A DNA stretch of 64,000 nucleotides from Hymenoscyphus infarciens (lineage: Eukaryota > Ascomycota > Leotiomycetes > Helotiales > Helotiaceae). Position numbers and translations under genes: made by a program. Location of the stretch: the NCBI GenBank assembly GCA_001414345.1, contig LLCB01000190.1, positions 1-64,000 on the forward strand. The letters are read 5' to 3'. Each line of letters begins with the position of its first letter. Within the stretch, counting starts at the first letter, position 1. Under the pieces are notes generated by a model. That model was not told the DNA's origin and did no database searches. It was given only the letters and a program-made list of their open reading frames with translations. Below are positions 1-64,000 of the stretch, one piece after another.

Positions 1-1145
1 TATATAATAGAGTAAAAGCTATCTACTTTTAGTAGATAATAGACTAAAAGCTATCTACTTTTAGTAGATAATAGAGTAAAAGCTATCTACTTTTAGTAGA
101 TAATAGACTAAAAGCTATCTACTTTTAATCTATAATAGAGTAAAAGTCTTTTTATATATAAGGTTAGTAAATATTAAATATATAATAAAATAAAGTTTAT
201 ATACTTTTAGTAGATAATAGACTAAAAGTTATCTACTTTTAGTAGATAATAGACTAAAGGTTATCTACTTTTAATATATAATAGAGTAAAAGCTATCTAC
301 TTTTAATATATAATAGAGTAAAAGCTATCTACTTTTAGTAGATAATAGACTAAAAGTCTTTTTATATATAAGGTTAGTAAATATTAAATATATAATAGAA
401 TAAAGTTTATATACTTTTAGTAGATAATAGACTAAAAGTTATCTACTTTTAGTAGATAATAGACTAAAAGCTATCTACTTTTAATATATAATAGAGTAAA
501 AGCTATCTACTTTTAGTAGATAATAGACTAAAAGCTATCTACTTTTAGTAGATAATAGACTAAAAGCTATCTACTCTACTTTTAGTAGATAATAGACTAA
601 AAGCTATCTACTTTTAATATATAATAGAGTAAAAGTCTTTTTATATATAAGGTTAGTAAATATTAAATATATAATAGAATAAAGTTTATATACTTTTAGT
701 AGATAATAGACTAAAAGTCTTTTTATATATAAGGTTAGTAAATATTAAATATATAATAGAATAAACTTTATATACTTTTAGTAGATAATAGACTAAAAGT
801 TATCTACTTTTAGTAGATAATAGACTAAAAGTCTTTTTTATATATAGGTTTAATAAATAAGTAATATATAATATAATAAGAATTATCTACCTTTAGTAGA
901 AAATAGACGAAAAGTCTTTTTTATATATATATATTAATAAATATTTAATATATAATATAATAATATATATATACTTCTAGTAGATAATAGGTCTTTAAAT
1001 AATTCTTTTTAATTAATTAATTCTCTAATATATTTAGAGATTATAAGTTATTTAAAAGATTTAAAACTTATAAATATAAAAGACTTCTAGTCTCTTTTAT
1101 ATTAAAAGTGCTTAAATAGATATCTATCTAGCTAATTATTATATA
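1..1145. repeat. AT-rich 32-bp satellite array
   Basis: The first 960 bases are an array of a 32-bp unit. Each unit contains the hyphenated palindrome TATCTACT-TTT-AGTAGATA and a linker reading AATAGACTAAAAG or AATAGAGTAAAAG. The array is broken at about 146, 356, 627, 717 and 830 by a second, AT-only module starting TCTTTTTATATATAAGG, giving a higher-order structure. From about 960 to 1145 the sequence is AT-rich without clear periodicity. There is no coding potential. It is probably a RIP-affected satellite or the edge of another AT-rich compartment. The array may continue to the left of the window. Confidence 0.85.
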
Positions 1146-3257
1146 AGACTTTATTCTTTCTAGTCACGTTTCTAGGCTACTTTTAATACCGTCAAAGGCC
1201 GGTTTTACACGTGATACCTGCGCGCTGACAAAGCTCAGAAGGCGACGTGGTCATACCGACGTTAGACGAGTCATATGGCCCTTAGGAGGGCTGGTCATAA
1301 CGTTATGACCTGGCCCTCCTAAGGCTCGGGCTCGCTTCTTTTTGCATGCCTGTGGTGTGCACGAGGCTGCGCCACCAATGGGAGATTCCAAGGTTTCTCG
1401 CTTACTGACCAGCAGCGTTGCGTCCCAGTCAGACGGTACCGAAGTACATTCGTGGTTCTCAAAAACCAACACGCCTCAAGGGAAAGACGTGCTGTTATTG
1501 GAGCTCCCAGGGTGACCAAAAAGCGACCAATGCCCATAAGCATGGCCATGGGCGCAGGGTGTAAACTCTATTCTAGTCTTTATTCGCACATCAGTAGTCG
1601 AATCATTCAAACAACCAACATCGTATCTTACGTACGGAGCTAGCGTTATTCAATTCTCGGAATCATGAATTTTTGCTTACTCAGTCTCAACTCAAAACAT
1701 TGATATGGAGAAAATCCCAATCAACCCATTTCTCCCACTGGAAATTCATGAGCTGTTAAGGAAACCCAGAATGTAGGTTGAAAACTGTTTTTGAAGTTGG
1801 AGCAAATTTGCCCTGCTGCTTCCAGGCCCCCACTTTACGCTATCGCTGACTGCAGGCCATCATTCCTTTCGATTGGTCCCATGGCAACGGGAAAGCGCCC
1901 ATGCAAGCAAGTGAACTGCCTATTTGCGCCAGCTTCGGCTCTGGATATGCCACGTCTTGTGGATTCTCCTTGTGACGATTCTCCATAATGCATGAATGCT
2001 TTCCATGCAGTTGGTATTCACGGCGCTCAGATCCCATCCGATTGGTCATTGTTAATAAATGGGAGTCAACACAATCTGCTTCTCGGATTGCCGCGCTGGT
2101 ATGGAGGAGTATAGGTGTATGGAGTCAAGACTTTTGTTTTAAGAACATCGTGCTTCTTTCTTTTCTTGCGTCTAGCTCCCTTAGATTTGAACGAGGAAGG
2201 AAAATTACGTTCTCCGCAATAGCGAAGAAAATAAAGAATACACCTGAAGGGAAAACTCCTGCTTGAGACATTGGTGGATTTGTAGATCAAGCGAATGATT
2301 ACCAGGAAGTTTTTTTGTAGTGGGGATTGTTCAGTTTCGTAAGTGACCTCTGTAGATTTGCGTTAAGTAGGAGAGGTCGCGACTTCGGGGCTTGCGTGAG
2401 ATTGGAAGCCCCTGTGGAAAATCCAGCAAACTCACTCCAGAAACATTTCGTGTAGCACCGCCTGCCTATATGTGAGGTTTTCTGGGGAATAAGTGTTCAA
2501 AGCTAACATAAATAGGTTACTTCTGTACGTTCATTTGGCCTGTAAAGATACACGTTTGTATCTGTAAATTGCAAGCTGAGATATAAATCTGCAGTTCTGC
2601 AAAACTTATCCCTTCAGATGCGTAGATGTAGTAGATCTATTTCTATTTCAATCTAGTAATTTCTATAGAAATGAGATTAAAACGTATAGGTATTATATTT
2701 AAGAAGTTATCAACCTCTCTATGTACTTTTTTGAAAGTTTAACTACCTATATTACTTGATACAGCTTTGTTTATTTTATTACGCTTGGGCCGTTTCCTTG
2801 GTGTTCTTGGAAGGGATATGCTACATGATCATTCAAGTTTACTACGCAAAATGACTAGATGATCAGAATTATATTGAAGTAGAAAACCTAACTTTTGATC
2901 AAAAGCACGATATATATTTCAAAGGAATCTATGAGAACGAAAAATGATCGCGATTCAGTGTTTTGCATCATTATAGCAGGTGCAGGTACCGTTTCCAGGG
3001 CCACTGACTTGACGGAACCTGCGACGCACTTTACCAAATTTAATAGAACATCTGAAAGAGAAGGGAAAAGCATACATTTTTTTATACAAAAGAATCTTTG
3101 GTAGCTAGCATCTGTTAATTGTTGCGTTGTGGTTTTATTCAAAGGAACAAATTAGAACGTTTTTCCGTCTCTGGAGGTTACTTACTTAAGCACCCCTCCT
3201 GTGAACCTCCACAAGTAACTTCCTTGACAACACCACTCGTAATCAAATACCACCATC
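1146..3257. other. Gene-poor stretch between satellite and first gene
   Basis: Base composition returns to normal after about 1150, with a more AT-rich patch at 2590-2780. Only short ORFs without recognisable domains occur, on both strands. Apart from the palindrome at 1281-1323, nothing here supports a gene. The last 100-150 bases should hold the promoter of the gene that starts at 3258. Confidence 0.5.
1281..1323. repeat. Near-perfect 43-bp palindrome
   Basis: The left arm (1281-1301) begins CTTAGGAGGGC and the right arm (1302-1323) is its reverse complement apart from one mismatch or indel. The central 18 bases (GGTCATAACGTTATGACC, 1293-1310) are perfectly self-complementary. The role is unknown. 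It could be a cruciform-forming site or a trace of a foldback or terminal-inverted-repeat element. Confidence 0.8.
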
Positions 3258-3781
3258 ATGTCTAACAAGAAAGACATGCGGAGGCCAGACCTCGGTAGGA
3301 TGCCTTGACTCTATCCTGTTGATATACAATACCTGACCTTGATAGTGATCCCGTACCAAGCACCTGTCGCAAAGGAGGCAGCCAGCGACATCAGCAGCAC
3401 ATTAGGAAGCACCCTTCCAATGGCGGCAATGTTCACACGCAACAAGTTTATTGGATGGTCAGTTTGAAAGGCGCAACTGCAAAGTCTATCGGGAACAGGC
3501 GCTGACAGTCTGTGGTCTAGGGCTGCGGTGGTATTGGCGGTCCAGAATTGGTTAGGGGAGAGTCAGGAATCCAAGAAGACGTCTTCTCAGCCAGCTTATT
3601 TCTCGGTCGGGATGGCCCGTAAGTTTCTTTTTTCTGTGGTCATACCATCAAAAAATGAATGCTAATTATTGCTATTCAAGTCATGTCTCTTATCGTTACA
3701 TACCTGCCTGTTTTCATGCCACCGCCTGGCGCAAAAGCGGGCACAGGGACCGAAGCTCCTTCGGCTGTTCCAGTGGCATAG
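3258..3781 (+). CDS. Asterix-like PAT-complex ER membrane protein
   Basis: The model gives a 115-residue protein of the Asterix (WDR83OS) family. Asterix forms the PAT complex with CCDC47, which shields polar transmembrane helices during membrane protein insertion in the ER. Exons are 3258-3294, 3346-3457, 3521-3618 and 3681-3781. All introns (51, 63 and 62 nt) are GT-AG and phase-consistent. Family signatures include an N-terminal MSNKKDMRRPDL followed by VIPYQAP, the conserved STLPMAAMFTRNKFIGW before the first hydrophobic segment, and a second hydrophobic segment ending in VTYLPVFMPPP. The C-terminus is a short Ala/Pro/Thr-rich tail. Length is normal for fungal homologues. It is convergent with the downstream mL45 gene. 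Function is by family membership and has been little studied in fungi. Confidence 0.88.
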
Positions 3782-4156
3782 GTGTCATGGATCCGATTCA
3801 CAACTCCGAGGGGGCGATTGTATTATAGGAAAGAAGGTCGGACTCGCTGTACAAATAAATCTTTTTTTGCTATTGAGGACATAGGAGCGATGATATGATA
3901 ATGGAAGGGCGTTGACAGGAAGGACTCTTACTTCTGCCGATTGGTTTTTAGCCTTTGAATACTCACTTGATCACTTGAGTATTTAGCTTTATAGACACCT
4001 CACTTTTCGTAAATTTGTTGCATTCATTGTCACTGTGTCTATTCAAGTATTTTTCCTAGCTTCAGGTAGGTATCTCTCACCATGTTTACACCGTTACATG
4101 CACATAATTTTACAATCGATCACCTGCGGGGGCAGACACCAACCCGACACCTCCCT
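3782..4156. other. Convergent 3' intergenic region
   Basis: This 375-bp stretch lies between two convergent genes. It holds both 3' ends and termination signals; AATAAA is present on the plus strand near 3855. No ORF of interest was seen. Confidence 0.6.
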
Positions 4157-5160
4157 TTACACCCAACTCTGAATGATACCGTCCTTCTGCATCTTCTTGA
4201 CAGCCTTCTCTGATGTGGGTTGGGTAGTCCCCCAAATCTTCCAAGGACCCTCCTTCCATTTCAACGACACTTTTTGTATGCACAAATACTCCACCACTTT
4301 CACATCGTTACCACTTCCCTCGAGAACCTGGCCATGCTTGTCCTTCCTCGTCAACCGCTGTGTCGAAGCTATCCTCACAACCGCCTGCCTCATCACTCCC
4401 CCATCAAACCCGGGAATTTGGAATGCACGATGGCTCACAACCCTTGTATGCGGCCTATTGTATTTCACCAACTCCCACGTCATCCGTTCATTTCTTGGTC
4501 TTGAGGCTATCCTCGCCCGCAAAGAACTCGAAAGCCCGCCCCCCACTGCACAAATCTCCTTTATAGTATTGGCATCCCGCTTAGCAAGACTATTGTACAT
4601 TTCTGCATGTAGCCTTTTAGCTACTCCAACCATCTTAGAGGGACGGATTTCGAAGGGTCTTTTTGCAAAGATCGACTTCCAGAATCCTAGGTCGGGCTTC
4701 CTTGTAGGTGCCGAGTAATAGACGTAGAGTATCAGGATAAAATCGCGGGCCGACAACACTAGACGGCGAAACATTTGAGCCTTTAGAAAGTGAGGTATCG
4801 ATCGGAGGTTGTCGGGTTTCGAAAAGAAGGGGGGTGGGATGTATGTGGCTAGAGGCAGATGAGTTTAGCACTGCAACAGCCACCGGGGGGAAAGGTGGAT
4901 TCAATACCAGGCAACAACCCAACATCTTCATTGTCCAGTTTGCTCGAGTCCTTGTGAGACTGTATGCTCGCTTCACTTTTGGGTTTGGTGCGTGGCATTG
5001 ACATTGGTTTTCCGACCTGGGCCCGTAGTGGTGCGAATCGAGAGAAACAACATCTTTGGGCTGGCGCGGGAGGGAGGGCGAGAGCAGGAGCAGGACCAGT
5101 TCTGGCGACGGATCTTGCTGCTAGAGAGAGCGGTCGGTAGAGAGATTGGAGTTGTGCCAT
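4157..5160 (-). CDS. MRPL45: Mitochondrial large-subunit ribosomal protein mL45
   Basis: The model gives a 314-residue mitochondrial protein of the mL45/Mba1 (Tim44-like) family. This protein sits at the exit tunnel of the mitoribosome and helps attach it to the inner membrane. Exon 1 is 5160-4908 and exon 2 is 4848-4157. The 59-nt intron is phase 1, with donor GTATTG, a TGCTAAAC branch-like site and acceptor CTAG. The N-terminus (MAQLQSLYRPLSLAARSVAR) is an amphipathic, Arg-rich targeting sequence. The Tim44-like domain follows, with recognisable blocks VGLLP, PDLGFWKSIFAKRPF, HAEMYNSLAKRD, TWELVKYN, RQAVVRI and WKIWGTTQPT. An in-frame ATG lies 72 nt upstream (5232), but the 5160 start gives the better targeting peptide. 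It is divergently transcribed from EOS1. Confidence 0.88.
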
Positions 5161-5624
5161 CGGCAGGGAATGACTGAGGTGAGGTACCTCAGGCTTCGTA
5201 TTCGAGCTTGGTGGGACGTTCGTCGCGGTCAACTGAGGTGAGGCGCTTTCCTAAGTTCTAACCAAAACCAAAACCGAACCATATTGATACTTTTTGTGCA
5301 GGGGTTGCCGTTTGGTGACAGGCGACCGCCAAGCCCAGAAATCCGGGGAAGCTCAATGCAGTGAACCTCCGCGTACTCCGTACTCGAGCTCGAGTACGGA
5401 GTACCTTACAAGTACCCTCGTATACCTACAACACAACCCCTCGCCTCCCCTTATCTCAGGTCTCTTGTAATTCCTTCCAGACCCGACGTCGACGACGACG
5501 ACGGCAACAACTCTCACATCTCTACCTACGCCGTCCGCGTCTGCGTGCCAGACTTCCTCCCTCTCCACCCCCTCTCAACACCCCCAATTGCAATGCGGCA
5601 GCACATGCCCTAACAAGCCCGCAG
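5161..5624. promoter_or_regulatory. Divergent mL45/EOS1 promoter region
   Basis: This region separates the mL45 start (minus) from the first assignable EOS1 coding exon (plus). It contains the AACCAAAACCAAAACCG motif near 5258-5274, a perfect 32-bp palindrome and a CGA-rich tract near 5485-5505. The unassigned EOS1 start exon is probably here. The sequence ending at 5624 (CTAAC 11 nt before GCAG) looks like a branch point and splice acceptor. Confidence 0.5.
5373..5404. repeat. Perfect 32-bp palindrome in promoter
   Basis: The half-site GTACTCCGTACTCGAG is followed immediately by its exact reverse complement with no spacer. It lies inside the divergent promoter region between mL45 and EOS1. 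The half-site itself contains two copies of GTACTC/GTACTCG, so the site offers four related sub-motifs. It could bind a dimeric regulator or form a hairpin in a 5' UTR. It is not part of any coding exon that can be supported. Confidence 0.85.
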
Positions 5625-6760
5625 ACTGGCTTCCCATTCTCAGCGGCGCTCTCCAGCATCAACAACATCGTCGACCTCCTCATCCCACCAACGCCACCAG
5701 CTCCAAGCCCCACAGCAGCAGCAGCAGCAGCAGCAACAGCACTCCTCTACAATCAGTCCGACTTCCGCCTACCCACCGACCTACACGCCCTTGATTCCGA
5801 CCTCTCCTCCAAACCTTCATCCTGCCGACCCCGAGCGAAAAGACAGCGTCCTTCACCCACGAGTTGCGGTATTACTAGGAGTAGAGAAACATTGGCATTT
5901 TCCTTTACTGCTATGCCGTGCCTTGAGTACAGCGCCGGCGGCCTGGTGGGGCCTGCGATGTGCATTGACTTTCATGGGAGAATTGTTGCTGGATGAGGAA
6001 ACGGGGGTTGTAGATGGCGCCTGGAGTGTTGAGAGACGGTTTAGGGTTACCGAGGTGTTTTTGGCTGTGCTGTGGGTATGTAGCCATGACCTCTCGTATC
6101 TCGTATATTGCCGTGGAAATGCTGGATTTGTGTCCAATCTTATTCCAAGGGAAAAAGGCTGACTGGTTATTGTAAAGTGCTGTGCGTCGGCGTACCTCTC
6201 CTTCTACTTTACAGATTGTCTCATGTCTCGTTGGTTCGTTCCCCCCTTCCTTGTAACAGATCTGTCTATGATATTCAACTCATCTCATTCAACTAGGCTC
6301 TTAAACTACACGCCCCAGGCAACACTCGTTCGACTCCTCACAATAAATGCTCTAAACGCCTACATAACCTCATGGGTCCTTTACCTCTCCGGTGGATCGG
6401 AGGATCCTAGGTTACTATTACCGGCTTGGATAAGTATAGCCAGTGTTAGCTCCCTCTTCTCATCGCGTTGTGTCAATGATATCTCCATCTCCTTGCATCC
6501 TTCTCAACTAACCTCACACCCAGACACTAACTTTCCTCTACCACCTAACCCACCCCCGCTTGGCTATCTTAAAGGAAACCTCTCTCTCTATCTCCGTTTT
6601 CAGCATTGCAAGTTTCATAAGCATGGTCTCTCTCCTTTTACAACTTCACCTCACCCGCGCCAATGACCCGCCTGTTCCTCTCTTTATGATTGCGCGTCAA
6701 TGTTGGAAATATGCCAAGATAGGTGTTGGTATGATTGGAATGGTAGGGAGGGAACTCTAG
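5625..6760 (+). CDS. EOS1: N-glycosylation protein EOS1 (5' end unresolved)
   Basis: This encodes the fungal EOS1 family of ER multipass membrane proteins, implicated in N-glycosylation and oxidative-stress tolerance in yeast. Supported exons are 5625-6075, 6178-6233, 6297-6444 and 6524-6760. The introns of 102, 63 and 79 nt are GT-AG and phase-consistent. Family blocks are HPRVAVLLGVEKHW, LLLCRALSTAPAAWWGLRCA, TDCLMSRWLLNYTPQAT, NAYITSWVLYLSGG, DPRLLLPAWISIAS and LLLQLHLTRANDP. The N-terminal part is low-complexity (Ser-rich, then a run of about nine Gln at 5713-5740). Upstream in the same frame there is TAA at 5611, preceded by ATG at 5593 and 5605. So either a start exon is spliced to the acceptor at 5624 or the gene carries a nonsense change. 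The only other upstream ATG seen (5170) could reach this acceptor in phase through a donor near 5236, but that is weak. The body of the gene looks intact. Confidence 0.82.
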
Positions 6761-7379
6761 ATCCTGTGAAGACGAAAAACACTTGATTCAACCCGTATTC
6801 GGTGTATTTAATGTTGCTCTCTTATTTGATTTGCCGTTTAGGAAGCGGTCGTCTCCGTTCATTTTCCAACGTAAATTGTTATGTTGAGTACCGTTAAAAA
6901 GGACTCTGTTGCAGGCCTTGATCACCGGGAATTAATCATTGATTTGGAGAGGTTTCAAAGCATTGCAAAATCGCATACAACTAGTCAAAACAGATTAAAA
7001 GGCCTACCTGAAGCATTAACAAGAAGACGCAGCAGTTTTTAAAGTGTATTTTTGAATTGTCGGAATCCATAAAGTCCTATGTATGGAGCAAAAAGAGAGA
7101 AAGAATCCTTCCGAATACACATGTAAGAGTGACTGCAAAATAGCAAATTCCGTCATCATTCCTCCGAGCCGATTAGTTCAGGCTATCCATTGCTTTCTGT
7201 GAAGAATGCGGGTATCATCGAACGCCCCAATATCGAACCGTACGGCAAAGCATCAGGTCGACCCAGCCATTCGAGAATTTGAGGCGGAGCAAGAAGTTGG
7301 ATATGTGAAAGGGGTTGCTGCAGGAGACTTCTATCCGAGGTCCTCATGATGAAGGCTTGGAGGGACAAAGTTCGACGAC
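6761..7379. other. Convergent 3' intergenic region
   Basis: This 620-bp stretch lies between the convergent EOS1 and eIF1 genes. Only short ORFs without family resemblance are present. A 61-codon minus-strand ORF at 7183-7368 has no recognisable features. Confidence 0.5.
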
Positions 7380-8181
7380 TTAGAAACCGTGGACCTGAAA
7401 GTGCATTTGATTAGATGAAGATAGCTTCAGCAAGGACGGAAGGGCATACCTTGATGGTCTTGGCATCCAGTTCAAGTCCTTCCTTTTTATCGGTAAGGAA
7501 TTCTTGTACATCCTTTCGCTGATCGCCCTGAAGTTGGATCACCTCTCCCATCTCGCTGTCGACGACAATAGTGCCATTGCAGGCTAAAACAGATCTTAGC
7601 TTAGCAGAAATGACTATGTTGGGCTGGAAGCGTGGGGGGGTGGCGATGGTGATTGCGGGGGAACGTACCGAACTTTTTCTTGATGACCTTGAGGATCTTC
7701 TTCTGATCGAATTTCTTGGGGAGACCTTGGACAGTCGTCAAAGTCTTACGACCATTGCGCTCTGTTGGTTGAAGTCCCTGTCAGCAAGCCGCTTATCTCA
7801 ACCATCCATTTGCGTCAGACGCGGGGCTGGTGCGGAGAAGAAAACGATCGCAGGGCAAACTTACGCTGAATACGGATGTGTATGTAATTCTGCGACTGCT
7901 TCGTCTCACCAGTATCTTCGTCGGCTTCGGCGAAGGGGTCTGTATCACACGAATGTTAGCTATGGCATGAGGATCCCTTGCGATAAGACTTGGGGGTAGA
8001 GAAGAGCGAAGCGGGTGGCAGTTCTGCAATGCGCGGTGGCAGAAAGGGGACCAGCTGCCGATGCGATGCTTTCGTGGTCTGCTCCAGCCCATGCGTGTGC
8101 AAGAGACGTCGGGTACTGTATGGGCATGGCGGATAGGTAAATGGCAGACTCACCGAAGGTCTTGAGATTTTCGATTGACAT
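7380..8181 (-). CDS. SUI1: Translation initiation factor eIF1 (SUI1)
   Basis: eIF1 binds the 40S subunit and controls start-codon selection. The model has five exons: 8181-8154, 7939-7865, 7761-7669, 7583-7450 and 7394-7380. Introns are 214, 103, 85 and 55 nt, and the total is 114 residues, the usual eIF1 length. It starts MSIENLKTFDPFAEADEDTG and continues with IHIRIQQRNGRKTLTTVQGL, a Lys-rich KKFDQKKILKVIKKKF, the SUI1 core ACNGTIVVDSEMGEVIQLQG, DQRKDVQEFL, and the C-terminal AKTIKVHGF. The last exon is only 15 nt (VHGF and stop), and the first holds only nine complete codons plus one base. Every junction is GT-AG and in phase. High intron density in a short, highly expressed gene is normal for this family in filamentous fungi. 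Confidence 0.96.
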
Positions 8182-8835
8182 AAACTCGAGTGTTCCTGGG
8201 TTCCTGGGGCTGGGTGTTGTTTTGGTGGGGTCAAGAAAGTGGTGCGAGAACTTGTCGCGGGAGGCAGATGCTCGAGGTCGTGAGAGGGTTGTAGAAGAGT
8301 GGAGATTGGTCGCGAGGTGTCAAGAGGTTGAAGAGGTTGGGTGTGTTATGGAAAGAAAGGAAGAGGGGCAATCGATTTGAGAACGGCGCTAAAATGCCCC
8401 GGGGCTGGGCTGTCTGTCAGCTCCACGTGATGTTTGTGAATCACTGGCGACCCGCCAGTGAATCATTAACTCCTTCCTTTAATTGCGGCAAACTCGTGAT
8501 TTAATAATTCTGGAAACTGTAATTGATACTTATTCAATAGTACACTCGTGGCTCTATTTCGCCCAAAGCAGATACAGCAAATACAGCGAGCGAGTAAGGA
8601 TTATTATGTATTATCCTTTGCAACCATTGAAGGAATTCAAAATAGTCCTGGACCGTGAACTAATTACCTCGATACTAAAACTCGAATGTAACAAACTAAA
8701 GAAAGAACCCCATAAACATAATTTCTGAGTATCAACAAATTGATTGCCCCACCACATAGCCTAAACTGCATTCCTAACCAAATTCCTCTCGACACTAGCT
8801 CCCGCGATACATCCCTTCCTCTACCATCCACAAGC
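8182..8835. promoter_or_regulatory. eIF1 upstream region and symporter 3' end
   Basis: This stretch holds the promoter of eIF1 (transcribed leftward from 8181) and the 3' end of the leftward symporter gene that stops at 8836. A hairpin-like motif occurs at about 8446-8460, where GGCGACCCGCCAGTG follows TCACTG. No coding sequence is supported. Confidence 0.45.
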
Positions 8836-11292
8836 TCAAAAGAACTTTCCGACCGTGACGTTACCAACCCCGGAATCACTGACTACTTCGTCATTGTCAG
8901 CGTACTCCGAAGTGCCGTCAGCGTGTCTTGCAATGTATGCAGGTCGATCCAATGCATCAAATTGACGACCGGTAAACTTTGCAATGCCAAACTGAAACGT
9001 GATTCTAAGGATGAAAGCCCCAAATCCCCAGAGCAAGCTGCCAACCGGAGCAGCGACAAAAGCACCAAAGACACTCCAGTCGTTGGCATATAGACCTCCC
9101 TCAAGAAGGATGAGGTTGGCACCATCCTGTGCGTTACCAAAATATATGGTTCCAAAGATAAAAACGGTCAATATGCCACCCACTCCACCGACTACAACCT
9201 CGAATCCACGCCACCAGTGAAATCGGTCGCTCAGGCCAAGGACAAGAACCGGGATGGAAGAGGCAGAAAACAAATCCGAGATCAAGAAAATCTGCAAAAT
9301 ACTGGGAGCCCTCAGAGCCAGAACGACAACAGGAAATATAAGCAAAACCACGGCCCCACGGATCCACCAAATGTTGAGTCTATTGCGGAAAATATCGTTT
9401 GACGCCGTGGAAACGAGTGCTGACTGGAAACTGTCAAAAGCCGCAGTGCTGAGGGAAACAACCATTACAAGGACAATCCCCACCGTCCACGCTGGAAGTT
9501 TCTCCAAGAGATAGAAGAAAGCGACACTCCCATCCTGCTCAATGTTGGTTGGGTCCAGAGCACCCGACCAGACAGCAATAAATCCTGTTGAACCGACTAG
9601 CGTCAAGATGAAAAGGACTATTACTGTGGCTACCGACACGCCAATCCATAGGTCCTTGTCGGTTTTGGAGGCAAATGCCCGGATCCAAAAATTGGAGAGG
9701 AAGAAGTCGTTGGTAAGAACGGCAATCGGAAGGATATATAGTAGTTGCCAGCCCAACAAAGTTGGTTTCGTCAGACCCGATGGTTCAATGAGACTAGTGT
9801 CAATCTTTGTCTCGACTCCAATTGCGATGGTGGCGATGATGACTAGAGATATATCAGCACGCAAAGGGCATTGCAGCAGACCGTGGCAACTGACTCAAGC
9901 CAATGACCATGGCACCTTGAATATTATCCGTTATGAAGGAGATCTTGAATCCTCCCAAGGCTTTACAAGTTAGTTTACTGCTCAAAGCTTCCGTGGTGAT
10001 CTTACATGTGTAGATAGTGGTCACAGCACATTCAACAATGACCATTGGCAGGCCATCCATTCCCGTCAACGCAGGGATGATTTGCTGCAAGGCCGAGAGC
10101 TCAGCTACCATGTACAGAAACATGGTAGCACATGTCAAGAAGCTGATATAAATGGCAGTGATTACCCCATAACGCTGTCTCGTCCATTCGGTCAAGACGA
10201 AACCATCCGGACATTTTGACCTGATAATAGGGCCCAGATAGGCAAATATCAAGAGTGGTGCTGCGGAGCTAATGGCATAGACGACCACTCCCTGGACGCC
10301 CGCGATGGCTGCAAGTTGGGGATAAGAAAATAGGATCCCGGATCCCAGTGCTGTAAAAGAAGAGGTGTCTAGGTCAGCAATCACATTCGCGGGTGGGGGA
10401 AGGGAGGGTCATCGAAGCGGCAGACACTTTCCCACGCAAGCATTAACTTGATCGAGTATTACGGTACAATCTCAGCTTCGTCTTGACAAGAATCAAACAT
10501 CTCTTTCAGCCATATGGCATAGCTTGAAAGTTGGATTTTTGATGCTTGTTTTGACTTGGCGCCCGTAGTGAAGCCGCGCTGACCGTTTTGAGGTTGTCAC
10601 TCCTCTCAACACAACAGGTACGTCCGTCTTGCCAGTGCAATGCAAAAGACCCAAATCCTGGATTCGTGACAACCCTGAACAGCCAGCGGTATGGATGAAT
10701 ACGAACCTCTTCACAACTCATTCTCTCCCTCAAGGAACTTGTATCCTGCTGCTGCTGCTGCTTTGCGCTTGACGGGTTAAGATCACATCGGCTGCCGCTT
10801 CCTGGCTGACAGGCAGTTTGTTGGTGAGTACTAACCAGAGGCGATGAAGTTCAGAGCCAAGGGGATTGCTGAGAGCGCAGTGGTTAGCCAAAAGAACGGG
10901 GTGGTAGGAAAAGATAGACCCCTGAGAAGTTGTTTTCAGTAGTGGAAACTAGTCATAGGCAGACGTTGAATTTGACGAGAGTCGCTGAAATTAAAGTGGA
11001 AGTTCTGACCAGTCTGAGTTCTATTGCTTGCGAGAAATTCGCCCTATTGTCACTATCAGCCAAATGAATGGTGCGAATATACTGTGGTGCAACTCCCTAC
11101 CTTGGATTGGTGTCTCAATCGCCATGCGATGAAGCATCCAAAGACGCTGCGGGAGTGAATCAGCTGTCAGTCGCAATGGAGGCAGTACAGAATTTTGAGG
11201 TGGCAACCTTGCGGAGTACAGAATACATACAGAAATGCGCCATAGGTAAGAAAGATGATAGCATTGCTTGCTTGGGTAGAAGGTTGGCCCAT
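8836..11292 (-). CDS. Sodium:solute symporter family transporter
   Basis: The model gives a 530-residue multipass plasma-membrane transporter of the sodium:solute symporter (SSS) superfamily, in the broad group with urea permease DUR3. The substrate cannot be assigned. Exons are 11292-11231, 11146-11101, 11043-11010, 10868-10836, 10350-10006, 9960-9895 and 9842-8836. All introns are GT-AG and in phase. The start is MGQPSTQASNAIIFLTYGAF, then FIAWRLR, EFLASNRTQT, IPLALNFIASALGSGILFSY, CPDGFVLTEWTRQRYG, TIYTSLGGFKISFITDNIQG, TNDFFLSNFW, KTDKDLWIGV, STAAFDSFQSALVSTASNDI and a C-terminal FDALDRPAY. Two features are unusual: a 33-nt exon 4 (10868-10836) and a 485-nt intron after it containing a CTG-repeat tract near 10749. 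No frame-breaking lesions were seen. Confidence 0.85.
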
Positions 11293-11690
11293 CTTGAGAG
11301 CTTGGTTTAGTAGTATGGATGGTATGGTACGCAGGAGTAAGTTGACTCTTGCTCTTGACGTGGAAAAGGATGAGGGTTCTGATGAACAGACGGGAGGAGA
11401 TGAAGAATTTGAAGTAGTGCACAGGGTTATGGGTTAAGCTTGGGTCCGAAAGGGAAAGGCTTCAACAAAATCCGATGGCGGGGCGAGAGAAGAGACTTTG
11501 GAACCAATAGCCGTGCTAGTTACCAATATTAATTGTGCAATTTGTGTAACTGGTGCACGTGTTGTGCTAATTTATGCAAAGACGGGACGACACAGCCACT
11601 CACAGCAAGTTCTATAAGCCACCGCGTGAAATATGATTCCCAGCTATCTGAAATAGCCGAGCCTACCTAGGTACGTGCTAGTTAAGCTTT
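11293..11690. promoter_or_regulatory. Symporter upstream region at island edge
   Basis: This is the upstream region of the leftward symporter gene, running into the AT-rich retrotransposon block. Composition is still normal here. No gene is supported. Confidence 0.45.
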
Positions 11691-11992
11691 AGACATTACT
11701 ATTATCTGTATTATTTAGGTTTTAGACTTTTATATAGTCTGATCTTCTATATATAAATACTCTAACTCTTTTCTAGTTAGAAAAAGCTAATTTAGTCTTT
11801 TTCTTTAAGTTAGAATCTAGTATTTATATATATTATTCTATAGAGCGTACTCTTATATACCGCTTCTATAGTTGTATATATTTTATATTATTATATTAAA
11901 AGACTAAATTCGACTTTACTAGAGATAGCTTATTATAATATCTTATTTAAATATATTAATATACTTATTTTAACTTTAATTTAACTTAGATT
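11690..11992 (+). mobile_element. Truncated LTR-element fragment
   Basis: About 11690-11889 aligns, with many C-to-T and G-to-A differences, to the 3' two-thirds of the 308-bp LTR found at 29842-30149; the shared blocks include GAGTTAG, AGTATTTATATA and CTTCTATAGTTG. About 11890-11992 matches the start of that element's internal region. It ends abruptly at 11992 where another LTR begins. It is a 5'-truncated relic into which the large gypsy element was inserted, so it is one of the oldest layers of this block. Confidence 0.65.
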
Positions 11993-12387
11993 TATAATAG
12001 TACGCTATTCTGAATTACTAGTATTCGTGAAACTGCCGATACTTCTAGGCCGAGATTATAAATAACTAATACTTATACGACTGAAGATATCGAAGATATT
12101 AATATCTTATATTTATATATAAAAGAGATTAAGATCTAGATATTATATATTTAGCTTTTTAGCTCTTATTATTTAGTATTAGCTATACTAGACAGGGCTC
12201 GGTTATTATTATTATTAGAACTTAGTAGTTTCTAATCTCTTATATATAGATGTTTATAGTTAGTATAGAAGAGAGATAGTTTTTCCTTTTCTTCTTTACT
12301 AGAGCCTAGTATTTATATATATTATTCTACTCTAAACGTACTCTTATATACTTCTTTAGTAGTAGTATTATATTTTATACTATTATA
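11993..12387 (+). repeat. 5' LTR of the host gypsy element
   Basis: It starts TATAATAGTACGC and ends TACTATTATA, and is similar along its length to 35157-35550. Its second half is also related to the LTR of the 29842-32548 element, so the two belong to one family or to sister families. Confidence 0.65.
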
Positions 12388-13870
12388 TAAAAAAGAAAAA
12401 CTCTTCTTTACTAGTAATAGCTTTAATAATATCTCTTTTAAGCTTATTATTACTTTTTATTTTAAATTTAATTTAGCTTAGATTTAGACTATAATAATAA
12501 TATTCTTAATTAGCTAGGAAATCAGAGACCTTCTAGATAGCTAGTAATACTAGGGTTTAGTATTTATATAAATAACTAGTAAAAATCGTATTATTAAGAT
12601 ATTAAAAGATTAGAATATACTAAGTATTTCTAAGAATCCTAATAACTCTCTTAGTATAGAGACTACTATATACGATTTAGATAGTTAATATACTATAGTT
12701 ATCTAGAAGACTCTTAAATCGACCTCTTTATCTCTCTCTAATTCATAGTTTAATATATTAGAACTAGGAGTAACCTTAGCTCTCTTAAGCTCTACTTTCT
12801 AGTATAGAGCTCTCTATTAAGGAAAACAGTTAAGTACTTATTAAAAGGTCTCTAACTTATACCTATATACCTAAGAATAATAAAAAGTCTAAAAATAATA
12901 AAGGTAAGAGTATAGCTTCTTAAAGCTAGTAAGACTAATAAGACTTTTTAAATAGAAATAAGATATAGAGTATAATATAAGTTATAAAAGTAAAAGACTA
13001 AGAAAAAGAAGATAGAATTATATAATAAGATAACTAAATTATATAATTAGTAGACTTAGTATAATAAATTAGTAGATATCTACTAGGTAATAATTAGAGT
13101 CTAAGTCTCTACTAACCTATTTAAACTCCTTCTTTATACTCTTCTACTATACTAGACTATTATTAGATATATAACTCTACTTATAATATTTTTCTCTTAT
13201 AATAATTATAATAATCTACTTCTTAACTATAACTTAAAAGCTTATTAAAAACCTAATAACTTATTAAAAGTAAAATTATAAAGAAAATTAAATCTTTAGA
13301 TAATAGTACTTTATCTACTTATAAGTAATAGAAGATATTAGTATATAATAGACTTTAAGTAAACGCTAACTATTATTATATACCTAAAACCTATAAAGCT
13401 CTTATCTAGAGAATAACTATAAAACTTACTAGAAACTACTTAAAGCCTTAATATAAGTTAAATATAAGTAATATAGCTTTTAAAGATTAATAAGATATAA
13501 TAGAACTTCTTAATTTATATTTCTTAACTAGTTATAAGAAAGAGAATACTTAGAATAAATTTTAAGTCTTATAAATAAGAGGAAAGAGTTATATAGAAGA
13601 AACCTTTTTAGAGTTTAGAGTATACTTCTTAAGTATAGCTATACTTAAAGAAATACTAGAGTTAGAAAGATTCTACTAAATATAAGATAAGATTATATCT
13701 TAGCTTTAAAATAGCTTTATATTAACTAAGAGAAAATAGAATTATAACTTTATTAAAATAGTAGTAGATCTTTTAATCTTAGATAAAGAAAAGTACTAAA
13801 ATACTAAGCTATTTATAACTAGTACTACTACTAAGCTAGTTAGTATAACCTTATTATTTAAAAAGATAAA
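12388..13870 (+). pseudogene. gag-like remnant of host gypsy element
   Basis: This internal region parallels the gag region of the younger related copy at 30150-31520. Shared landmarks include CTAGTGATACTAGGGTTTAGT-type text (12545), the segment around 13300-13360 and the TACTAAAATACTAAG motif (13794). It is saturated with TA dinucleotides and stop codons. It is broken at 13870 by insertion of the minus-strand element. No usable frame remains. Confidence 0.6.
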
Positions 13871-14061
13871 TGTGACGGCTCTCTATAAATATACAAAGAG
13901 AGTGCTTATAGAATAGTACCTAATATTAAGGAAAACTAAACTAAAGAGAAAAGCGAAGAGTATAAGTACTCTAGCTTTATTTATATATATTAAGTAAAGC
14001 TTTAGTAAAGCCTTAGCCTAACCTAGTTATGTAAGTGACGTATATAACTAGGACTATTATA
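13871..14061 (-). repeat. LTR of minus-strand gypsy copy 1 (3' LTR)
   Basis: It begins TGTGACGGCTCTC and ends GGACTATTATA. It matches 19480-19670, 25088-25278 and 33535-33725. The four LTRs differ mainly by C/T and G/A transitions. Confidence 0.9.
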
Positions 14062-17000
14062 CTACTCTCTCTTTAAATAGGCCTTCTATAACTAAGTAGC
14101 TTTATCCTCTTTTAATATAGGAGTATTAAGCTCTAGCTTACTATAATCCTCCTTCCTAGCCTTATATACTACTTTCTATAGTAGAAGAGCTTCTAGGGGA
14201 CTAGCTATTTTTAGCTTCTCTAAATAGAACCTCTCTACTAGTTATAGTATATATATTAGTTATTAAGCTAGATACTAATTAAGGTCTTTATTATAGCCTT
14301 TCTACTTAATTTAATAATAGAAGAACTACTATCTCTTCTTATTAGCTAGTATTTCTTTAACCTCTTATTCCTCTTCTTTATTTATAATAATTAGTAAAGG
14401 TAGTATAACTACTTATCCTAGTAAGAGATCGTCTATAGCCTTATATAACTTCTTAGAAGTAAAGATAGAATAAACTTTAATAGAAGCTAGTAGTTATAAT
14501 TAGAAAGTAGAACCTACTTCTTTAAGAATCTTAAAAGGGCTAGCTATCTAGTAGTCTAGCTTTTAGCTTAGTTATTAAGTTACTTAGTCCTTTATTATAA
14601 TAAAGACTATATCTTCTACTTTAAAATCAACGTCTTATTTATATTTATTTATATTTTATTTCTTCTTCTATTAAGCTTTTAATATATTTACTTAGCTAAT
14701 GTCTAAGACCTCTTAGATTATCTTTATAACTACTATAGCTTCTTCTTATAATAGCTATTCTTTTATATTAGCTAGTTCTAGTATTTACTAGTTAAACAGG
14801 GTTCTTAGTATATATCCTTTTTATAACTTAAAAAGTAATATTCTAATAGTATTATAAAGTAGTACTAACTATATATAGTCTATTATTAGAAGGATTTTAG
14901 ACTAATTAGTATAATAATAATTAATATATAGTTATAAGTATTAATTAAAGTATTAATTTATAATCTTAGTCTAGTTATTTATTTAAGTATAGTTTATAGT
15001 TAAGAGTTAAAGCTAAATACCTAGGATTTAAGTAAACTCTCTCTAGAATATAGTAATAAAGTAAGAGCCTTTATCTAATATTATACTTTCTAGAATCTTA
15101 TAGTATTATAAAACGTATTTAATATATAACTTTACTATCTATTTAGAAGTGATATTCTTATAGTAAGGTATTAAAATAAACTATTTAGATAAGTAGTCTA
15201 TTACTATAAATATATTATTATAATTATACTTATTAACTAAAAAGGACTTAAAATCTATAACTATATATTATTATATATATAGTAGTATTAGGAGTAGGTA
15301 TAGATAGCTAAGTATTTTATCTTAAGAAACGTTTACTCTTCTATATTTATAATAGTTTTATATATATCTTATAATATTAGCTTTTATATTTTACTAGATA
15401 TATCTTAAATATAGAATCTAATAGGTTTTATCTCTCTTTAAATAAGCTAAAAGTATCTAATTATAAGCCTTATAAATTAAGTCTATTCTTAGTATATCTA
15501 TATCTAGTACTATTAAGTAGTTTTAGTAAAGTAAAAAGCCTTCTTCTAAGATATATAGGGAATTAGTATTAGTTTTAGCTTATACTTATATAGCTTAAAG
15601 TGTTATAGTATCCTTATTTACTTAGTAGATTTATTCTAAAAGTATAAATAATTCTTAGAAGTAGTTATTATTAACTAGAGCTAGTATAATCAAGCTTATT
15701 TCAACTCCTAGGTCTTTAAGTGCTTCTATATTAACTTATTCCTTTATTAGGAGTATATAAGTCTAGTATTACTTTTTAAGTTCCTTTTATAAGTATATCT
15801 TATTTACTTTATAAGTTAAAGTATCTATCTTACTATTCTTATACCTTAAATAGAATATAATAATAAAATAATACTTAGCTAAGGCTTTAGCCTACCTTAC
15901 TTAATAAGTAGTAAGTTACTTAGTAGTTATAAAGTACTTAAGTACCTTATAATTAGTATAAATATAGATTTTTAAATAAGTACTTTATAGTTCTAGTCTC
16001 TATTTTATAAGTAAGTATATAATAGTAAGTAGCTCTTTATTATATATTTTATAGTTATACTTAGCTAGAGATATAGTCTTACTAAAGTAGGCTATAGAGT
16101 ACTATTCTCTATTAGCTTATTATTATTATAATACTCTAGTAATAATTCTATTTAAAGCGTCTATCTTAATTATAATAAAGAGGTTAAAAGAGTAGTAGTA
16201 GAAGATTAGTATAAAGGTAAGTACTACCTTTAAGTTTTTAAACACTTCTTAGTACTCTTTATTAAAATTAAAAAGCATATTATTCTATATTAGGTATACT
16301 AAGAGCTTTATAATTATACTATAGTTCTAGATAAACCTTTAGTAGAAGTTATAGAAACTAAAGAAGCTTTAAATACCTTTTACTATCTTTAGAGCTTACT
16401 ATTTCTATACTACTAAGACCTTTTTAGAATCTACTTTAATACTATTAGTATTAATAATAAATCTAAGAAATTTTATCTTTTTAATATTAAACTTATACTT
16501 CTTAATATTAACTTATAACTTAGTATTTTTAAAACGTTAAAGGACTTTTTATATATACTCTTTATATTTAAAGACGTTTAATAAGTAGATAAGGATATTA
16601 TCTAAGTAAGTAGAGTAGAAGTTGTTTAGATAGTTAAATAAGACGTTATTTATATAATACTAGTAAATAGATAAGCTATTTATTAGACTAAATAGTAGAA
16701 CTTTATACTTATACGTTCTATAATAGGTATAAAAAGTAGTTAATTCCTTAGTATCTAGATCTATTTATATATAGTAGAAGGCTTACTAGATATCTAGCTT
16801 AGTAAAAATATAAGCTTAACTAATATATATAAGCGTTTTATTAATTAGAGGTAATAAATAGTAGTCTTTTTAAGTAAGATTATTAAGTTTTTAGAAGTTA
16901 ATATAGAAACGTAGCCTTTTATCTACTTTCTTTATAAATAGAATAAGAGTAGTAAAAGAAGACTAGCTATATTTAATAAACCCTTTATAAAGATTCTCTA

Positions 17001-19479
17001 AGATATATTCCTTTATAGCTAATAACTCTTTTATAGATATCTTATATAGAGAGGAATATTTAAGAGTATTTAAACTTTTAAGATTAATCTTATAGTTATA
17101 GTATTAGTAAGATAAGAGAGTGTCTAAGGTAGCCTTAGAAAATACCTCTTTAAAGTCCTAGTACTTATTAAGAAGAGTAATATTAGAGGTTATATCTAGT
17201 TCTTAATTAACTATAATAGTATTAATTTTATATATACTTATAGTAAATATCTTACTATTTTCTTAGAGTAAGTAATAATATATTTCTATAACTAAAATAG
17301 CTAAAATATTAATAATAGAGTCTAACTTCTTTAAAATAAAGGGTTTCTAATAGTATACTAAGGTAAGTACCTTCTTTATAACACTTTTAAGTTCCTTCTT
17401 TATAACCTAGTATTTTACTTATATTAAGAACTTATAGCCTCCCTTATTATATATAGTTAGAGTATAACTAGCTAGGGTTATAATATTAATTTTAAGGTAA
17501 TCTATAAGCTCTAAAAGTCTTCTACCTTATTAGTGTTATTCGTCTATTTCTATAGCTTAGTTATAAATATTAGCTTTATCCTAGTAAGAGAGTATAAAGT
17601 CTTTTAGTTATATAGTGTCTTAAGAGAGAGGAGTTAGTTATTAAGTAGAGAAGTAAGACTTAAGATTATTAAGCTAGAGTAGTTTTTAATAAGTTACGTT
17701 AATATTAATATAAAAGTACTTAAAGAACCTCTAATTAAGAATAATATTATATAAACCTAAGTCTAAGAGAATAAATAGTATATTAAAGAATTTATAACTA
17801 TTTAAGATATAATTTAAAAGGAGATAGTATATAGCTTTACTTTTAATTTCTCTATTATATTTATAAATCTTAATAAAAGTAGGAAGTCTTTTAGTCTTTA
17901 AACTATAAAACTTTATAAAGTTATAACTAAGTTATATATTTATAAAAGAAAAGGTATTTACTCTAAAGTTACTAAAAGTAGTAGTTTATATACTAAATCT
18001 ATTAATAGTTATTATACTAGGTAAAGTAAATACTTTTCTACTAATTAATAACTATAGATTAATCTTAGAGAGATTAATCCTATATTTATCTAAGAAGGAG
18101 TCTTTTCTTAGACTTCTTCGTTTCCTAACTTTAAGCTAGTATCTTTTCTTTTAAGCTCTTTAAAGTTAACCTTATATATCCTTAGCTTTAGATAATCCTT
18201 AATATAATAACTAGGCTTACTATAGTTAAAGCACTTATCTAATAGTTCTAGAGTTAAGTAGTTATTTATAATAAGGGTGTTAAAGCGTCTAAGAGGGATA
18301 AAAGGGGCTATAGAGGAAGAAGGGCTAGTAGATATAGGAGTAGGTATATATAGGTTTAGAGTAAGAGGAAAGTTTATTACTTATATCTTTTAAGAAGCGA
18401 GATTTTAAAGGTTACTATTAATACTACTTATAAGATTATAAAAGGAGTTTATATCTCTCTTAGCTTAGAACTTAGTAATAATAAGAGATTAGTATAGTAT
18501 AAGGGTTAACTTATTCTATAAGTCTTTTACCTAGTCTTATAAAAGAACTTTAGCTTTATTTATAAGTTATTAGAACTTAGTATAGAAGTTATAGAAAGTT
18601 TCTATCTTTAATATAATAAGGTCTTAGTATTAGATATAAGCTTCTTAGTATAAGTAAAAGCTAATAATAATATTTTAGAAGTAAGTTAATATCTTTTTAT
18701 AGCTATAGAACTAGTTAATAGTATTAAACTTATATCTTAGGTAAATATAGTTTTAAGCTCTTTTAAAAGTATAGTAGTAAATTAAATTTATTCTTACTTT
18801 CTTAAACTTAAAATAGTTAATATTAATAGATAACTTTATTATAATTTTAGTTTCTTAGATTATATAAGTAAATTCGTCTTTTATAGTAAATTAATAAGAA
18901 TTAGCTATTTTACTTATCTTCTTAGATAATAGAACTATAGAAGAGGAATAAGTTATATTAAGAGTTTATAGCTAAATAGAGGTATATTAATAAGAAGTAC
19001 TAGCTATATTTAAAGTATTTACTTTAAGTTTATAAACTTTACTTATTAATAAGGTTATTACTTTAAGGATTTATTATAAGGTAAAGTTAGATAAAGGTAA
19101 TTTAGAGATCTTATACTATAAAGAACTAGTAGTTACTTTAGTAGAAGGAGGTAGTAGTAGTATAGTAATAGCTAGTATATATGTTTTTTTAAGTTAAGTT
19201 CTTAAACTAGATTAGGATATAATATTAATAGAAGAGAGAAGAGGGATTAGCTCTACTAACTCTAGAATAGAGTAGAATAGTTCTTAGGTTAATAAGTTAC
19301 TTTTAAAGAACTCGACATAGCTAATAGAAGAATACTAGACCTTACTACTTAATATAAATAAGTTAGGCTTTATAGAAGAGGATAGTAAATTTAGTAGATT
19401 TAATATAAGTAAATATATATATTATTATTAGAATATTAGTAAAAGCCTTCCTAAGTAAAGAGGGAGAGTTTAGTTTTAG

Positions 19480-19670
19480 TATAATAGCTCTCTATAAATA
19501 TATAAAGAGAGTACTTATAGAATAGTACCTAATATTAAGGAAAACTAAACTAAAGAGAAAAGCGAAGAGTATAAGTACTCTAGCTTTATTTATATATATT
19601 AAGCGAAGCCTCGGCAAAGCCTCGGCCTAACCTGGTTACGTGAGTGACGTATATGACTAGGACTATTATA
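19480..19670 (-). repeat. LTR of minus-strand gypsy copy 1 (5' LTR)
   Basis: This 191-bp copy keeps more G and C (for example AAGCCTCGGCAAAGCCTCGG) than the left LTR of the same element, so the two ends were mutated to different extents. Confidence 0.9.
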
Positions 19671-22600
19671 ATAAATACTTTTTAATCCTTATCTAGCTTT
19701 ATACTAAAACCCTCTCTACTTATATATAGACTCTATTCTATCTCTTAGAAGATTTTATAAACTTCTAGACTCTCTTCTACTAGTAAAAAATAAAAGACTA
19801 CGTTAATAGACTAAGTCTTTACTAGTATAAAGTATTACTATTATAGTAAGCCTAGGTATTTTAAACCTAATTACTCTAATCTACCTAGTACTAATAAGAT
19901 AGATAATTAACCTAAAAAAGAATAACTATCTAAAGAGTACTCTAACTCTAATCTAAGTTAGAAGGAAAATAAAGAGACTTAGGTATAAATTCCTTTTTAA
20001 GCTTATATAAATATAACCTAGCTAAACTTAATATTTCTAAGCTTATAAGAGAAAAACAATTACTTATAAGTACTACTCTTAGTATATAAAGATATAGTAT
20101 TAAATTATAAGCTTTAGTAGATATAAAAGTAAATAGATACCTCTTTCTAAATTAACTTATAGCTTTATAATTATCTAAAGTAATAGGCTTATAGATTTAG
20201 AAATTACTATATTTAATATCTATTTATAGATATAATAATAGTACTAAAAGTTAGGTAATATACTTTAAATAACTATATCTAAATATAGATAAACGTTATA
20301 TTTATAACTATTCTTTTATTATTCTAATCTTCGATAATAAGACTTAATTATTAGTAATAAGTAGCTAAATTATTTTAAAGTCCTTTTTAACTCTTTAAAG
20401 AATTAGATTACTTAGCTAGCTAATTACTTCTTAACTCTCTACTTTAGTAAAGAAATTTTACTTTCTCTTTTTAACTAGAACTAGAAACTTATTTTAAATT
20501 ACTAGTTAGATATAAATTAAAGAGAATACGTAATCTATTAATAAGAAAGATATAAAAAGAGTAACTTATAGCTAAGTTATTACGTTTATCTATAATAATA
20601 CCTCTTATAAATTTAGTATCTAACTCTAGTCTAAAGTCTCTTTAAACTACTAATATAGCTCTAAAAGGCTAGACTCTATACTTATTTATTAGTAAAATAA
20701 GTATAAATACTATATATTTTAATATAAAATAACCTAATTTAGAATTCTATATAACTAGTATCTATAAGCTAGATTAGATTATTAATAAAAGATTAGCCTC
20801 TCTTTAAGATAATAATAAGACTAGAGCTCTAATATAAGCCTAACTCTTAAAGTATTACTCTTTATATAAAGACGTATTTTTAAAAGTAGCTTCTAATAAG
20901 CTTCTACTTTATTATAAATATAATTATAAGATTACTTTAAATAAACTACTTCTTAACTCCTTTTCGCTTCTATATTAATAGTTAACTATAGAGCTAAAAG
21001 CTATAAAGGAGTATTTTATAAAGAACCTAGATAAGAGGTTTATTATTCATAGTAATAGCTCTTTTACTTCTTTAATACTATTTATTAAAAAAGCTAATAG
21101 TAATAAGTTATAATTCTATATTAATTATAGAAAGCTAAATACTCTAACTTAAAATAATCTCTACTTAAACTCTTAAATTAATAAGCTATTTTTAAGAATA
21201 AGAATAGCTAAAATCTTTATTAAGTTAGATATATAATAAGCTTTCTACTATATCTAAGTAGATCTTAACTTAGAAGAGATAACTATATTTAGAACTAAAT
21301 ATAGTATATATAAATATAAAGTCTTCTCTTTTAGACTTTATAATAGCTTTACTATTTATTAATATTATATAAATAATATCTTAATTAACTATTTAAATAA
21401 CTTTTATATTACTTACTTAGATAATATTTTAATTTATTTAAATACTATTAAAGAATATAAGGAATAGAATAGGAAGGTTCTAAATCAGCTCTAAGAAGTA
21501 GAACTCTAGATAGATATTAAGAAAAGCGAATTTAGTATTACTAGAGTTAAATACTTAGGATTTATTTTAACTATAAAGAGATTTAAAGTTAATTCTAAAA
21601 AAGTAGAACCTCTATAAAACTAGGTCTAACCTACTACTATAATAGATATAAAGTCTTATCTAGGGTTTACTAGTTTCTATAAATAATTTATTAAAAATTA
21701 TACTAAAATTACTAAACCTCTAACTATAATAATATATCTTTTAAAGCCTTTTCTATAGATATCTAAATATAAAGTAGCTTTTAAAGTACTAAGAACTAGG
21801 TTACTTATAATCTAAACTATATACTACTTCGACCTTAATTATAATATAAAGCTAAAAATAGACTTTTTAGAAGAAGTAATAGTAGATATATTCTTATAAT
21901 AATATAATAGCTTTTAATATCTTATTAAGTTCTACTTCTATATTCTAGTTAGTCTTAAATTAAATTAAAAGATTTATAATAAAGAGTTATCTACTATTAT
22001 AAAAGTATTTAAGAAATAGTACTTTAAACTTATATTATTTTAAAAGTATATTAATATATATTTAGACTATAGATTACTAGAGTATTTTATAATAACTAAG
22101 CTACTTATAACTAAGTAAGTCTAATAGATAGAGTCTTTATTAGGCTTTAACTTCTAAATCTAATTTATATCTAGAAAGAATAATTAAAAGATAGATATAT
22201 TAACTAAATATAAATAAGATCTTAAAATATATAATTAAGCTAAATTAGATAGCTACTTATATACTCTTTTAGAACCTAATAAGTTAGACTCTTAAATTAA
22301 TACTAAACTTACTTAGAACTTTTTATAAGAATAATCTATATCTCTTACTACTATTTAGTTAGATATTATTCTAAGAATAAGTTTAAATATAATTTAAAAA
22401 TTAAAAGAAGAGAACTTATACTCTTTTTTTAGAAAGAACGTTATAAACTTCTAAAAAGATACTTCTTTTTATTAGATAATCTACTTCTCTCTAAGAATCG
22501 ACTTTATATTAGAAAGAATACTAAACTCTATATAAAACTAATCTAAGAAGCTTATAACTAAGTATCTAGTACTTATTTAAGTACAAAAAAGATATACTAA

Positions 22601-23730
22601 ATATTAGTATAATACTACTACTAGAGTAGAATAGGTTTAGACTATAAGAGATATATAGTAGATTATTAAGCTTATATATACTCTTATTCTTAATAAACAA
22701 AAAAATAAGGATTCCTTTACTCTCTACTACTACTTAACTATCTTATATAATATTTATATATAGATTTTAAATTATTTTTAAAAAACAAATATAGATTTAA
22801 AACTATATTAGTATTTATTAATATACTTAGAAAAGATTTAGTATTAATACTCTACTACTTAATTCTAGATATTAAAAGACTAGTTAAACTTTTTATTTAA
22901 TAGATTTACTATTTTAGTTACTATTTTAAATTAATTATATTTAATTTGAAACCTTAATTTATCTTAGTATTTTAGATTAGATTTTATTAAATAATTAGTA
23001 TTAAGTTTAAGCTTAGTACTACCTACTATAAATAGATAAAGAGATAGATAGAAATAATAAACTAATATATTAATTAAAGACTAAGGCCTTTTATAATATA
23101 TTATTAAGATAACTAGAGTATATTAATCTCTCTAATAGATAGAGTATAAATAATACTTCTATACTTATCTATTAGTATAACCTCTTAATAGCTTAAGTTT
23201 AGACTTAATCTAAGAAATTTATAAGACTAGAATACTCTAAAGACTTCTATTTCTTAGGAATAACTTAACTATAATAAGATAGTAAAAGTAGCTTAATATA
23301 TATACTCTATTTAGAGAATAGCTAAAGATAATATAAGTAAGACCTTATAAAAGATAGAAGATAGTATAAATTAGTACTAAAGAGCTATTAACTATAAGAT
23401 TAGTAATAAAGTTTACTTATCTACTAAAAGTCTTTAGTCAAAAGCGTATTAAATAGTAGATAAGACCTTTTAAAATATAAAATTATATAGAACACTTCTA
23501 TAGACTAAAACTTTTAGAAATATTATTAATTTATAATATTTTTGCTCTTAATATACTATTAAAAGATCTAAATACTCTTTTACTAGAATAAGAGGCTCTA
23601 GAGCCTTTACTAGATATTATTTAAGATATATAAGAATAAGAGATATAAGAAATACTTAGTAGTAGACTTTTTAAAAATTAGCTATAGTACTAGATAAAAT
23701 AGAGTAGATATAATTTAGATTCTACCTAGT

Positions 23731-23913
23731 TATAATAGTTCCGATTCAAGACTATAGTAGTTCTAGTTTTAGACCTGTTACGTGACTTCTCACCGCCTAG
23801 TAGAATCCTATATATTAGTATCGTTTAGAGCTGTCTTCGCTTTTTATCTTTAGTTTTTACGTTAATAACTACGAATAAACTACTTCTCTACTCTACTTCT
23901 ACCTTATTATTAT
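23731..23913 (+). repeat. 5' LTR of TRIM-like element
   Basis: It begins TATAATAGTTCCGATTC and contains GACCTGTTACGTGACTTCTC and GAGCTGTCTTCGC. It matches 24761-24943 with scattered transitions. Confidence 0.85.
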
Positions 23914-24760
23914 ATTAAACTAAAGGTTACTCTTCTTATAAGCTCTTAATCTTAGCTCTATTCTAGCCTCTCTACCGCCGACTCTGCGAACCTCTTTAAA
24001 TAGCTTCTTAGACCTCTTATTAGCGACCTCTTAATCGATACTAAGCTTAAGACCTCTCTCTAGTATCTTTAGATCTCCTCTCTCTAGCGTCTGCGGACCT
24101 CTTCTCTCTCTAGTATCTTTAGATTCTCTCTCTCTAGCGTCTGCGGACCTCTCTCTCTCTCTCTCTTTCTTTAAATAGCTAGTATCTAACTACTCTGATA
24201 ATAGACTCTAATATCGTACGCTAGGTGTATAACTTTAACTCTCTTATTAAAAAGAAATATTAATACGCTTATATAATCGACGCTTTAATAAGATAGCTTA
24301 TCTAGCTTATTATTAGTTAATCTAAGCCTTCTATTAATAAGAAGAAGCTCTTCTACGCCTCGACGAGAGAAGTCTTTTAAGTAGACCTTTTTACTTTTAG
24401 CTATATTATTTTCTAATAACTCTCGAAGTCTTCTCCTTCTCCTTCTAATATTACGAAAGCTCTTAAAGCCTATACTTTAGTAATCGACAAAATTATAAGA
24501 GTATATACTAGTCGCTTAGCAGATTATATAAATTAGTATTAGAGAGCGACTATAGAGAGTTTTAGATAACTCGGCGTATAGCTAGTATCTTATAACTTAG
24601 TATATAGCTAGTACCTTACTACTCTTATAGAGCTAGTATCTTATAGCTGCTTTAGTAGAAGAAAGAGTATAGGCTTAGACTAGTATATATATAAATAGAT
24701 AAGTATACTAGTTTCTAGAGCTATAGAGCTCGAGGGCGAGCTCTACTAAAGAGAGAGAAA

Positions 24761-24943
24761 TATAATAGTTCTAATTTAAGACTATAGTAGTTCTGGTTTC
24801 AGACCTGTTATATAACTCCTCACCGCCTAGTAGAATCCTATATATTAGTATTATTTAGAGCTGTCTTCGCTCTTTATCTTTAGTTTTTATGTTAATAACT
24901 ACGAATAGACTACTTCTCTACTCTACTTCTATCTTATTATTAT
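24761..24943 (+). repeat. 3' LTR of TRIM-like element
   Basis: It begins TATAATAGTTCTAATTT. Landmarks are shared with 23731-23913, with extra C-to-T and G-to-A changes. Confidence 0.85.
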
Positions 24944-25087
24944 CCTAGTATCTTATAGAATTTTTTTAGAGTTTACTATATTATCTAAGAGACGTTTATA
25001 CTAAATATCTAGAAGAGCTAGAACTACTCTAACTTCTCTCTAAATAGATTATATATAGAAATTAGATAAGAATTAATTAAGTAAAGT

Positions 25088-25278
25088 TATAATAGCTCTC
25101 TATAAATATATAAAGAGAGTACTTATAGAATAGTACCTAATATTAAGAAAAACTAAACTAAAGAGAAAAGCAAAGAGTATAAGTACTCTAGCTTTATTTA
25201 TATATATTAAGCAAAGCCTTAGTAAAGCCTTAAAATAACCTAGTTACGTAAGTAATATATATAACTAAGACTATTATA
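25088..25278 (-). repeat. LTR of minus-strand gypsy copy 2 (3' LTR)
   Basis: A 191-bp copy, preceded by target duplication AAAGT and followed inward by the polypurine tract on the minus strand (CTCCCTCTTTAAATAG as read on plus). Confidence 0.9.
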
Positions 25279-27547
25279 CTACTCCCTCTTTAAATAGGCC
25301 TTCTATAACTAAGCAGCTTTATTCTTCTTTAATATAGAAGTATTAACCTCTAGCTTACTATAATCCTCTCTTCTAGCCTCGTATACTACTTTCTATAACA
25401 GAAGAGCTTCTAGAGGACTAGCTATTTTTAGCTTCTCTAAATAGAACTTCTCTACTAGTTATAGTATATAGATTAGTTATTAAGCTAGATACTAATTAAG
25501 GTCTTTATTATAGCCTTTTTACTTAATTTAGTAATAGAAGAACTACTATCTCTTCTTACTAGCTAGTATTTCTTTAACCTCTTATTCCTCTTCTTTATTT
25601 ATAATAATTAGTAAGAGTAGTATAACTACCTATCCTAGTAAGAGATCGTCTATAGCCTTATATAACTTCTTAAAAGTAAAGATAAAGTAGACTTTAATAG
25701 AAGCTAGTAGTTATAATTAAAAAGTAAAACCTACTTCTTTAAAGATCTTAAAAGAGTTAGCTATCTAGTAGTCTAGCTTTTAGCTTAATTATTAAGTTAC
25801 TTAGTCCTTTATTATAATAAAGACTATATCTTCTACTCTAAAATTAACATCTTATTTATATTTATTTATATTTTATTTCTTCTTCTATTAAGCTTTTAAT
25901 ATATTTACTTAGCTAATGTCTAAGACCTCTTAGATTATCTTTATAACTACTATAGCTTCTTCTTATAATAGCTATTCTTTTATATTAGCTAGTTCTAGTA
26001 TTTACTAGTTAAACAGGGTTCTTAGTATATATCCTTTTTATAACTTAAAAAGTAATATTCTAATAGTATTATAAAGTAGTACTAACTATATATAGTCTAT
26101 TATTAGAAGGATTTTAGACTAATTAGTATAATAATAATTAATATATAGCTATAAGTACTAATTAAAGTATTAATTTATAATCTTAGTCTAGCTATTAGTT
26201 TAAGCGTAGTTTATAATAGAGAGTTAAAGCTAAATACCTAGGATTTAAGTAAACTCTTTTTAAAACGTAGTAATAAAGTAAGAGCTTCTATCTAATATTA
26301 TACTTTCTAGAATCTTATAGTATTATAAAACATATTTAATATATAACCTTACTATCTATTTAGAAGTAATATTCTTATAATAAAGTATTAAAATAGACTA
26401 CTTAGATAAGTAGTCTATTACTATAAATATATTATTATAACTATACTTATTAACTAGAAAGAACTTAAAATCTATAGCTATATATTACTATATATATAGT
26501 AGTACTAGGAATAGATATAAATAGCTAAGTATTTTATCTTAAGAAACATCTACTCTTCTATATTTATAATAGTTTTATATATATCTTATAATATTAGCTT
26601 TTATATTTTACTAAATATATCTTAAATATAGAATTTAGTAGGTCTTATCCCTTCTTAGGTAAGCTAAAAGTATCTAATTATAAGCCTTATAAATTAGGTC
26701 TATTCTTAGTATATCTACGTCTAATACTACTAAGTAGTCTTAATAAAGTAAAAGGCCTTCTTCTAAAGTATATAAAGAATTAGTATTAGTTTTAGCTTAT
26801 ACTTATATAACTTAAAGTATTATAATATCCTTATTTACTTAATAGATTTATTTTAAAAGTATAAATAATTCTTAAAAGTAGTCTTTATTAACTAAAGCTA
26901 GTATAATCGAGCTTATTTTAACCTCTAAGTCTTTAAGTACTTTTATATTAACTTATTCCTTTATTAAAAGTATATAAGTCTAGTACTACTCTTTAAGTTC
27001 CTTTTATAAGTATATCTTATTTACTTTATAAGTTAAAGTATCTATCTTCTTATTCTTATATCTTAAATAAAATATAATAATAAAATAGTACTTAGCTAAG
27101 GCTTTAGCCTATCTTACTTAATAAGTAGTAAGTTACTTAGTAGTTATAAAATACTAAAACACTTTATAATTAGTATAAATATAAATCTTTAAATATATAT
27201 TTTATAGTTCTAGTCTCTATTCTATAAGTAAGCATATAATAGTAAGTAGCTCTTTATTATATATTTTATAGTTATACTTAACTAAAGACATAGTTTTACT
27301 AAAGTAGGCTATAAGATACTATTCTCTATTTACTTATTATTATTATAATACTCTAATAATAATTCTATTTAAAGCGTCTTTCTTAATTATAGTAGAAAAG
27401 TTAAGAGAGTAGTAGTAGAGGATTAGTATAGAAGTAAATACTACTTTTAAGTCTTTAAATACTTCTTAATACCTCTTATTAAAATTAAAAAGTATATTAT
27501 TCTATATTAAGCGTACTAAGAGCTTTATAATTATATTATAGTTCTAG

Positions 27548-27799
27548 ATAAACCTTTAATAGAAGTTATAAAAACTAAAGAAGCTTTAAACACCTTTTAC
27601 TATCTCTAGAGCTTACTATTTCTATACTACTAAGACCTTTTTAGGGTCTACTTTAATACTATTAGTATTAATAATAAACCTTTAATAGAAGTTATAGAAA
27701 CTAAGGAAGCTTTAAACACCTTTTACTATCTCTAGAGCTTACTATTTCTATACTACTAAGACCTTTTTAAGGTCTACTTTAATACTATTAGTATTAATA
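27548..27799 (-). repeat. 126-bp tandem duplication in RT region
   Basis: Two adjacent copies, 27548-27673 and 27674-27799, of a segment that occurs once in copy 1 (near 16333-16458). The period of 126 bp is 42 codons, so the reading frame was preserved. The two copies already differ by transitions, so the duplication predates at least part of the mutation. Confidence 0.8.
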
Positions 27800-29841
27800 A
27801 TAAACCTAAGATATTTTATCTTCTTAATATTAAACTTATACTTCTTAATATTAACTTATAACCTAGTATTCTTAAGATATTAAAAGACTTTTTATATATA
27901 CTCTTTATATTTAAGAACGTTTAATAAATAGAGAAGGATATTATCTAAATAGGTAGAGTAGAAGTTATCTAAATAAATAAATAAGATATTATTTATATAA
28001 TACTAGTAGGTAGATAGGCTATTTATTAGACTAAATAGTAGAACCTTATACTTATATATTTTATAATAAGTATAAAAAGTAGTTAATTCCTTAGTATCTA
28101 GATCTATTTATATATAGTAGAATATTTACTAAATATCTAGCTTAGTAAAAATATAAGCTTAACTAATATATATAAGCGTTTTATTAATTAGAGGTAATAG
28201 ATAGTAGTTCTTTTAAGTAAGATTATTAAGTTTTTAGAAGTTAATATAAAAACGTAGCCTTCTATCTACTTTCTTTATAAATAGAATAAGAGTAGTAAAG
28301 AGAAACTAGCTATATTTAATAAACTCTTTATAAAAATTCTTTAAGATATATTCCTTTATAGCTAATAACTCTTTTATAAACATCTTATATAAAGAGGAAT
28401 ATCTAAGAATATTTAGACTTTTAAGATTAATCTTATAATTATAGTATTAGTAAAGTAGAAAGGTATCTAAGATAGTCTTAGAAAATACTTCTTTAAAGTC
28501 CTAGTACTTATTAGAAAGAGCGATATTAAGAGCTATATCTAGCTCTTAATTAGCTATAATAGTATTAATTTTATATATACTTATAATAAACATCTTACTA
28601 TTCTTTTAAAGTAAGTAATAATATATTCCTATAACTAAAATAGCTAAAATATTAATAATAGAGTCTAACTTCTTTAAGATAAAGGGTTTCTAATAGTATA
28701 CTAGAGTAAGTACCTTCTTTATAATACTCTTAAGTTCTCTTTTTATAACCTAGTATTATACTTATATTAAAGACTTATAGCCTCCTCTATTATATATAGT
28801 TAAGGTATAACTAGTTAGAGTTATAGTATTAATTTTAAGGTAATCTATAGGCTTTAAGAGTCTTCTACTTTATTAGTACTATTTATCTATTTCTATAGCT
28901 CGGTTATAAGTATTAGCTTTATCTTAATAAGAGAGTATAGAGTCTTTTAGTTATATAACATCTTAAGAGAGAAGAGTTAGCTATTAAGTAGAGAAGTAAA
29001 GCTTAAGATTATTAGACTAGAGTAGTTTTTAATAAGTTATATTAATATTAATATAAAAGTACTTAAAAAACCTCTAGCTAAAGATAATATTATATAAACC
29101 TAAGTCTAAGAGAATAAATAGTATATTAAAGAATTTATAGCTATCTAAGATATAATTTAAAAAGAGATAGTATATAGCTTTACTTCTAATTTCTCTATTA
29201 TATTTATAAATCTTAATAAAAGTAGGAAGTCTTTTAGTTTTTAAACTATAGAACTTTATAAGGTTATAACTAAGTTATATATTTATAAAAGAAAAGGTAT
29301 TTACTCTAAGGTTACTAAAAGTAGTAGTTTATATATTAAATCTATTAATAGTTATTATACTAGATAAAGTAAACGATTTCCTACTAATTAATAACTATAG
29401 ATTAATCTTAGAGAGATTAATCCTATATTTATTTAAAAAAGAGTCTTCTCTTAGACTTTTTCGTTTCTTAACTCTAAACTAGTATCTTCTTCTTTAAGCT
29501 TTTTAAAGTTAACTCTATATATTCTTAGCTTTAGATAATTCTTAATATAATAACTAGACTTACTATAGTTAAAGTACTTATCTAATAGTTCTAGGGTTAA
29601 GTAGTTATTTATAGTAGAGGTGTTAGAGCGTCTAAGAGAGATAAAAGAGGCTATAGAGGAAGAAGAGCTAGTAAGCGTAAGAATAGGTATATACTAGTTT
29701 AAGGTAAGAGGAAAGTTTATTACTTATATCTTTTAAAAAGCGAGATTTTAAAGGTTATTATTAATACTACTTATAAGATTATAAAAGGAGTTTATATCTC
29801 TTTTAGCTTAGAACTTAGTAATAATAAGAGATTAGTATAGT

Positions 29842-30149
29842 TGTGACAGCATGCCGTCATCCTAGACAGCTGGGAGTACCTGCCACATATGGGGTTTCGG
29901 CAGTTGTTGTCTTACATAGTCTGTTTTAGGAAGGTTACGTAGGTTTGAGCTTTTGTACTAGCCGAGGTTGTTCGGTTTCGGACCCTTTTGTACTATCTGA
30001 ACCTCTTGTATATAGCAGCCTACTCCTAGAGTTAGAAAAGGCTAGTTTAGCCTTTTCTTCTGTATTAGGCCTAGTATTTATATACGTCATTCTGCTAAAC
30101 GTACTCCTATATGCCTCTTCTATAGTTGTGTATATTTTATGCTGTTATA
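29842..30149 (+). repeat. 5' LTR of youngest element
   Basis: It starts TGTGACAGCATGCCGTC and ends ATGCTGTTATA. It is almost free of RIP-type change compared with its partner. An open frame of 109 codons starts inside it (29945) but matches no family and is probably chance. Confidence 0.9.
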
Positions 30150-32240
30150 TAAAAAGGCTAAACTCGACTTCGCTAGTGACAGCCTTTATAATATCTCTTT
30201 TAAGCTTGTCGTTACTCCTTTTGTTTTCGAATACAACTCGGCCTAGATTCAGACTAGGACGACAACATCCTTAAATAGCCGGGATTCTAGAGATCTCCTA
30301 GACGGCTAGTGATACTAGGGTTTAGTGTCTATATAGATAGCTAATAAAAATCGTATGTTGCACGTTAAGGAAGTAGGAATACGCTAAGTGTTTCAGAGGC
30401 TTCTAATAACCCTCTCTGTGTAGGGACTACTATACACAGGTTCGGTGAATAAGTCGACTATTACCAAAAGTCATCGCGAAGGCTTCCGAATCTGCTCTTA
30501 CCCCCCCCCCCAAATCGACATCTTCGAAGATGTTGAATTCAGTTCTACCACAAGGCGTTAAACGACCTTCCAGAGCCACCCCCCTTACTGAAAGACACCC
30601 TTCCGAAAACCGCCTAAATAGCATCCACACACTAAGATCGAGAAGATCTCGACGAAACAAAGAGTAAGACTTCTCAAATACAGACCAGATACGGTCGGTT
30701 GTATAAGCTTTAGAAGCAGAGAATCAAGAAACAAAGGATCAGCTAGCCGAGCTAGAAAAGAGAGTAGGCGAACTCATAATTCAAAGTTAACAAAATACCT
30801 CCTCTCTAAACCCTCCTCGATCTGACCCTCTTCTACTTCTAAGCCTAAATTCATACCCCTTTCAGCTACGAGCAGCTACCCCTAATACCTTCTAAAATTC
30901 CTCCCCTACCTAACATAGCACCGAAGCCCCTTCGAATACCCTCTGACCTTAACGAAAAAGTAAGATAACCGAAAAGATTGAACCTTTAGATAACGGCATT
31001 TCGCTTATATACTGATAATAGAAGATATTAGTATAAGATAGACTCTATGTAAATGCCGACTACTATAGTTTACCTTTAATATATAAAGCCCTTATTTAGG
31101 GTATAATAACTAGACTAGCTAGGAACTACTTAGAGCCTAGATACGAGTTAGAGTCGGACCTTACTTTTAAAGATTAAGAAGATATAGTTGCCTTTTTAGA
31201 TACCTACTTTTTAACTAGTTATAAGATAGAGGATGCTTAGAACGCTTTTAGATCCTTGTAAATAAGATAACAAGACGTTAAAGAAACTTTTACTATATTT
31301 AAGAGTCGCTTTTCGAGTATAGCTATACTTAGAGGTATACTAGAATTAAAATAGTTCTTTTAAATATAAGATAAGATTATACTATAGCTCTAAAACTTAG
31401 CTGCTTTAAAAAAGAGATAATAGAACTATAACTTTATCGAAATAGTAGCTAATCTTTTAGCCTTAGATAAGGAGATACGCTAAAATACTAAGTTATATAA
31501 TATTAGTACTTCGGTCTAAAATACCCCCTTCTTATCTAATTTAACTCTAAACTCCTTATAATCCGATAGCGAATCTTCTACTACTTCTAAAGTAGAATCA
31601 GAATTAGAAGATAAATAAGTCCTTAAGTACCTTAAAGAGAATAAGGTAATACGATAATTTTTAGTAATAACTCTTTAACTAGCTAAAACTACCCCTTTTA
31701 TTATCTTAAACTTTGGATAACATTTTTAACTTTAATAACTTCAGTAATAACTTTATATTTAGCTAGCTAAAACTCTACTGACTCTAATAAGAGTCTTATA
31801 TTCTTTACTTTCTTTTTACTTCTAGCTAGGCTAGAAGTTTTATTTAAATTTAAATCAGATACGAATTAGTACGCTCTTAAAGTAAGCTCTTAACTAAGTT
31901 ATTACTATTACCTATAACATTACCTCTTAATATTTGCCTCTAACTCTACTTTAAACTTTTTCTACTTTAAACTTTTTCTAATTTTTACTTTAAACTTTTT
32001 CTAACCTACTAGACAGGATTAGACTATACTCTTTTAGTAAACGTAAATGCTTACTTTAATATAGAAAGATTAGAACAAAGTCTTTTTATAAGTATCTACG
32101 AAGTCGATTCAGAACCTAACCTTCTCGCTTATAATAAAATCAATAAAACACGACTAATGTAATAACTTACGCTATCTCGATTTAGCCCTAAACAATAAGA
32201 GAGATAGACTCGAGGACGAGTCTTTTTTAAGAGAGGGAGA

Positions 32241-32548
32241 TGTAATAGTATACTATTATCTTAGATAGCTAGGAGTATCTACTATATATAGGGTTTCAGT
32301 AGTTATTGTCTTACATAGTCTGTTTTAGGAAAGTTACGTAGGTTTAAGCTTTTATACTAGCTAAGGTTGTTCGGTTTTAGACCCTTTTATACTATCCGAA
32401 TCTCTTATATATAGCAGCCTACTCTTAGAGTTAGAAAAGGCTAGTTTAGCCTTTTCTTCTATATTAGGCCTAGTATTTACATACGTCATTCTACCAAACG
32501 CACTCCTATATACCTCTTCTATAGTTATATATATTTCGTACCGTTATA
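32241..32548 (+). repeat. 3' LTR of youngest element
   Basis: It starts TGTAATAGTATACTATT and ends TACCGTTATA. It differs from the left LTR by many G-to-A and C-to-T transitions in its first 100 bases and fewer later. Confidence 0.9.
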
Positions 32549-33534
32549 ATAGTATAAGAGTTAACTTATTCTATAAGTCTTCTACCTAGTCTTATTATTA
32601 AACTTTAGCTTTATCTATAATTTATTAGAACTTAGTATAGAAGTTATAGAAAGTTTCTCTCTTTAATATAATAAGGTCTTAATATTAGATATAAGCTTCT
32701 TAGTATATATAAGAGCTAATAGTAATATTTTAGAAGTAAGTTAATATCTCTTTATAACTACTAAACTAATCTATAATATTAAACTTATATCTTAGATAAA
32801 TATAGTTTTAAGCTCTTCTAGAAGTATAATAGTAGATTAAATTTATCCTTACTTCTTTAGACTTAAAGTAGTTAGTATTAATAGATAACTTTATTATAAT
32901 TTTAGTTTCTTAAGTTATATAAGTAAATTTATCTTTTATAATAAATTAGTAAAGATTAGCTATTCTACTTATCTTCTTTAATAATAGAACTATAAAGGAG
33001 GAACGAGTTATATTAAGAGTTTATAGCTAAGTAGAAGTATATTAATAAGAAGTACTAGCTATATTTAAAGTATTTACTTTAAGTTTATAAACTTTACTTA
33101 TTAATAAGGTTATTACTTTAAGGATTTATTATAAAGTAGAGTTAGGTAGAGGTAATTTAGAGATCTTATACTATAAAGAACTAGTAGTTGTCTTAGTAAG
33201 AGAAGGTAGTAGTAGTATAGTAATAGCTACTATATATGTTTTAGTAGGTCGAGTTCTTAAGCTAGATTAGGATATAACGTTAATAGAAGAGAGAAGAAAG
33301 ATTAGCTCTACTGACTCTAAAGTAGAGTAGAATAGTTCTTAGATTAATAGGTTACCTTTAAAGGACTCGACGTAGTTAATAGAAGAACGCTAGACCTTAC
33401 TACTTAATATAAATAGGTTTAGCTTTATAAAAGAGGATAGTAGATTTAAAGGATTTAATATAAGTAAATATATATATTATTATTAGAATATTAGTAAAAG
33501 CCTTCCTAGGTAAAGAGAGAGAGTTTAGTTTTAG

Positions 33535-33725
33535 TATAATAGCTCTCTATAAATATATAAAGAGAGTATTTATAGAATAGTATCTAATATTAAGGAAAAC
33601 TAAACTAAAGAGAAAAGTAAAGAGTATAAGTACTCTAGCTTTATTTATATATATTAAGTAAAGCCTTAGTAAAGCCTTAAGACAACCTAGTTACGTAAGT
33701 AACGTATATAACTAGGACTATTATA
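33535..33725 (-). repeat. LTR of minus-strand gypsy copy 2 (5' LTR)
   Basis: A 191-bp copy ending CTATTATA at 33725, followed by target duplication AAAGT. Confidence 0.9.
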
Positions 33726-33889
33726 AAAGTAAAGAGTTAATTTTTAAAACTCTATTAATACTCTCTAATTCTAGTTACTCTTAATAAGGAACTTATAATA
33801 AAAACCTAAGATAAAACACTAACTAGTAGAAATGTTTAAAGTTAATAATATAAAGAACTAAGACTAAGTTACTACTAAAACAGAGCCTA

Positions 33890-34860
33890 CTAACTCTCTC
33901 TAGACTAGAGCCTCTTCTTTCTCTAACTTATCTTTATTCTCCTTCTCTCTCTCTTAAGTATAAGAAGTCTAAATCAGCTATTCCTCTACTTTCTTCTTAT
34001 AAGAGTACTTCTTATCTTAGTAATCTTCTATAATAGGCTTAGTAAGAGACGTCTATAAACTCTTTAAATAAGCTCTAAAAAAGACTTAAACCTAGGTTCA
34101 AATAGAGGTCTTATTCTTTATAATACTATATAAGAACTATTAAAGTATTAATAACTAAAGCTTCTCTAATTAGTAAGAAGTACTTATAATAACCTTAATA
34201 TAAAGTACTTAAGTCTCTTCTAAGAGAGTAAACTATATCTCTAAGCTATTCTTTAGTACCTCTATACTAGTAATAACTAATACTTTATTTAGAGCCTTAG
34301 TAGCCTTCTTAATCTCTCTTTTCTTCTTCTTAAGCTAAAGCTTATTAAACTCCTCTTTTATAAACTAAGATAACTATCTATAGTTAGAATAGATTTAAGA
34401 TATATTTAGAATTAAACTTATTAAAATCTATATAGTATTCTACTCTATATAGTACTTATACTTCTTTAACTTAGCCTTCTTAAAGATATATTAGTAATCC
34501 TCGTTCTAAGCTTTTATCTAAAGATACTAAACGTAGTAGACTTAGTAGATAGCTAGAAGTATACTAGTAGAAGTTAGAAAAGGTATTTTACTATATTAGA
34601 TTAACTCTAAATTAAGTCTAAGTAAGAAAAGAAAGACTTCCTAATATATATATATATTCTAGAAACTAGTTAATATATAAGAATATATCTAATTAGAAGA
34701 TATTTTTACTATTTATATTATTTAGATAAAAAAGAAAGAAGAAGAGAAGTTGAAATTAAGAAGAAGTCGTCTATTAATATACTACTAATAATAGTAGCTA
34801 GCGCTTTATAATTATTATTTATCGCTTAATAATTACTAATATAATATATAATAATAGTAA
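33890..34860. repeat. Interspersed repeat, copy A
   Basis: A segment of about 1 kb that recurs in the same orientation at about 39340-40280. Shared landmarks include ACTTCTTATCTTAGTA, CTATAAACTCTTTAAATAAGC, AAACCTAGGTT and the end block TAATTATTATT. It contains several CT-rich stretches. The family is not identified. It lies between gypsy copy 2 and the 3' LTR of the host element, so it could be an extra reading frame of that element or an independent insertion. Confidence 0.6.
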
Positions 34861-35156
34861 GATTATAATAACTCTATAATAGTATACTACTTTCTACTTA
34901 ATAGCTAATAATTAGCCTCTCTTTTATTTATATCTATTATTATATAATATATAATAGTAAATAAAGATCTCTTATCTAGTAAATAATAATACTACTACTT
35001 ACTAACTCTACTTTAACTACTAAGTACTATAAAGATAAATAATAGAAGATAAGTTATATCTCTTATAATAAATAGATAGATAATACTCTAGACGTCTTAA
35101 TACTATACTAACTATTAACTAAAGACTTAGAATAAGTCTTTTTTAAGAGAGAGAGA

Positions 35157-35550
35157 TATAATAGCCTACTATTCTAAATTACTAGTATTTATAAAACTAC
35201 TAATACCTTTATACTAAGAGTATAAATTACTAATACTTATATAACTAAAGATACTAAAGGTATTAATATCTAATATTTATATATAAAAGAGATTAAAGTT
35301 TAGATAGTATATATTTAGCTTTTTAGCTTTTATTATTTAGTATTAGCGATATTAGATAAGACTTAGTTATTATTATTCTTAGACCTTAGTAGTGTCTAAG
35401 CTCTTATATATATAGATACTCTTATTCGAGATAAGAGAAGACTAATTTAGTCTTTTCTTCTATATTAGTACCTAGTATCTATATATATTATTCTTTCGAA
35501 TATACTCTTATATATCTTATTAATAGTCGTATATAACTCGTGTTACTATA
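35157..35550 (+). repeat. 3' LTR of the host gypsy element
   Basis: It starts TATAATAGCCTACTATTC just after the polypurine tract and parallels 11993-12387. The right end is uncertain by about 10 bp. Confidence 0.6.
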
Positions 35551-35754
35551 AAAACTCTATTATATATATAGAGAAAAGAGAATATATAAGACTCTCTTTT
35601 TCTATAATATACTTCTTAGGTCTAAGAAATAGCTTTCTAAGCTTATAATAAAACTAGATTATAAAAGAATCTCTTAACTATATTACTCTCTATCTCTACT
35701 CTAGAGCTTATAAAGCTATATAGATTACTTTAAACTTCTAAATAATTATTTAAA

Positions 35755-36249
35755 CTATCTTTTATCTAATATATAAAGTAGATTAGATAAGAGAGAGTAA
35801 TATAATAAAACTAGTAATATAACTACTTTAGTATATACTAAAATATATTATTTTTAAAAATATATAATAAAATAATAATACTTTATTATATTCTAATTTT
35901 AATTAGAATCTCTTATTTTAAACTTAATATATAGAAATATAAAGTTAATATCTTTATCTAGTATTTATCTAGTTCTTAAGTCTGACTTTTAAAAAAGCTA
36001 TTATTAAATCTCTAGAAAAATTTAATAAAGCTTAGAATATAAAAAATATAATTATATTTTAAAAATTAAATATAAGTTTTAGATATATATTAATAGTAGA
36101 CACTTATTAAAGTATTTTTAATAGTAAAGATAAAGAGTTATTAAAAGCTAGTCAAAGCGATTTTAGTATAAACTAAAGTAGTTATATTACTAGTTTTATT
36201 ATATTACTCTCTCTTACTTAATATATAAAGTAGATTAAGTAAGAGATAG
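35755..36249. repeat. MITE-like inverted-repeat element
   Basis: The left arm (35755-35844) and right arm (36159-36249) are about 90-bp inverted repeats flanking about 315 bp of AT-rich interior. The arms share GAGAGAGTAATATAATAAAA and TAGTAATATAACTACTTTAG, and the outer ends read CTATCT. Within each arm lies a smaller inverted segment (ATATATAAAGTAGATTA against its reverse complement). There is no coding capacity. It is probably a miniature inverted-repeat (foldback) transposon. The target-site duplication is not clear. Confidence 0.65.
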
Positions 36250-36788
36250 CTTAAGTAGTTAGTAATTCTAGATAATATTTAAAAGTAAGTTTCTACTCTT
36301 AGATTCTATTTAACGTCTTCTCTTATATTCTAGTATATTATTAGCTCTAGCTTTAATAAAGAGTAGATAGTATTTATAAATCAAGTAGCTTATAGTTAGT
36401 ATTATATATATTTATACTAGCTTTATAAAGTACTAGGCTTCTAAATTTAAATATATCTTTAAGTTTCTCTTAAAGTAAGCTAGCGCGCTACTAAGCTTCT
36501 AGTTAGCGTTTTAGATTTCCTTATCTAAACGATTCTAGATATTAGAATAAGAAAGAATACTCTCTCTCTTTAGAATATAATAGAATAGAATAACTTTACT
36601 TATAGAATATAATAGAAGAGGAAGGATAATTATAAAAGAAGGATTAGAGTAGCTAGAAAGGTTAAAAAGAGAGGCTAGGAAGAGAGAGAAGAGTAAGTAG
36701 TATAGAATAGGAGTAGCTAGGCGAGGAAGAGTATCTCTAAATAAAGTAGGTTAATTTATAAGAGACCGGTAGTACTTAATATAGAACT

Positions 36789-36888
36789 CCTTTTATAAAC
36801 TAATCTACTTTACCTCTTATAAACCGACTCACTTTATCTCTTATAAATCGACTTACTTTACCTCTTATTAACCTACTTTACGTACTTC
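36789..36888. repeat. 24-bp tandem repeat, four copies
   Basis: About four copies of a unit reading roughly CTCTTATAAACCGACTCACT plus four more bases, diverged by transitions. It is non-coding and lies in the AT-rich block. Confidence 0.65.
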
Positions 36889-37599
36889 TATAGAATAATA
36901 TATAAACCTTTCTATTCTCTCTACTAAGTATAGAAAGGAAATTAGCCTTATATAGAAGTAGAAGAGATAGGCGTATTAAAAGTATAGGATTAGAAGAGAT
37001 AGACGTATTAAAGGCTAGAGATAGAATATAATAGGCTAGGAGCGCTTAAAAGAGAGGATATAATAAAGAAGAATAGCTTTAAAAGTAAGGAAAGATACGA
37101 ATAAGAATCTTTAGAAAGAATAGAAGTACTAATCTAGCTAAGAAAACAAAAACGCTGTTTTTAGTTTTAAATATTACTTATAGTAGAGCTTTATATAAGC
37201 TCTTTAAGAGTAAGCTGCCGATTTAAGACATTTCTAAGAGTAGTAGTAGCTACTTCGTAGCTAGGCTTTTAAGTACTCGTCGAAGTAAGTATTAAGAAGA
37301 AGTTGATTAAACTAACTCTAATAGCGAAGAGTGTTCTAAATATATAGTAACGTATTATATATATATAGAAGATAAAGTTATAGAATATATTATACGTGTA
37401 AACTAGGCTTATAACTATAACGTATTTTTAGATTAAAAACGCTCTAAGAAGCTTTATATTCAGAGGTAAAAACTCTACTATATATATATAGAGAAAAGAG
37501 GTTATATAAGACTCTCTTCTTTTATAATAGAAGTATTTTAAGAGATAAAGTAAAGTCTATATATAAGTAGTAGAGGTTTTAGTACTAAGCTAGATAAGA

Positions 37600-39340
37600 A
37601 TTAAAAAGTATTTATCTTTTTAAATAAAGAGCTTATTATAACTAGCTTAGTAGTAGTACTAGCTATATATAGCTTAGTATTTTAGTATTATTTCTTATTT
37701 AGAACTAATAGATCTACTACTATTCTAATAAAGTTATAATTTTAATAACACTTATTTATAGTAGTAAAGTCTCTAAGTTAAAATATAATCTTCTCTTATA
37801 TATAAAAGAATCTTTCTAACTCTAGTATCTTTCTAAGTATAGTTATACTTAAAAAGTAACTTCTAAAGTCTAAAAAATTCTCTCTTATATAACCTTTTCC
37901 TTTTATTTATAAAGCTTAAAAAGTATTCTTAGTATTCTCTATTTTATAACTAGTTAAGAAATCGGAATTAAAAAGTTTAATTATACTTTAATAATCTTTA
38001 AATACTATATAACTTATCTTAGACTTATATTAAAGCTCTAAATAGTTCTTAGTAAGTTTTATAGTTATCTCTTAAATAACTGCTTTATAAGTTTTAAATA
38101 TATAATAATAATTAGTATTTACTTAGAGTCTATTATATACTAATATCTTCTATTACTTATAAGTAAATAATATACTATTATCTAAAAGTTTATTTTTCTT
38201 TAATATTTTACTTTTAGCTAGTAAGTAGGTCGTTAAAATACTTTTAAGTTATTAATAAATTAATTATTATTAAGAAAAGAGACTATTAAAAGTAAGATTC
38301 TCTAATTAAAAGAAGTCTAGTATAAGAGATAATAGTAAAGAAGAGTTATTAATAGATTAAGAAAGAGTTAGAGTATAGTTATTACTTAATAGACGTCTCT
38401 AGAAATCTTCTATTATAGTCTCTAACTAAGTAATTCTATTCTCACTTTCTTAGTTTTTAGCTTTTATAGCTTAAACTATACTCTATATCTTGTTTATATT
38501 AGAGAAGTCTCTTTTATCTCTCTGAAATTAAGAAGCTAGGCTCTTTCTCTTATTATTATAAGATTTTCTATTCCTAGGCGTTTAATTATAGTTTATAGAC
38601 TTTTTAGAAAGAGGTTAGCTATCTTCTTTGAGATTTTACTTAAAACTTTATTATAAAGCTTAGAAGAGACCTAGAGTTACTCTAGGTTTAGTTATATTAA
38701 TATCTATAAAAGAGATAAAGAGAGTAATTTAAGAGTCTTCTAATAACTTATCTATTTTCAACTATCTAAATTATATATAACGTTTTCTATATAAAGAGAG
38801 TTATTAGAAACCGTAGAAATACTTAGTATATTCTATTCTCTTTAATATATTAAGAATATAATTTTACTAGCTAGCTAATAAATACTAAACTCTAATATTA
38901 CTAGCTATTTAAGCTCGATATTAGTCTAGTCTAAATCTAAGCTAAATCGAATCTAAATTAGAGACGACGATATAATTAAGTAAGATATTATAATAGACTA
39001 TCTCTTATAAAGAAGAATTTAGTCTTTTTATATAATAATATAAAATATAAATAACTATAGAAGAGGTATATAGAAGTATATTCTAGAGAAAAATATATAT
39101 AAATACTAAGCTCTAATATAGAAGAAAAGACTAAATTAGATCTTTTCTAACTATAGAAGAGTAGACAGCTATATATAAGAGATTAGATAGTACTATAAAG
39201 TCTAAAACTCGAAGCCTAAAGTCTAAAACCTTTCTAAATTAGATAATATAAAATAATAATAGCTGAAAGCTAATATCTAACTACTAAAACCTTATATATA
39301 TAGTATATAAACTTAGCTATTTAAAATAGCTAGCTATTAT
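37600..39340 (-). mobile_element. Inverted LTR-plus-gag fragment
   Basis: Read on the minus strand, about 39340-38960 is an LTR of the host-element family (starting TATAATAGCTAGCTATTTT). It is followed by a gag-like region down to about 37600. The segment near 38030-38200 is the reverse complement of the gag text near 13300. No pol could be seen, so it is a truncated, RIP-degraded copy in opposite orientation to the main element. Confidence 0.6.
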
Positions 39341-40280
39341 ATTCTTCTCTTTCTCTTTTTTCTCTTTCTACTTATAAAAGACTTAAATTAGTATCTTCTT
39401 CTTTTTTATATAAAAGTATTTCTTATCTTAGTAGCTACTTATAATAAGCTTAGTAAAAGACAATTATAAACTCTTTAAATAAGCTTTAAAAAAGTCTTAA
39501 ACCTAGGTTTAGATAAAGGTTTTATTAACTATAGTATTATATAAAAACTATTAAAGTATTAGTTTAAACTATTTTTAAAACTTTACTAATTATAAAAGAA
39601 GTACTTCTAGTAATCTTAGTTTAAAGTATCTAAGTCTTTTCTAAGAAAGTAAACTATATCTCTAATATAGTTTTTAATACTTTTTTCCTTATAATAATTA
39701 GTAACTAATTAATAGTTTTAATACTTTTCTCTATCTCTCTCTTCTTTTTTTTAGTTATAAAAGAGTAAACTTTATCTTTATAAGCTAGAGTAATTAAAAG
39801 AGTTAATATAGAGTTAAAATATATTTAGAATATATTTAGATAATAACTTATAGAAGTCTATATAGTATTCTACTTTATATAATACTTATATTTCTTTAAA
39901 GTCTTTTAAATAAACGTATACTAATAATCTCTATTCTAATATTCTATTTAAAAATACTAAATATAATAGACTAAGTAAGTAATAAATAAAGAAGTTAGAA
40001 AAAGTATTTTATTCTATATAACTAATTAGTACTCTAAAGTAGATCTAACTAAGAAATCAAGACTTATATTATATATATATTCTATAAGTAAAGTTAGTAT
40101 AAAAAGATATATTTAATTAGAAGATATTCTTACTATTTATATTATTTAGATAAAAAGGAAAGAAAAAAGGAAAATAGAATTAAAGAAAAGCTAACTATTA
40201 ATATACTATTTATATTAATAGCTAGTACTATATAATTATTATTCATTACTTAATTATTATTATTATAATATAGAATAAGA
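39340..40280. repeat. Interspersed repeat, copy B
   Basis: The second copy of the repeat at 33890-34860, in the same orientation and diverged by transitions. Here it abuts an LTR in the opposite orientation, so its left edge coincides with an element boundary. Normal-composition sequence resumes at about 40310. Confidence 0.6.
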
Positions 40281-40309
40281 GTGAGTATCTAAGTTCTGAT
40301 ATACTGAAA

Positions 40310-41299
40310 AAGAGATTGATAGCTTAAAGCGAACCTACCTAGGTAGTTAGAGGAAACTAATCTATTCATATTTATATACTTTCTTAAACAATGGCTATGA
40401 ATGTCCGCGAAGTAGTGAAATCAGAGAGTGTTGGTAGCAATGGCTAGACCAAGCGTGAAGTAGATATTCACGGACTATGGTCACTTTTCCAAATAAAGAT
40501 TGCGATTATCTTGCGGTGTAAATTGAGAGCGACTAGTATAGGAGATTAGTTTCCTAGGTATAGTAATGTCAAGTGATACCAAAGCTTTCGGCAACATCGA
40601 GAGGTCTACTCTTATGATAGAGCACGTCGTGCTCTAATATTCTAGCATCGCAGTTCTTGTCTTGTCGCCCTTTGATCTCAGTTTTCTGAATGAGTTGCTA
40701 GCGAGGTTAAGTGTTAAGAAGCAAAATAAGGAGTAATGATAAGGCAAAATTGCTAAGCAAGTATAGAAGCTGTAGATGAGAAACCTAAATGTAATAGAAA
40801 TGTACAACCAGGAGTATTTCTTGGAAGTCACTTTGTGTACAGTGTACACATTGAGTGAGAGGGAGGGTAGATTTACACGGCTTGGGGATATTCGCGCGAC
40901 AGAATTTAGTTCTGGTTGTACCCTTGCTAGAAATTTTCACTGGTAAATAACGGTTGAGAAGATCCTTTTTCAATTATTTCAATTATCTGAAAAGCTATCT
41001 ACCTGATCTGTGTACATGAGAGCAAGTGTTTGTAATCTTAAAGCCCTCTATCCTATGTCTATCTTGTCCAACGGAGCAAGATTAACAAGGAGCTAGGGAT
41101 CAATTATCAGAAGTCGAAATAAGAGATCAGACGCAGACATTTACACAGGGTTTTCTGACAGCTCTAACAAGAACAGGGAAATTCATTACAGCCAGAGTAC
41201 ACTGAGACGCTTCCGACAAAACAACGTGACGAGGTGTAAATGACAAACAATTGAACAGGCCATCTGTAAAGGATATACTTCACAAACAGATCAACCAGC
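40310..41299. other. Intergenic stretch at compartment edge
   Basis: Composition changes sharply from AT-rich repeat to normal near 40310. Only short ORFs occur, and none is recognisable. The right end should hold the 3' UTR of the leftward RNA-binding protein gene. A short hairpin (GAGCACGTCGTGCTC) is at 40620-40634. Confidence 0.5.
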
Positions 41300-43947
41300 T
41301 CAGCGAGTCTCACCAATTGTAGCGTGACCAGCAGGTGTTGGTGTGGATGAGCGGTCATTTGGGACTTGAGCTGTACCAGCGTTGCCAACCATAGCCGAAG
41401 GCGAGTACTCTGGTGGATACGAAGGACCGACTGGCGAGGTGTGCTGAGAAGGCGCATAAATTCCATAACTCGGTGCCGGGGCAATTCCACTAGCAGCGTA
41501 GTTGTAAGGGTAGCCGAACGAATAGTAAGCTTGTTGATGGCCTGGGCTCCCAGATGCAGCTGACGATGGTGCTTGAGCTTGAGTTGTATACGCTGGACTA
41601 CCAGAGAATGAATACCCAAAGGGGGAAAATGGAGTACCATATCCCGAAGCGTATGCTGGTGCTGTTGATGGTGTAGTGTAAAATTGGCCGTTACCATCAG
41701 TGAACAGCGTACCAGTACTTGGAGTTCCATAAAACGGATTGAACTGGGCGCCATACGGAGAGCCAAACTGTGCGGGTGACATTTGTGGAATTGCAGAAGC
41801 TGATGAATTGTTGCGATGTCGGCGGACAGGTGATTGAAAGGAGCCAGTTGAAGATTCGCGGCTATGAGAAACGCGACTCTTCTGGGCAGCACCCTGGGGA
41901 TCCTTTTGTGAGACTCGAAGAATCTTACCACCAAAGCTGTACCCGTTCTGTTTCGTATTAGAACAAAAATGTTTGTGAAGATGAATGTATGGACATACCT
42001 TTCCAGGAATAGCCCGAGTGACAGAAAGGGGGGAGCTGAACTTGACAAAAGCAAAACAGAACTTCTCTTGTGCTGTTGATGGTCAGCATTAGACACTTCA
42101 ACGTTAAAAGAGGAAAACCCAACCTGAGAACTTTGACTGTGCTTCACGAAGCATGATGTTTTCAATGGTGCCGTAATGCTCAAATAGTTGTGTGACCTGA
42201 GCTTCAGTTGTGCCAACAGGAAGATTGCCAACGAAAATGGAGCATCTATCGTTTTCATAGTTTTCGAGATAGGCACGGTCCGCGGAACTTGTTGGACTCT
42301 TTTGTAGCTTTGTAGGGGAAGCCATGCCCGCAATAGCATGGATCTTGTACAAATCATGATTACGGAATGCCTGCGACCATTATGAGTAAGTTTGGATATT
42401 GCGGAGGGAAAGAAAAACGTACAGTAAATGCAGCTTGGCCTTCATCGTACATCTCAAACTCGACGATTACACCCTCATTGAAATTCAAGGAGCTGCGCTC
42501 AACGTTCGAGGCAGTGTAGCAAACCGTGATAGTGCCAAAACCCTCAAGAAGTTCTCGGGCCTCCTTTGGAGTGACTACAGCACCATACTTGCGCTCAACG
42601 TAAAACAGGCCTTCGAATCCTTGAGCAATTCGTCCGGAAGTGCTGAATGGTGAAGACTCACGGTGTGCCTTGGCCTTCTCGCACCTACAAGGACGGCCCT
42701 TGATCAGGTTTCCTCGACCCTCCCGAATGGCGCGCTCAGCATCTTCTGGATTCTTGGGTAGCGTTAGCTTCCAGTTGGTTAAATTGGAGCAAACAACTTA
42801 CAGTGTATTGACAGAATGCAAAGGGCATGTGCTTAGCATCACGTCGAATCTTGACGTAAACTGGGCCAAACTCGCGAAATACTTGTGTGACAGCAACTTG
42901 AAGGCTCTCCTCGCTCTCAGATTGAAGAAGACTGGGAAGTGTTAGCAAGGTGGCAGGGAAGAGAAGGTGAAGATGCCTACTTTGCCACAAAAACACAGCA
43001 CGATGGGGGGAAAACGGATTGGGCATTCTCAGTGCTAATAGCACCATATGCAGCACACTCGCTTCCAGGGCTTTCCGAAACATACTCCTGGACAAACAAT
43101 GAGCTCTTGGGGCCTGGAGACTTGTTACCACGCTTAGTGCTTCTCTCGGCCTTGTCATGGGTTGGGGAAGAGACTTCAGCATCGGAGTCGGAACTAGAAT
43201 CGGTTCTCCAGTTCTCCTTGACGGCAGCACGCTTGGCTCGAGGACCAGTTGGGGTACGTTGATTGGAATCAACGCCCTGGGAGCCAACACGGCGAGTTGG
43301 TGACGAGAACGGATCATCATCCAAAGCTTGATTGCCATTCAAAACAAAGGGTGGGCGGTAGCTTTGCTTGTCAGCTTGTATCTAGAAGGCATGCAACCGA
43401 AGGACACTTACCGGTCAGAGGCTGGGGAATATCCCTTACCCTTGGCCTTGCTGGCTGAGTAGCGACCAGAAGGGGTTGATTTGACCTCAACAGCTGGTTC
43501 ATCATCTAGTGCGAGCTCAGCGAAGCCGGAGATTGGGACACCACCTGGAAAACGTGAGCTAGTGAAACTGAAAGGTGACGGGCCGGAGGGGAACGATTAG
43601 GGAGGTGACACCTGAAGAAAGATTCGGCGGCCGGGATGTCGATAGAAAGGAGGGAGGTACTGGTTGAAGGGCAAAACAGGGGAAGGTGAGTCAAACGCGC
43701 CGAAGAGGAACGCGTTGAGGAGGAGTGGATGTCAATGGGGCTGGAGTGGCAACATGAGGGGTTGGTAGAGGGAAACGCGTTATATTGGAGGTAGAACGCG
43801 TGACGGTGGGAAGATGGAAAGAAGCCAGTCCAAAGCAAGGGAAAAGAACGTACCGGACTCAGCAGCAGAAGCCTGCGAGGCAACCTCATCGTTGGTCACG
43901 CTCATGGCGGCAATGAGGGCCGCGGGAGCTGAAGATTTGGCAGACAT
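41300..43947 (-). CDS. Triple-RRM RNA-binding protein (Mug28/Rim4-like)
   Basis: The model gives a 664-residue RNA-binding protein. It has nine exons: 43947-43854, 43544-43412, 43361-42981, 42931-42802, 42752-42662, 42619-42423, 42370-42124, 42072-41999 and 41947-41300. Introns are GT-AG and in phase: the first is 309 nt, the others 42-52 nt. RRM1 is about residues 195-270 (RNP2 CVFVANL, RNP1-like MPFAFCQYT), RRM2 about 280-345 (LFYVERK, GVIVEFEMY) and RRM3 about 385-470 (CSIFVGNLP, KFCFAFVKF). A Tyr/Pro/Ser-rich low-complexity C-terminus follows. Domain layout resembles fission yeast Mug28 and budding yeast Rim4, which act on meiotic mRNAs; that functional link is inference. The last codons overlap a good donor (GGTGAGA, near 41306), so an alternative 3' exon using the acceptor near 41257 is possible. 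Confidence 0.82.
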
Positions 43948-44272
43948 GGTGCGGTCGTCTTTCGTCGACACGGCGCGAGTGTGGAGGGAGGAGGTCGGAT
44001 GAAGGTGAGGTGAGGTGAGGTGTGATGGGAGCCTCGAAAAGACCAGGAAAACGTGGGAGTGGTGTCGTGCAGAGATCACGACGAAGAAGAAGACGAAAGT
44101 GTATCTTCGACGTGAAGGTTCCGACGGCACGAGTTGTCTGTTTTCGACAGGACTAGACGTGCTCGGGCTTGGGGATGGGGATGGGGATGGAAGGAGGGAG
44201 AAAAGAGGAAGGAGCGGGTGGGGAGATATCTGCTACCGCGACCTCGAAAACGCGCTAAGCCCCGTCACCACA

Positions 44273-44298
44273 CCGCAACCGCAACCGCAACCGCAACC
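44273..44298 (+). repeat. CCGCAA microsatellite
   Basis: Just over four tandem copies of the hexamer CCGCAA, in the upstream region of the RNA-binding protein gene. Confidence 0.85.
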
Positions 44299-44834
44299 CA
44301 CGTAATCGGGGAAGGCTTCCTGGAAGTGCCTTGGAAATGGTTGGGAGTAGTCGGAAAGGTACGCTAGCATTAGCGTTGGAAATTGAATCAAGGTGGAGGG
44401 AAATGGAGGCACGATTGGATACTTTATGACCCTATTTCGATGGGGGTATATATATGTGAAGCCACTTAGTTATAAACCCTTCTTTGGGCCATCTGTGTCT
44501 TTACCATCCTGCCGCCACCCTGCTTTATGCTTTGTGTGAATTGGAGCTCCTGCCTCATCCACGACAGCTGCCAACCAGAAGGAGAAAGCCATGGCCTTTT
44601 TGCTTCCCATTTCGCGAGCAGTTTTAGGAAAATGACGACGTTGACATACTGATTATTCGAGACCAACTCGCACAATAACTGATATTGTACAAAGGTATAA
44701 TTATAATGATTCTCTGACATCTACACGTGCTGATATCATAGATCCCGTCCAAGTGACCGCCACGCAAGTGCATTACTTGGTGCCCCATCACCGAATATTG
44801 ACATCTGACTAAACAGTCGAGTAAATACCACTTC

Positions 44835-44867
44835 GGGGGAAGGGGGGAAAGGGGGGGGGGGCTCGCG
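44835..44867 (+). repeat. G-tract cluster, possible G-quadruplex
   Basis: Three closely spaced G runs (5, 6 and 11 G) separated by AA or AAA lie here, and another GCGGG follows. The longest run can supply two G blocks, so the site can in principle fold as a four-stranded structure. It is intergenic and the role is unknown. Confidence 0.6.
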
Positions 44868-46095
44868 GGTCGCCAGCAAGCGAAATGTAAGAGACTCCAG
44901 CATTACTCTTCGTCATCTCCTGTCCCTTAGATGTTGCAAATCTGTGTACTATGATTGTCTAAGAATGGAAGGGCACCGGAAAGTCATGCTCGAGGTTCTT
45001 GCAATTGAGGCACCAAGCTTGCTGGCGGTGCGACAATGTGAACGCGCTAGTTGAAATAAGAGAAATCTGGCCATCAAACTTCTCTTTCTGGGACTAATGG
45101 AGAAAATATGACAAAAATAAAGTAAAAGAGGAGGTCTTTTTTAGAGCACATAGGAGAATCGAAGATTGAAACCAAACGAAATATTACAGATGCTTATTAG
45201 TTTGACTCTTCTGTATCTAGAGCCAACCTGGACTGTCCAAAGTTTGGGTCTAGGCTGATACTTAGAAAAGGCTGAGGTGGCATAGAAATAATAAAAAAGA
45301 AGTCTTAGGTAGCTTGGCTGTGCATATTTGAGCACTGCTAAAAAAGTAGAACGTTAAGAGGTCGAAACCATTCATACCACGACAGGATATCAAGTAAAGC
45401 AACCGAAGAGGTAGGTTACAAGTAGTTTTCGCATAACAGCGCAGTAACCGGGATTTCTGAAATGACTGTGCACTAGGAGGTGCTGGAATTGGCAACTGGT
45501 CAAAAGGACAATACTTCTGTCAATTGTTCAACTAAGACTCGATTCTGCAAGGCTCGAATGATTGGGTCGATGTTACCTTTAGAAGAGTTAGGACAACTGT
45601 ACCAGCCTTGAGACTACTTGCACGAATTCCTACAATCCTTGGTCGCATTTCTGGAGAAAGTGGATGCTGGTTGACACAAGATTCATTAGCAGATGATGGG
45701 ATTTCGTAATTGCAGTATGATAAAAGTACCCGCCTTTTTCTGTTGCTGGCTATGGGTGAAAGGAATCCTCGAGCTGCAAGGAGCGCGAAGCTATGTTCAT
45801 AAAGAGTCCAGATATCACATTCAAACTGGAGGGTTAGATACGATGTCCCCTGACCGGGAGCGTTGCTTGGGTGGTTGTGTAGGATGGAGAGCTGGAGGTC
45901 GAAGACGTTGGAATAAACATCGAGCCTTGATGCGGGAGCGCGGGGCTTTGCGCTAGGATCTAGAAGTAGACAGTGCACACATCTCTCCCCAAAGCTCGAG
46001 TAGCTTCACATGGAGCACCTCATTTTCGTGCCCTGGCGAAGTACTCCATCCATCATAATTGCTGGTACACCACAGCATTGTCAATTAGGCAAAGG

Positions 46096-46972
46096 ATGAA
46101 GGTTACGCAAACTCTATGTCGAGGCTTTTTTGGGCGGAGTCTTGATGAGTTCAAGAGGCAGGCTCTGTTCGGTACTCTCTCCCCAATTCCTGAAGATGGA
46201 GACGAAGGGGAAGATATGATACACATCACTGACATATGAAAATTTAGCAATGAGCGGCGAAGCTGTCAAACGCGCCACCAAACCATTTCCCCTCGCCAGC
46301 TTCCACGAACCAGAAACTATCCAGACCTGCAAAATCATGTCGGACAAGGACATTGGCGGCTTTTCCACCTCCCACTTCGATTATATCCCTCCAGTGAGCT
46401 CTGCCTCCCCAAGTCCTTCGGAAAACATCCACGGGCATGCGAAATTCCACGGAAACATATCGATTGAGCTGCCCAAGAATCGGCCAGATGTGCAGCGCTC
46501 TGGTTATGCTGGGTGGAGAACGCACGATAGGAAAGCAACCATCTTCGGAAAAGCGCTCTGGAACGTGGATGTCTACGCATTCCTGGCACTTCGCATAAAA
46601 TCCGACGGACGGAAGTACTTTGTAAATATACAGACGGAATCAATTGTCCCCACGGATATCCACCAACATAGACTTTACGCTCGACGGCCGGGGGAGTGGG
46701 AGACTGTGTTGATCAAATGGAGTGAATTTGTACGGACGAATCATGGCATAGTAGTTGAGCCGCAGAGGGAAATGTTGAAGCAGAAGGTTCGCACGGTTGG
46801 CATTGGGCTCATTGATCGGGTGCCAGGCAATTTTGAGCTGTGTATTGAGAGGGTTTGGGCCACCAACTTCTTGGGGGAGGAGGATTTGAAGGAGGACGGG
46901 CGCGTAGAGGAGGGGAGCTTGAAGGACAAGCACGGGGAAAAGATTAAATGGGGCAAGTGGAAGGACGGTTGA
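46096..46972 (+). CDS. CIA30: Complex I assembly factor CIA30 (NDUFAF1)
   Basis: The model gives a 266-residue mitochondrial assembly factor that binds intermediates of respiratory complex I (NADH:ubiquinone oxidoreductase). Exon 1 is 46096-46171 and exon 2 is 46248-46972. The 76-nt intron is phase 1 with donor GTACTC and acceptor TTTAG. Signature blocks are FFGRSLDEFKRQAL (N-terminal, after a short basic MKVTQTLCR), PLASFHEPETIQTCKIMSDK, DIGGFSTSHFDY, GYAGWRT, VYAFLALRIKSDGRKYFVNI, WETVLIKWSEFVRTNHG and the C-terminal VRTVGIGLIDRVPGNFELCI. Length and domain match fungal CIA30. The start at 46096 is chosen because the upstream frame lacks family resemblance. It lies upstream of APC5 on the same strand. 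Confidence 0.92.
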
Positions 46973-47298
46973 GAAATAATGTAAAAAGATGATGACTTTC
47001 ACAAACAATTGCTCTATTTTCCCCAAGCAACTGTACCTTACTACTTGAATCTGATTTCCTGGCTTCAGGCCGAACCCCCCATCGGCATAGGGAAAACATC
47101 GGCCCGAACATCGCATCAAAGCTTACAGACCTCGGGATCTTTTCAAGGCGCGTCAACCTCTTGCACTCCCCACGACTTCCCCTCTCGCATTGTACCTGTA
47201 AACCTGAATTGACCTGACAATCATCTACAATTGTCACCTGAATATGAAGACACGACCACCTCTCTCCCACATCTGAGACAGAGAGTCTCCTGGCAAGA
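46973..47298. promoter_or_regulatory. CIA30 3' end and APC5 promoter
   Basis: A 326-bp gap between two rightward genes. It must contain CIA30 termination and the APC5 promoter and 5' UTR. No ORF is supported. Confidence 0.5.
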
Positions 47299-49741
47299 AT
47301 GACACGCTTCCTCACCCCCTCCAAAATTGGTCTTCTGGCCCTGATCGAACTCTACACCCAGGACGTGGTTCCAACTGCATCCGCAATCCCCATCCTATCT
47401 TTTATCCTCAACCAACTCCTCCCGTCAACCGCAAAAACGGCACACCCTCAAGCCGCGGCTTCACAAAACTCCTTGCCCTTCATTCTCACCCTGGAGACTT
47501 ACGAGTCCCTCCTCGCCGCCCACCCAGCAGCCTCTGGGTTTCCCGGTCGGACCTTGTGGGACCAGTTCCTCAATAAACTCTGGAACATCGATAGTCTCAA
47601 CGCGCTACATGAATTCTTCGACAAGCGAACAAACCTCCTAGTGCAGACGCATGAAGAAAACAAACGAGATGGCGAGATGGGTATACCCCCGGCGGATGGG
47701 AACATGATATTTCTCTCCCGGACTTCGCCTTTCGGCAGCTTTGTTCGCAGATCTAAAGTCGAATTCGAACGACTGCGGTTTAGCGATGCGCTGGCATTGT
47801 GGATATCATTTTCCAAATGGCGCCAAGAAACACAAAGATACTACTCGAGGAAGGCTGGTCTATTGGGAAGGTGGGCCGGTGACAAAGCATTGGAGGAAGG
47901 GGAGATAGAATGGGGAGTTGATGCAACCGAGATGTTAGAGACGGTGGCGTACGGCATCGATATTACGGGCCACCAAGAAGGTTGTGTGAGTTCGGACGAT
48001 ACAGAGAAGTTACTAGAATTCCAGGTTGAACAAATGCAGAGTGAGCGTTTCCTTCCCGCCCTAGTCTGTTAAGATGGATCCTAACTCATTGGGCATATTA
48101 GAGTTTGGTAACAGAATCCCTTTTGATGTCAAGGAGAGCTTCAGAAAGGTTCTCGAAGATAGCATCATGGTTCCAAGTTTGTCTCATTACCTCAAGTGCG
48201 TACAAAACCCCCTCTCGTATCGTGAACACCATTAATATAATTTCAGCTTCTTGGATGCCTGGAGAGCTGGCGACTACCCAACATCCTTTGACACCCTTCA
48301 TCGATATTTTGATTACACTATGCAGAACCGGGACCGCTTGTTCTATCAATATGCTCTTATGAACCTTGCAGTTCTGCAGGCTGATTTCGGTTGCTTCGAC
48401 GAAGCTGTTGCTGCAATGTTGGAGACCGTGTCAACTGCGAGAGAGAACAAAGATATGGCATGCCTTAATTTTGCTTTGAATTGGCTGTATCATTTTGGAA
48501 AAGCTCACCCGAGAGTAATCCGCGGCTCCGAATCACCCAATATGCTCGGCGTCGAAAGGGAGGGACTCGCATTTCTCCGCACCAAAGCTAAAGAGACGGG
48601 AATGTGGACACTCTGGAGCTCCTCCTTGCTGAGCGAGGCGAAATTGGGCATGTCGAGCGGAGAAAGCATTGCGACATCTTTTGAGAACATCTTAAAGAGC
48701 TCGTCGCTCATTGTGGAAAAGAACATGAAGAGTATGATGGGTCCCCAAATGGCCATGAACTCCTCTTTATGGGGTCGGTTAGGGGTGGCAAACTTATCAA
48801 GACAATACTGCGAAATATTTTTGAGCTGCCATGCACGTTATGCACTCTTTGATGACTCGCTTAGATTCGCGTGCCGAATAGCACACCTTCTGACTGAGAA
48901 GGGGTGCTATGACGATGCTATGAAAAAGCTTGACAGTCTAGATGAGAATTGTTTGAGATCATGGAAAGCTAACCAATACTGGCTTGAATACCGTGGGATT
49001 CTTCGTCTCAAAGCCGACCTCCACAGTCACAGTTTGGATAAAGCAGAACAATTGCTTTCTCAATTATTGCAGTTTAACGGATCCGAATCAGATCCAGATC
49101 TTAGTTTCGAGATCAACAACCTCCACATCGATTACTTGATCCGTCGCACCGACTATGCACACGCGTTGGCCAAGGTTGAGCAGATGGCATCAGCGATGAA
49201 GGAGGCCGGGGATGATATAAACCTGAGGGTCAAACTCCTCTCTGTCAAAGCATTACTGCACGCGAAGACCGGGCGTCCTGAGAAGGGATTTTCGGTGGCA
49301 ATTCGTGCAGCAAGCATAGCTTGGAGGGCCCGACTCATCCCGGCTCTCTGGGCCGCTATGGGAGCAATCGCAAATATATTGAACTCCCTTTCCGAGTTCC
49401 AAGCAGCGTGTTCAATACTCGTTGCGATAATACCGCGGGCATTGGAGTGTGAGAATTGCTCGTTAAATGCCCAACTCTACTCTTCTCTTGTGGATTCGCA
49501 TATGGGTATGGCTGGGAAAGTAGAGGCTGCTAGTTTGATGAGGAAAAACAACCTCACAATGGCACTAGATTACCTCGACAGGGCTTTCAGTGAATATTCT
49601 GCGGTGGCCGACGTCAGTGGACAAAGCGAAATGATGGCAAAGAAGGCGACTATCATGAGAATTGTAGGAGAGAAGGTGCTCGCCAACGATTACGCAAGTG
49701 CGTACTTGGACTTGAAAAGGGAAGCAGGTCAAGAGAAGTAA
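47299..49741 (+). CDS. APC5: Anaphase-promoting complex subunit 5
   Basis: The model gives a 776-residue scaffold (platform) subunit of the APC/C ubiquitin ligase, which drives mitotic exit. Exons are 47299-48040, 48102-48195 and 48247-49741. The introns of 61 and 51 nt are GT-AG and in phase (1 and 2). The N-terminal MTRFLTPSKIGLLALIELYT is typical. The middle block HYLNFLDAWRAGDYPTSFDT and the Apc5 signature LHRYFDYTMQNRDRLFYQYA, then LNLAVLQADFGCFDEA-type text, identify the family. The C-terminal two-thirds is helical and TPR-like. Length fits fungal APC5. APC5 next to COX13 and APN2 is a recurrent feature of the region flanking the MAT locus in Pezizomycotina. Confidence 0.92.
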
Positions 49742-50249
49742 ATGTAGAAAATGATACCCACGACCACAATATTTTATCAGCCTCTGGGCGATGGGGGAGT
49801 CAATCTTTGCCTATCAAGAAATGTCTCGGGATACGGCACAGGATAAATGCTGGGGTTCAGGAATGATTCATGAGTGATTCAAGAGAAAGAAAGTGGGAGA
49901 ATGGTGTCCCCATTACCCACTGGACTGGACTTCCGAGCGACCTTTACTAGTCGACCCTGCAGGACCTTGGGCTTCACCCCTCCATTATGAATATGAATAC
50001 AGCCACATAACAACCATCCAACACCGCTCCGTATTACAGCTTCACATGACACCTTCCGGTTTTAAGTCAAAAGACCATGCCATCGCATTATGAACTTATA
50101 TATTAGCATAATTTCACCTCATAAAAAAGCTCCAAGAATTCATTCAGACTCTGGTATTGATAGGATTCAAAAGAAAAATGTACAGTCCTCCATCTACCTC
50201 CCCCCCCCCAAATGCATCATCAATGACCTCCCACTATGCCACTTCCAAA
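49742..50249. other. Convergent APC5/COX13 3' region
   Basis: A 508-bp stretch between two convergent genes, with both 3' ends. A run of C residues is at 50201-50209. No gene is supported. Confidence 0.5.
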
Positions 50250-50957
50250 TTACTCGTCCTTCTTGTGGTAGTTGACCTTGTCGTTCCAGCTGTTGAAGTG
50301 TTAGTTTAACCTTGAATTCCTGCCACCTGATCATGTCGAGTTATAACTCGAAATTGTCCCAATGGAATTCTGCTTACAAAAGAGTCTACTCATAAATTAG
50401 CATACTCCCTGTAAGAATACTGTCGTGAATTGAGGCACTCACCTTGTCTCCATCGCCCCAGAAGAAGTTCTTGATTCTTAGATTCTGGTATGGGTACTCT
50501 GGTCGCTCCTCCAAAGGTGGCAGATGAGACCAATGGGCCCAATGCTCGTTCCATAGAACATAAGCGTTGGCACTTGCGATGATCAAGCAAGGAATGGTTG
50601 CGCTAGACTTCAGTCAGTTCTGATGTAGATTCCCGAACCATGCCCATTCCCATTCTGTTCCACGGAATTGTGTAATCTTACTAGATGGAAAGCTTGCGCC
50701 AAAGATCTGCCTACACGTCAGCCCCTGCTAATTCGATTGTTTTCTTGCTTCCTAAAGTAGGAGAACATACCAGACGTGGCAGCAGCGTGGTCCTTGACAG
50801 CCTTTCTTTCGCGGTTGAAAGCATTGTCCTCGGCTCCGTGCAAACCCGAGTTCTCGGCACTCGCAAATCGTCGTTGGAAGGGCTTACGGACAGCTGGCGA
50901 GCGGAGGTTCGCAGCGAAGCGCTGGGTGCTGCGGAGCATGGTGCGTTGGGGGAACAT
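50250..50957 (-). CDS. COX13: Cytochrome c oxidase subunit VIa
   Basis: The model gives a 139-residue subunit of respiratory complex IV at the mitochondrial inner membrane. Exons are 50957-50771, 50706-50682, 50602-50443, 50385-50378 and 50289-50250. It starts MFPQRTMLRSTQRFAANLRS (targeting sequence), then FQRRFASAEN, DLWRKLSIY, the membrane segment IPCLIIASANAYVLW, NEHWAHWSHLPPLEERPEYP and IKNFFWGDGDK, and ends WNDKVNYHKKDE. Without exon 4 the reading frame cannot be joined. An 8-nt exon (ACTCTTTT on the coding strand), flanked by AG and GTAAGC, supplies exactly TLF and restores both frame and the conserved DKTLFWN motif. The five exons total 420 nt. It is divergent from APN2, the standard arrangement beside MAT. 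Confidence 0.93.
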
Positions 50958-51243
50958 CTTGTTGGTGGTGTCGTTCAATTGGGATTTTTGGAGTTGCGTT
51001 GTGAGGTCGTACGTTCTTTGAGCAGGAGGCACCAAGAACGCCAATAACGCCAAGAACGCTTATGTAAGGTTGATGTGACCATGCTTGGCTCGGGTCAGGT
51101 GAACCGCGTTTACAGTGGAGCTGCAGGGTCGCCATTATCACGATTGTTACTGCACGGGAGAAATCGTCCTGGGCTGTTGAGGGCATTCCCGGGTGTTTGT
51201 AACTCTGCGCAACAAACGTTATACTGGGAAACAGCTGTCTTCC
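50958..51243. promoter_or_regulatory. COX13/APN2 divergent promoter
   Basis: A 286-bp bidirectional promoter region between the COX13 and APN2 start codons. No TATA-like element was obvious. Confidence 0.55.
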
Positions 51244-53343
51244 ATGTCTATGCCAAATATGCAAGCTGAACCACGGCAGGCGGGGCTTGGCCTTCGGATC
51301 ACCACGTGGAATGGTGAGTACACTGGACCTCTCCCTTTGCACTTTGGCCATCTTCAAGCTTTGTCACTAATTGGTAATAGTCAACGGGATCAGGTATGTG
51401 TATTGTCTTGTATAGGGTCACCCGTGCTGAAGCGGTTATCATCAGAAACCCCTTTGGGTATCAGCCATGGAGCAGAGAGAAGAAGTTTGGTGTAAGTGCA
51501 GCAATTTCTTCTGTGGTACAAGGGGAAATGCTAAATCGGCATCTTTAGGCCATGTTTGATATTCTCGAAGCGGATATCGTGGTTATGCAAGAAACAAAGA
51601 TTCAACGTAAAGACCTGCGGGATGACATGGTCCTCGTTCCTGGATGGGATGTGTTTTTCAGCCTGCCTAAACACAAAAAGGGTGAGGAAAGACTGCTCTG
51701 CTCCGCAATTCACACCTGCTCACGAATTCTCTCTAGGCTATTCTGGCGTGGCAATCTACACTCGAAACTCGGTCTGTGCCCCTATTCGTGCTGAGGAGGG
51801 GATCACAGGAGTTCTCACCCCTCCCAATTCTTCGACAAGTTTTTGCGACCTCCCAGAAGACCAGCAAATAGGCGGGTATCCCACTGCTGCCCAACTGTCT
51901 GAGTTTTCTCTCGATGCCGCTACGCTTGATTCCGAAGGCCGCTGTGTTATCCTTGAATTCCCCGCGCTGGTGCTCATTGGTGTCTACTGCCCCGCCAATC
52001 GTGACGAAAGCCGCGACGAGTTCCGTATTGGCTTTCTTAATGCTCTTGATTCTCGGGTTAGAAATCTTGTAGCAATGGGCAAGCGAGTCTTCTTGACAGG
52101 TGACCTGAACATCATTCGGGAGGAGATGGATACCGCGAATGCCGAAGAACAATTGAGGAAACATGGCATGACGGGCGAAGAATACGTATCTACTCCGGCA
52201 AGGCGTATGCTAAATCAGCTACTTGTTGGCGGCAAAGTGATCGGACACAAAGACGGCGAGAAAGAGTCGGCCATTATGTGGGACATCTGCCGAGCTTTCC
52301 ATCCAAATCGTAAGGGGATGTTCACCTGTTGGGATACGAAAAAGAATGCTCGTCCTGGAAACTTCGGTTCCCGGATTGATTACGTTCTCTGCAGTCTGGA
52401 CTGCTATGACTGGTTTCGAGAGTCTAATATTCAAGAAGGATTGATGGGATCCGATCACTGTCCAGTGTATGCCATTTTCAAAGAAAGGGTAGAGATTGGA
52501 GGCTCCGACGTTGATGTAAGAGATATTTTCAGCTTAGGTATGTTTGAAGGGGGAGTACGGCAAAGAGAATGGTGTGCCAAAGATCTTTTGCCACTTTCCG
52601 GGAGGCTTATACCAGAATTCGATCGTCGCCAGAACATTCGTGACATGTTTTCCAAAAAACCGCTTTTACCAACGGCAGACAGCTGCTCGACGATGACCGG
52701 TGCCTCGTCGCCACGAGATTTGTCGAATGGAGACAGCAAGTTCCTCCCTAGCAAAGGCAATACAAAAATACCAACCCCCACGCCACCTCACTCTCTAGGG
52801 GGAGTTGGCTCTAAAAGCACCCCAATTAAGCCCTTTCCGAAACGATCATTAGAGCCAAATGGAACTTCAACGCCTCCCCCAAAACGCAACAAAGTTAGTG
52901 GCTCGTCGAAACAAGTTGGTGGAAATGGCCAACCTAGGAAGACGCAGAGCAGTCTTATGGGTTTCTTCAAGCCGGAGACTCCAAAGCCAACCGAGCAAGA
53001 AAATGGGAACACTTCCAGTGCGTACCTCGATCTCTTTGCTGTCAATACGGGAGTAATTGATGTCCAACAGAGCTTTGACACACCAAGTGGCCAAGATTCC
53101 GTGATTGATTCTGTCGCTAGTAAAGAGAGTTGGTCCAAACTACTGGGGAAACGGGTGGCACCCCTCTGTGAACACGGTGAGCCATGCAAAAGTTATGTCA
53201 CGAAAAAGCCAGGCGTCAACTGTGGCCGGTCTTTCTACATGTGTGCAAGACCGTTGGGACCTTCGGGTCAGAAGGAGAGAAACACAGAATGGCGATGTGG
53301 AACATTTATTTGGAGTAGCGAATGGACGGGCAACAATCAGTGA
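51244..53343 (+). CDS. APN2: DNA lyase / AP endonuclease 2
   Basis: The model gives a 622-residue class II AP endonuclease of the exonuclease III family, acting in base-excision repair and 3'-end cleaning. Exons are 51244-51313, 51381-51393, 51446-51491, 51549-51681 and 51737-53343; all introns are GT-AG and phase-consistent. Catalytic-domain motifs are RITTWNVNGIR, QETKIQ (metal-binding Glu), YSGVAIYTR, LIGVYCPANRD, VFLTGDLNI, SRIDYVLCS and MGSDHCPVYA. A PCNA-binding PIP box QSSLMGFF lies at about residue 490. A C-terminal GRF zinc finger (about 560-615) has CEHGEPCK, NCGRSFYMC and EWRCGTFIW. The second exon is only 13 nt. The start could also be the in-frame ATG at 51250 or 51259. APN2 is one of the two classical markers bounding MAT. 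Confidence 0.94.
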
Positions 53344-54496
53344 GAAGAAGTAACACTAATTATAGCAAGAAATCATCTGAATGAATCATTCAGAATGGAT
53401 CCTCCTGGTAAGAAGCAATTGTATCCTTCCGCACAGTTTGACCCAAGGCCAAGAACGCCCGTCGAGACAATTACTCTCACAGGTCATCTGCGCATTATGG
53501 TTGTGGAGGAATTCCTTAGGTAGTGATGACTAGTGTAGGCACAGTGCCTACCTATTCGGGCCAAACATCGCTGAAAGAGATATTCCATCTCCGGTACGTA
53601 ATGCTGCGGTGATATTACAAACGGATCCAATTGCGATTGGGTGTTACCAAGTTACATTCACAAGATCAAAGAATTCTATTCACCAATCGATTTAAAAGTC
53701 ATAAGTGAAGTTCGAAATTTAATATATATGAGGACCTGGTTTGAGGGTACACACCACTGTATAACTCTAAATGAAGAAAACACTTGAGTGCCCCCTTCAT
53801 TTGATGTACGCCAGGACACTGACTGCAGGCCCAGGGAAGCTTGCCATCACGCATCCTATCAACTTTGGGACTCGGCAAGGGTGATGTTTGAATGCATTCA
53901 TTTCATACGGGTATCAACTCCAATTATACTACAACTCCGGAAACAAACCGATTTAACCGTCCAACCATGCCTGGAGAAAAAAAATTGAAAAACAAATTGT
54001 GGGTGCCATTCCGTCTCTTCAACTTGCGTCTCTCTTCCGTTGAAGACCTGACGGCAAGTGTGCGATTACTGTATACCGCCTCCCCACCTTTCACAAGAAA
54101 CCTCACTGCCATTATTTACTTTATACAACCCGCCGGAGATGAAATGAAATTGAAGTGACATACGAAATCAATCTAGGCCACCGTTTGATGAAATATCTCC
54201 CCCTCTTGAAAACAAAGAAAGAAACAGAACTGAGAACACTGCCAAGGTGGAATAACTTTTATGCCGTCAACTTTGAGCATTTGCTCAGCTGTAACTGACC
54301 GAGGCCAATTTGGTTATAAGGCTTCTCGGTCAGCTAGCTGGATACATCTCAACTTCGAGCGTTTGCCAAGTTACGATCAAACAAGGCTATACTGGCAATT
54401 CTGTGCCCCGAAGAGAGGCATAAAACAGAATACATGTGTGAGCGCTGATGTTTTGTCGTTCGTTAACCTGCAAGAGCGCCTCACGACTTCGAATTA
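53344..54496. other. APN2-MAT1-2-1 convergent intergenic region
   Basis: A 1.15-kb stretch between convergent genes. Short ORFs (up to 88 codons) are present, with no conserved MAT accessory gene recognisable. It is the left border of the MAT genes proper. Confidence 0.5.
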
Positions 54497-55562
54497 TCAG
54501 ATAGAAGTGAAGTCATTGTCGAAGCTCCCAAAGTCTGTATCAAAGATGATTTGTGATTCGTTCGCGCCACCATTGAGATTCGCCATGAAAGATTCCATGT
54601 CGTTTTGGTGAATGGACTGAAGCGACCAGAGAGTATCAATCTTGTTGCTTACTCGAGGTCGAAGAGCTGATGTAGGCAGTGAAAGAATTGGAGCCGCAAC
54701 CCGTACTTCGGTGATCTTCTTCGTGCGTCGTTTGATTTCGGAGGACTTTCGAGGGCGGCTCTTGTAGTCGGGGTATCGAAGGGAGTGCATGACCTTTTCG
54801 TGGTCAGCCTTGCGATACCAAAAGGCTTTGACTTGTTCGCTTTCTTGCTTCCACATATTCCCAATGACAATCGCTAAATTTTATCAGCCAAAAGTAACCA
54901 GTTCTGAGAGTCGAAACTTACAAATCTCGCTGGTATGCATACCCGGGTTCTCCTGAGCGACAACATGGTGTTTGGACTTGCGATAGAGGATCCAGGCGTT
55001 TGCTGGTTTTGAAATCTTCTCAGCCTTGTCGATAACAGTTTCAGTTTCAGCAGGTGGTGGAGAGGTGGCTTCAGTGCCAGTGGTGGACAATGAGCTCAAC
55101 ATCTCCTGCTGGTTTTGGGGGGTTGGGCCTAGCGTGATTGTGGGCATTGTTGTTTGAAGCTGAGGTCTTTCCTTGTAGTACACAAGAATGTTTTGCGAAA
55201 TGGAAATGAAGTCGTACTGATCTTTGATCGGGCCTATGCGGTAAGACTTCGCCGTAGGATCGAAGTGGACATAGATGTCGTCGTTCAGAAGTGCGCTGGG
55301 GATCTTATTAGCAGCTGTGATGTTATTTGGTACCACGGACTCACCATAACTTGTCGGCGGCGGGTCGTACACTCTTCCCCGAACCCTCCATCGCGGATAC
55401 CATGCCTTCAGTGAGAAAGAATATGACTTTGCCTTGTTCGAGGAGTTGTGTATGCAAGGCCCAGAGTTGCGAGAATTTGGTTTGGTCTGCTTCTGGAACA
55501 GCCATTTGAAGCTCGGCCGCCATGACTCTCTGGATGGAAATCGCAGAAGTCATTAAATCCAT
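54497..55562 (-). CDS. MAT1-2-1: Mating-type HMG-box transcription factor MAT1-2-1
   Basis: The model gives a 322-residue HMG-box protein that specifies the MAT1-2 sexual identity. Exons are 55562-55345, 55295-54922 and 54873-54497; the introns of 49 and 48 nt are GT-AG and in phase. The N-terminal region contains FSQLWALHTQLLEQGKVIFF, then ADKLCALLNDDIYVHFD and SYRIGPIKD. The HMG box spans about residues 167-245: KPANAWILYRKSKHHVVAQE, NPGMHTSEIS, IVIGNMWKQES and YPDYKSRPRKSSEIKRR. The second intron splits the Ser codon of TSEIS, the conserved HMG-box intron position of MAT1-2-1. An alternative start is ATG at 55523 (MAAELQMAV). It is divergent from MAT1-1-1. MAT1-1-3 also has an HMG box, but the N-terminal region and placement favour MAT1-2-1. 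There is no sign of truncation. Confidence 0.92.
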
Positions 55563-56454
55563 TGCGGCGGTTGCTTCTCGATTGATGAAGGCAGAGATTG
55601 GTGTTGCTAAGTTTGGGAGTTTGGGATTCGAAGAAGGAATTTCGAGGCGCAGAGATTGTTGTTTCGCCGAGTGTAATTTCTTTTGTGCGAAAGTTGAAGG
55701 TCAGGCAGGATATAAAATTCGCAAATGGGGAGGCGGGGAAGCTAATTAGCGAACCTGTCTTAGCCGCTGGATTCACCTTCGCTGCTCGAGTCAAAAAATA
55801 GACGGAGTGATCTAGTGATAAGAACAATGGAATTGCTCAATGGACACTTGAGCTTTTTCAACTTTTCATCATTTTCCCCCAATCATCAACCTCAACCTCA
55901 TCCATCAGCATCTTTACCGAAAATGAGAGATATCACGATCTGAGCAAACGTCACTGTATTGAGAAAATTCTCTGCGTAGAATAAAGGTTGAAAATCCCCT
56001 TGCCAACGTGAAGCCCAAAAGCTTTTTAACCTCTCGCGCTGTGTTGCTTGATAGACCCTAATGCTAATTTTCTAGATTTCAACCAGGTATCTCCCAACGT
56101 CCCGTACAATTCCAATGGTTTGTGAGAACGACATGGCGTAAAAAAAGTACTGATGGTAAAATTTTGAATCTCTCTCAGCTCAAGGGGACTCTGAGTTCCA
56201 CAACAGACAAGGCCTTTACACACTGGTCATGATTGATTGCAAAACAATGATTCACAAAGGTGACTTGGTTAGTGCGCAAAATGGGACTAGCGCCACTGAC
56301 TCGGTGAATCCTTTGTTTGCCTCAAGAACATTAAGCGAGAGTTCTTCAAAACCAGAATCCTGAAGGTCTTTGTCGCAAAAATCACAAGTATCTTTAATTC
56401 AAACATGGCACGCTTAAACGCATATAATTTACAAGAATTTCAACCAACCTAGTC
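55563..56454. promoter_or_regulatory. Shared divergent MAT promoter
   Basis: An 892-bp region between the two divergent mating-type genes, probably holding both promoters. Minus-strand ORFs here overlap the MAT1-2-1 leader and show no conserved domain. It includes ACAAT/ATTGT-type HMG-protein core sites (for example at 55825-55845 and 56245-56250), which are short and could be chance. Confidence 0.5.
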
Positions 56455-57562
56455 ATGGCACTCACATTCCCCCCTAACAGCCCGCACCCCAGTCAGACAG
56501 CTCCATCTGCACCACATCGCGCGCTTGAAAACCCAGCGGACTTGACCTCCGAATTTCTCCTTTACAACATTCCTCAAAGTCAATCCCAGATGAGGACGAT
56601 CGCTAATCTCCAACAACACCAAGCTCAACTATTGCGAAGGCAGCCCAGCAAAACCAATCGATTTGTTGGGGCTGCCCCAAAACTCCCTAAAAGAGGTGTA
56701 AATTCCTTCATGGCCTTTAGGGGTAAGTTCCATAAATCAATAGTTTTTTTTATGCTGACAGAGAAAAGTTTTCTATTCTCGGATTTTTACCGCGTTCCAG
56801 CAGAAGAATTCGTCAACCCTCATCAAACTTCTTTGGGACGAAGACCCCTTTCGTGCAAAATGGTCCATATTGGCTCGAGCCTACACCAGCATCCGCGACC
56901 ATGTTGGGAAGGAAAATGCGCCCATAGGAGGCTTCCTAGAAACAGTATTTCCACAAATTGGCATCATTGGGGTTGACGAGTATCTCATCAAGATGAATTG
57001 GGTAATCGGGAGCGCTGAAGATGGCTCAATATTTTTGCGACAACACTCTAGCCCCGACTTCGACACATTCTCTGCTCACATTATGAACACTCTCATGACC
57101 GAGAAGGATGTCACGTATTATTGCGCATTTAGAGGATATATCACACCGCAAATGAGTTTCCAGATAGCAGGACCCATACCACAAGGAGTGAATAGCACGA
57201 CCACAACACCGCAGCAAGGGCTCCTCGCCACGGCTCCCGTTATCAGCCCGAATATTTCAACGCCTGCGGAGAGATATACCCAAGATTCAACTGCTGCAAA
57301 TAGTTTTGGCTTTGATTTTGAGTCCACCGTCGGCACCACCACCCCTTTACGTGAGGAGTACGAGTGGGGAATTAACAATTTTGACCTTTATCCACAAATG
57401 GGGGGCTTCGACTTCGAATCTCACTTCGCACAGCCAAACAATATCGCTTGGGACACTTTCAGCGTTGGTACACCCCAGGAGCTCAATAACTTTCTCGACA
57501 ATGGAGGGTTACAAGAGGGGGATTTCATTCCTGGAGGTCAGTATTTCAGCTCCGCTGAGTGA
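56455..57562 (+). CDS. MAT1-1-1: Mating-type alpha-box transcription factor MAT1-1-1
   Basis: The model gives a 353-residue alpha-box protein that specifies the MAT1-1 sexual identity. Exons are 56455-56722 and 56769-57562, with a 46-nt phase-1 intron (GTAAGT...AAAAG) inside the alpha box. The alpha box runs over about residues 70-169: FVGAAPKLPKRGVNSFMAFR, then FYSRIFTAFQQKN, LIKLLWDEDPFRAKWSILAR, AYTSIRDHVGKENAPI and YLIKMNWVI. The C-terminal half is Thr/Pro-rich and then acidic/Phe-rich (NSFGFDFES, MGGFDFESHFAQ), as in other Leotiomycete alpha proteins. The start ATG is the first in frame. The frame is fully open after removing the one intron. It lies next to SLA2, its 3' neighbour on the opposite strand. 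Confidence 0.93.
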
Positions 57563-58096
57563 AAATCGACTTACGATTTGAAGGCTAAAATGCATGAACT
57601 AATTTTGGGGGGCGGGTCAGCAAGAGCGTGGCAAGGGCGTGGGAGAGACGGCCTTCATTCCTCAGCTAAGGATGCGACTACTTCGCAAGAATGTGATGTT
57701 TACATTGTTGAGGCCGATCGCAATGGAACAAATCAAATACCAAATCTAAAGTCTGCTATTGTTCAACACGTTGTGCAAATATGGTCCCGCTTTGGCGGAA
57801 CAACCTTGGACGTCCTCTCCTTTCGCAAACATATTGTGTATATTTACGGGGTTTCTATTCTTTTAGTTCTCCAATCTTTATCCATGCAAGTAGAGAAAAA
57901 GCAATGTGAAGTCGGAGAATGTAGAATCTATTTCTCCTACGCTTGTTTACACATGAACCCCCAAAAATAACTAGAAGTGGGAATTGTTCAAATATTAAGT
58001 TAGGCATTTTTTAGATGGTACTGCATCTACTACATCCGCTAATCCTGGTACATACAGCGCATAACCCCACCAGGGTTCGCATCAATGAATACCTAA
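57563..58096. other. MAT1-1-1/SLA2 convergent intergenic region
   Basis: A 534-bp stretch between convergent genes. A 130-codon plus-strand ORF at 57578-57970 has no recognisable domain and starts 16 nt after the MAT1-1-1 stop, so it is probably 3' UTR. No MAT1-1-5-like or MAT1-1-3-like gene was found here. Confidence 0.5.
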
Positions 58097-61000
58097 CTAC
58101 TCCTCCTGGTAAGAAACTTTTCTCATCTCTCCGAGCCTCTTTCTAGCCGCATTCAGGTTATTTTCAAGTTGGAGGATCTCGACCTACGAAAAAGTTAGTT
58201 GATGATTATGTGGGCAGTAAACATAAAACGAACCTGCTGCTGCATCTCTTGGATCTTGAACTCATGTGCTCCAAGCTTGGCGTAATCTACCTCATCGTCC
58301 GCACCACCACTACGTTCTTCAATCATGGCCTGAACTTGCCTCACGAGCGACCGGCATGCGACACCCACAGCTTTACTAGCCTGTTCGAGGGATTCTTGAC
58401 TCTTACTCATGAAGCCAGCTTTAACTCTACTAGCTGCCACCAACTGGGCGGTAGACGCAGCTACGTTGTTTGATGCGACGATCAATTGCTCCGGAGAATT
58501 GCGCCCGGATAGTACGCCATCTGCAGTCTCAATCAAGGTGTTGGTGGAAGAAGCAACGGCTTTCGCAGCGGAGATAAGTCCCTCGGTCCAACGGTTGTTC
58601 TTCTTGTAAAAAGATGTCTTGTCACCAGAGCCGCGACCTGCTTGGACAATTTCTTGCTGCGTGACTGTTGCTGCCTTGATCAATCTTGCAATGGCATTGG
58701 TCACAGCAATGGCTGCATCTAATATCGAATCGTGGATACGTAGCTCATAAGTCGAATATCCATCTTTTGGTTTCGACTTGAGTTTGGCGAGGCGCGCTGC
58801 GGCTGCGCTAATAGCATCGGCGGCCTTGTTCAATTCACTGTCCACTAAGTCTCCCAAGTCGCCTTTGTTATTCATGAGCTTGCCGCTGTTTGGTGCGAAA
58901 CTATCCACGAGCTTGTTTAAGCCCTGGAGGTTTCTGTGAACCTCGCCCATCAAACCAATGACTGTTTCGAGTTTTTGGTCATCGTCCATGTCGGCCAGCC
59001 GATAACTTTGCAGATTACGGAAGAATCTAACTGTTGCTTGTGCAGACTGTCGCGCTCCGTTTACAAGTTGGTCTGCTTTCTTGTCATCTGTAGCGAGTCT
59101 TGTGAGACCTTTTGTGTTGCTAAGGACATCTGCGATAGAGCTAGAGAAGACGTTGACTGTGCGTATAATCTCAGCATGGCTGCTACTGGGGCCATCGGCG
59201 ATAAAATTGTTAAATGCTGTAGCGAACTCGGTGGTAGTTGTAGATGCCTTTTCAATCTGGGACAGGACGTATGAAGGCGTCGCGTTCTGGTTGCCCGCTT
59301 GCATCGACGAGTCGAGTTCATAAAGGGCATCATCCACTCGCTGGACCCCACTCTGGAGAACGGAGTCGATAATATCATTGATCTTGCCAATATTGGATAA
59401 GAGCATGGCATCAATCTCACCGTCCAAAGCTTGGTCTGTTGCACCTTTGGATGTTTCCAACTCGTTGAGCTTTAGTAACGATTCCTCCCAACCTTGCTTG
59501 TAGACCTCTAACTCAGCTTCTTTCTCGCTCAATAAACGCTCGGCATCTGAGCCACCTTCACTATATTTCGCATGAATATCATCGAGCGCCCGGGACTTTT
59601 TTCGGAGTGCTTCCTCAAGATCCGACATCTCGCGGTTGTATTTGGAGAGCATAGAAGAGAGCTCGTTGCCCTTGCTGCGCTCTAGGTTATCCGCTCTGTC
59701 CAGAGCCATTCTTAGTTCTCGCTTCAACTTCTCCATTTCCTCGCGGTTACCACCAGAGAGGCGATCCTTATCATGTAGAGCTCTATCTCTCTCCCGAATC
59801 ATGTCAGCTAGTTCAAGATTCTTGGTTTTGATCTCCCGTTCCAACTTCTCTCGTTTATCGATGGCTTCCTGGGCAGAGGCGGCCTTGAGTTGCACACCCT
59901 TGAATTTTTGCAGAAGGTCCAAGTGTTCATGGCGAAGCTGAGAGTATAATTTTGCGAGTGCTTCGTACTTCGTTCGCCAGGTGTTCACTTGCTCTTGAAG
60001 TGCTCGGATCTGATCATCTTTGCTTCCAATCTGTTGCCCATAACTGGTTTGCAGCTGAGAAAGCTCATTCTCCAAAGCCTTGATCTTCTGGTCATACTGT
60101 TGCAGCATGAGTTGATCCTGGGCATACTGGGCACGCGCGGCAAGATTCTCCTGCTCTAATTGGGCGAATTTTCCCTGTGTCTGTTGTTGATATTGTTGCG
60201 CTAGCAGCGCCTCATGCTCTCGGCGTTGTTGCTCTGCTAGCTGACGTTGCTGCTCTTCAAAATCACGTTGTGCCTGAAGTGCCGCCTGCTGCTGAGCATA
60301 TATTTGTTGAGCTTGGCGTTCTTCGAGGACCCTTTGTTGCTCCTCATACTCTCGATTTTGACGAGCTTGCTCGTTCTTCCAGAATTCTCCAATGTCGTCA
60401 GGCTCTTCTGTCTTTGGGGCAGGCGGAGGGGTTATCTGCCTCTCAATCTCCTGCCTGGGTCTTTGTGGTAGTCGAGGGGCGGTTTCATCTTCGGAAAGAA
60501 GGTTTGGTGGGTCTTGAGGAAGTTTCGGGACAGTAATAAGACTTGTGAGGTAACGAAGATTCGAACACTCATAATAGAATTTCACGAGGCGGTAATGTTG
60601 TGCATCATATCGACCTCTTAGCGGCTCCAAGGCGTCGTCATCACCGGTAGCTATAAACTGTCAGGTTGAAAGAACTGCCAAACAGATGTATGACTTACTT
60701 GTATGCATGGCACGTAGCATGCTAGTAATAAACTTGTAAATGCCGTAGCTCTCTTGTACCAAGGGAACGAGCGCTGATATTCTGCATTCGTTGTTTCCGC
60801 CACCCCGAAAATGAGAGAATATTAATTTCTGGAATTGCTCTATCCGGTCCTGAAGTTGCATCAAGTCTGAAATGGTCTCATAGCCTTCGTTTGGGTCATT
60901 AATTCCCTTCAAACTAATATATTCCTCATACTCAAAAGTACCATTGAAGTCGGGATGTTGGCTATGAAAGGACAACTTTGCGAGGAGAAAGTTCACGTAT

Positions 61001-61596
61001 TCTTTGATCAAAGGGCCGTAGCCCCGCAATCCCTCTCCAGACATGCCTCTATTCAGACTATCAATCCAGTTTCGATTCGGCATTGCTTCTCGCAAAGTCG
61101 AGGGGTGGCCTTCTTGCAGAACTTTGTGAACCGTGATTAATGCTTTGAAAGTTTGGACTTCATCTGCAAGTATGGGTTGTCTGTCGATATTGGTAAAATT
61201 AGCACGTACATCCAAGAACCTGCCAGAATCAAGTGATGAAGCCGCATGAGCCCGGGAACTCTTCCAGCACCAGTGTGTACCCATAACCTCCGATGCAGCG
61301 TTACATAACATAACCACGTAGATGAGAAACGTACACTTTCATACCCGCCCAGAAAGACCCCGAGGATTTATGGTCCCATGTGTACACAATGCAACTTCGA
61401 ACATGTTTGCGCTTCGGAGCGGTTTCTTCGATGCTTGTCGCTTTTCGAATATTGATGGCAAGCTCGCTGTCGGACCTGGATAGCTCGTATGTCAGTAGCT
61501 GTACAAGCATGCACCGGACAGAGCTAGGCAGAGAAATTTTGGGACTGACTTGGACTGGTTCACATTTCTCGTCGTCGGTGCATACTGCAGCGACAT
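58097..61596 (-). CDS. SLA2: Actin cytoskeleton-regulatory endocytic protein SLA2
   Basis: The model gives a 1057-residue Sla2/Hip1R protein linking clathrin-coated pits to actin. Exons are 61596-61550, 61475-61335, 61180-60699, 60650-58234 and 58183-58097; all junctions are GT-AG and in phase. The N-terminal ANTH domain holds SELAINIRKATSIEETAPKR, HVRSCIVYTWDHKSS and ILADEVQTFKALITVHKVLQ, and ends near LEPLRGRYDAQHYRLVKFYY. A Pro-rich linker follows, then a long Gln/Glu-rich coiled coil. The C-terminal I/LWEQ (THATCH) actin-binding domain starts near LRIHDSILDAAIAVTNAIAR and finishes with NLNAARKRLGEMRK and SYQEE. Length fits the family. SLA2 is the second classical marker flanking MAT. Confidence 0.95.
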
Positions 61597-62337
61597 CTTG
61601 ACCAGCGCTCAATGCGCAGCTGCTGGAAGGATCAAGACGCGAAAGGGAGAGGTGGAGTTTCGCAAATAGTGTGTGCGGGAGAAGTTGAAAGGCTTCTGGC
61701 GAGACTAACTCGTGGAATATTGTAAGCAGGTACTTGAAATCGGTAGTGGAGGTCGAAAGTATGAATATGGGTGGAATATGGTGAGTATGCAGGTGGATGA
61801 ATGTCTAAGAAGTGGAGTTCGCCAAGGCTGGAACCTGGGAGCTGCGTAATGTGGCGGATGTCTTTTACTCGTTAGGTGCACCAGCCAGCAGAACTTACTG
61901 TAATTTACTCGTTTCCGGGTGAATAACTAACTTGATAAATTGAGATTACAATACATAATTCATTTAGTGAATGGTGTTCAAGCTCGACCCAGCGCTAGCT
62001 AGGTGTATGGCGTCCCACACCAATTGTAATAGCGTATTCACCCAAGCCCGTGAGAAATCATAATCACACAAAAGACCTAGACAAATTCAGCTATAAACCT
62101 GTTTCCAATTTTTGGCTTCCTCTGTTTTCCTGATTCCTAGTAGGTATCCAATCCCAATAACATCGACCGTTCCAGTGTATAATAGGTACTTAGCTACCGA
62201 TTCCCATAGCGCCAGTGCCCGCCCCCAAAGGAACAATTAGATACCATGCGTTCCCAAACTCCGTGTCTTGCTTATACGTGTATGCATCGTTCTATGTAAC
62301 TGGCCTCCTCAGTACCTCGTAAGTTTATAACGCTCAT
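61597..62337. other. SLA2 promoter and downstream gene 3' end
   Basis: This 741-bp stretch contains the SLA2 promoter (leftward from 61596) and the 3' end of the next leftward gene. No gene is supported. Confidence 0.5.
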
Positions 62338-64000
62338 TCATACCCCTCCATCCTCGTCCACAAAAGTGCTTTTCGCCCTAGCTTCCTCTTCCTGAGCTGC
62401 CATCCATGAAGGCAGTTGATGGCCATCCTCTTCCGGGCTACTCGAAAGAACCCGGTGTGGATTCCTACGCCTGGGTAAACGAGGGGGAGTGTGTCCCTTA
62501 CTGGCATTGGCTGGTGACTCGATATGTTTCTCCTCCTCAACTTCATCCCCATCCTCAACCCACGGTTGCTTATACGCATTCTCCGCTATTGGAGTTGTTG
62601 GAGCCGAATCTCCTGTATCTCCAATGGGCGCAGAAACCACGAGTAAGCCATCGTCCGACATATCTTTCAACCCCTTGGACTCCTCTCGGCTACGCCTTTT
62701 CGGCAGAGGAGGTGGTGGGACGGAATGGGCCTGTACTCGAGGAGTGTTTTCATTTAATTGATAGTTGTTCGCGTGCTTTTGAGAGATGGCTGGTGGTGGC
62801 ATTGGCTTGCGTTTTGGGACAGGAATCGGTGCTGTTTTGGTCTTTTTATCGGGGTGCGGCAGAGGAACTCCTGGCGGCGGCAAAGGTTGTCCTCTACCCA
62901 TCACAAGTGGACGAGTCCCTTTCTCGGGCTCCTCGACAGTACCGTCTAATCTATGATCACCTTTCCTCTGAATAGCGTTCCATCCCCAGTTTTTCGCTGT
63001 AGCCGCAGCGCTGGTTACAGCCGCGAGAGAAAGACGTTTGGTCTCGGCTGATTTAGCTGAGGACCCAGAAGAGTCGTCGTGCCGGCGATCCCAGGGAAAA
63101 GAACCAAAGGATTTGGCGGAAGGAGCTTCTGATCGGAGAGAGCTTGCTGGGCTGGGAGGATATGCACCGCCATTGGCATCCGAAATACGTTCAGGGGCTT
63201 GCGGAGTCGGTTGATTCTGGGGTTCGAACTCCGAGGACTCATGAAGAGGTTCCGAGGAACCGTGAATAATAGTTTCAAGCTTTGAGGGTTGTAATGGTGA
63301 GCCCACCGGTGTCTGGAGAGGCAAATTGGCCTGTGAAAGAGCCGCCACGGCTGCCATTGCAGCAGTTGCCTGGTTTTTCTCGGGCGGAGTCGAGGGCTTG
63401 AATACATCGGCGTTGACACTATCCGTGCTAACAATTGGTGATGAGGTACTTGCAAAAGAACCAGATCGGAGTGCCCTGGGTTTCTCGGGCGTTGAAGCTT
63501 GTGTCTCGACGCTGGTTGAAGAGCCACTGGCCTTTATGTTGATAAGACTTATCGCTGACCTCGCGCCTTTCCGTTGTTGACTTGTGGCTGAAGAGGACGC
63601 ATCGATGGATGGCACGCTTATGCTCTTCTCAATTTGTGGTAAAGCCATGATGGGCTCGTTTTGAGTCGTTTCGAGACTTTCTACTTCGTCCATGTCGCCA
63701 TCCTGAGTAGTCAAACTTTCGAGGTCATGAGACGCGGCTACTCGATCATCGGCCCATATTCCACCTCTCCATAACTTGCCCTCACTATTGTAAAACGGGG
63801 AATCGTCCCAATTAGGGTAGACTAAACTTTCGGCGACAACCTCCTTGATCCGATTCTCGATCTGTCGTAGAATCAAAGTATAAGTTATTTGCCTCGAACT
63901 GACAATTGGTTCAACAGACAAGTCAATTTTTGGCATTGTTTCAAACGTGACCCAAAATCGATTGGACGGTGATGGTTTGATTCTTAGCATGACATGGCCC
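62338..64000 (-). CDS. SMP-domain lipid-transfer protein, NVJ2-like (partial)
   Basis: This is the C-terminal 553 codons of a larger protein; the reading frame stays open through the right edge of the window (GHVMLRIKP and upstream). The end of the SMP (synaptotagmin-like mitochondrial lipid-binding) domain is visible as MLRIKPSPSNRFWVTFETMP, KIDLSVEPIVSSRQITY and ENRIKEVVAESLVYPNWDD. The rest is a long disordered Ser/Pro-rich tail with PPPPLPKR- and PPRLPRRR-type proline motifs. By architecture it resembles fungal NVJ2/TEX2 proteins, which move lipids at ER contact sites. The N-terminal membrane and PH regions are expected to the right of the window and cannot be seen. Confidence 0.8.
   Translation of the reverse strand, partial: GHVMLRIKPSPSNRFWVTFETMPKIDLSVEPIVSSRQITYTLILRQIENRIKEVVAESLVYPNWDDSPFYNSEGKLWRGGIWADDRVAASHDLESLTTQDGDMDEVESLETTQNEPIMALPQIEKSISVPSIDASSSATSQQRKGARSAISLINIKASGSSTSVETQASTPEKPRALRSGSFASTSSPIVSTDSVNADVFKPSTPPEKNQATAAMAAVAALSQANLPLQTPVGSPLQPSKLETIIHGSSEPLHESSEFEPQNQPTPQAPERISDANGGAYPPSPASSLRSEAPSAKSFGSFPWDRRHDDSSGSSAKSAETKRLSLAAVTSAAATAKNWGWNAIQRKGDHRLDGTVEEPEKGTRPLVMGRGQPLPPPGVPLPHPDKKTKTAPIPVPKRKPMPPPAISQKHANNYQLNENTPRVQAHSVPPPPLPKRRSREESKGLKDMSDDGLLVVSAPIGDTGDSAPTTPIAENAYKQPWVEDGDEVEEEKHIESPANASKGHTPPRLPRRRNPHRVLSSSPEEDGHQLPSWMAAQEEEARAKSTFVDEDGGV

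Follow-up and report, generated by a model that had tools for sequence, protein, structure and literature searches.

A compact mating-type locus with MAT1-1-1 and MAT1-2-1 side by side between APN2 and SLA2 points to primary homothallism in a filamentous ascomycete

Organization of the mating-type locus

The window analysed here comprises the first 64,000 bases of the 114,960-bp contig C101, from a genome assembly of 65.6 Mb in 742 contigs, and contains neither an N nor any other ambiguous base. It carries both mating-type regulators, in the left-to-right order APN2, MAT1-2-1 (minus strand), MAT1-1-1 (plus strand) and SLA2. The first-pass annotation of this DNA had placed the two MAT genes next to each other between APN2 and SLA2, and this arrangement was borne out by the Pfam-supported flanks and by our gene models. 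On the left, the main open frame of APN2 (AP endonuclease/DNA lyase; 51535..53343, plus strand) encodes an Exo_endo_phos protein of the APN2 type (PF03372, E = 6.5e-12, above cut-off), and its GRF zinc finger (PF06839, E = 1.3e-4) scored 22.4 bits, under the cut-off of 25.9. On the right, SLA2 (58195..61338 and probably beyond, minus strand) encodes a protein with ANTH and I/LWEQ domains (PF01608, E = 2.7e-48; PF07651, E = 8.5e-50). The stop codons of APN2 and SLA2 lie 4.85 kb apart. Positions 54497 and 57562, which delimit the pair of MAT genes, are the final bases of the MAT1-2-1 and MAT1-1-1 stop codons, respectively.

Two further genes, each delimited as an open frame only, precede APN2: APC5 (anaphase-promoting complex subunit 5; 48236..49741, plus strand; PF12862, ANAPC5, E = 1.9e-37) and COX13 (cytochrome c oxidase subunit VIa; 50718..51059, minus strand; PF02046, COX6A, E = 9.2e-6, above cut-off). 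A possible upstream exon of APC5 at 47248-48072 had no Pfam match at E values up to 0.1.

The HMG-box and alpha-box genes

MAT1-2-1 (54497..55562, minus strand) was modelled with three exons of 218, 374 and 377 nt (55562-55345, 55295-54922 and 54873-54497) that encode 322 amino acids. Its first intron is 49 nt long and of phase 2, its second 48 nt long and of phase 1. Both have GT...AG borders, and the 48-nt intron interrupts a Ser codon within the HMG box, at a conserved intron position. The spliced product matched PF00505 (HMG_box) at E = 3.6e-17 with 63 bits over profile positions 2-69 of 69, which amounts to a complete box. Its best sequence relative in the PDB was the HMG box of SOX-2 (E = 8.7e-13), and SOX/SRY sequences matched the HMG-box region. 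As the 221-codon frame of MAT1-2-1 is shorter than the 230-codon maximum of 500 simulated sequences, the gene call rests on the HMG match and not on frame length.

MAT1-1-1 (56455..57562, plus strand) has two exons (56455-56722 and 56769-57562), encodes 353 amino acids, and is interrupted within the alpha box by a 46-nt GT...AG intron of phase 1. Of the splice pairs tried, six leave the frame open, and the 46-nt pair was chosen because it restored the alpha-box sequence MAFRVFYSRIF, in line with alpha-box motifs. The spliced product matched PF04769 (MATalpha_HMGbox) at E = 7.9e-36 with 123.6 bits (cut-off 28.1) over profile positions 14-176 of 194, and the ATG lies upstream of the alpha box. 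No relative of MAT1-1-1 was found in the PDB, where the 12 matches were antibody or Ig-like chains at E = 0.056 or worse. The earlier description of an intact alpha-box gene and an intact HMG-box gene, with open frames and correct intron phases, was upheld for both by these domain matches and introns.

The longest stop-free frame in the interval, at 267 codons, exceeded the 230-codon maximum of 500 sequences simulated under a dinucleotide model. Scored by codon usage trained on the APN2, SLA2 and APC5 frames of the window, the coding frames of the two MAT genes were the best of six (0.091 and 0.063 per codon) and all other frames were negative, in a test that is weak since stop codons in the other frames depress their scores. 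By the same measure, the upper quarter of a set of 83 open frames, each 80-200 codons long and from GC-normal DNA, scored at least 0.045; true exons are in the set, so that it is no clean null. The MAT genes do not have a RIP-type composition: their TA/AT indices of 0.54 and 0.58 are like that of SLA2 (0.68) and unlike that of an AT-rich block (1.74).

The C-terminus of MAT1-1-1 is uncertain. Directly after its stop codon, 135 codons remain open in the same frame (57563..57967, plus strand), which in that frame and place had a chance of 0.00075 (3 of 4000 simulations); for an open frame of the same length in any of the six frames of 57563-58194, the chance was 0.019 (77 of 4000). The codon score of this frame, 0.051, falls within the range of the 83 open frames. 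It could represent a longer ancestral MAT1-1-1 C-terminus, an alternatively spliced one, or chance. Trial splices over the MAT1-1-1 stop (57537-57620 and 57537-57635) gave proteins of 461 or 456 amino acids and had no other support. We also considered the same frame, in the gap on the SLA2 side, as an additional MAT gene, together with the frame 54234-54608 in the gap on the APN2 side, and rejected both: neither had a Pfam match, and their codon scores (0.051 and -0.014) lay inside the range. The frame on the SLA2 side still stands out for its length and its place.

Search for MAT1-1-3

With a home-made HMG profile built from six boxes, that of MAT1-2-1 included, no MAT1-1-3, intact or relic, was detected in 51000-62000; besides MAT1-2-1, the profile returned matches of E = 0.017 or worse only. 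The match at E = 0.017 lay in minus frame 2 of this interval and scored 4.5 bits. A Pfam scan of the genome for HMG boxes at E values up to 0.001 gave nine matches in seven genes, the two on C101 being MAT1-2-1 itself. As the two exon halves of the MAT1-2-1 box scored 1.9e-4 and 6.1e-4 in that scan, near its threshold, a MAT1-1-3 with an intron-split box might escape detection. The most MAT-like of the other matches, on contig C202, reads as a longer gene, which is presumably not a MAT gene. To judge from these searches, the locus looks like a minimal two-gene version with no detected MAT1-1-3, and not like the three-gene homothallic type of Pseudogymnoascus or Amylocarpus.

A probable fused locus and the prediction of selfing

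An alpha-box gene and an HMG-box gene at the APN2/SLA2 site, with no alternative idiomorph among the best candidates scored and only a 149-bp exon fragment elsewhere, are the features expected of primary homothallism. We consider it very probable that this filamentous ascomycete (Pezizomycotina) has a genuine fused two-gene MAT1 locus, as expected under primary homothallism. The homothallic architecture proposed by the first-pass annotation was thus sustained: both genes are intact on a gap-free stretch, and the best candidates scored in the assembly included no further alpha box and no further copy of SLA2 or of the interval from APN2 to SLA2.

MAT1-2-1 and MAT1-1-1 are divergent and are transcribed away from the 892-bp spacer between their start codons (55563..56454), which would be a shared divergent promoter region. 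The fusion junction would also be expected to sit in this spacer. The proposed origin is a heterothallic ancestor in which a MAT1-2 chromosome, on the APN2 side, became linked by unequal crossing over to a MAT1-1 chromosome, on the SLA2 side; any MAT1-1-3 would have been lost along this route. In the spacer frames, the home-made HMG profile found no HMG trace, and none of nine segment comparisons (one of them of a segment with itself) rose above its 30 shuffles. As these two approaches revealed neither flank-derived sequence nor a MAT1-1-3 remnant in the spacer, the fusion route is undocumented by the sequence.

In the proposed mechanism, each haploid nucleus would carry both MAT1-1-1 and MAT1-2-1, and the two MAT proteins would be produced together in one nucleus or one thallus. 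Together they would turn on the pheromone/receptor and fruiting-body programme, and a single spore could thereby complete the sexual cycle. The architecture suggests that the organism probably does self, as the first reading had also supposed.

The alternative that survives best is that both genes are present in a lineage that no longer selfs, either because one gene has been kept for another role, such as in asexual traits, or because the fungus behaves as heterothallic. There is precedent in Ulocladium, which, according to the abstract of a published study, also has both genes and was formerly thought to be strictly asexual. The surprisingly long open frame after the MAT1-1-1 stop could mean that the gene is truncated, and the match to the pheromone receptor STE3, found at one place (contig C399), reads through one TGA and one TAG, stops that could belong to introns. 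Against this, the alpha box and the HMG box are intact, the MAT genes are free of RIP-type composition, and the two receptor families were found, as was a Spo11-type domain: STE2 at one place on contig C403, in two adjacent pieces of which the smaller was under cut-off, and the Spo11-type domain (TP6A_N) at one place on contig C18, over profile positions 26-62 of 62. We regard loss of selfing as unlikely, and selfing as the better prediction.

One genotype or two

It is also conceivable that the locus is an assembly artefact, or derives from a mixed or heterokaryotic culture, with two heterothallic idiomorphs merged into one contig. Mixed cultures are sometimes sequenced, as a warning in the portion of Wilson et al. 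2023 that concerns them makes clear (PMC10569646). The same account describes the second idiomorph in such cultures as usually lying on its own contig without flanks, whereas here both genes lie on a single gap-free stretch. We searched the 65.6-Mb genome for further copies, in searches that score the best candidates only. The alpha-box family had one place above threshold, and the 821-amino-acid SLA2 frame matched one place. A DNA search with 51500-58200 returned the locus itself and one 149-bp fragment on contig C361, and 58201-64000 had no other copy in the genome.

With the MAT1-1-1 protein as query and E values up to 10 allowed, we recovered its own two exons and one weak match. The latter, on contig C726, was considered as a second alpha-box relic and taken as chance (57 residues, E = 0.08, 38% identity, to the Q-rich N-terminus).

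Had two haplotypes been joined, leftover halves flanked by another APN2 or SLA2 would be expected; among the best candidates scored, the assembly showed neither an orphan half-locus nor a further alpha box, SLA2 or interval from APN2 to SLA2, which makes a mixed culture or a chimeric join unlikely. STE2 and STE3 were likewise single-place each. The evidence for the absence of a second genotype is strong, not absolute, and a collapsed assembly could hide a minor one. Overall, an artefactual or mixed origin appears very unlikely, and we retain the view that the two genes belong to one genome.

Repeats and mating-type switching

The first-pass annotation had allowed that the organism switches or recombines at this locus. 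Under such a model, some of the meiotic progeny would have one gene altered via flanking repeats, by inversion as in Sclerotinia sclerotiorum or by deletion as in S. trifoliorum and Ceratocystis. The adjacency of the two genes resembles that in the Sclerotinia switching loci, which also have both regulators between APN2 and SLA2 according to the passages on locus structure in PMC3574095 and PMC4891775. These Sclerotinia loci differ from the present one in having four MAT genes and long repeats: as these passages describe them, a 250-bp inverted repeat that includes part of MAT1-1-1 is tied to inversion in S. sclerotiorum (PMC3574095), a 146-bp direct repeat that also includes part of MAT1-1-1 is tied to deletion in S. 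trifoliorum, and Ceratocystis fimbriata has a 260-bp direct repeat (PMC4891775).

No long direct or inverted repeats of the switching type were found within 50500-62500, neither the long inverted repeat of Sclerotinia-type inversion nor the long direct repeat of deletion-type switching. Exact direct repeats in this interval reached 15 nt at most, and the best inverted pair was 22 nt at 86% identity, far shorter than the known repeats. The 15-nt copies (53400-53414 and 58101-58115) bracket the locus and lie outside both genes, as a switching model might have it, but their score of 30 was within chance (shuffle maximum 32) and a deletion between them would take out both genes. One inverted match, weak and some 35 bp long, pairs a stretch of MAT1-2-1 (55179-55213) with one on the SLA2 side (57809-57840); it scored 29, whereas its 30 shuffles reached no more than 25. 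It belongs to the 3 of 25 segment comparisons that rose above their own 30 shuffles, chance alone giving about 0.8. The other two were comparisons of a segment with its own reverse complement (53376-53394 and 56639-56676), in which a palindrome is counted twice. The suggestion of switching or recombination was therefore not supported by repeats like those of known switching loci, and we consider switching highly improbable. With no long repeat found in 50500-62500, the locus appears to be fixed, and every nucleus would be expected to have both regulators.

Lastly, the locus is highly unlikely to be the MAT1-2 idiomorph of a heterothallic fungus with a truncated remnant of MAT1-1-1, of the kind that the locus descriptions for Rhynchosporium agropyri (PMC5118889) and Marssonina coronaria (PMC7864672) place beside MAT1-2-1, as MAT1-1-1 here is 353 amino acids long with an upstream ATG and an alpha-box domain that is not truncated.

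Comparison with described loci

Primary homothallism through a fused locus is a known kind of mating system, already described in other species, and the present locus is either new or possibly catalogued. According to the survey figures in Wilson et al. 2023 (PMC10569646), 96 of 124 Leotiomycete species were heterothallic and 15 homothallic, the criterion for the latter being that a single locus contains genes from both idiomorphs. Ten of the 15 are listed there with loci indicative of primary homothallism and five with loci indicative of switching; the ten are not all fused, as Hymenoscyphus fructigenus is given with two unlinked loci.

Several of the described loci resemble the present one in part. 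In the homothallic Pseudogymnoascus spp. WSF 3629 and 23342-1-I1, apn2 and sla2 enclose MAT1-2-1 and MAT1-1-1, as here, but also MAT1-1-3 and two further predicted genes, with 12.4-13.2 kb from apn2 to sla2 (PMC4169168) in contrast to 4.85 kb. In the sections of PMC10569646 on Hymenoscyphus albidus, H. koreanus and H. occultus, MAT1-1-1 and MAT1-2-1 are likewise united and MAT1-1-3 is not intact, a joining for which its authors suspect unequal crossing over. In these three species, however, the locus extends over two contigs with a MAT1-1-3 remnant, of which we found none in 51000-62000, and MAT1-1-1 is accompanied by SLU7 and a DNA polymerase gene before SLA, whereas here SLA2 follows directly. 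Amylocarpus encephaloides and Phialocephala scopiformis also have the genes of both idiomorphs and are classed as homothallic in the same source, but both retain MAT1-1-3. What sets the present locus apart is its compactness (4.85 kb), together with the fact that no MAT1-1-3 was detected. The comparison assumes that the fungus is a Leotiomycete; with 39 of 1501 candidates scored, a search for 5.8S rRNA gave no match.

A clean, compact homothallic MAT locus of this kind predicts selfing, which would bear on the population genetics and breeding system of the organism. A two-gene locus with no detected MAT1-1-3 could also help to test which MAT genes selfing can spare. The general understanding of fungal mating systems is unchanged by it.

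A MAT1-2-1 fragment elsewhere in the genome

The fragment on contig C361 (28412-28559) aligned with exon 1 of MAT1-2-1 over 149 columns at 88% identity, with a 1-bp gap that breaks the frame. Its 17 substitutions are spread over codon positions 1, 2 and 3 as 5, 5 and 7, and 10 of them are non-synonymous (59%, versus 78% expected at random). We read the fragment, on its alignment, as a dead ectopic piece of MAT1-2-1 exon 1. The surrounding DNA is GC-normal, and the contig has several larger open frames that by eye resemble ordinary genes.

A more speculative history, to which we give little credence, would make the C361 piece the scar of an earlier second MAT1-2-1. An unlinked MAT1-2-1 would have been gained first, and that copy or its twin would later have come to the APN2-SLA2 site, so that the minimal fused two-gene locus, its accessory MAT genes shed, would not stem from one unequal crossover. 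Narrow searches of the literature on ectopic MAT1-2-1 pieces and on divergent homothallic Helotiales loci did not find the present locus described.

A dispersed 138-bp repeat was considered as a tRNA, an Rfam RNA or a strong hairpin, and none was found (fold z -1.29). In the control search with 42000-51499, which scored 40 of 74 candidates and so may have passed over other fragments, this repeat accounted for all matches scored, at no fewer than 39 other places.

Sequences elsewhere in the genome

Part of the MAT1-2-1 gene is present a second time in the organism's own assembly, where a copy of exon 1 (L012, L013; contig C361, positions 28412-28559) matches window positions 55367-55515 with 88% identity across 149 columns, and the reading frame of this copy is broken. 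The borders of the copy are sharp. An HMG box that closely resembles the MAT type was also found on contig C202 (L003; 120925-121095); past an intron, the gene that carries it seems to run on into a long non-MAT protein, and it could be falsely identified as MAT1-1-3. The single match to an STE3-type pheromone receptor (3.0e-66) is located on contig C399 (L021; 12465-13370) and reads through one TGA and one TAG, which may reflect introns or a broken gene.

Other features of the window

Immediately after the MAT1-1-1 stop, and in the same frame, 135 codons remain open on the forward strand (57563-57967), a length that chance would rarely give (0.00075 for that frame and place), with neither a domain nor a clear coding signal. 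The stretch separating APC5 from COX13 holds a dispersed repeat (49783-49920, roughly 138 bp) that recurs at 77-93% identity in at least 39 other genome places, with 40 of 74 candidates scored. Searches of this repeat turned up neither a tRNA nor an Rfam family, nor a strong hairpin. The 28 kb AT-rich block at 12000-40000 (GC 0.237) has a TA/AT ratio of 1.74 and a (CA+TG)/(AC+GT) ratio of 0.10, a composition resembling the signature of repeat-induced point mutation.
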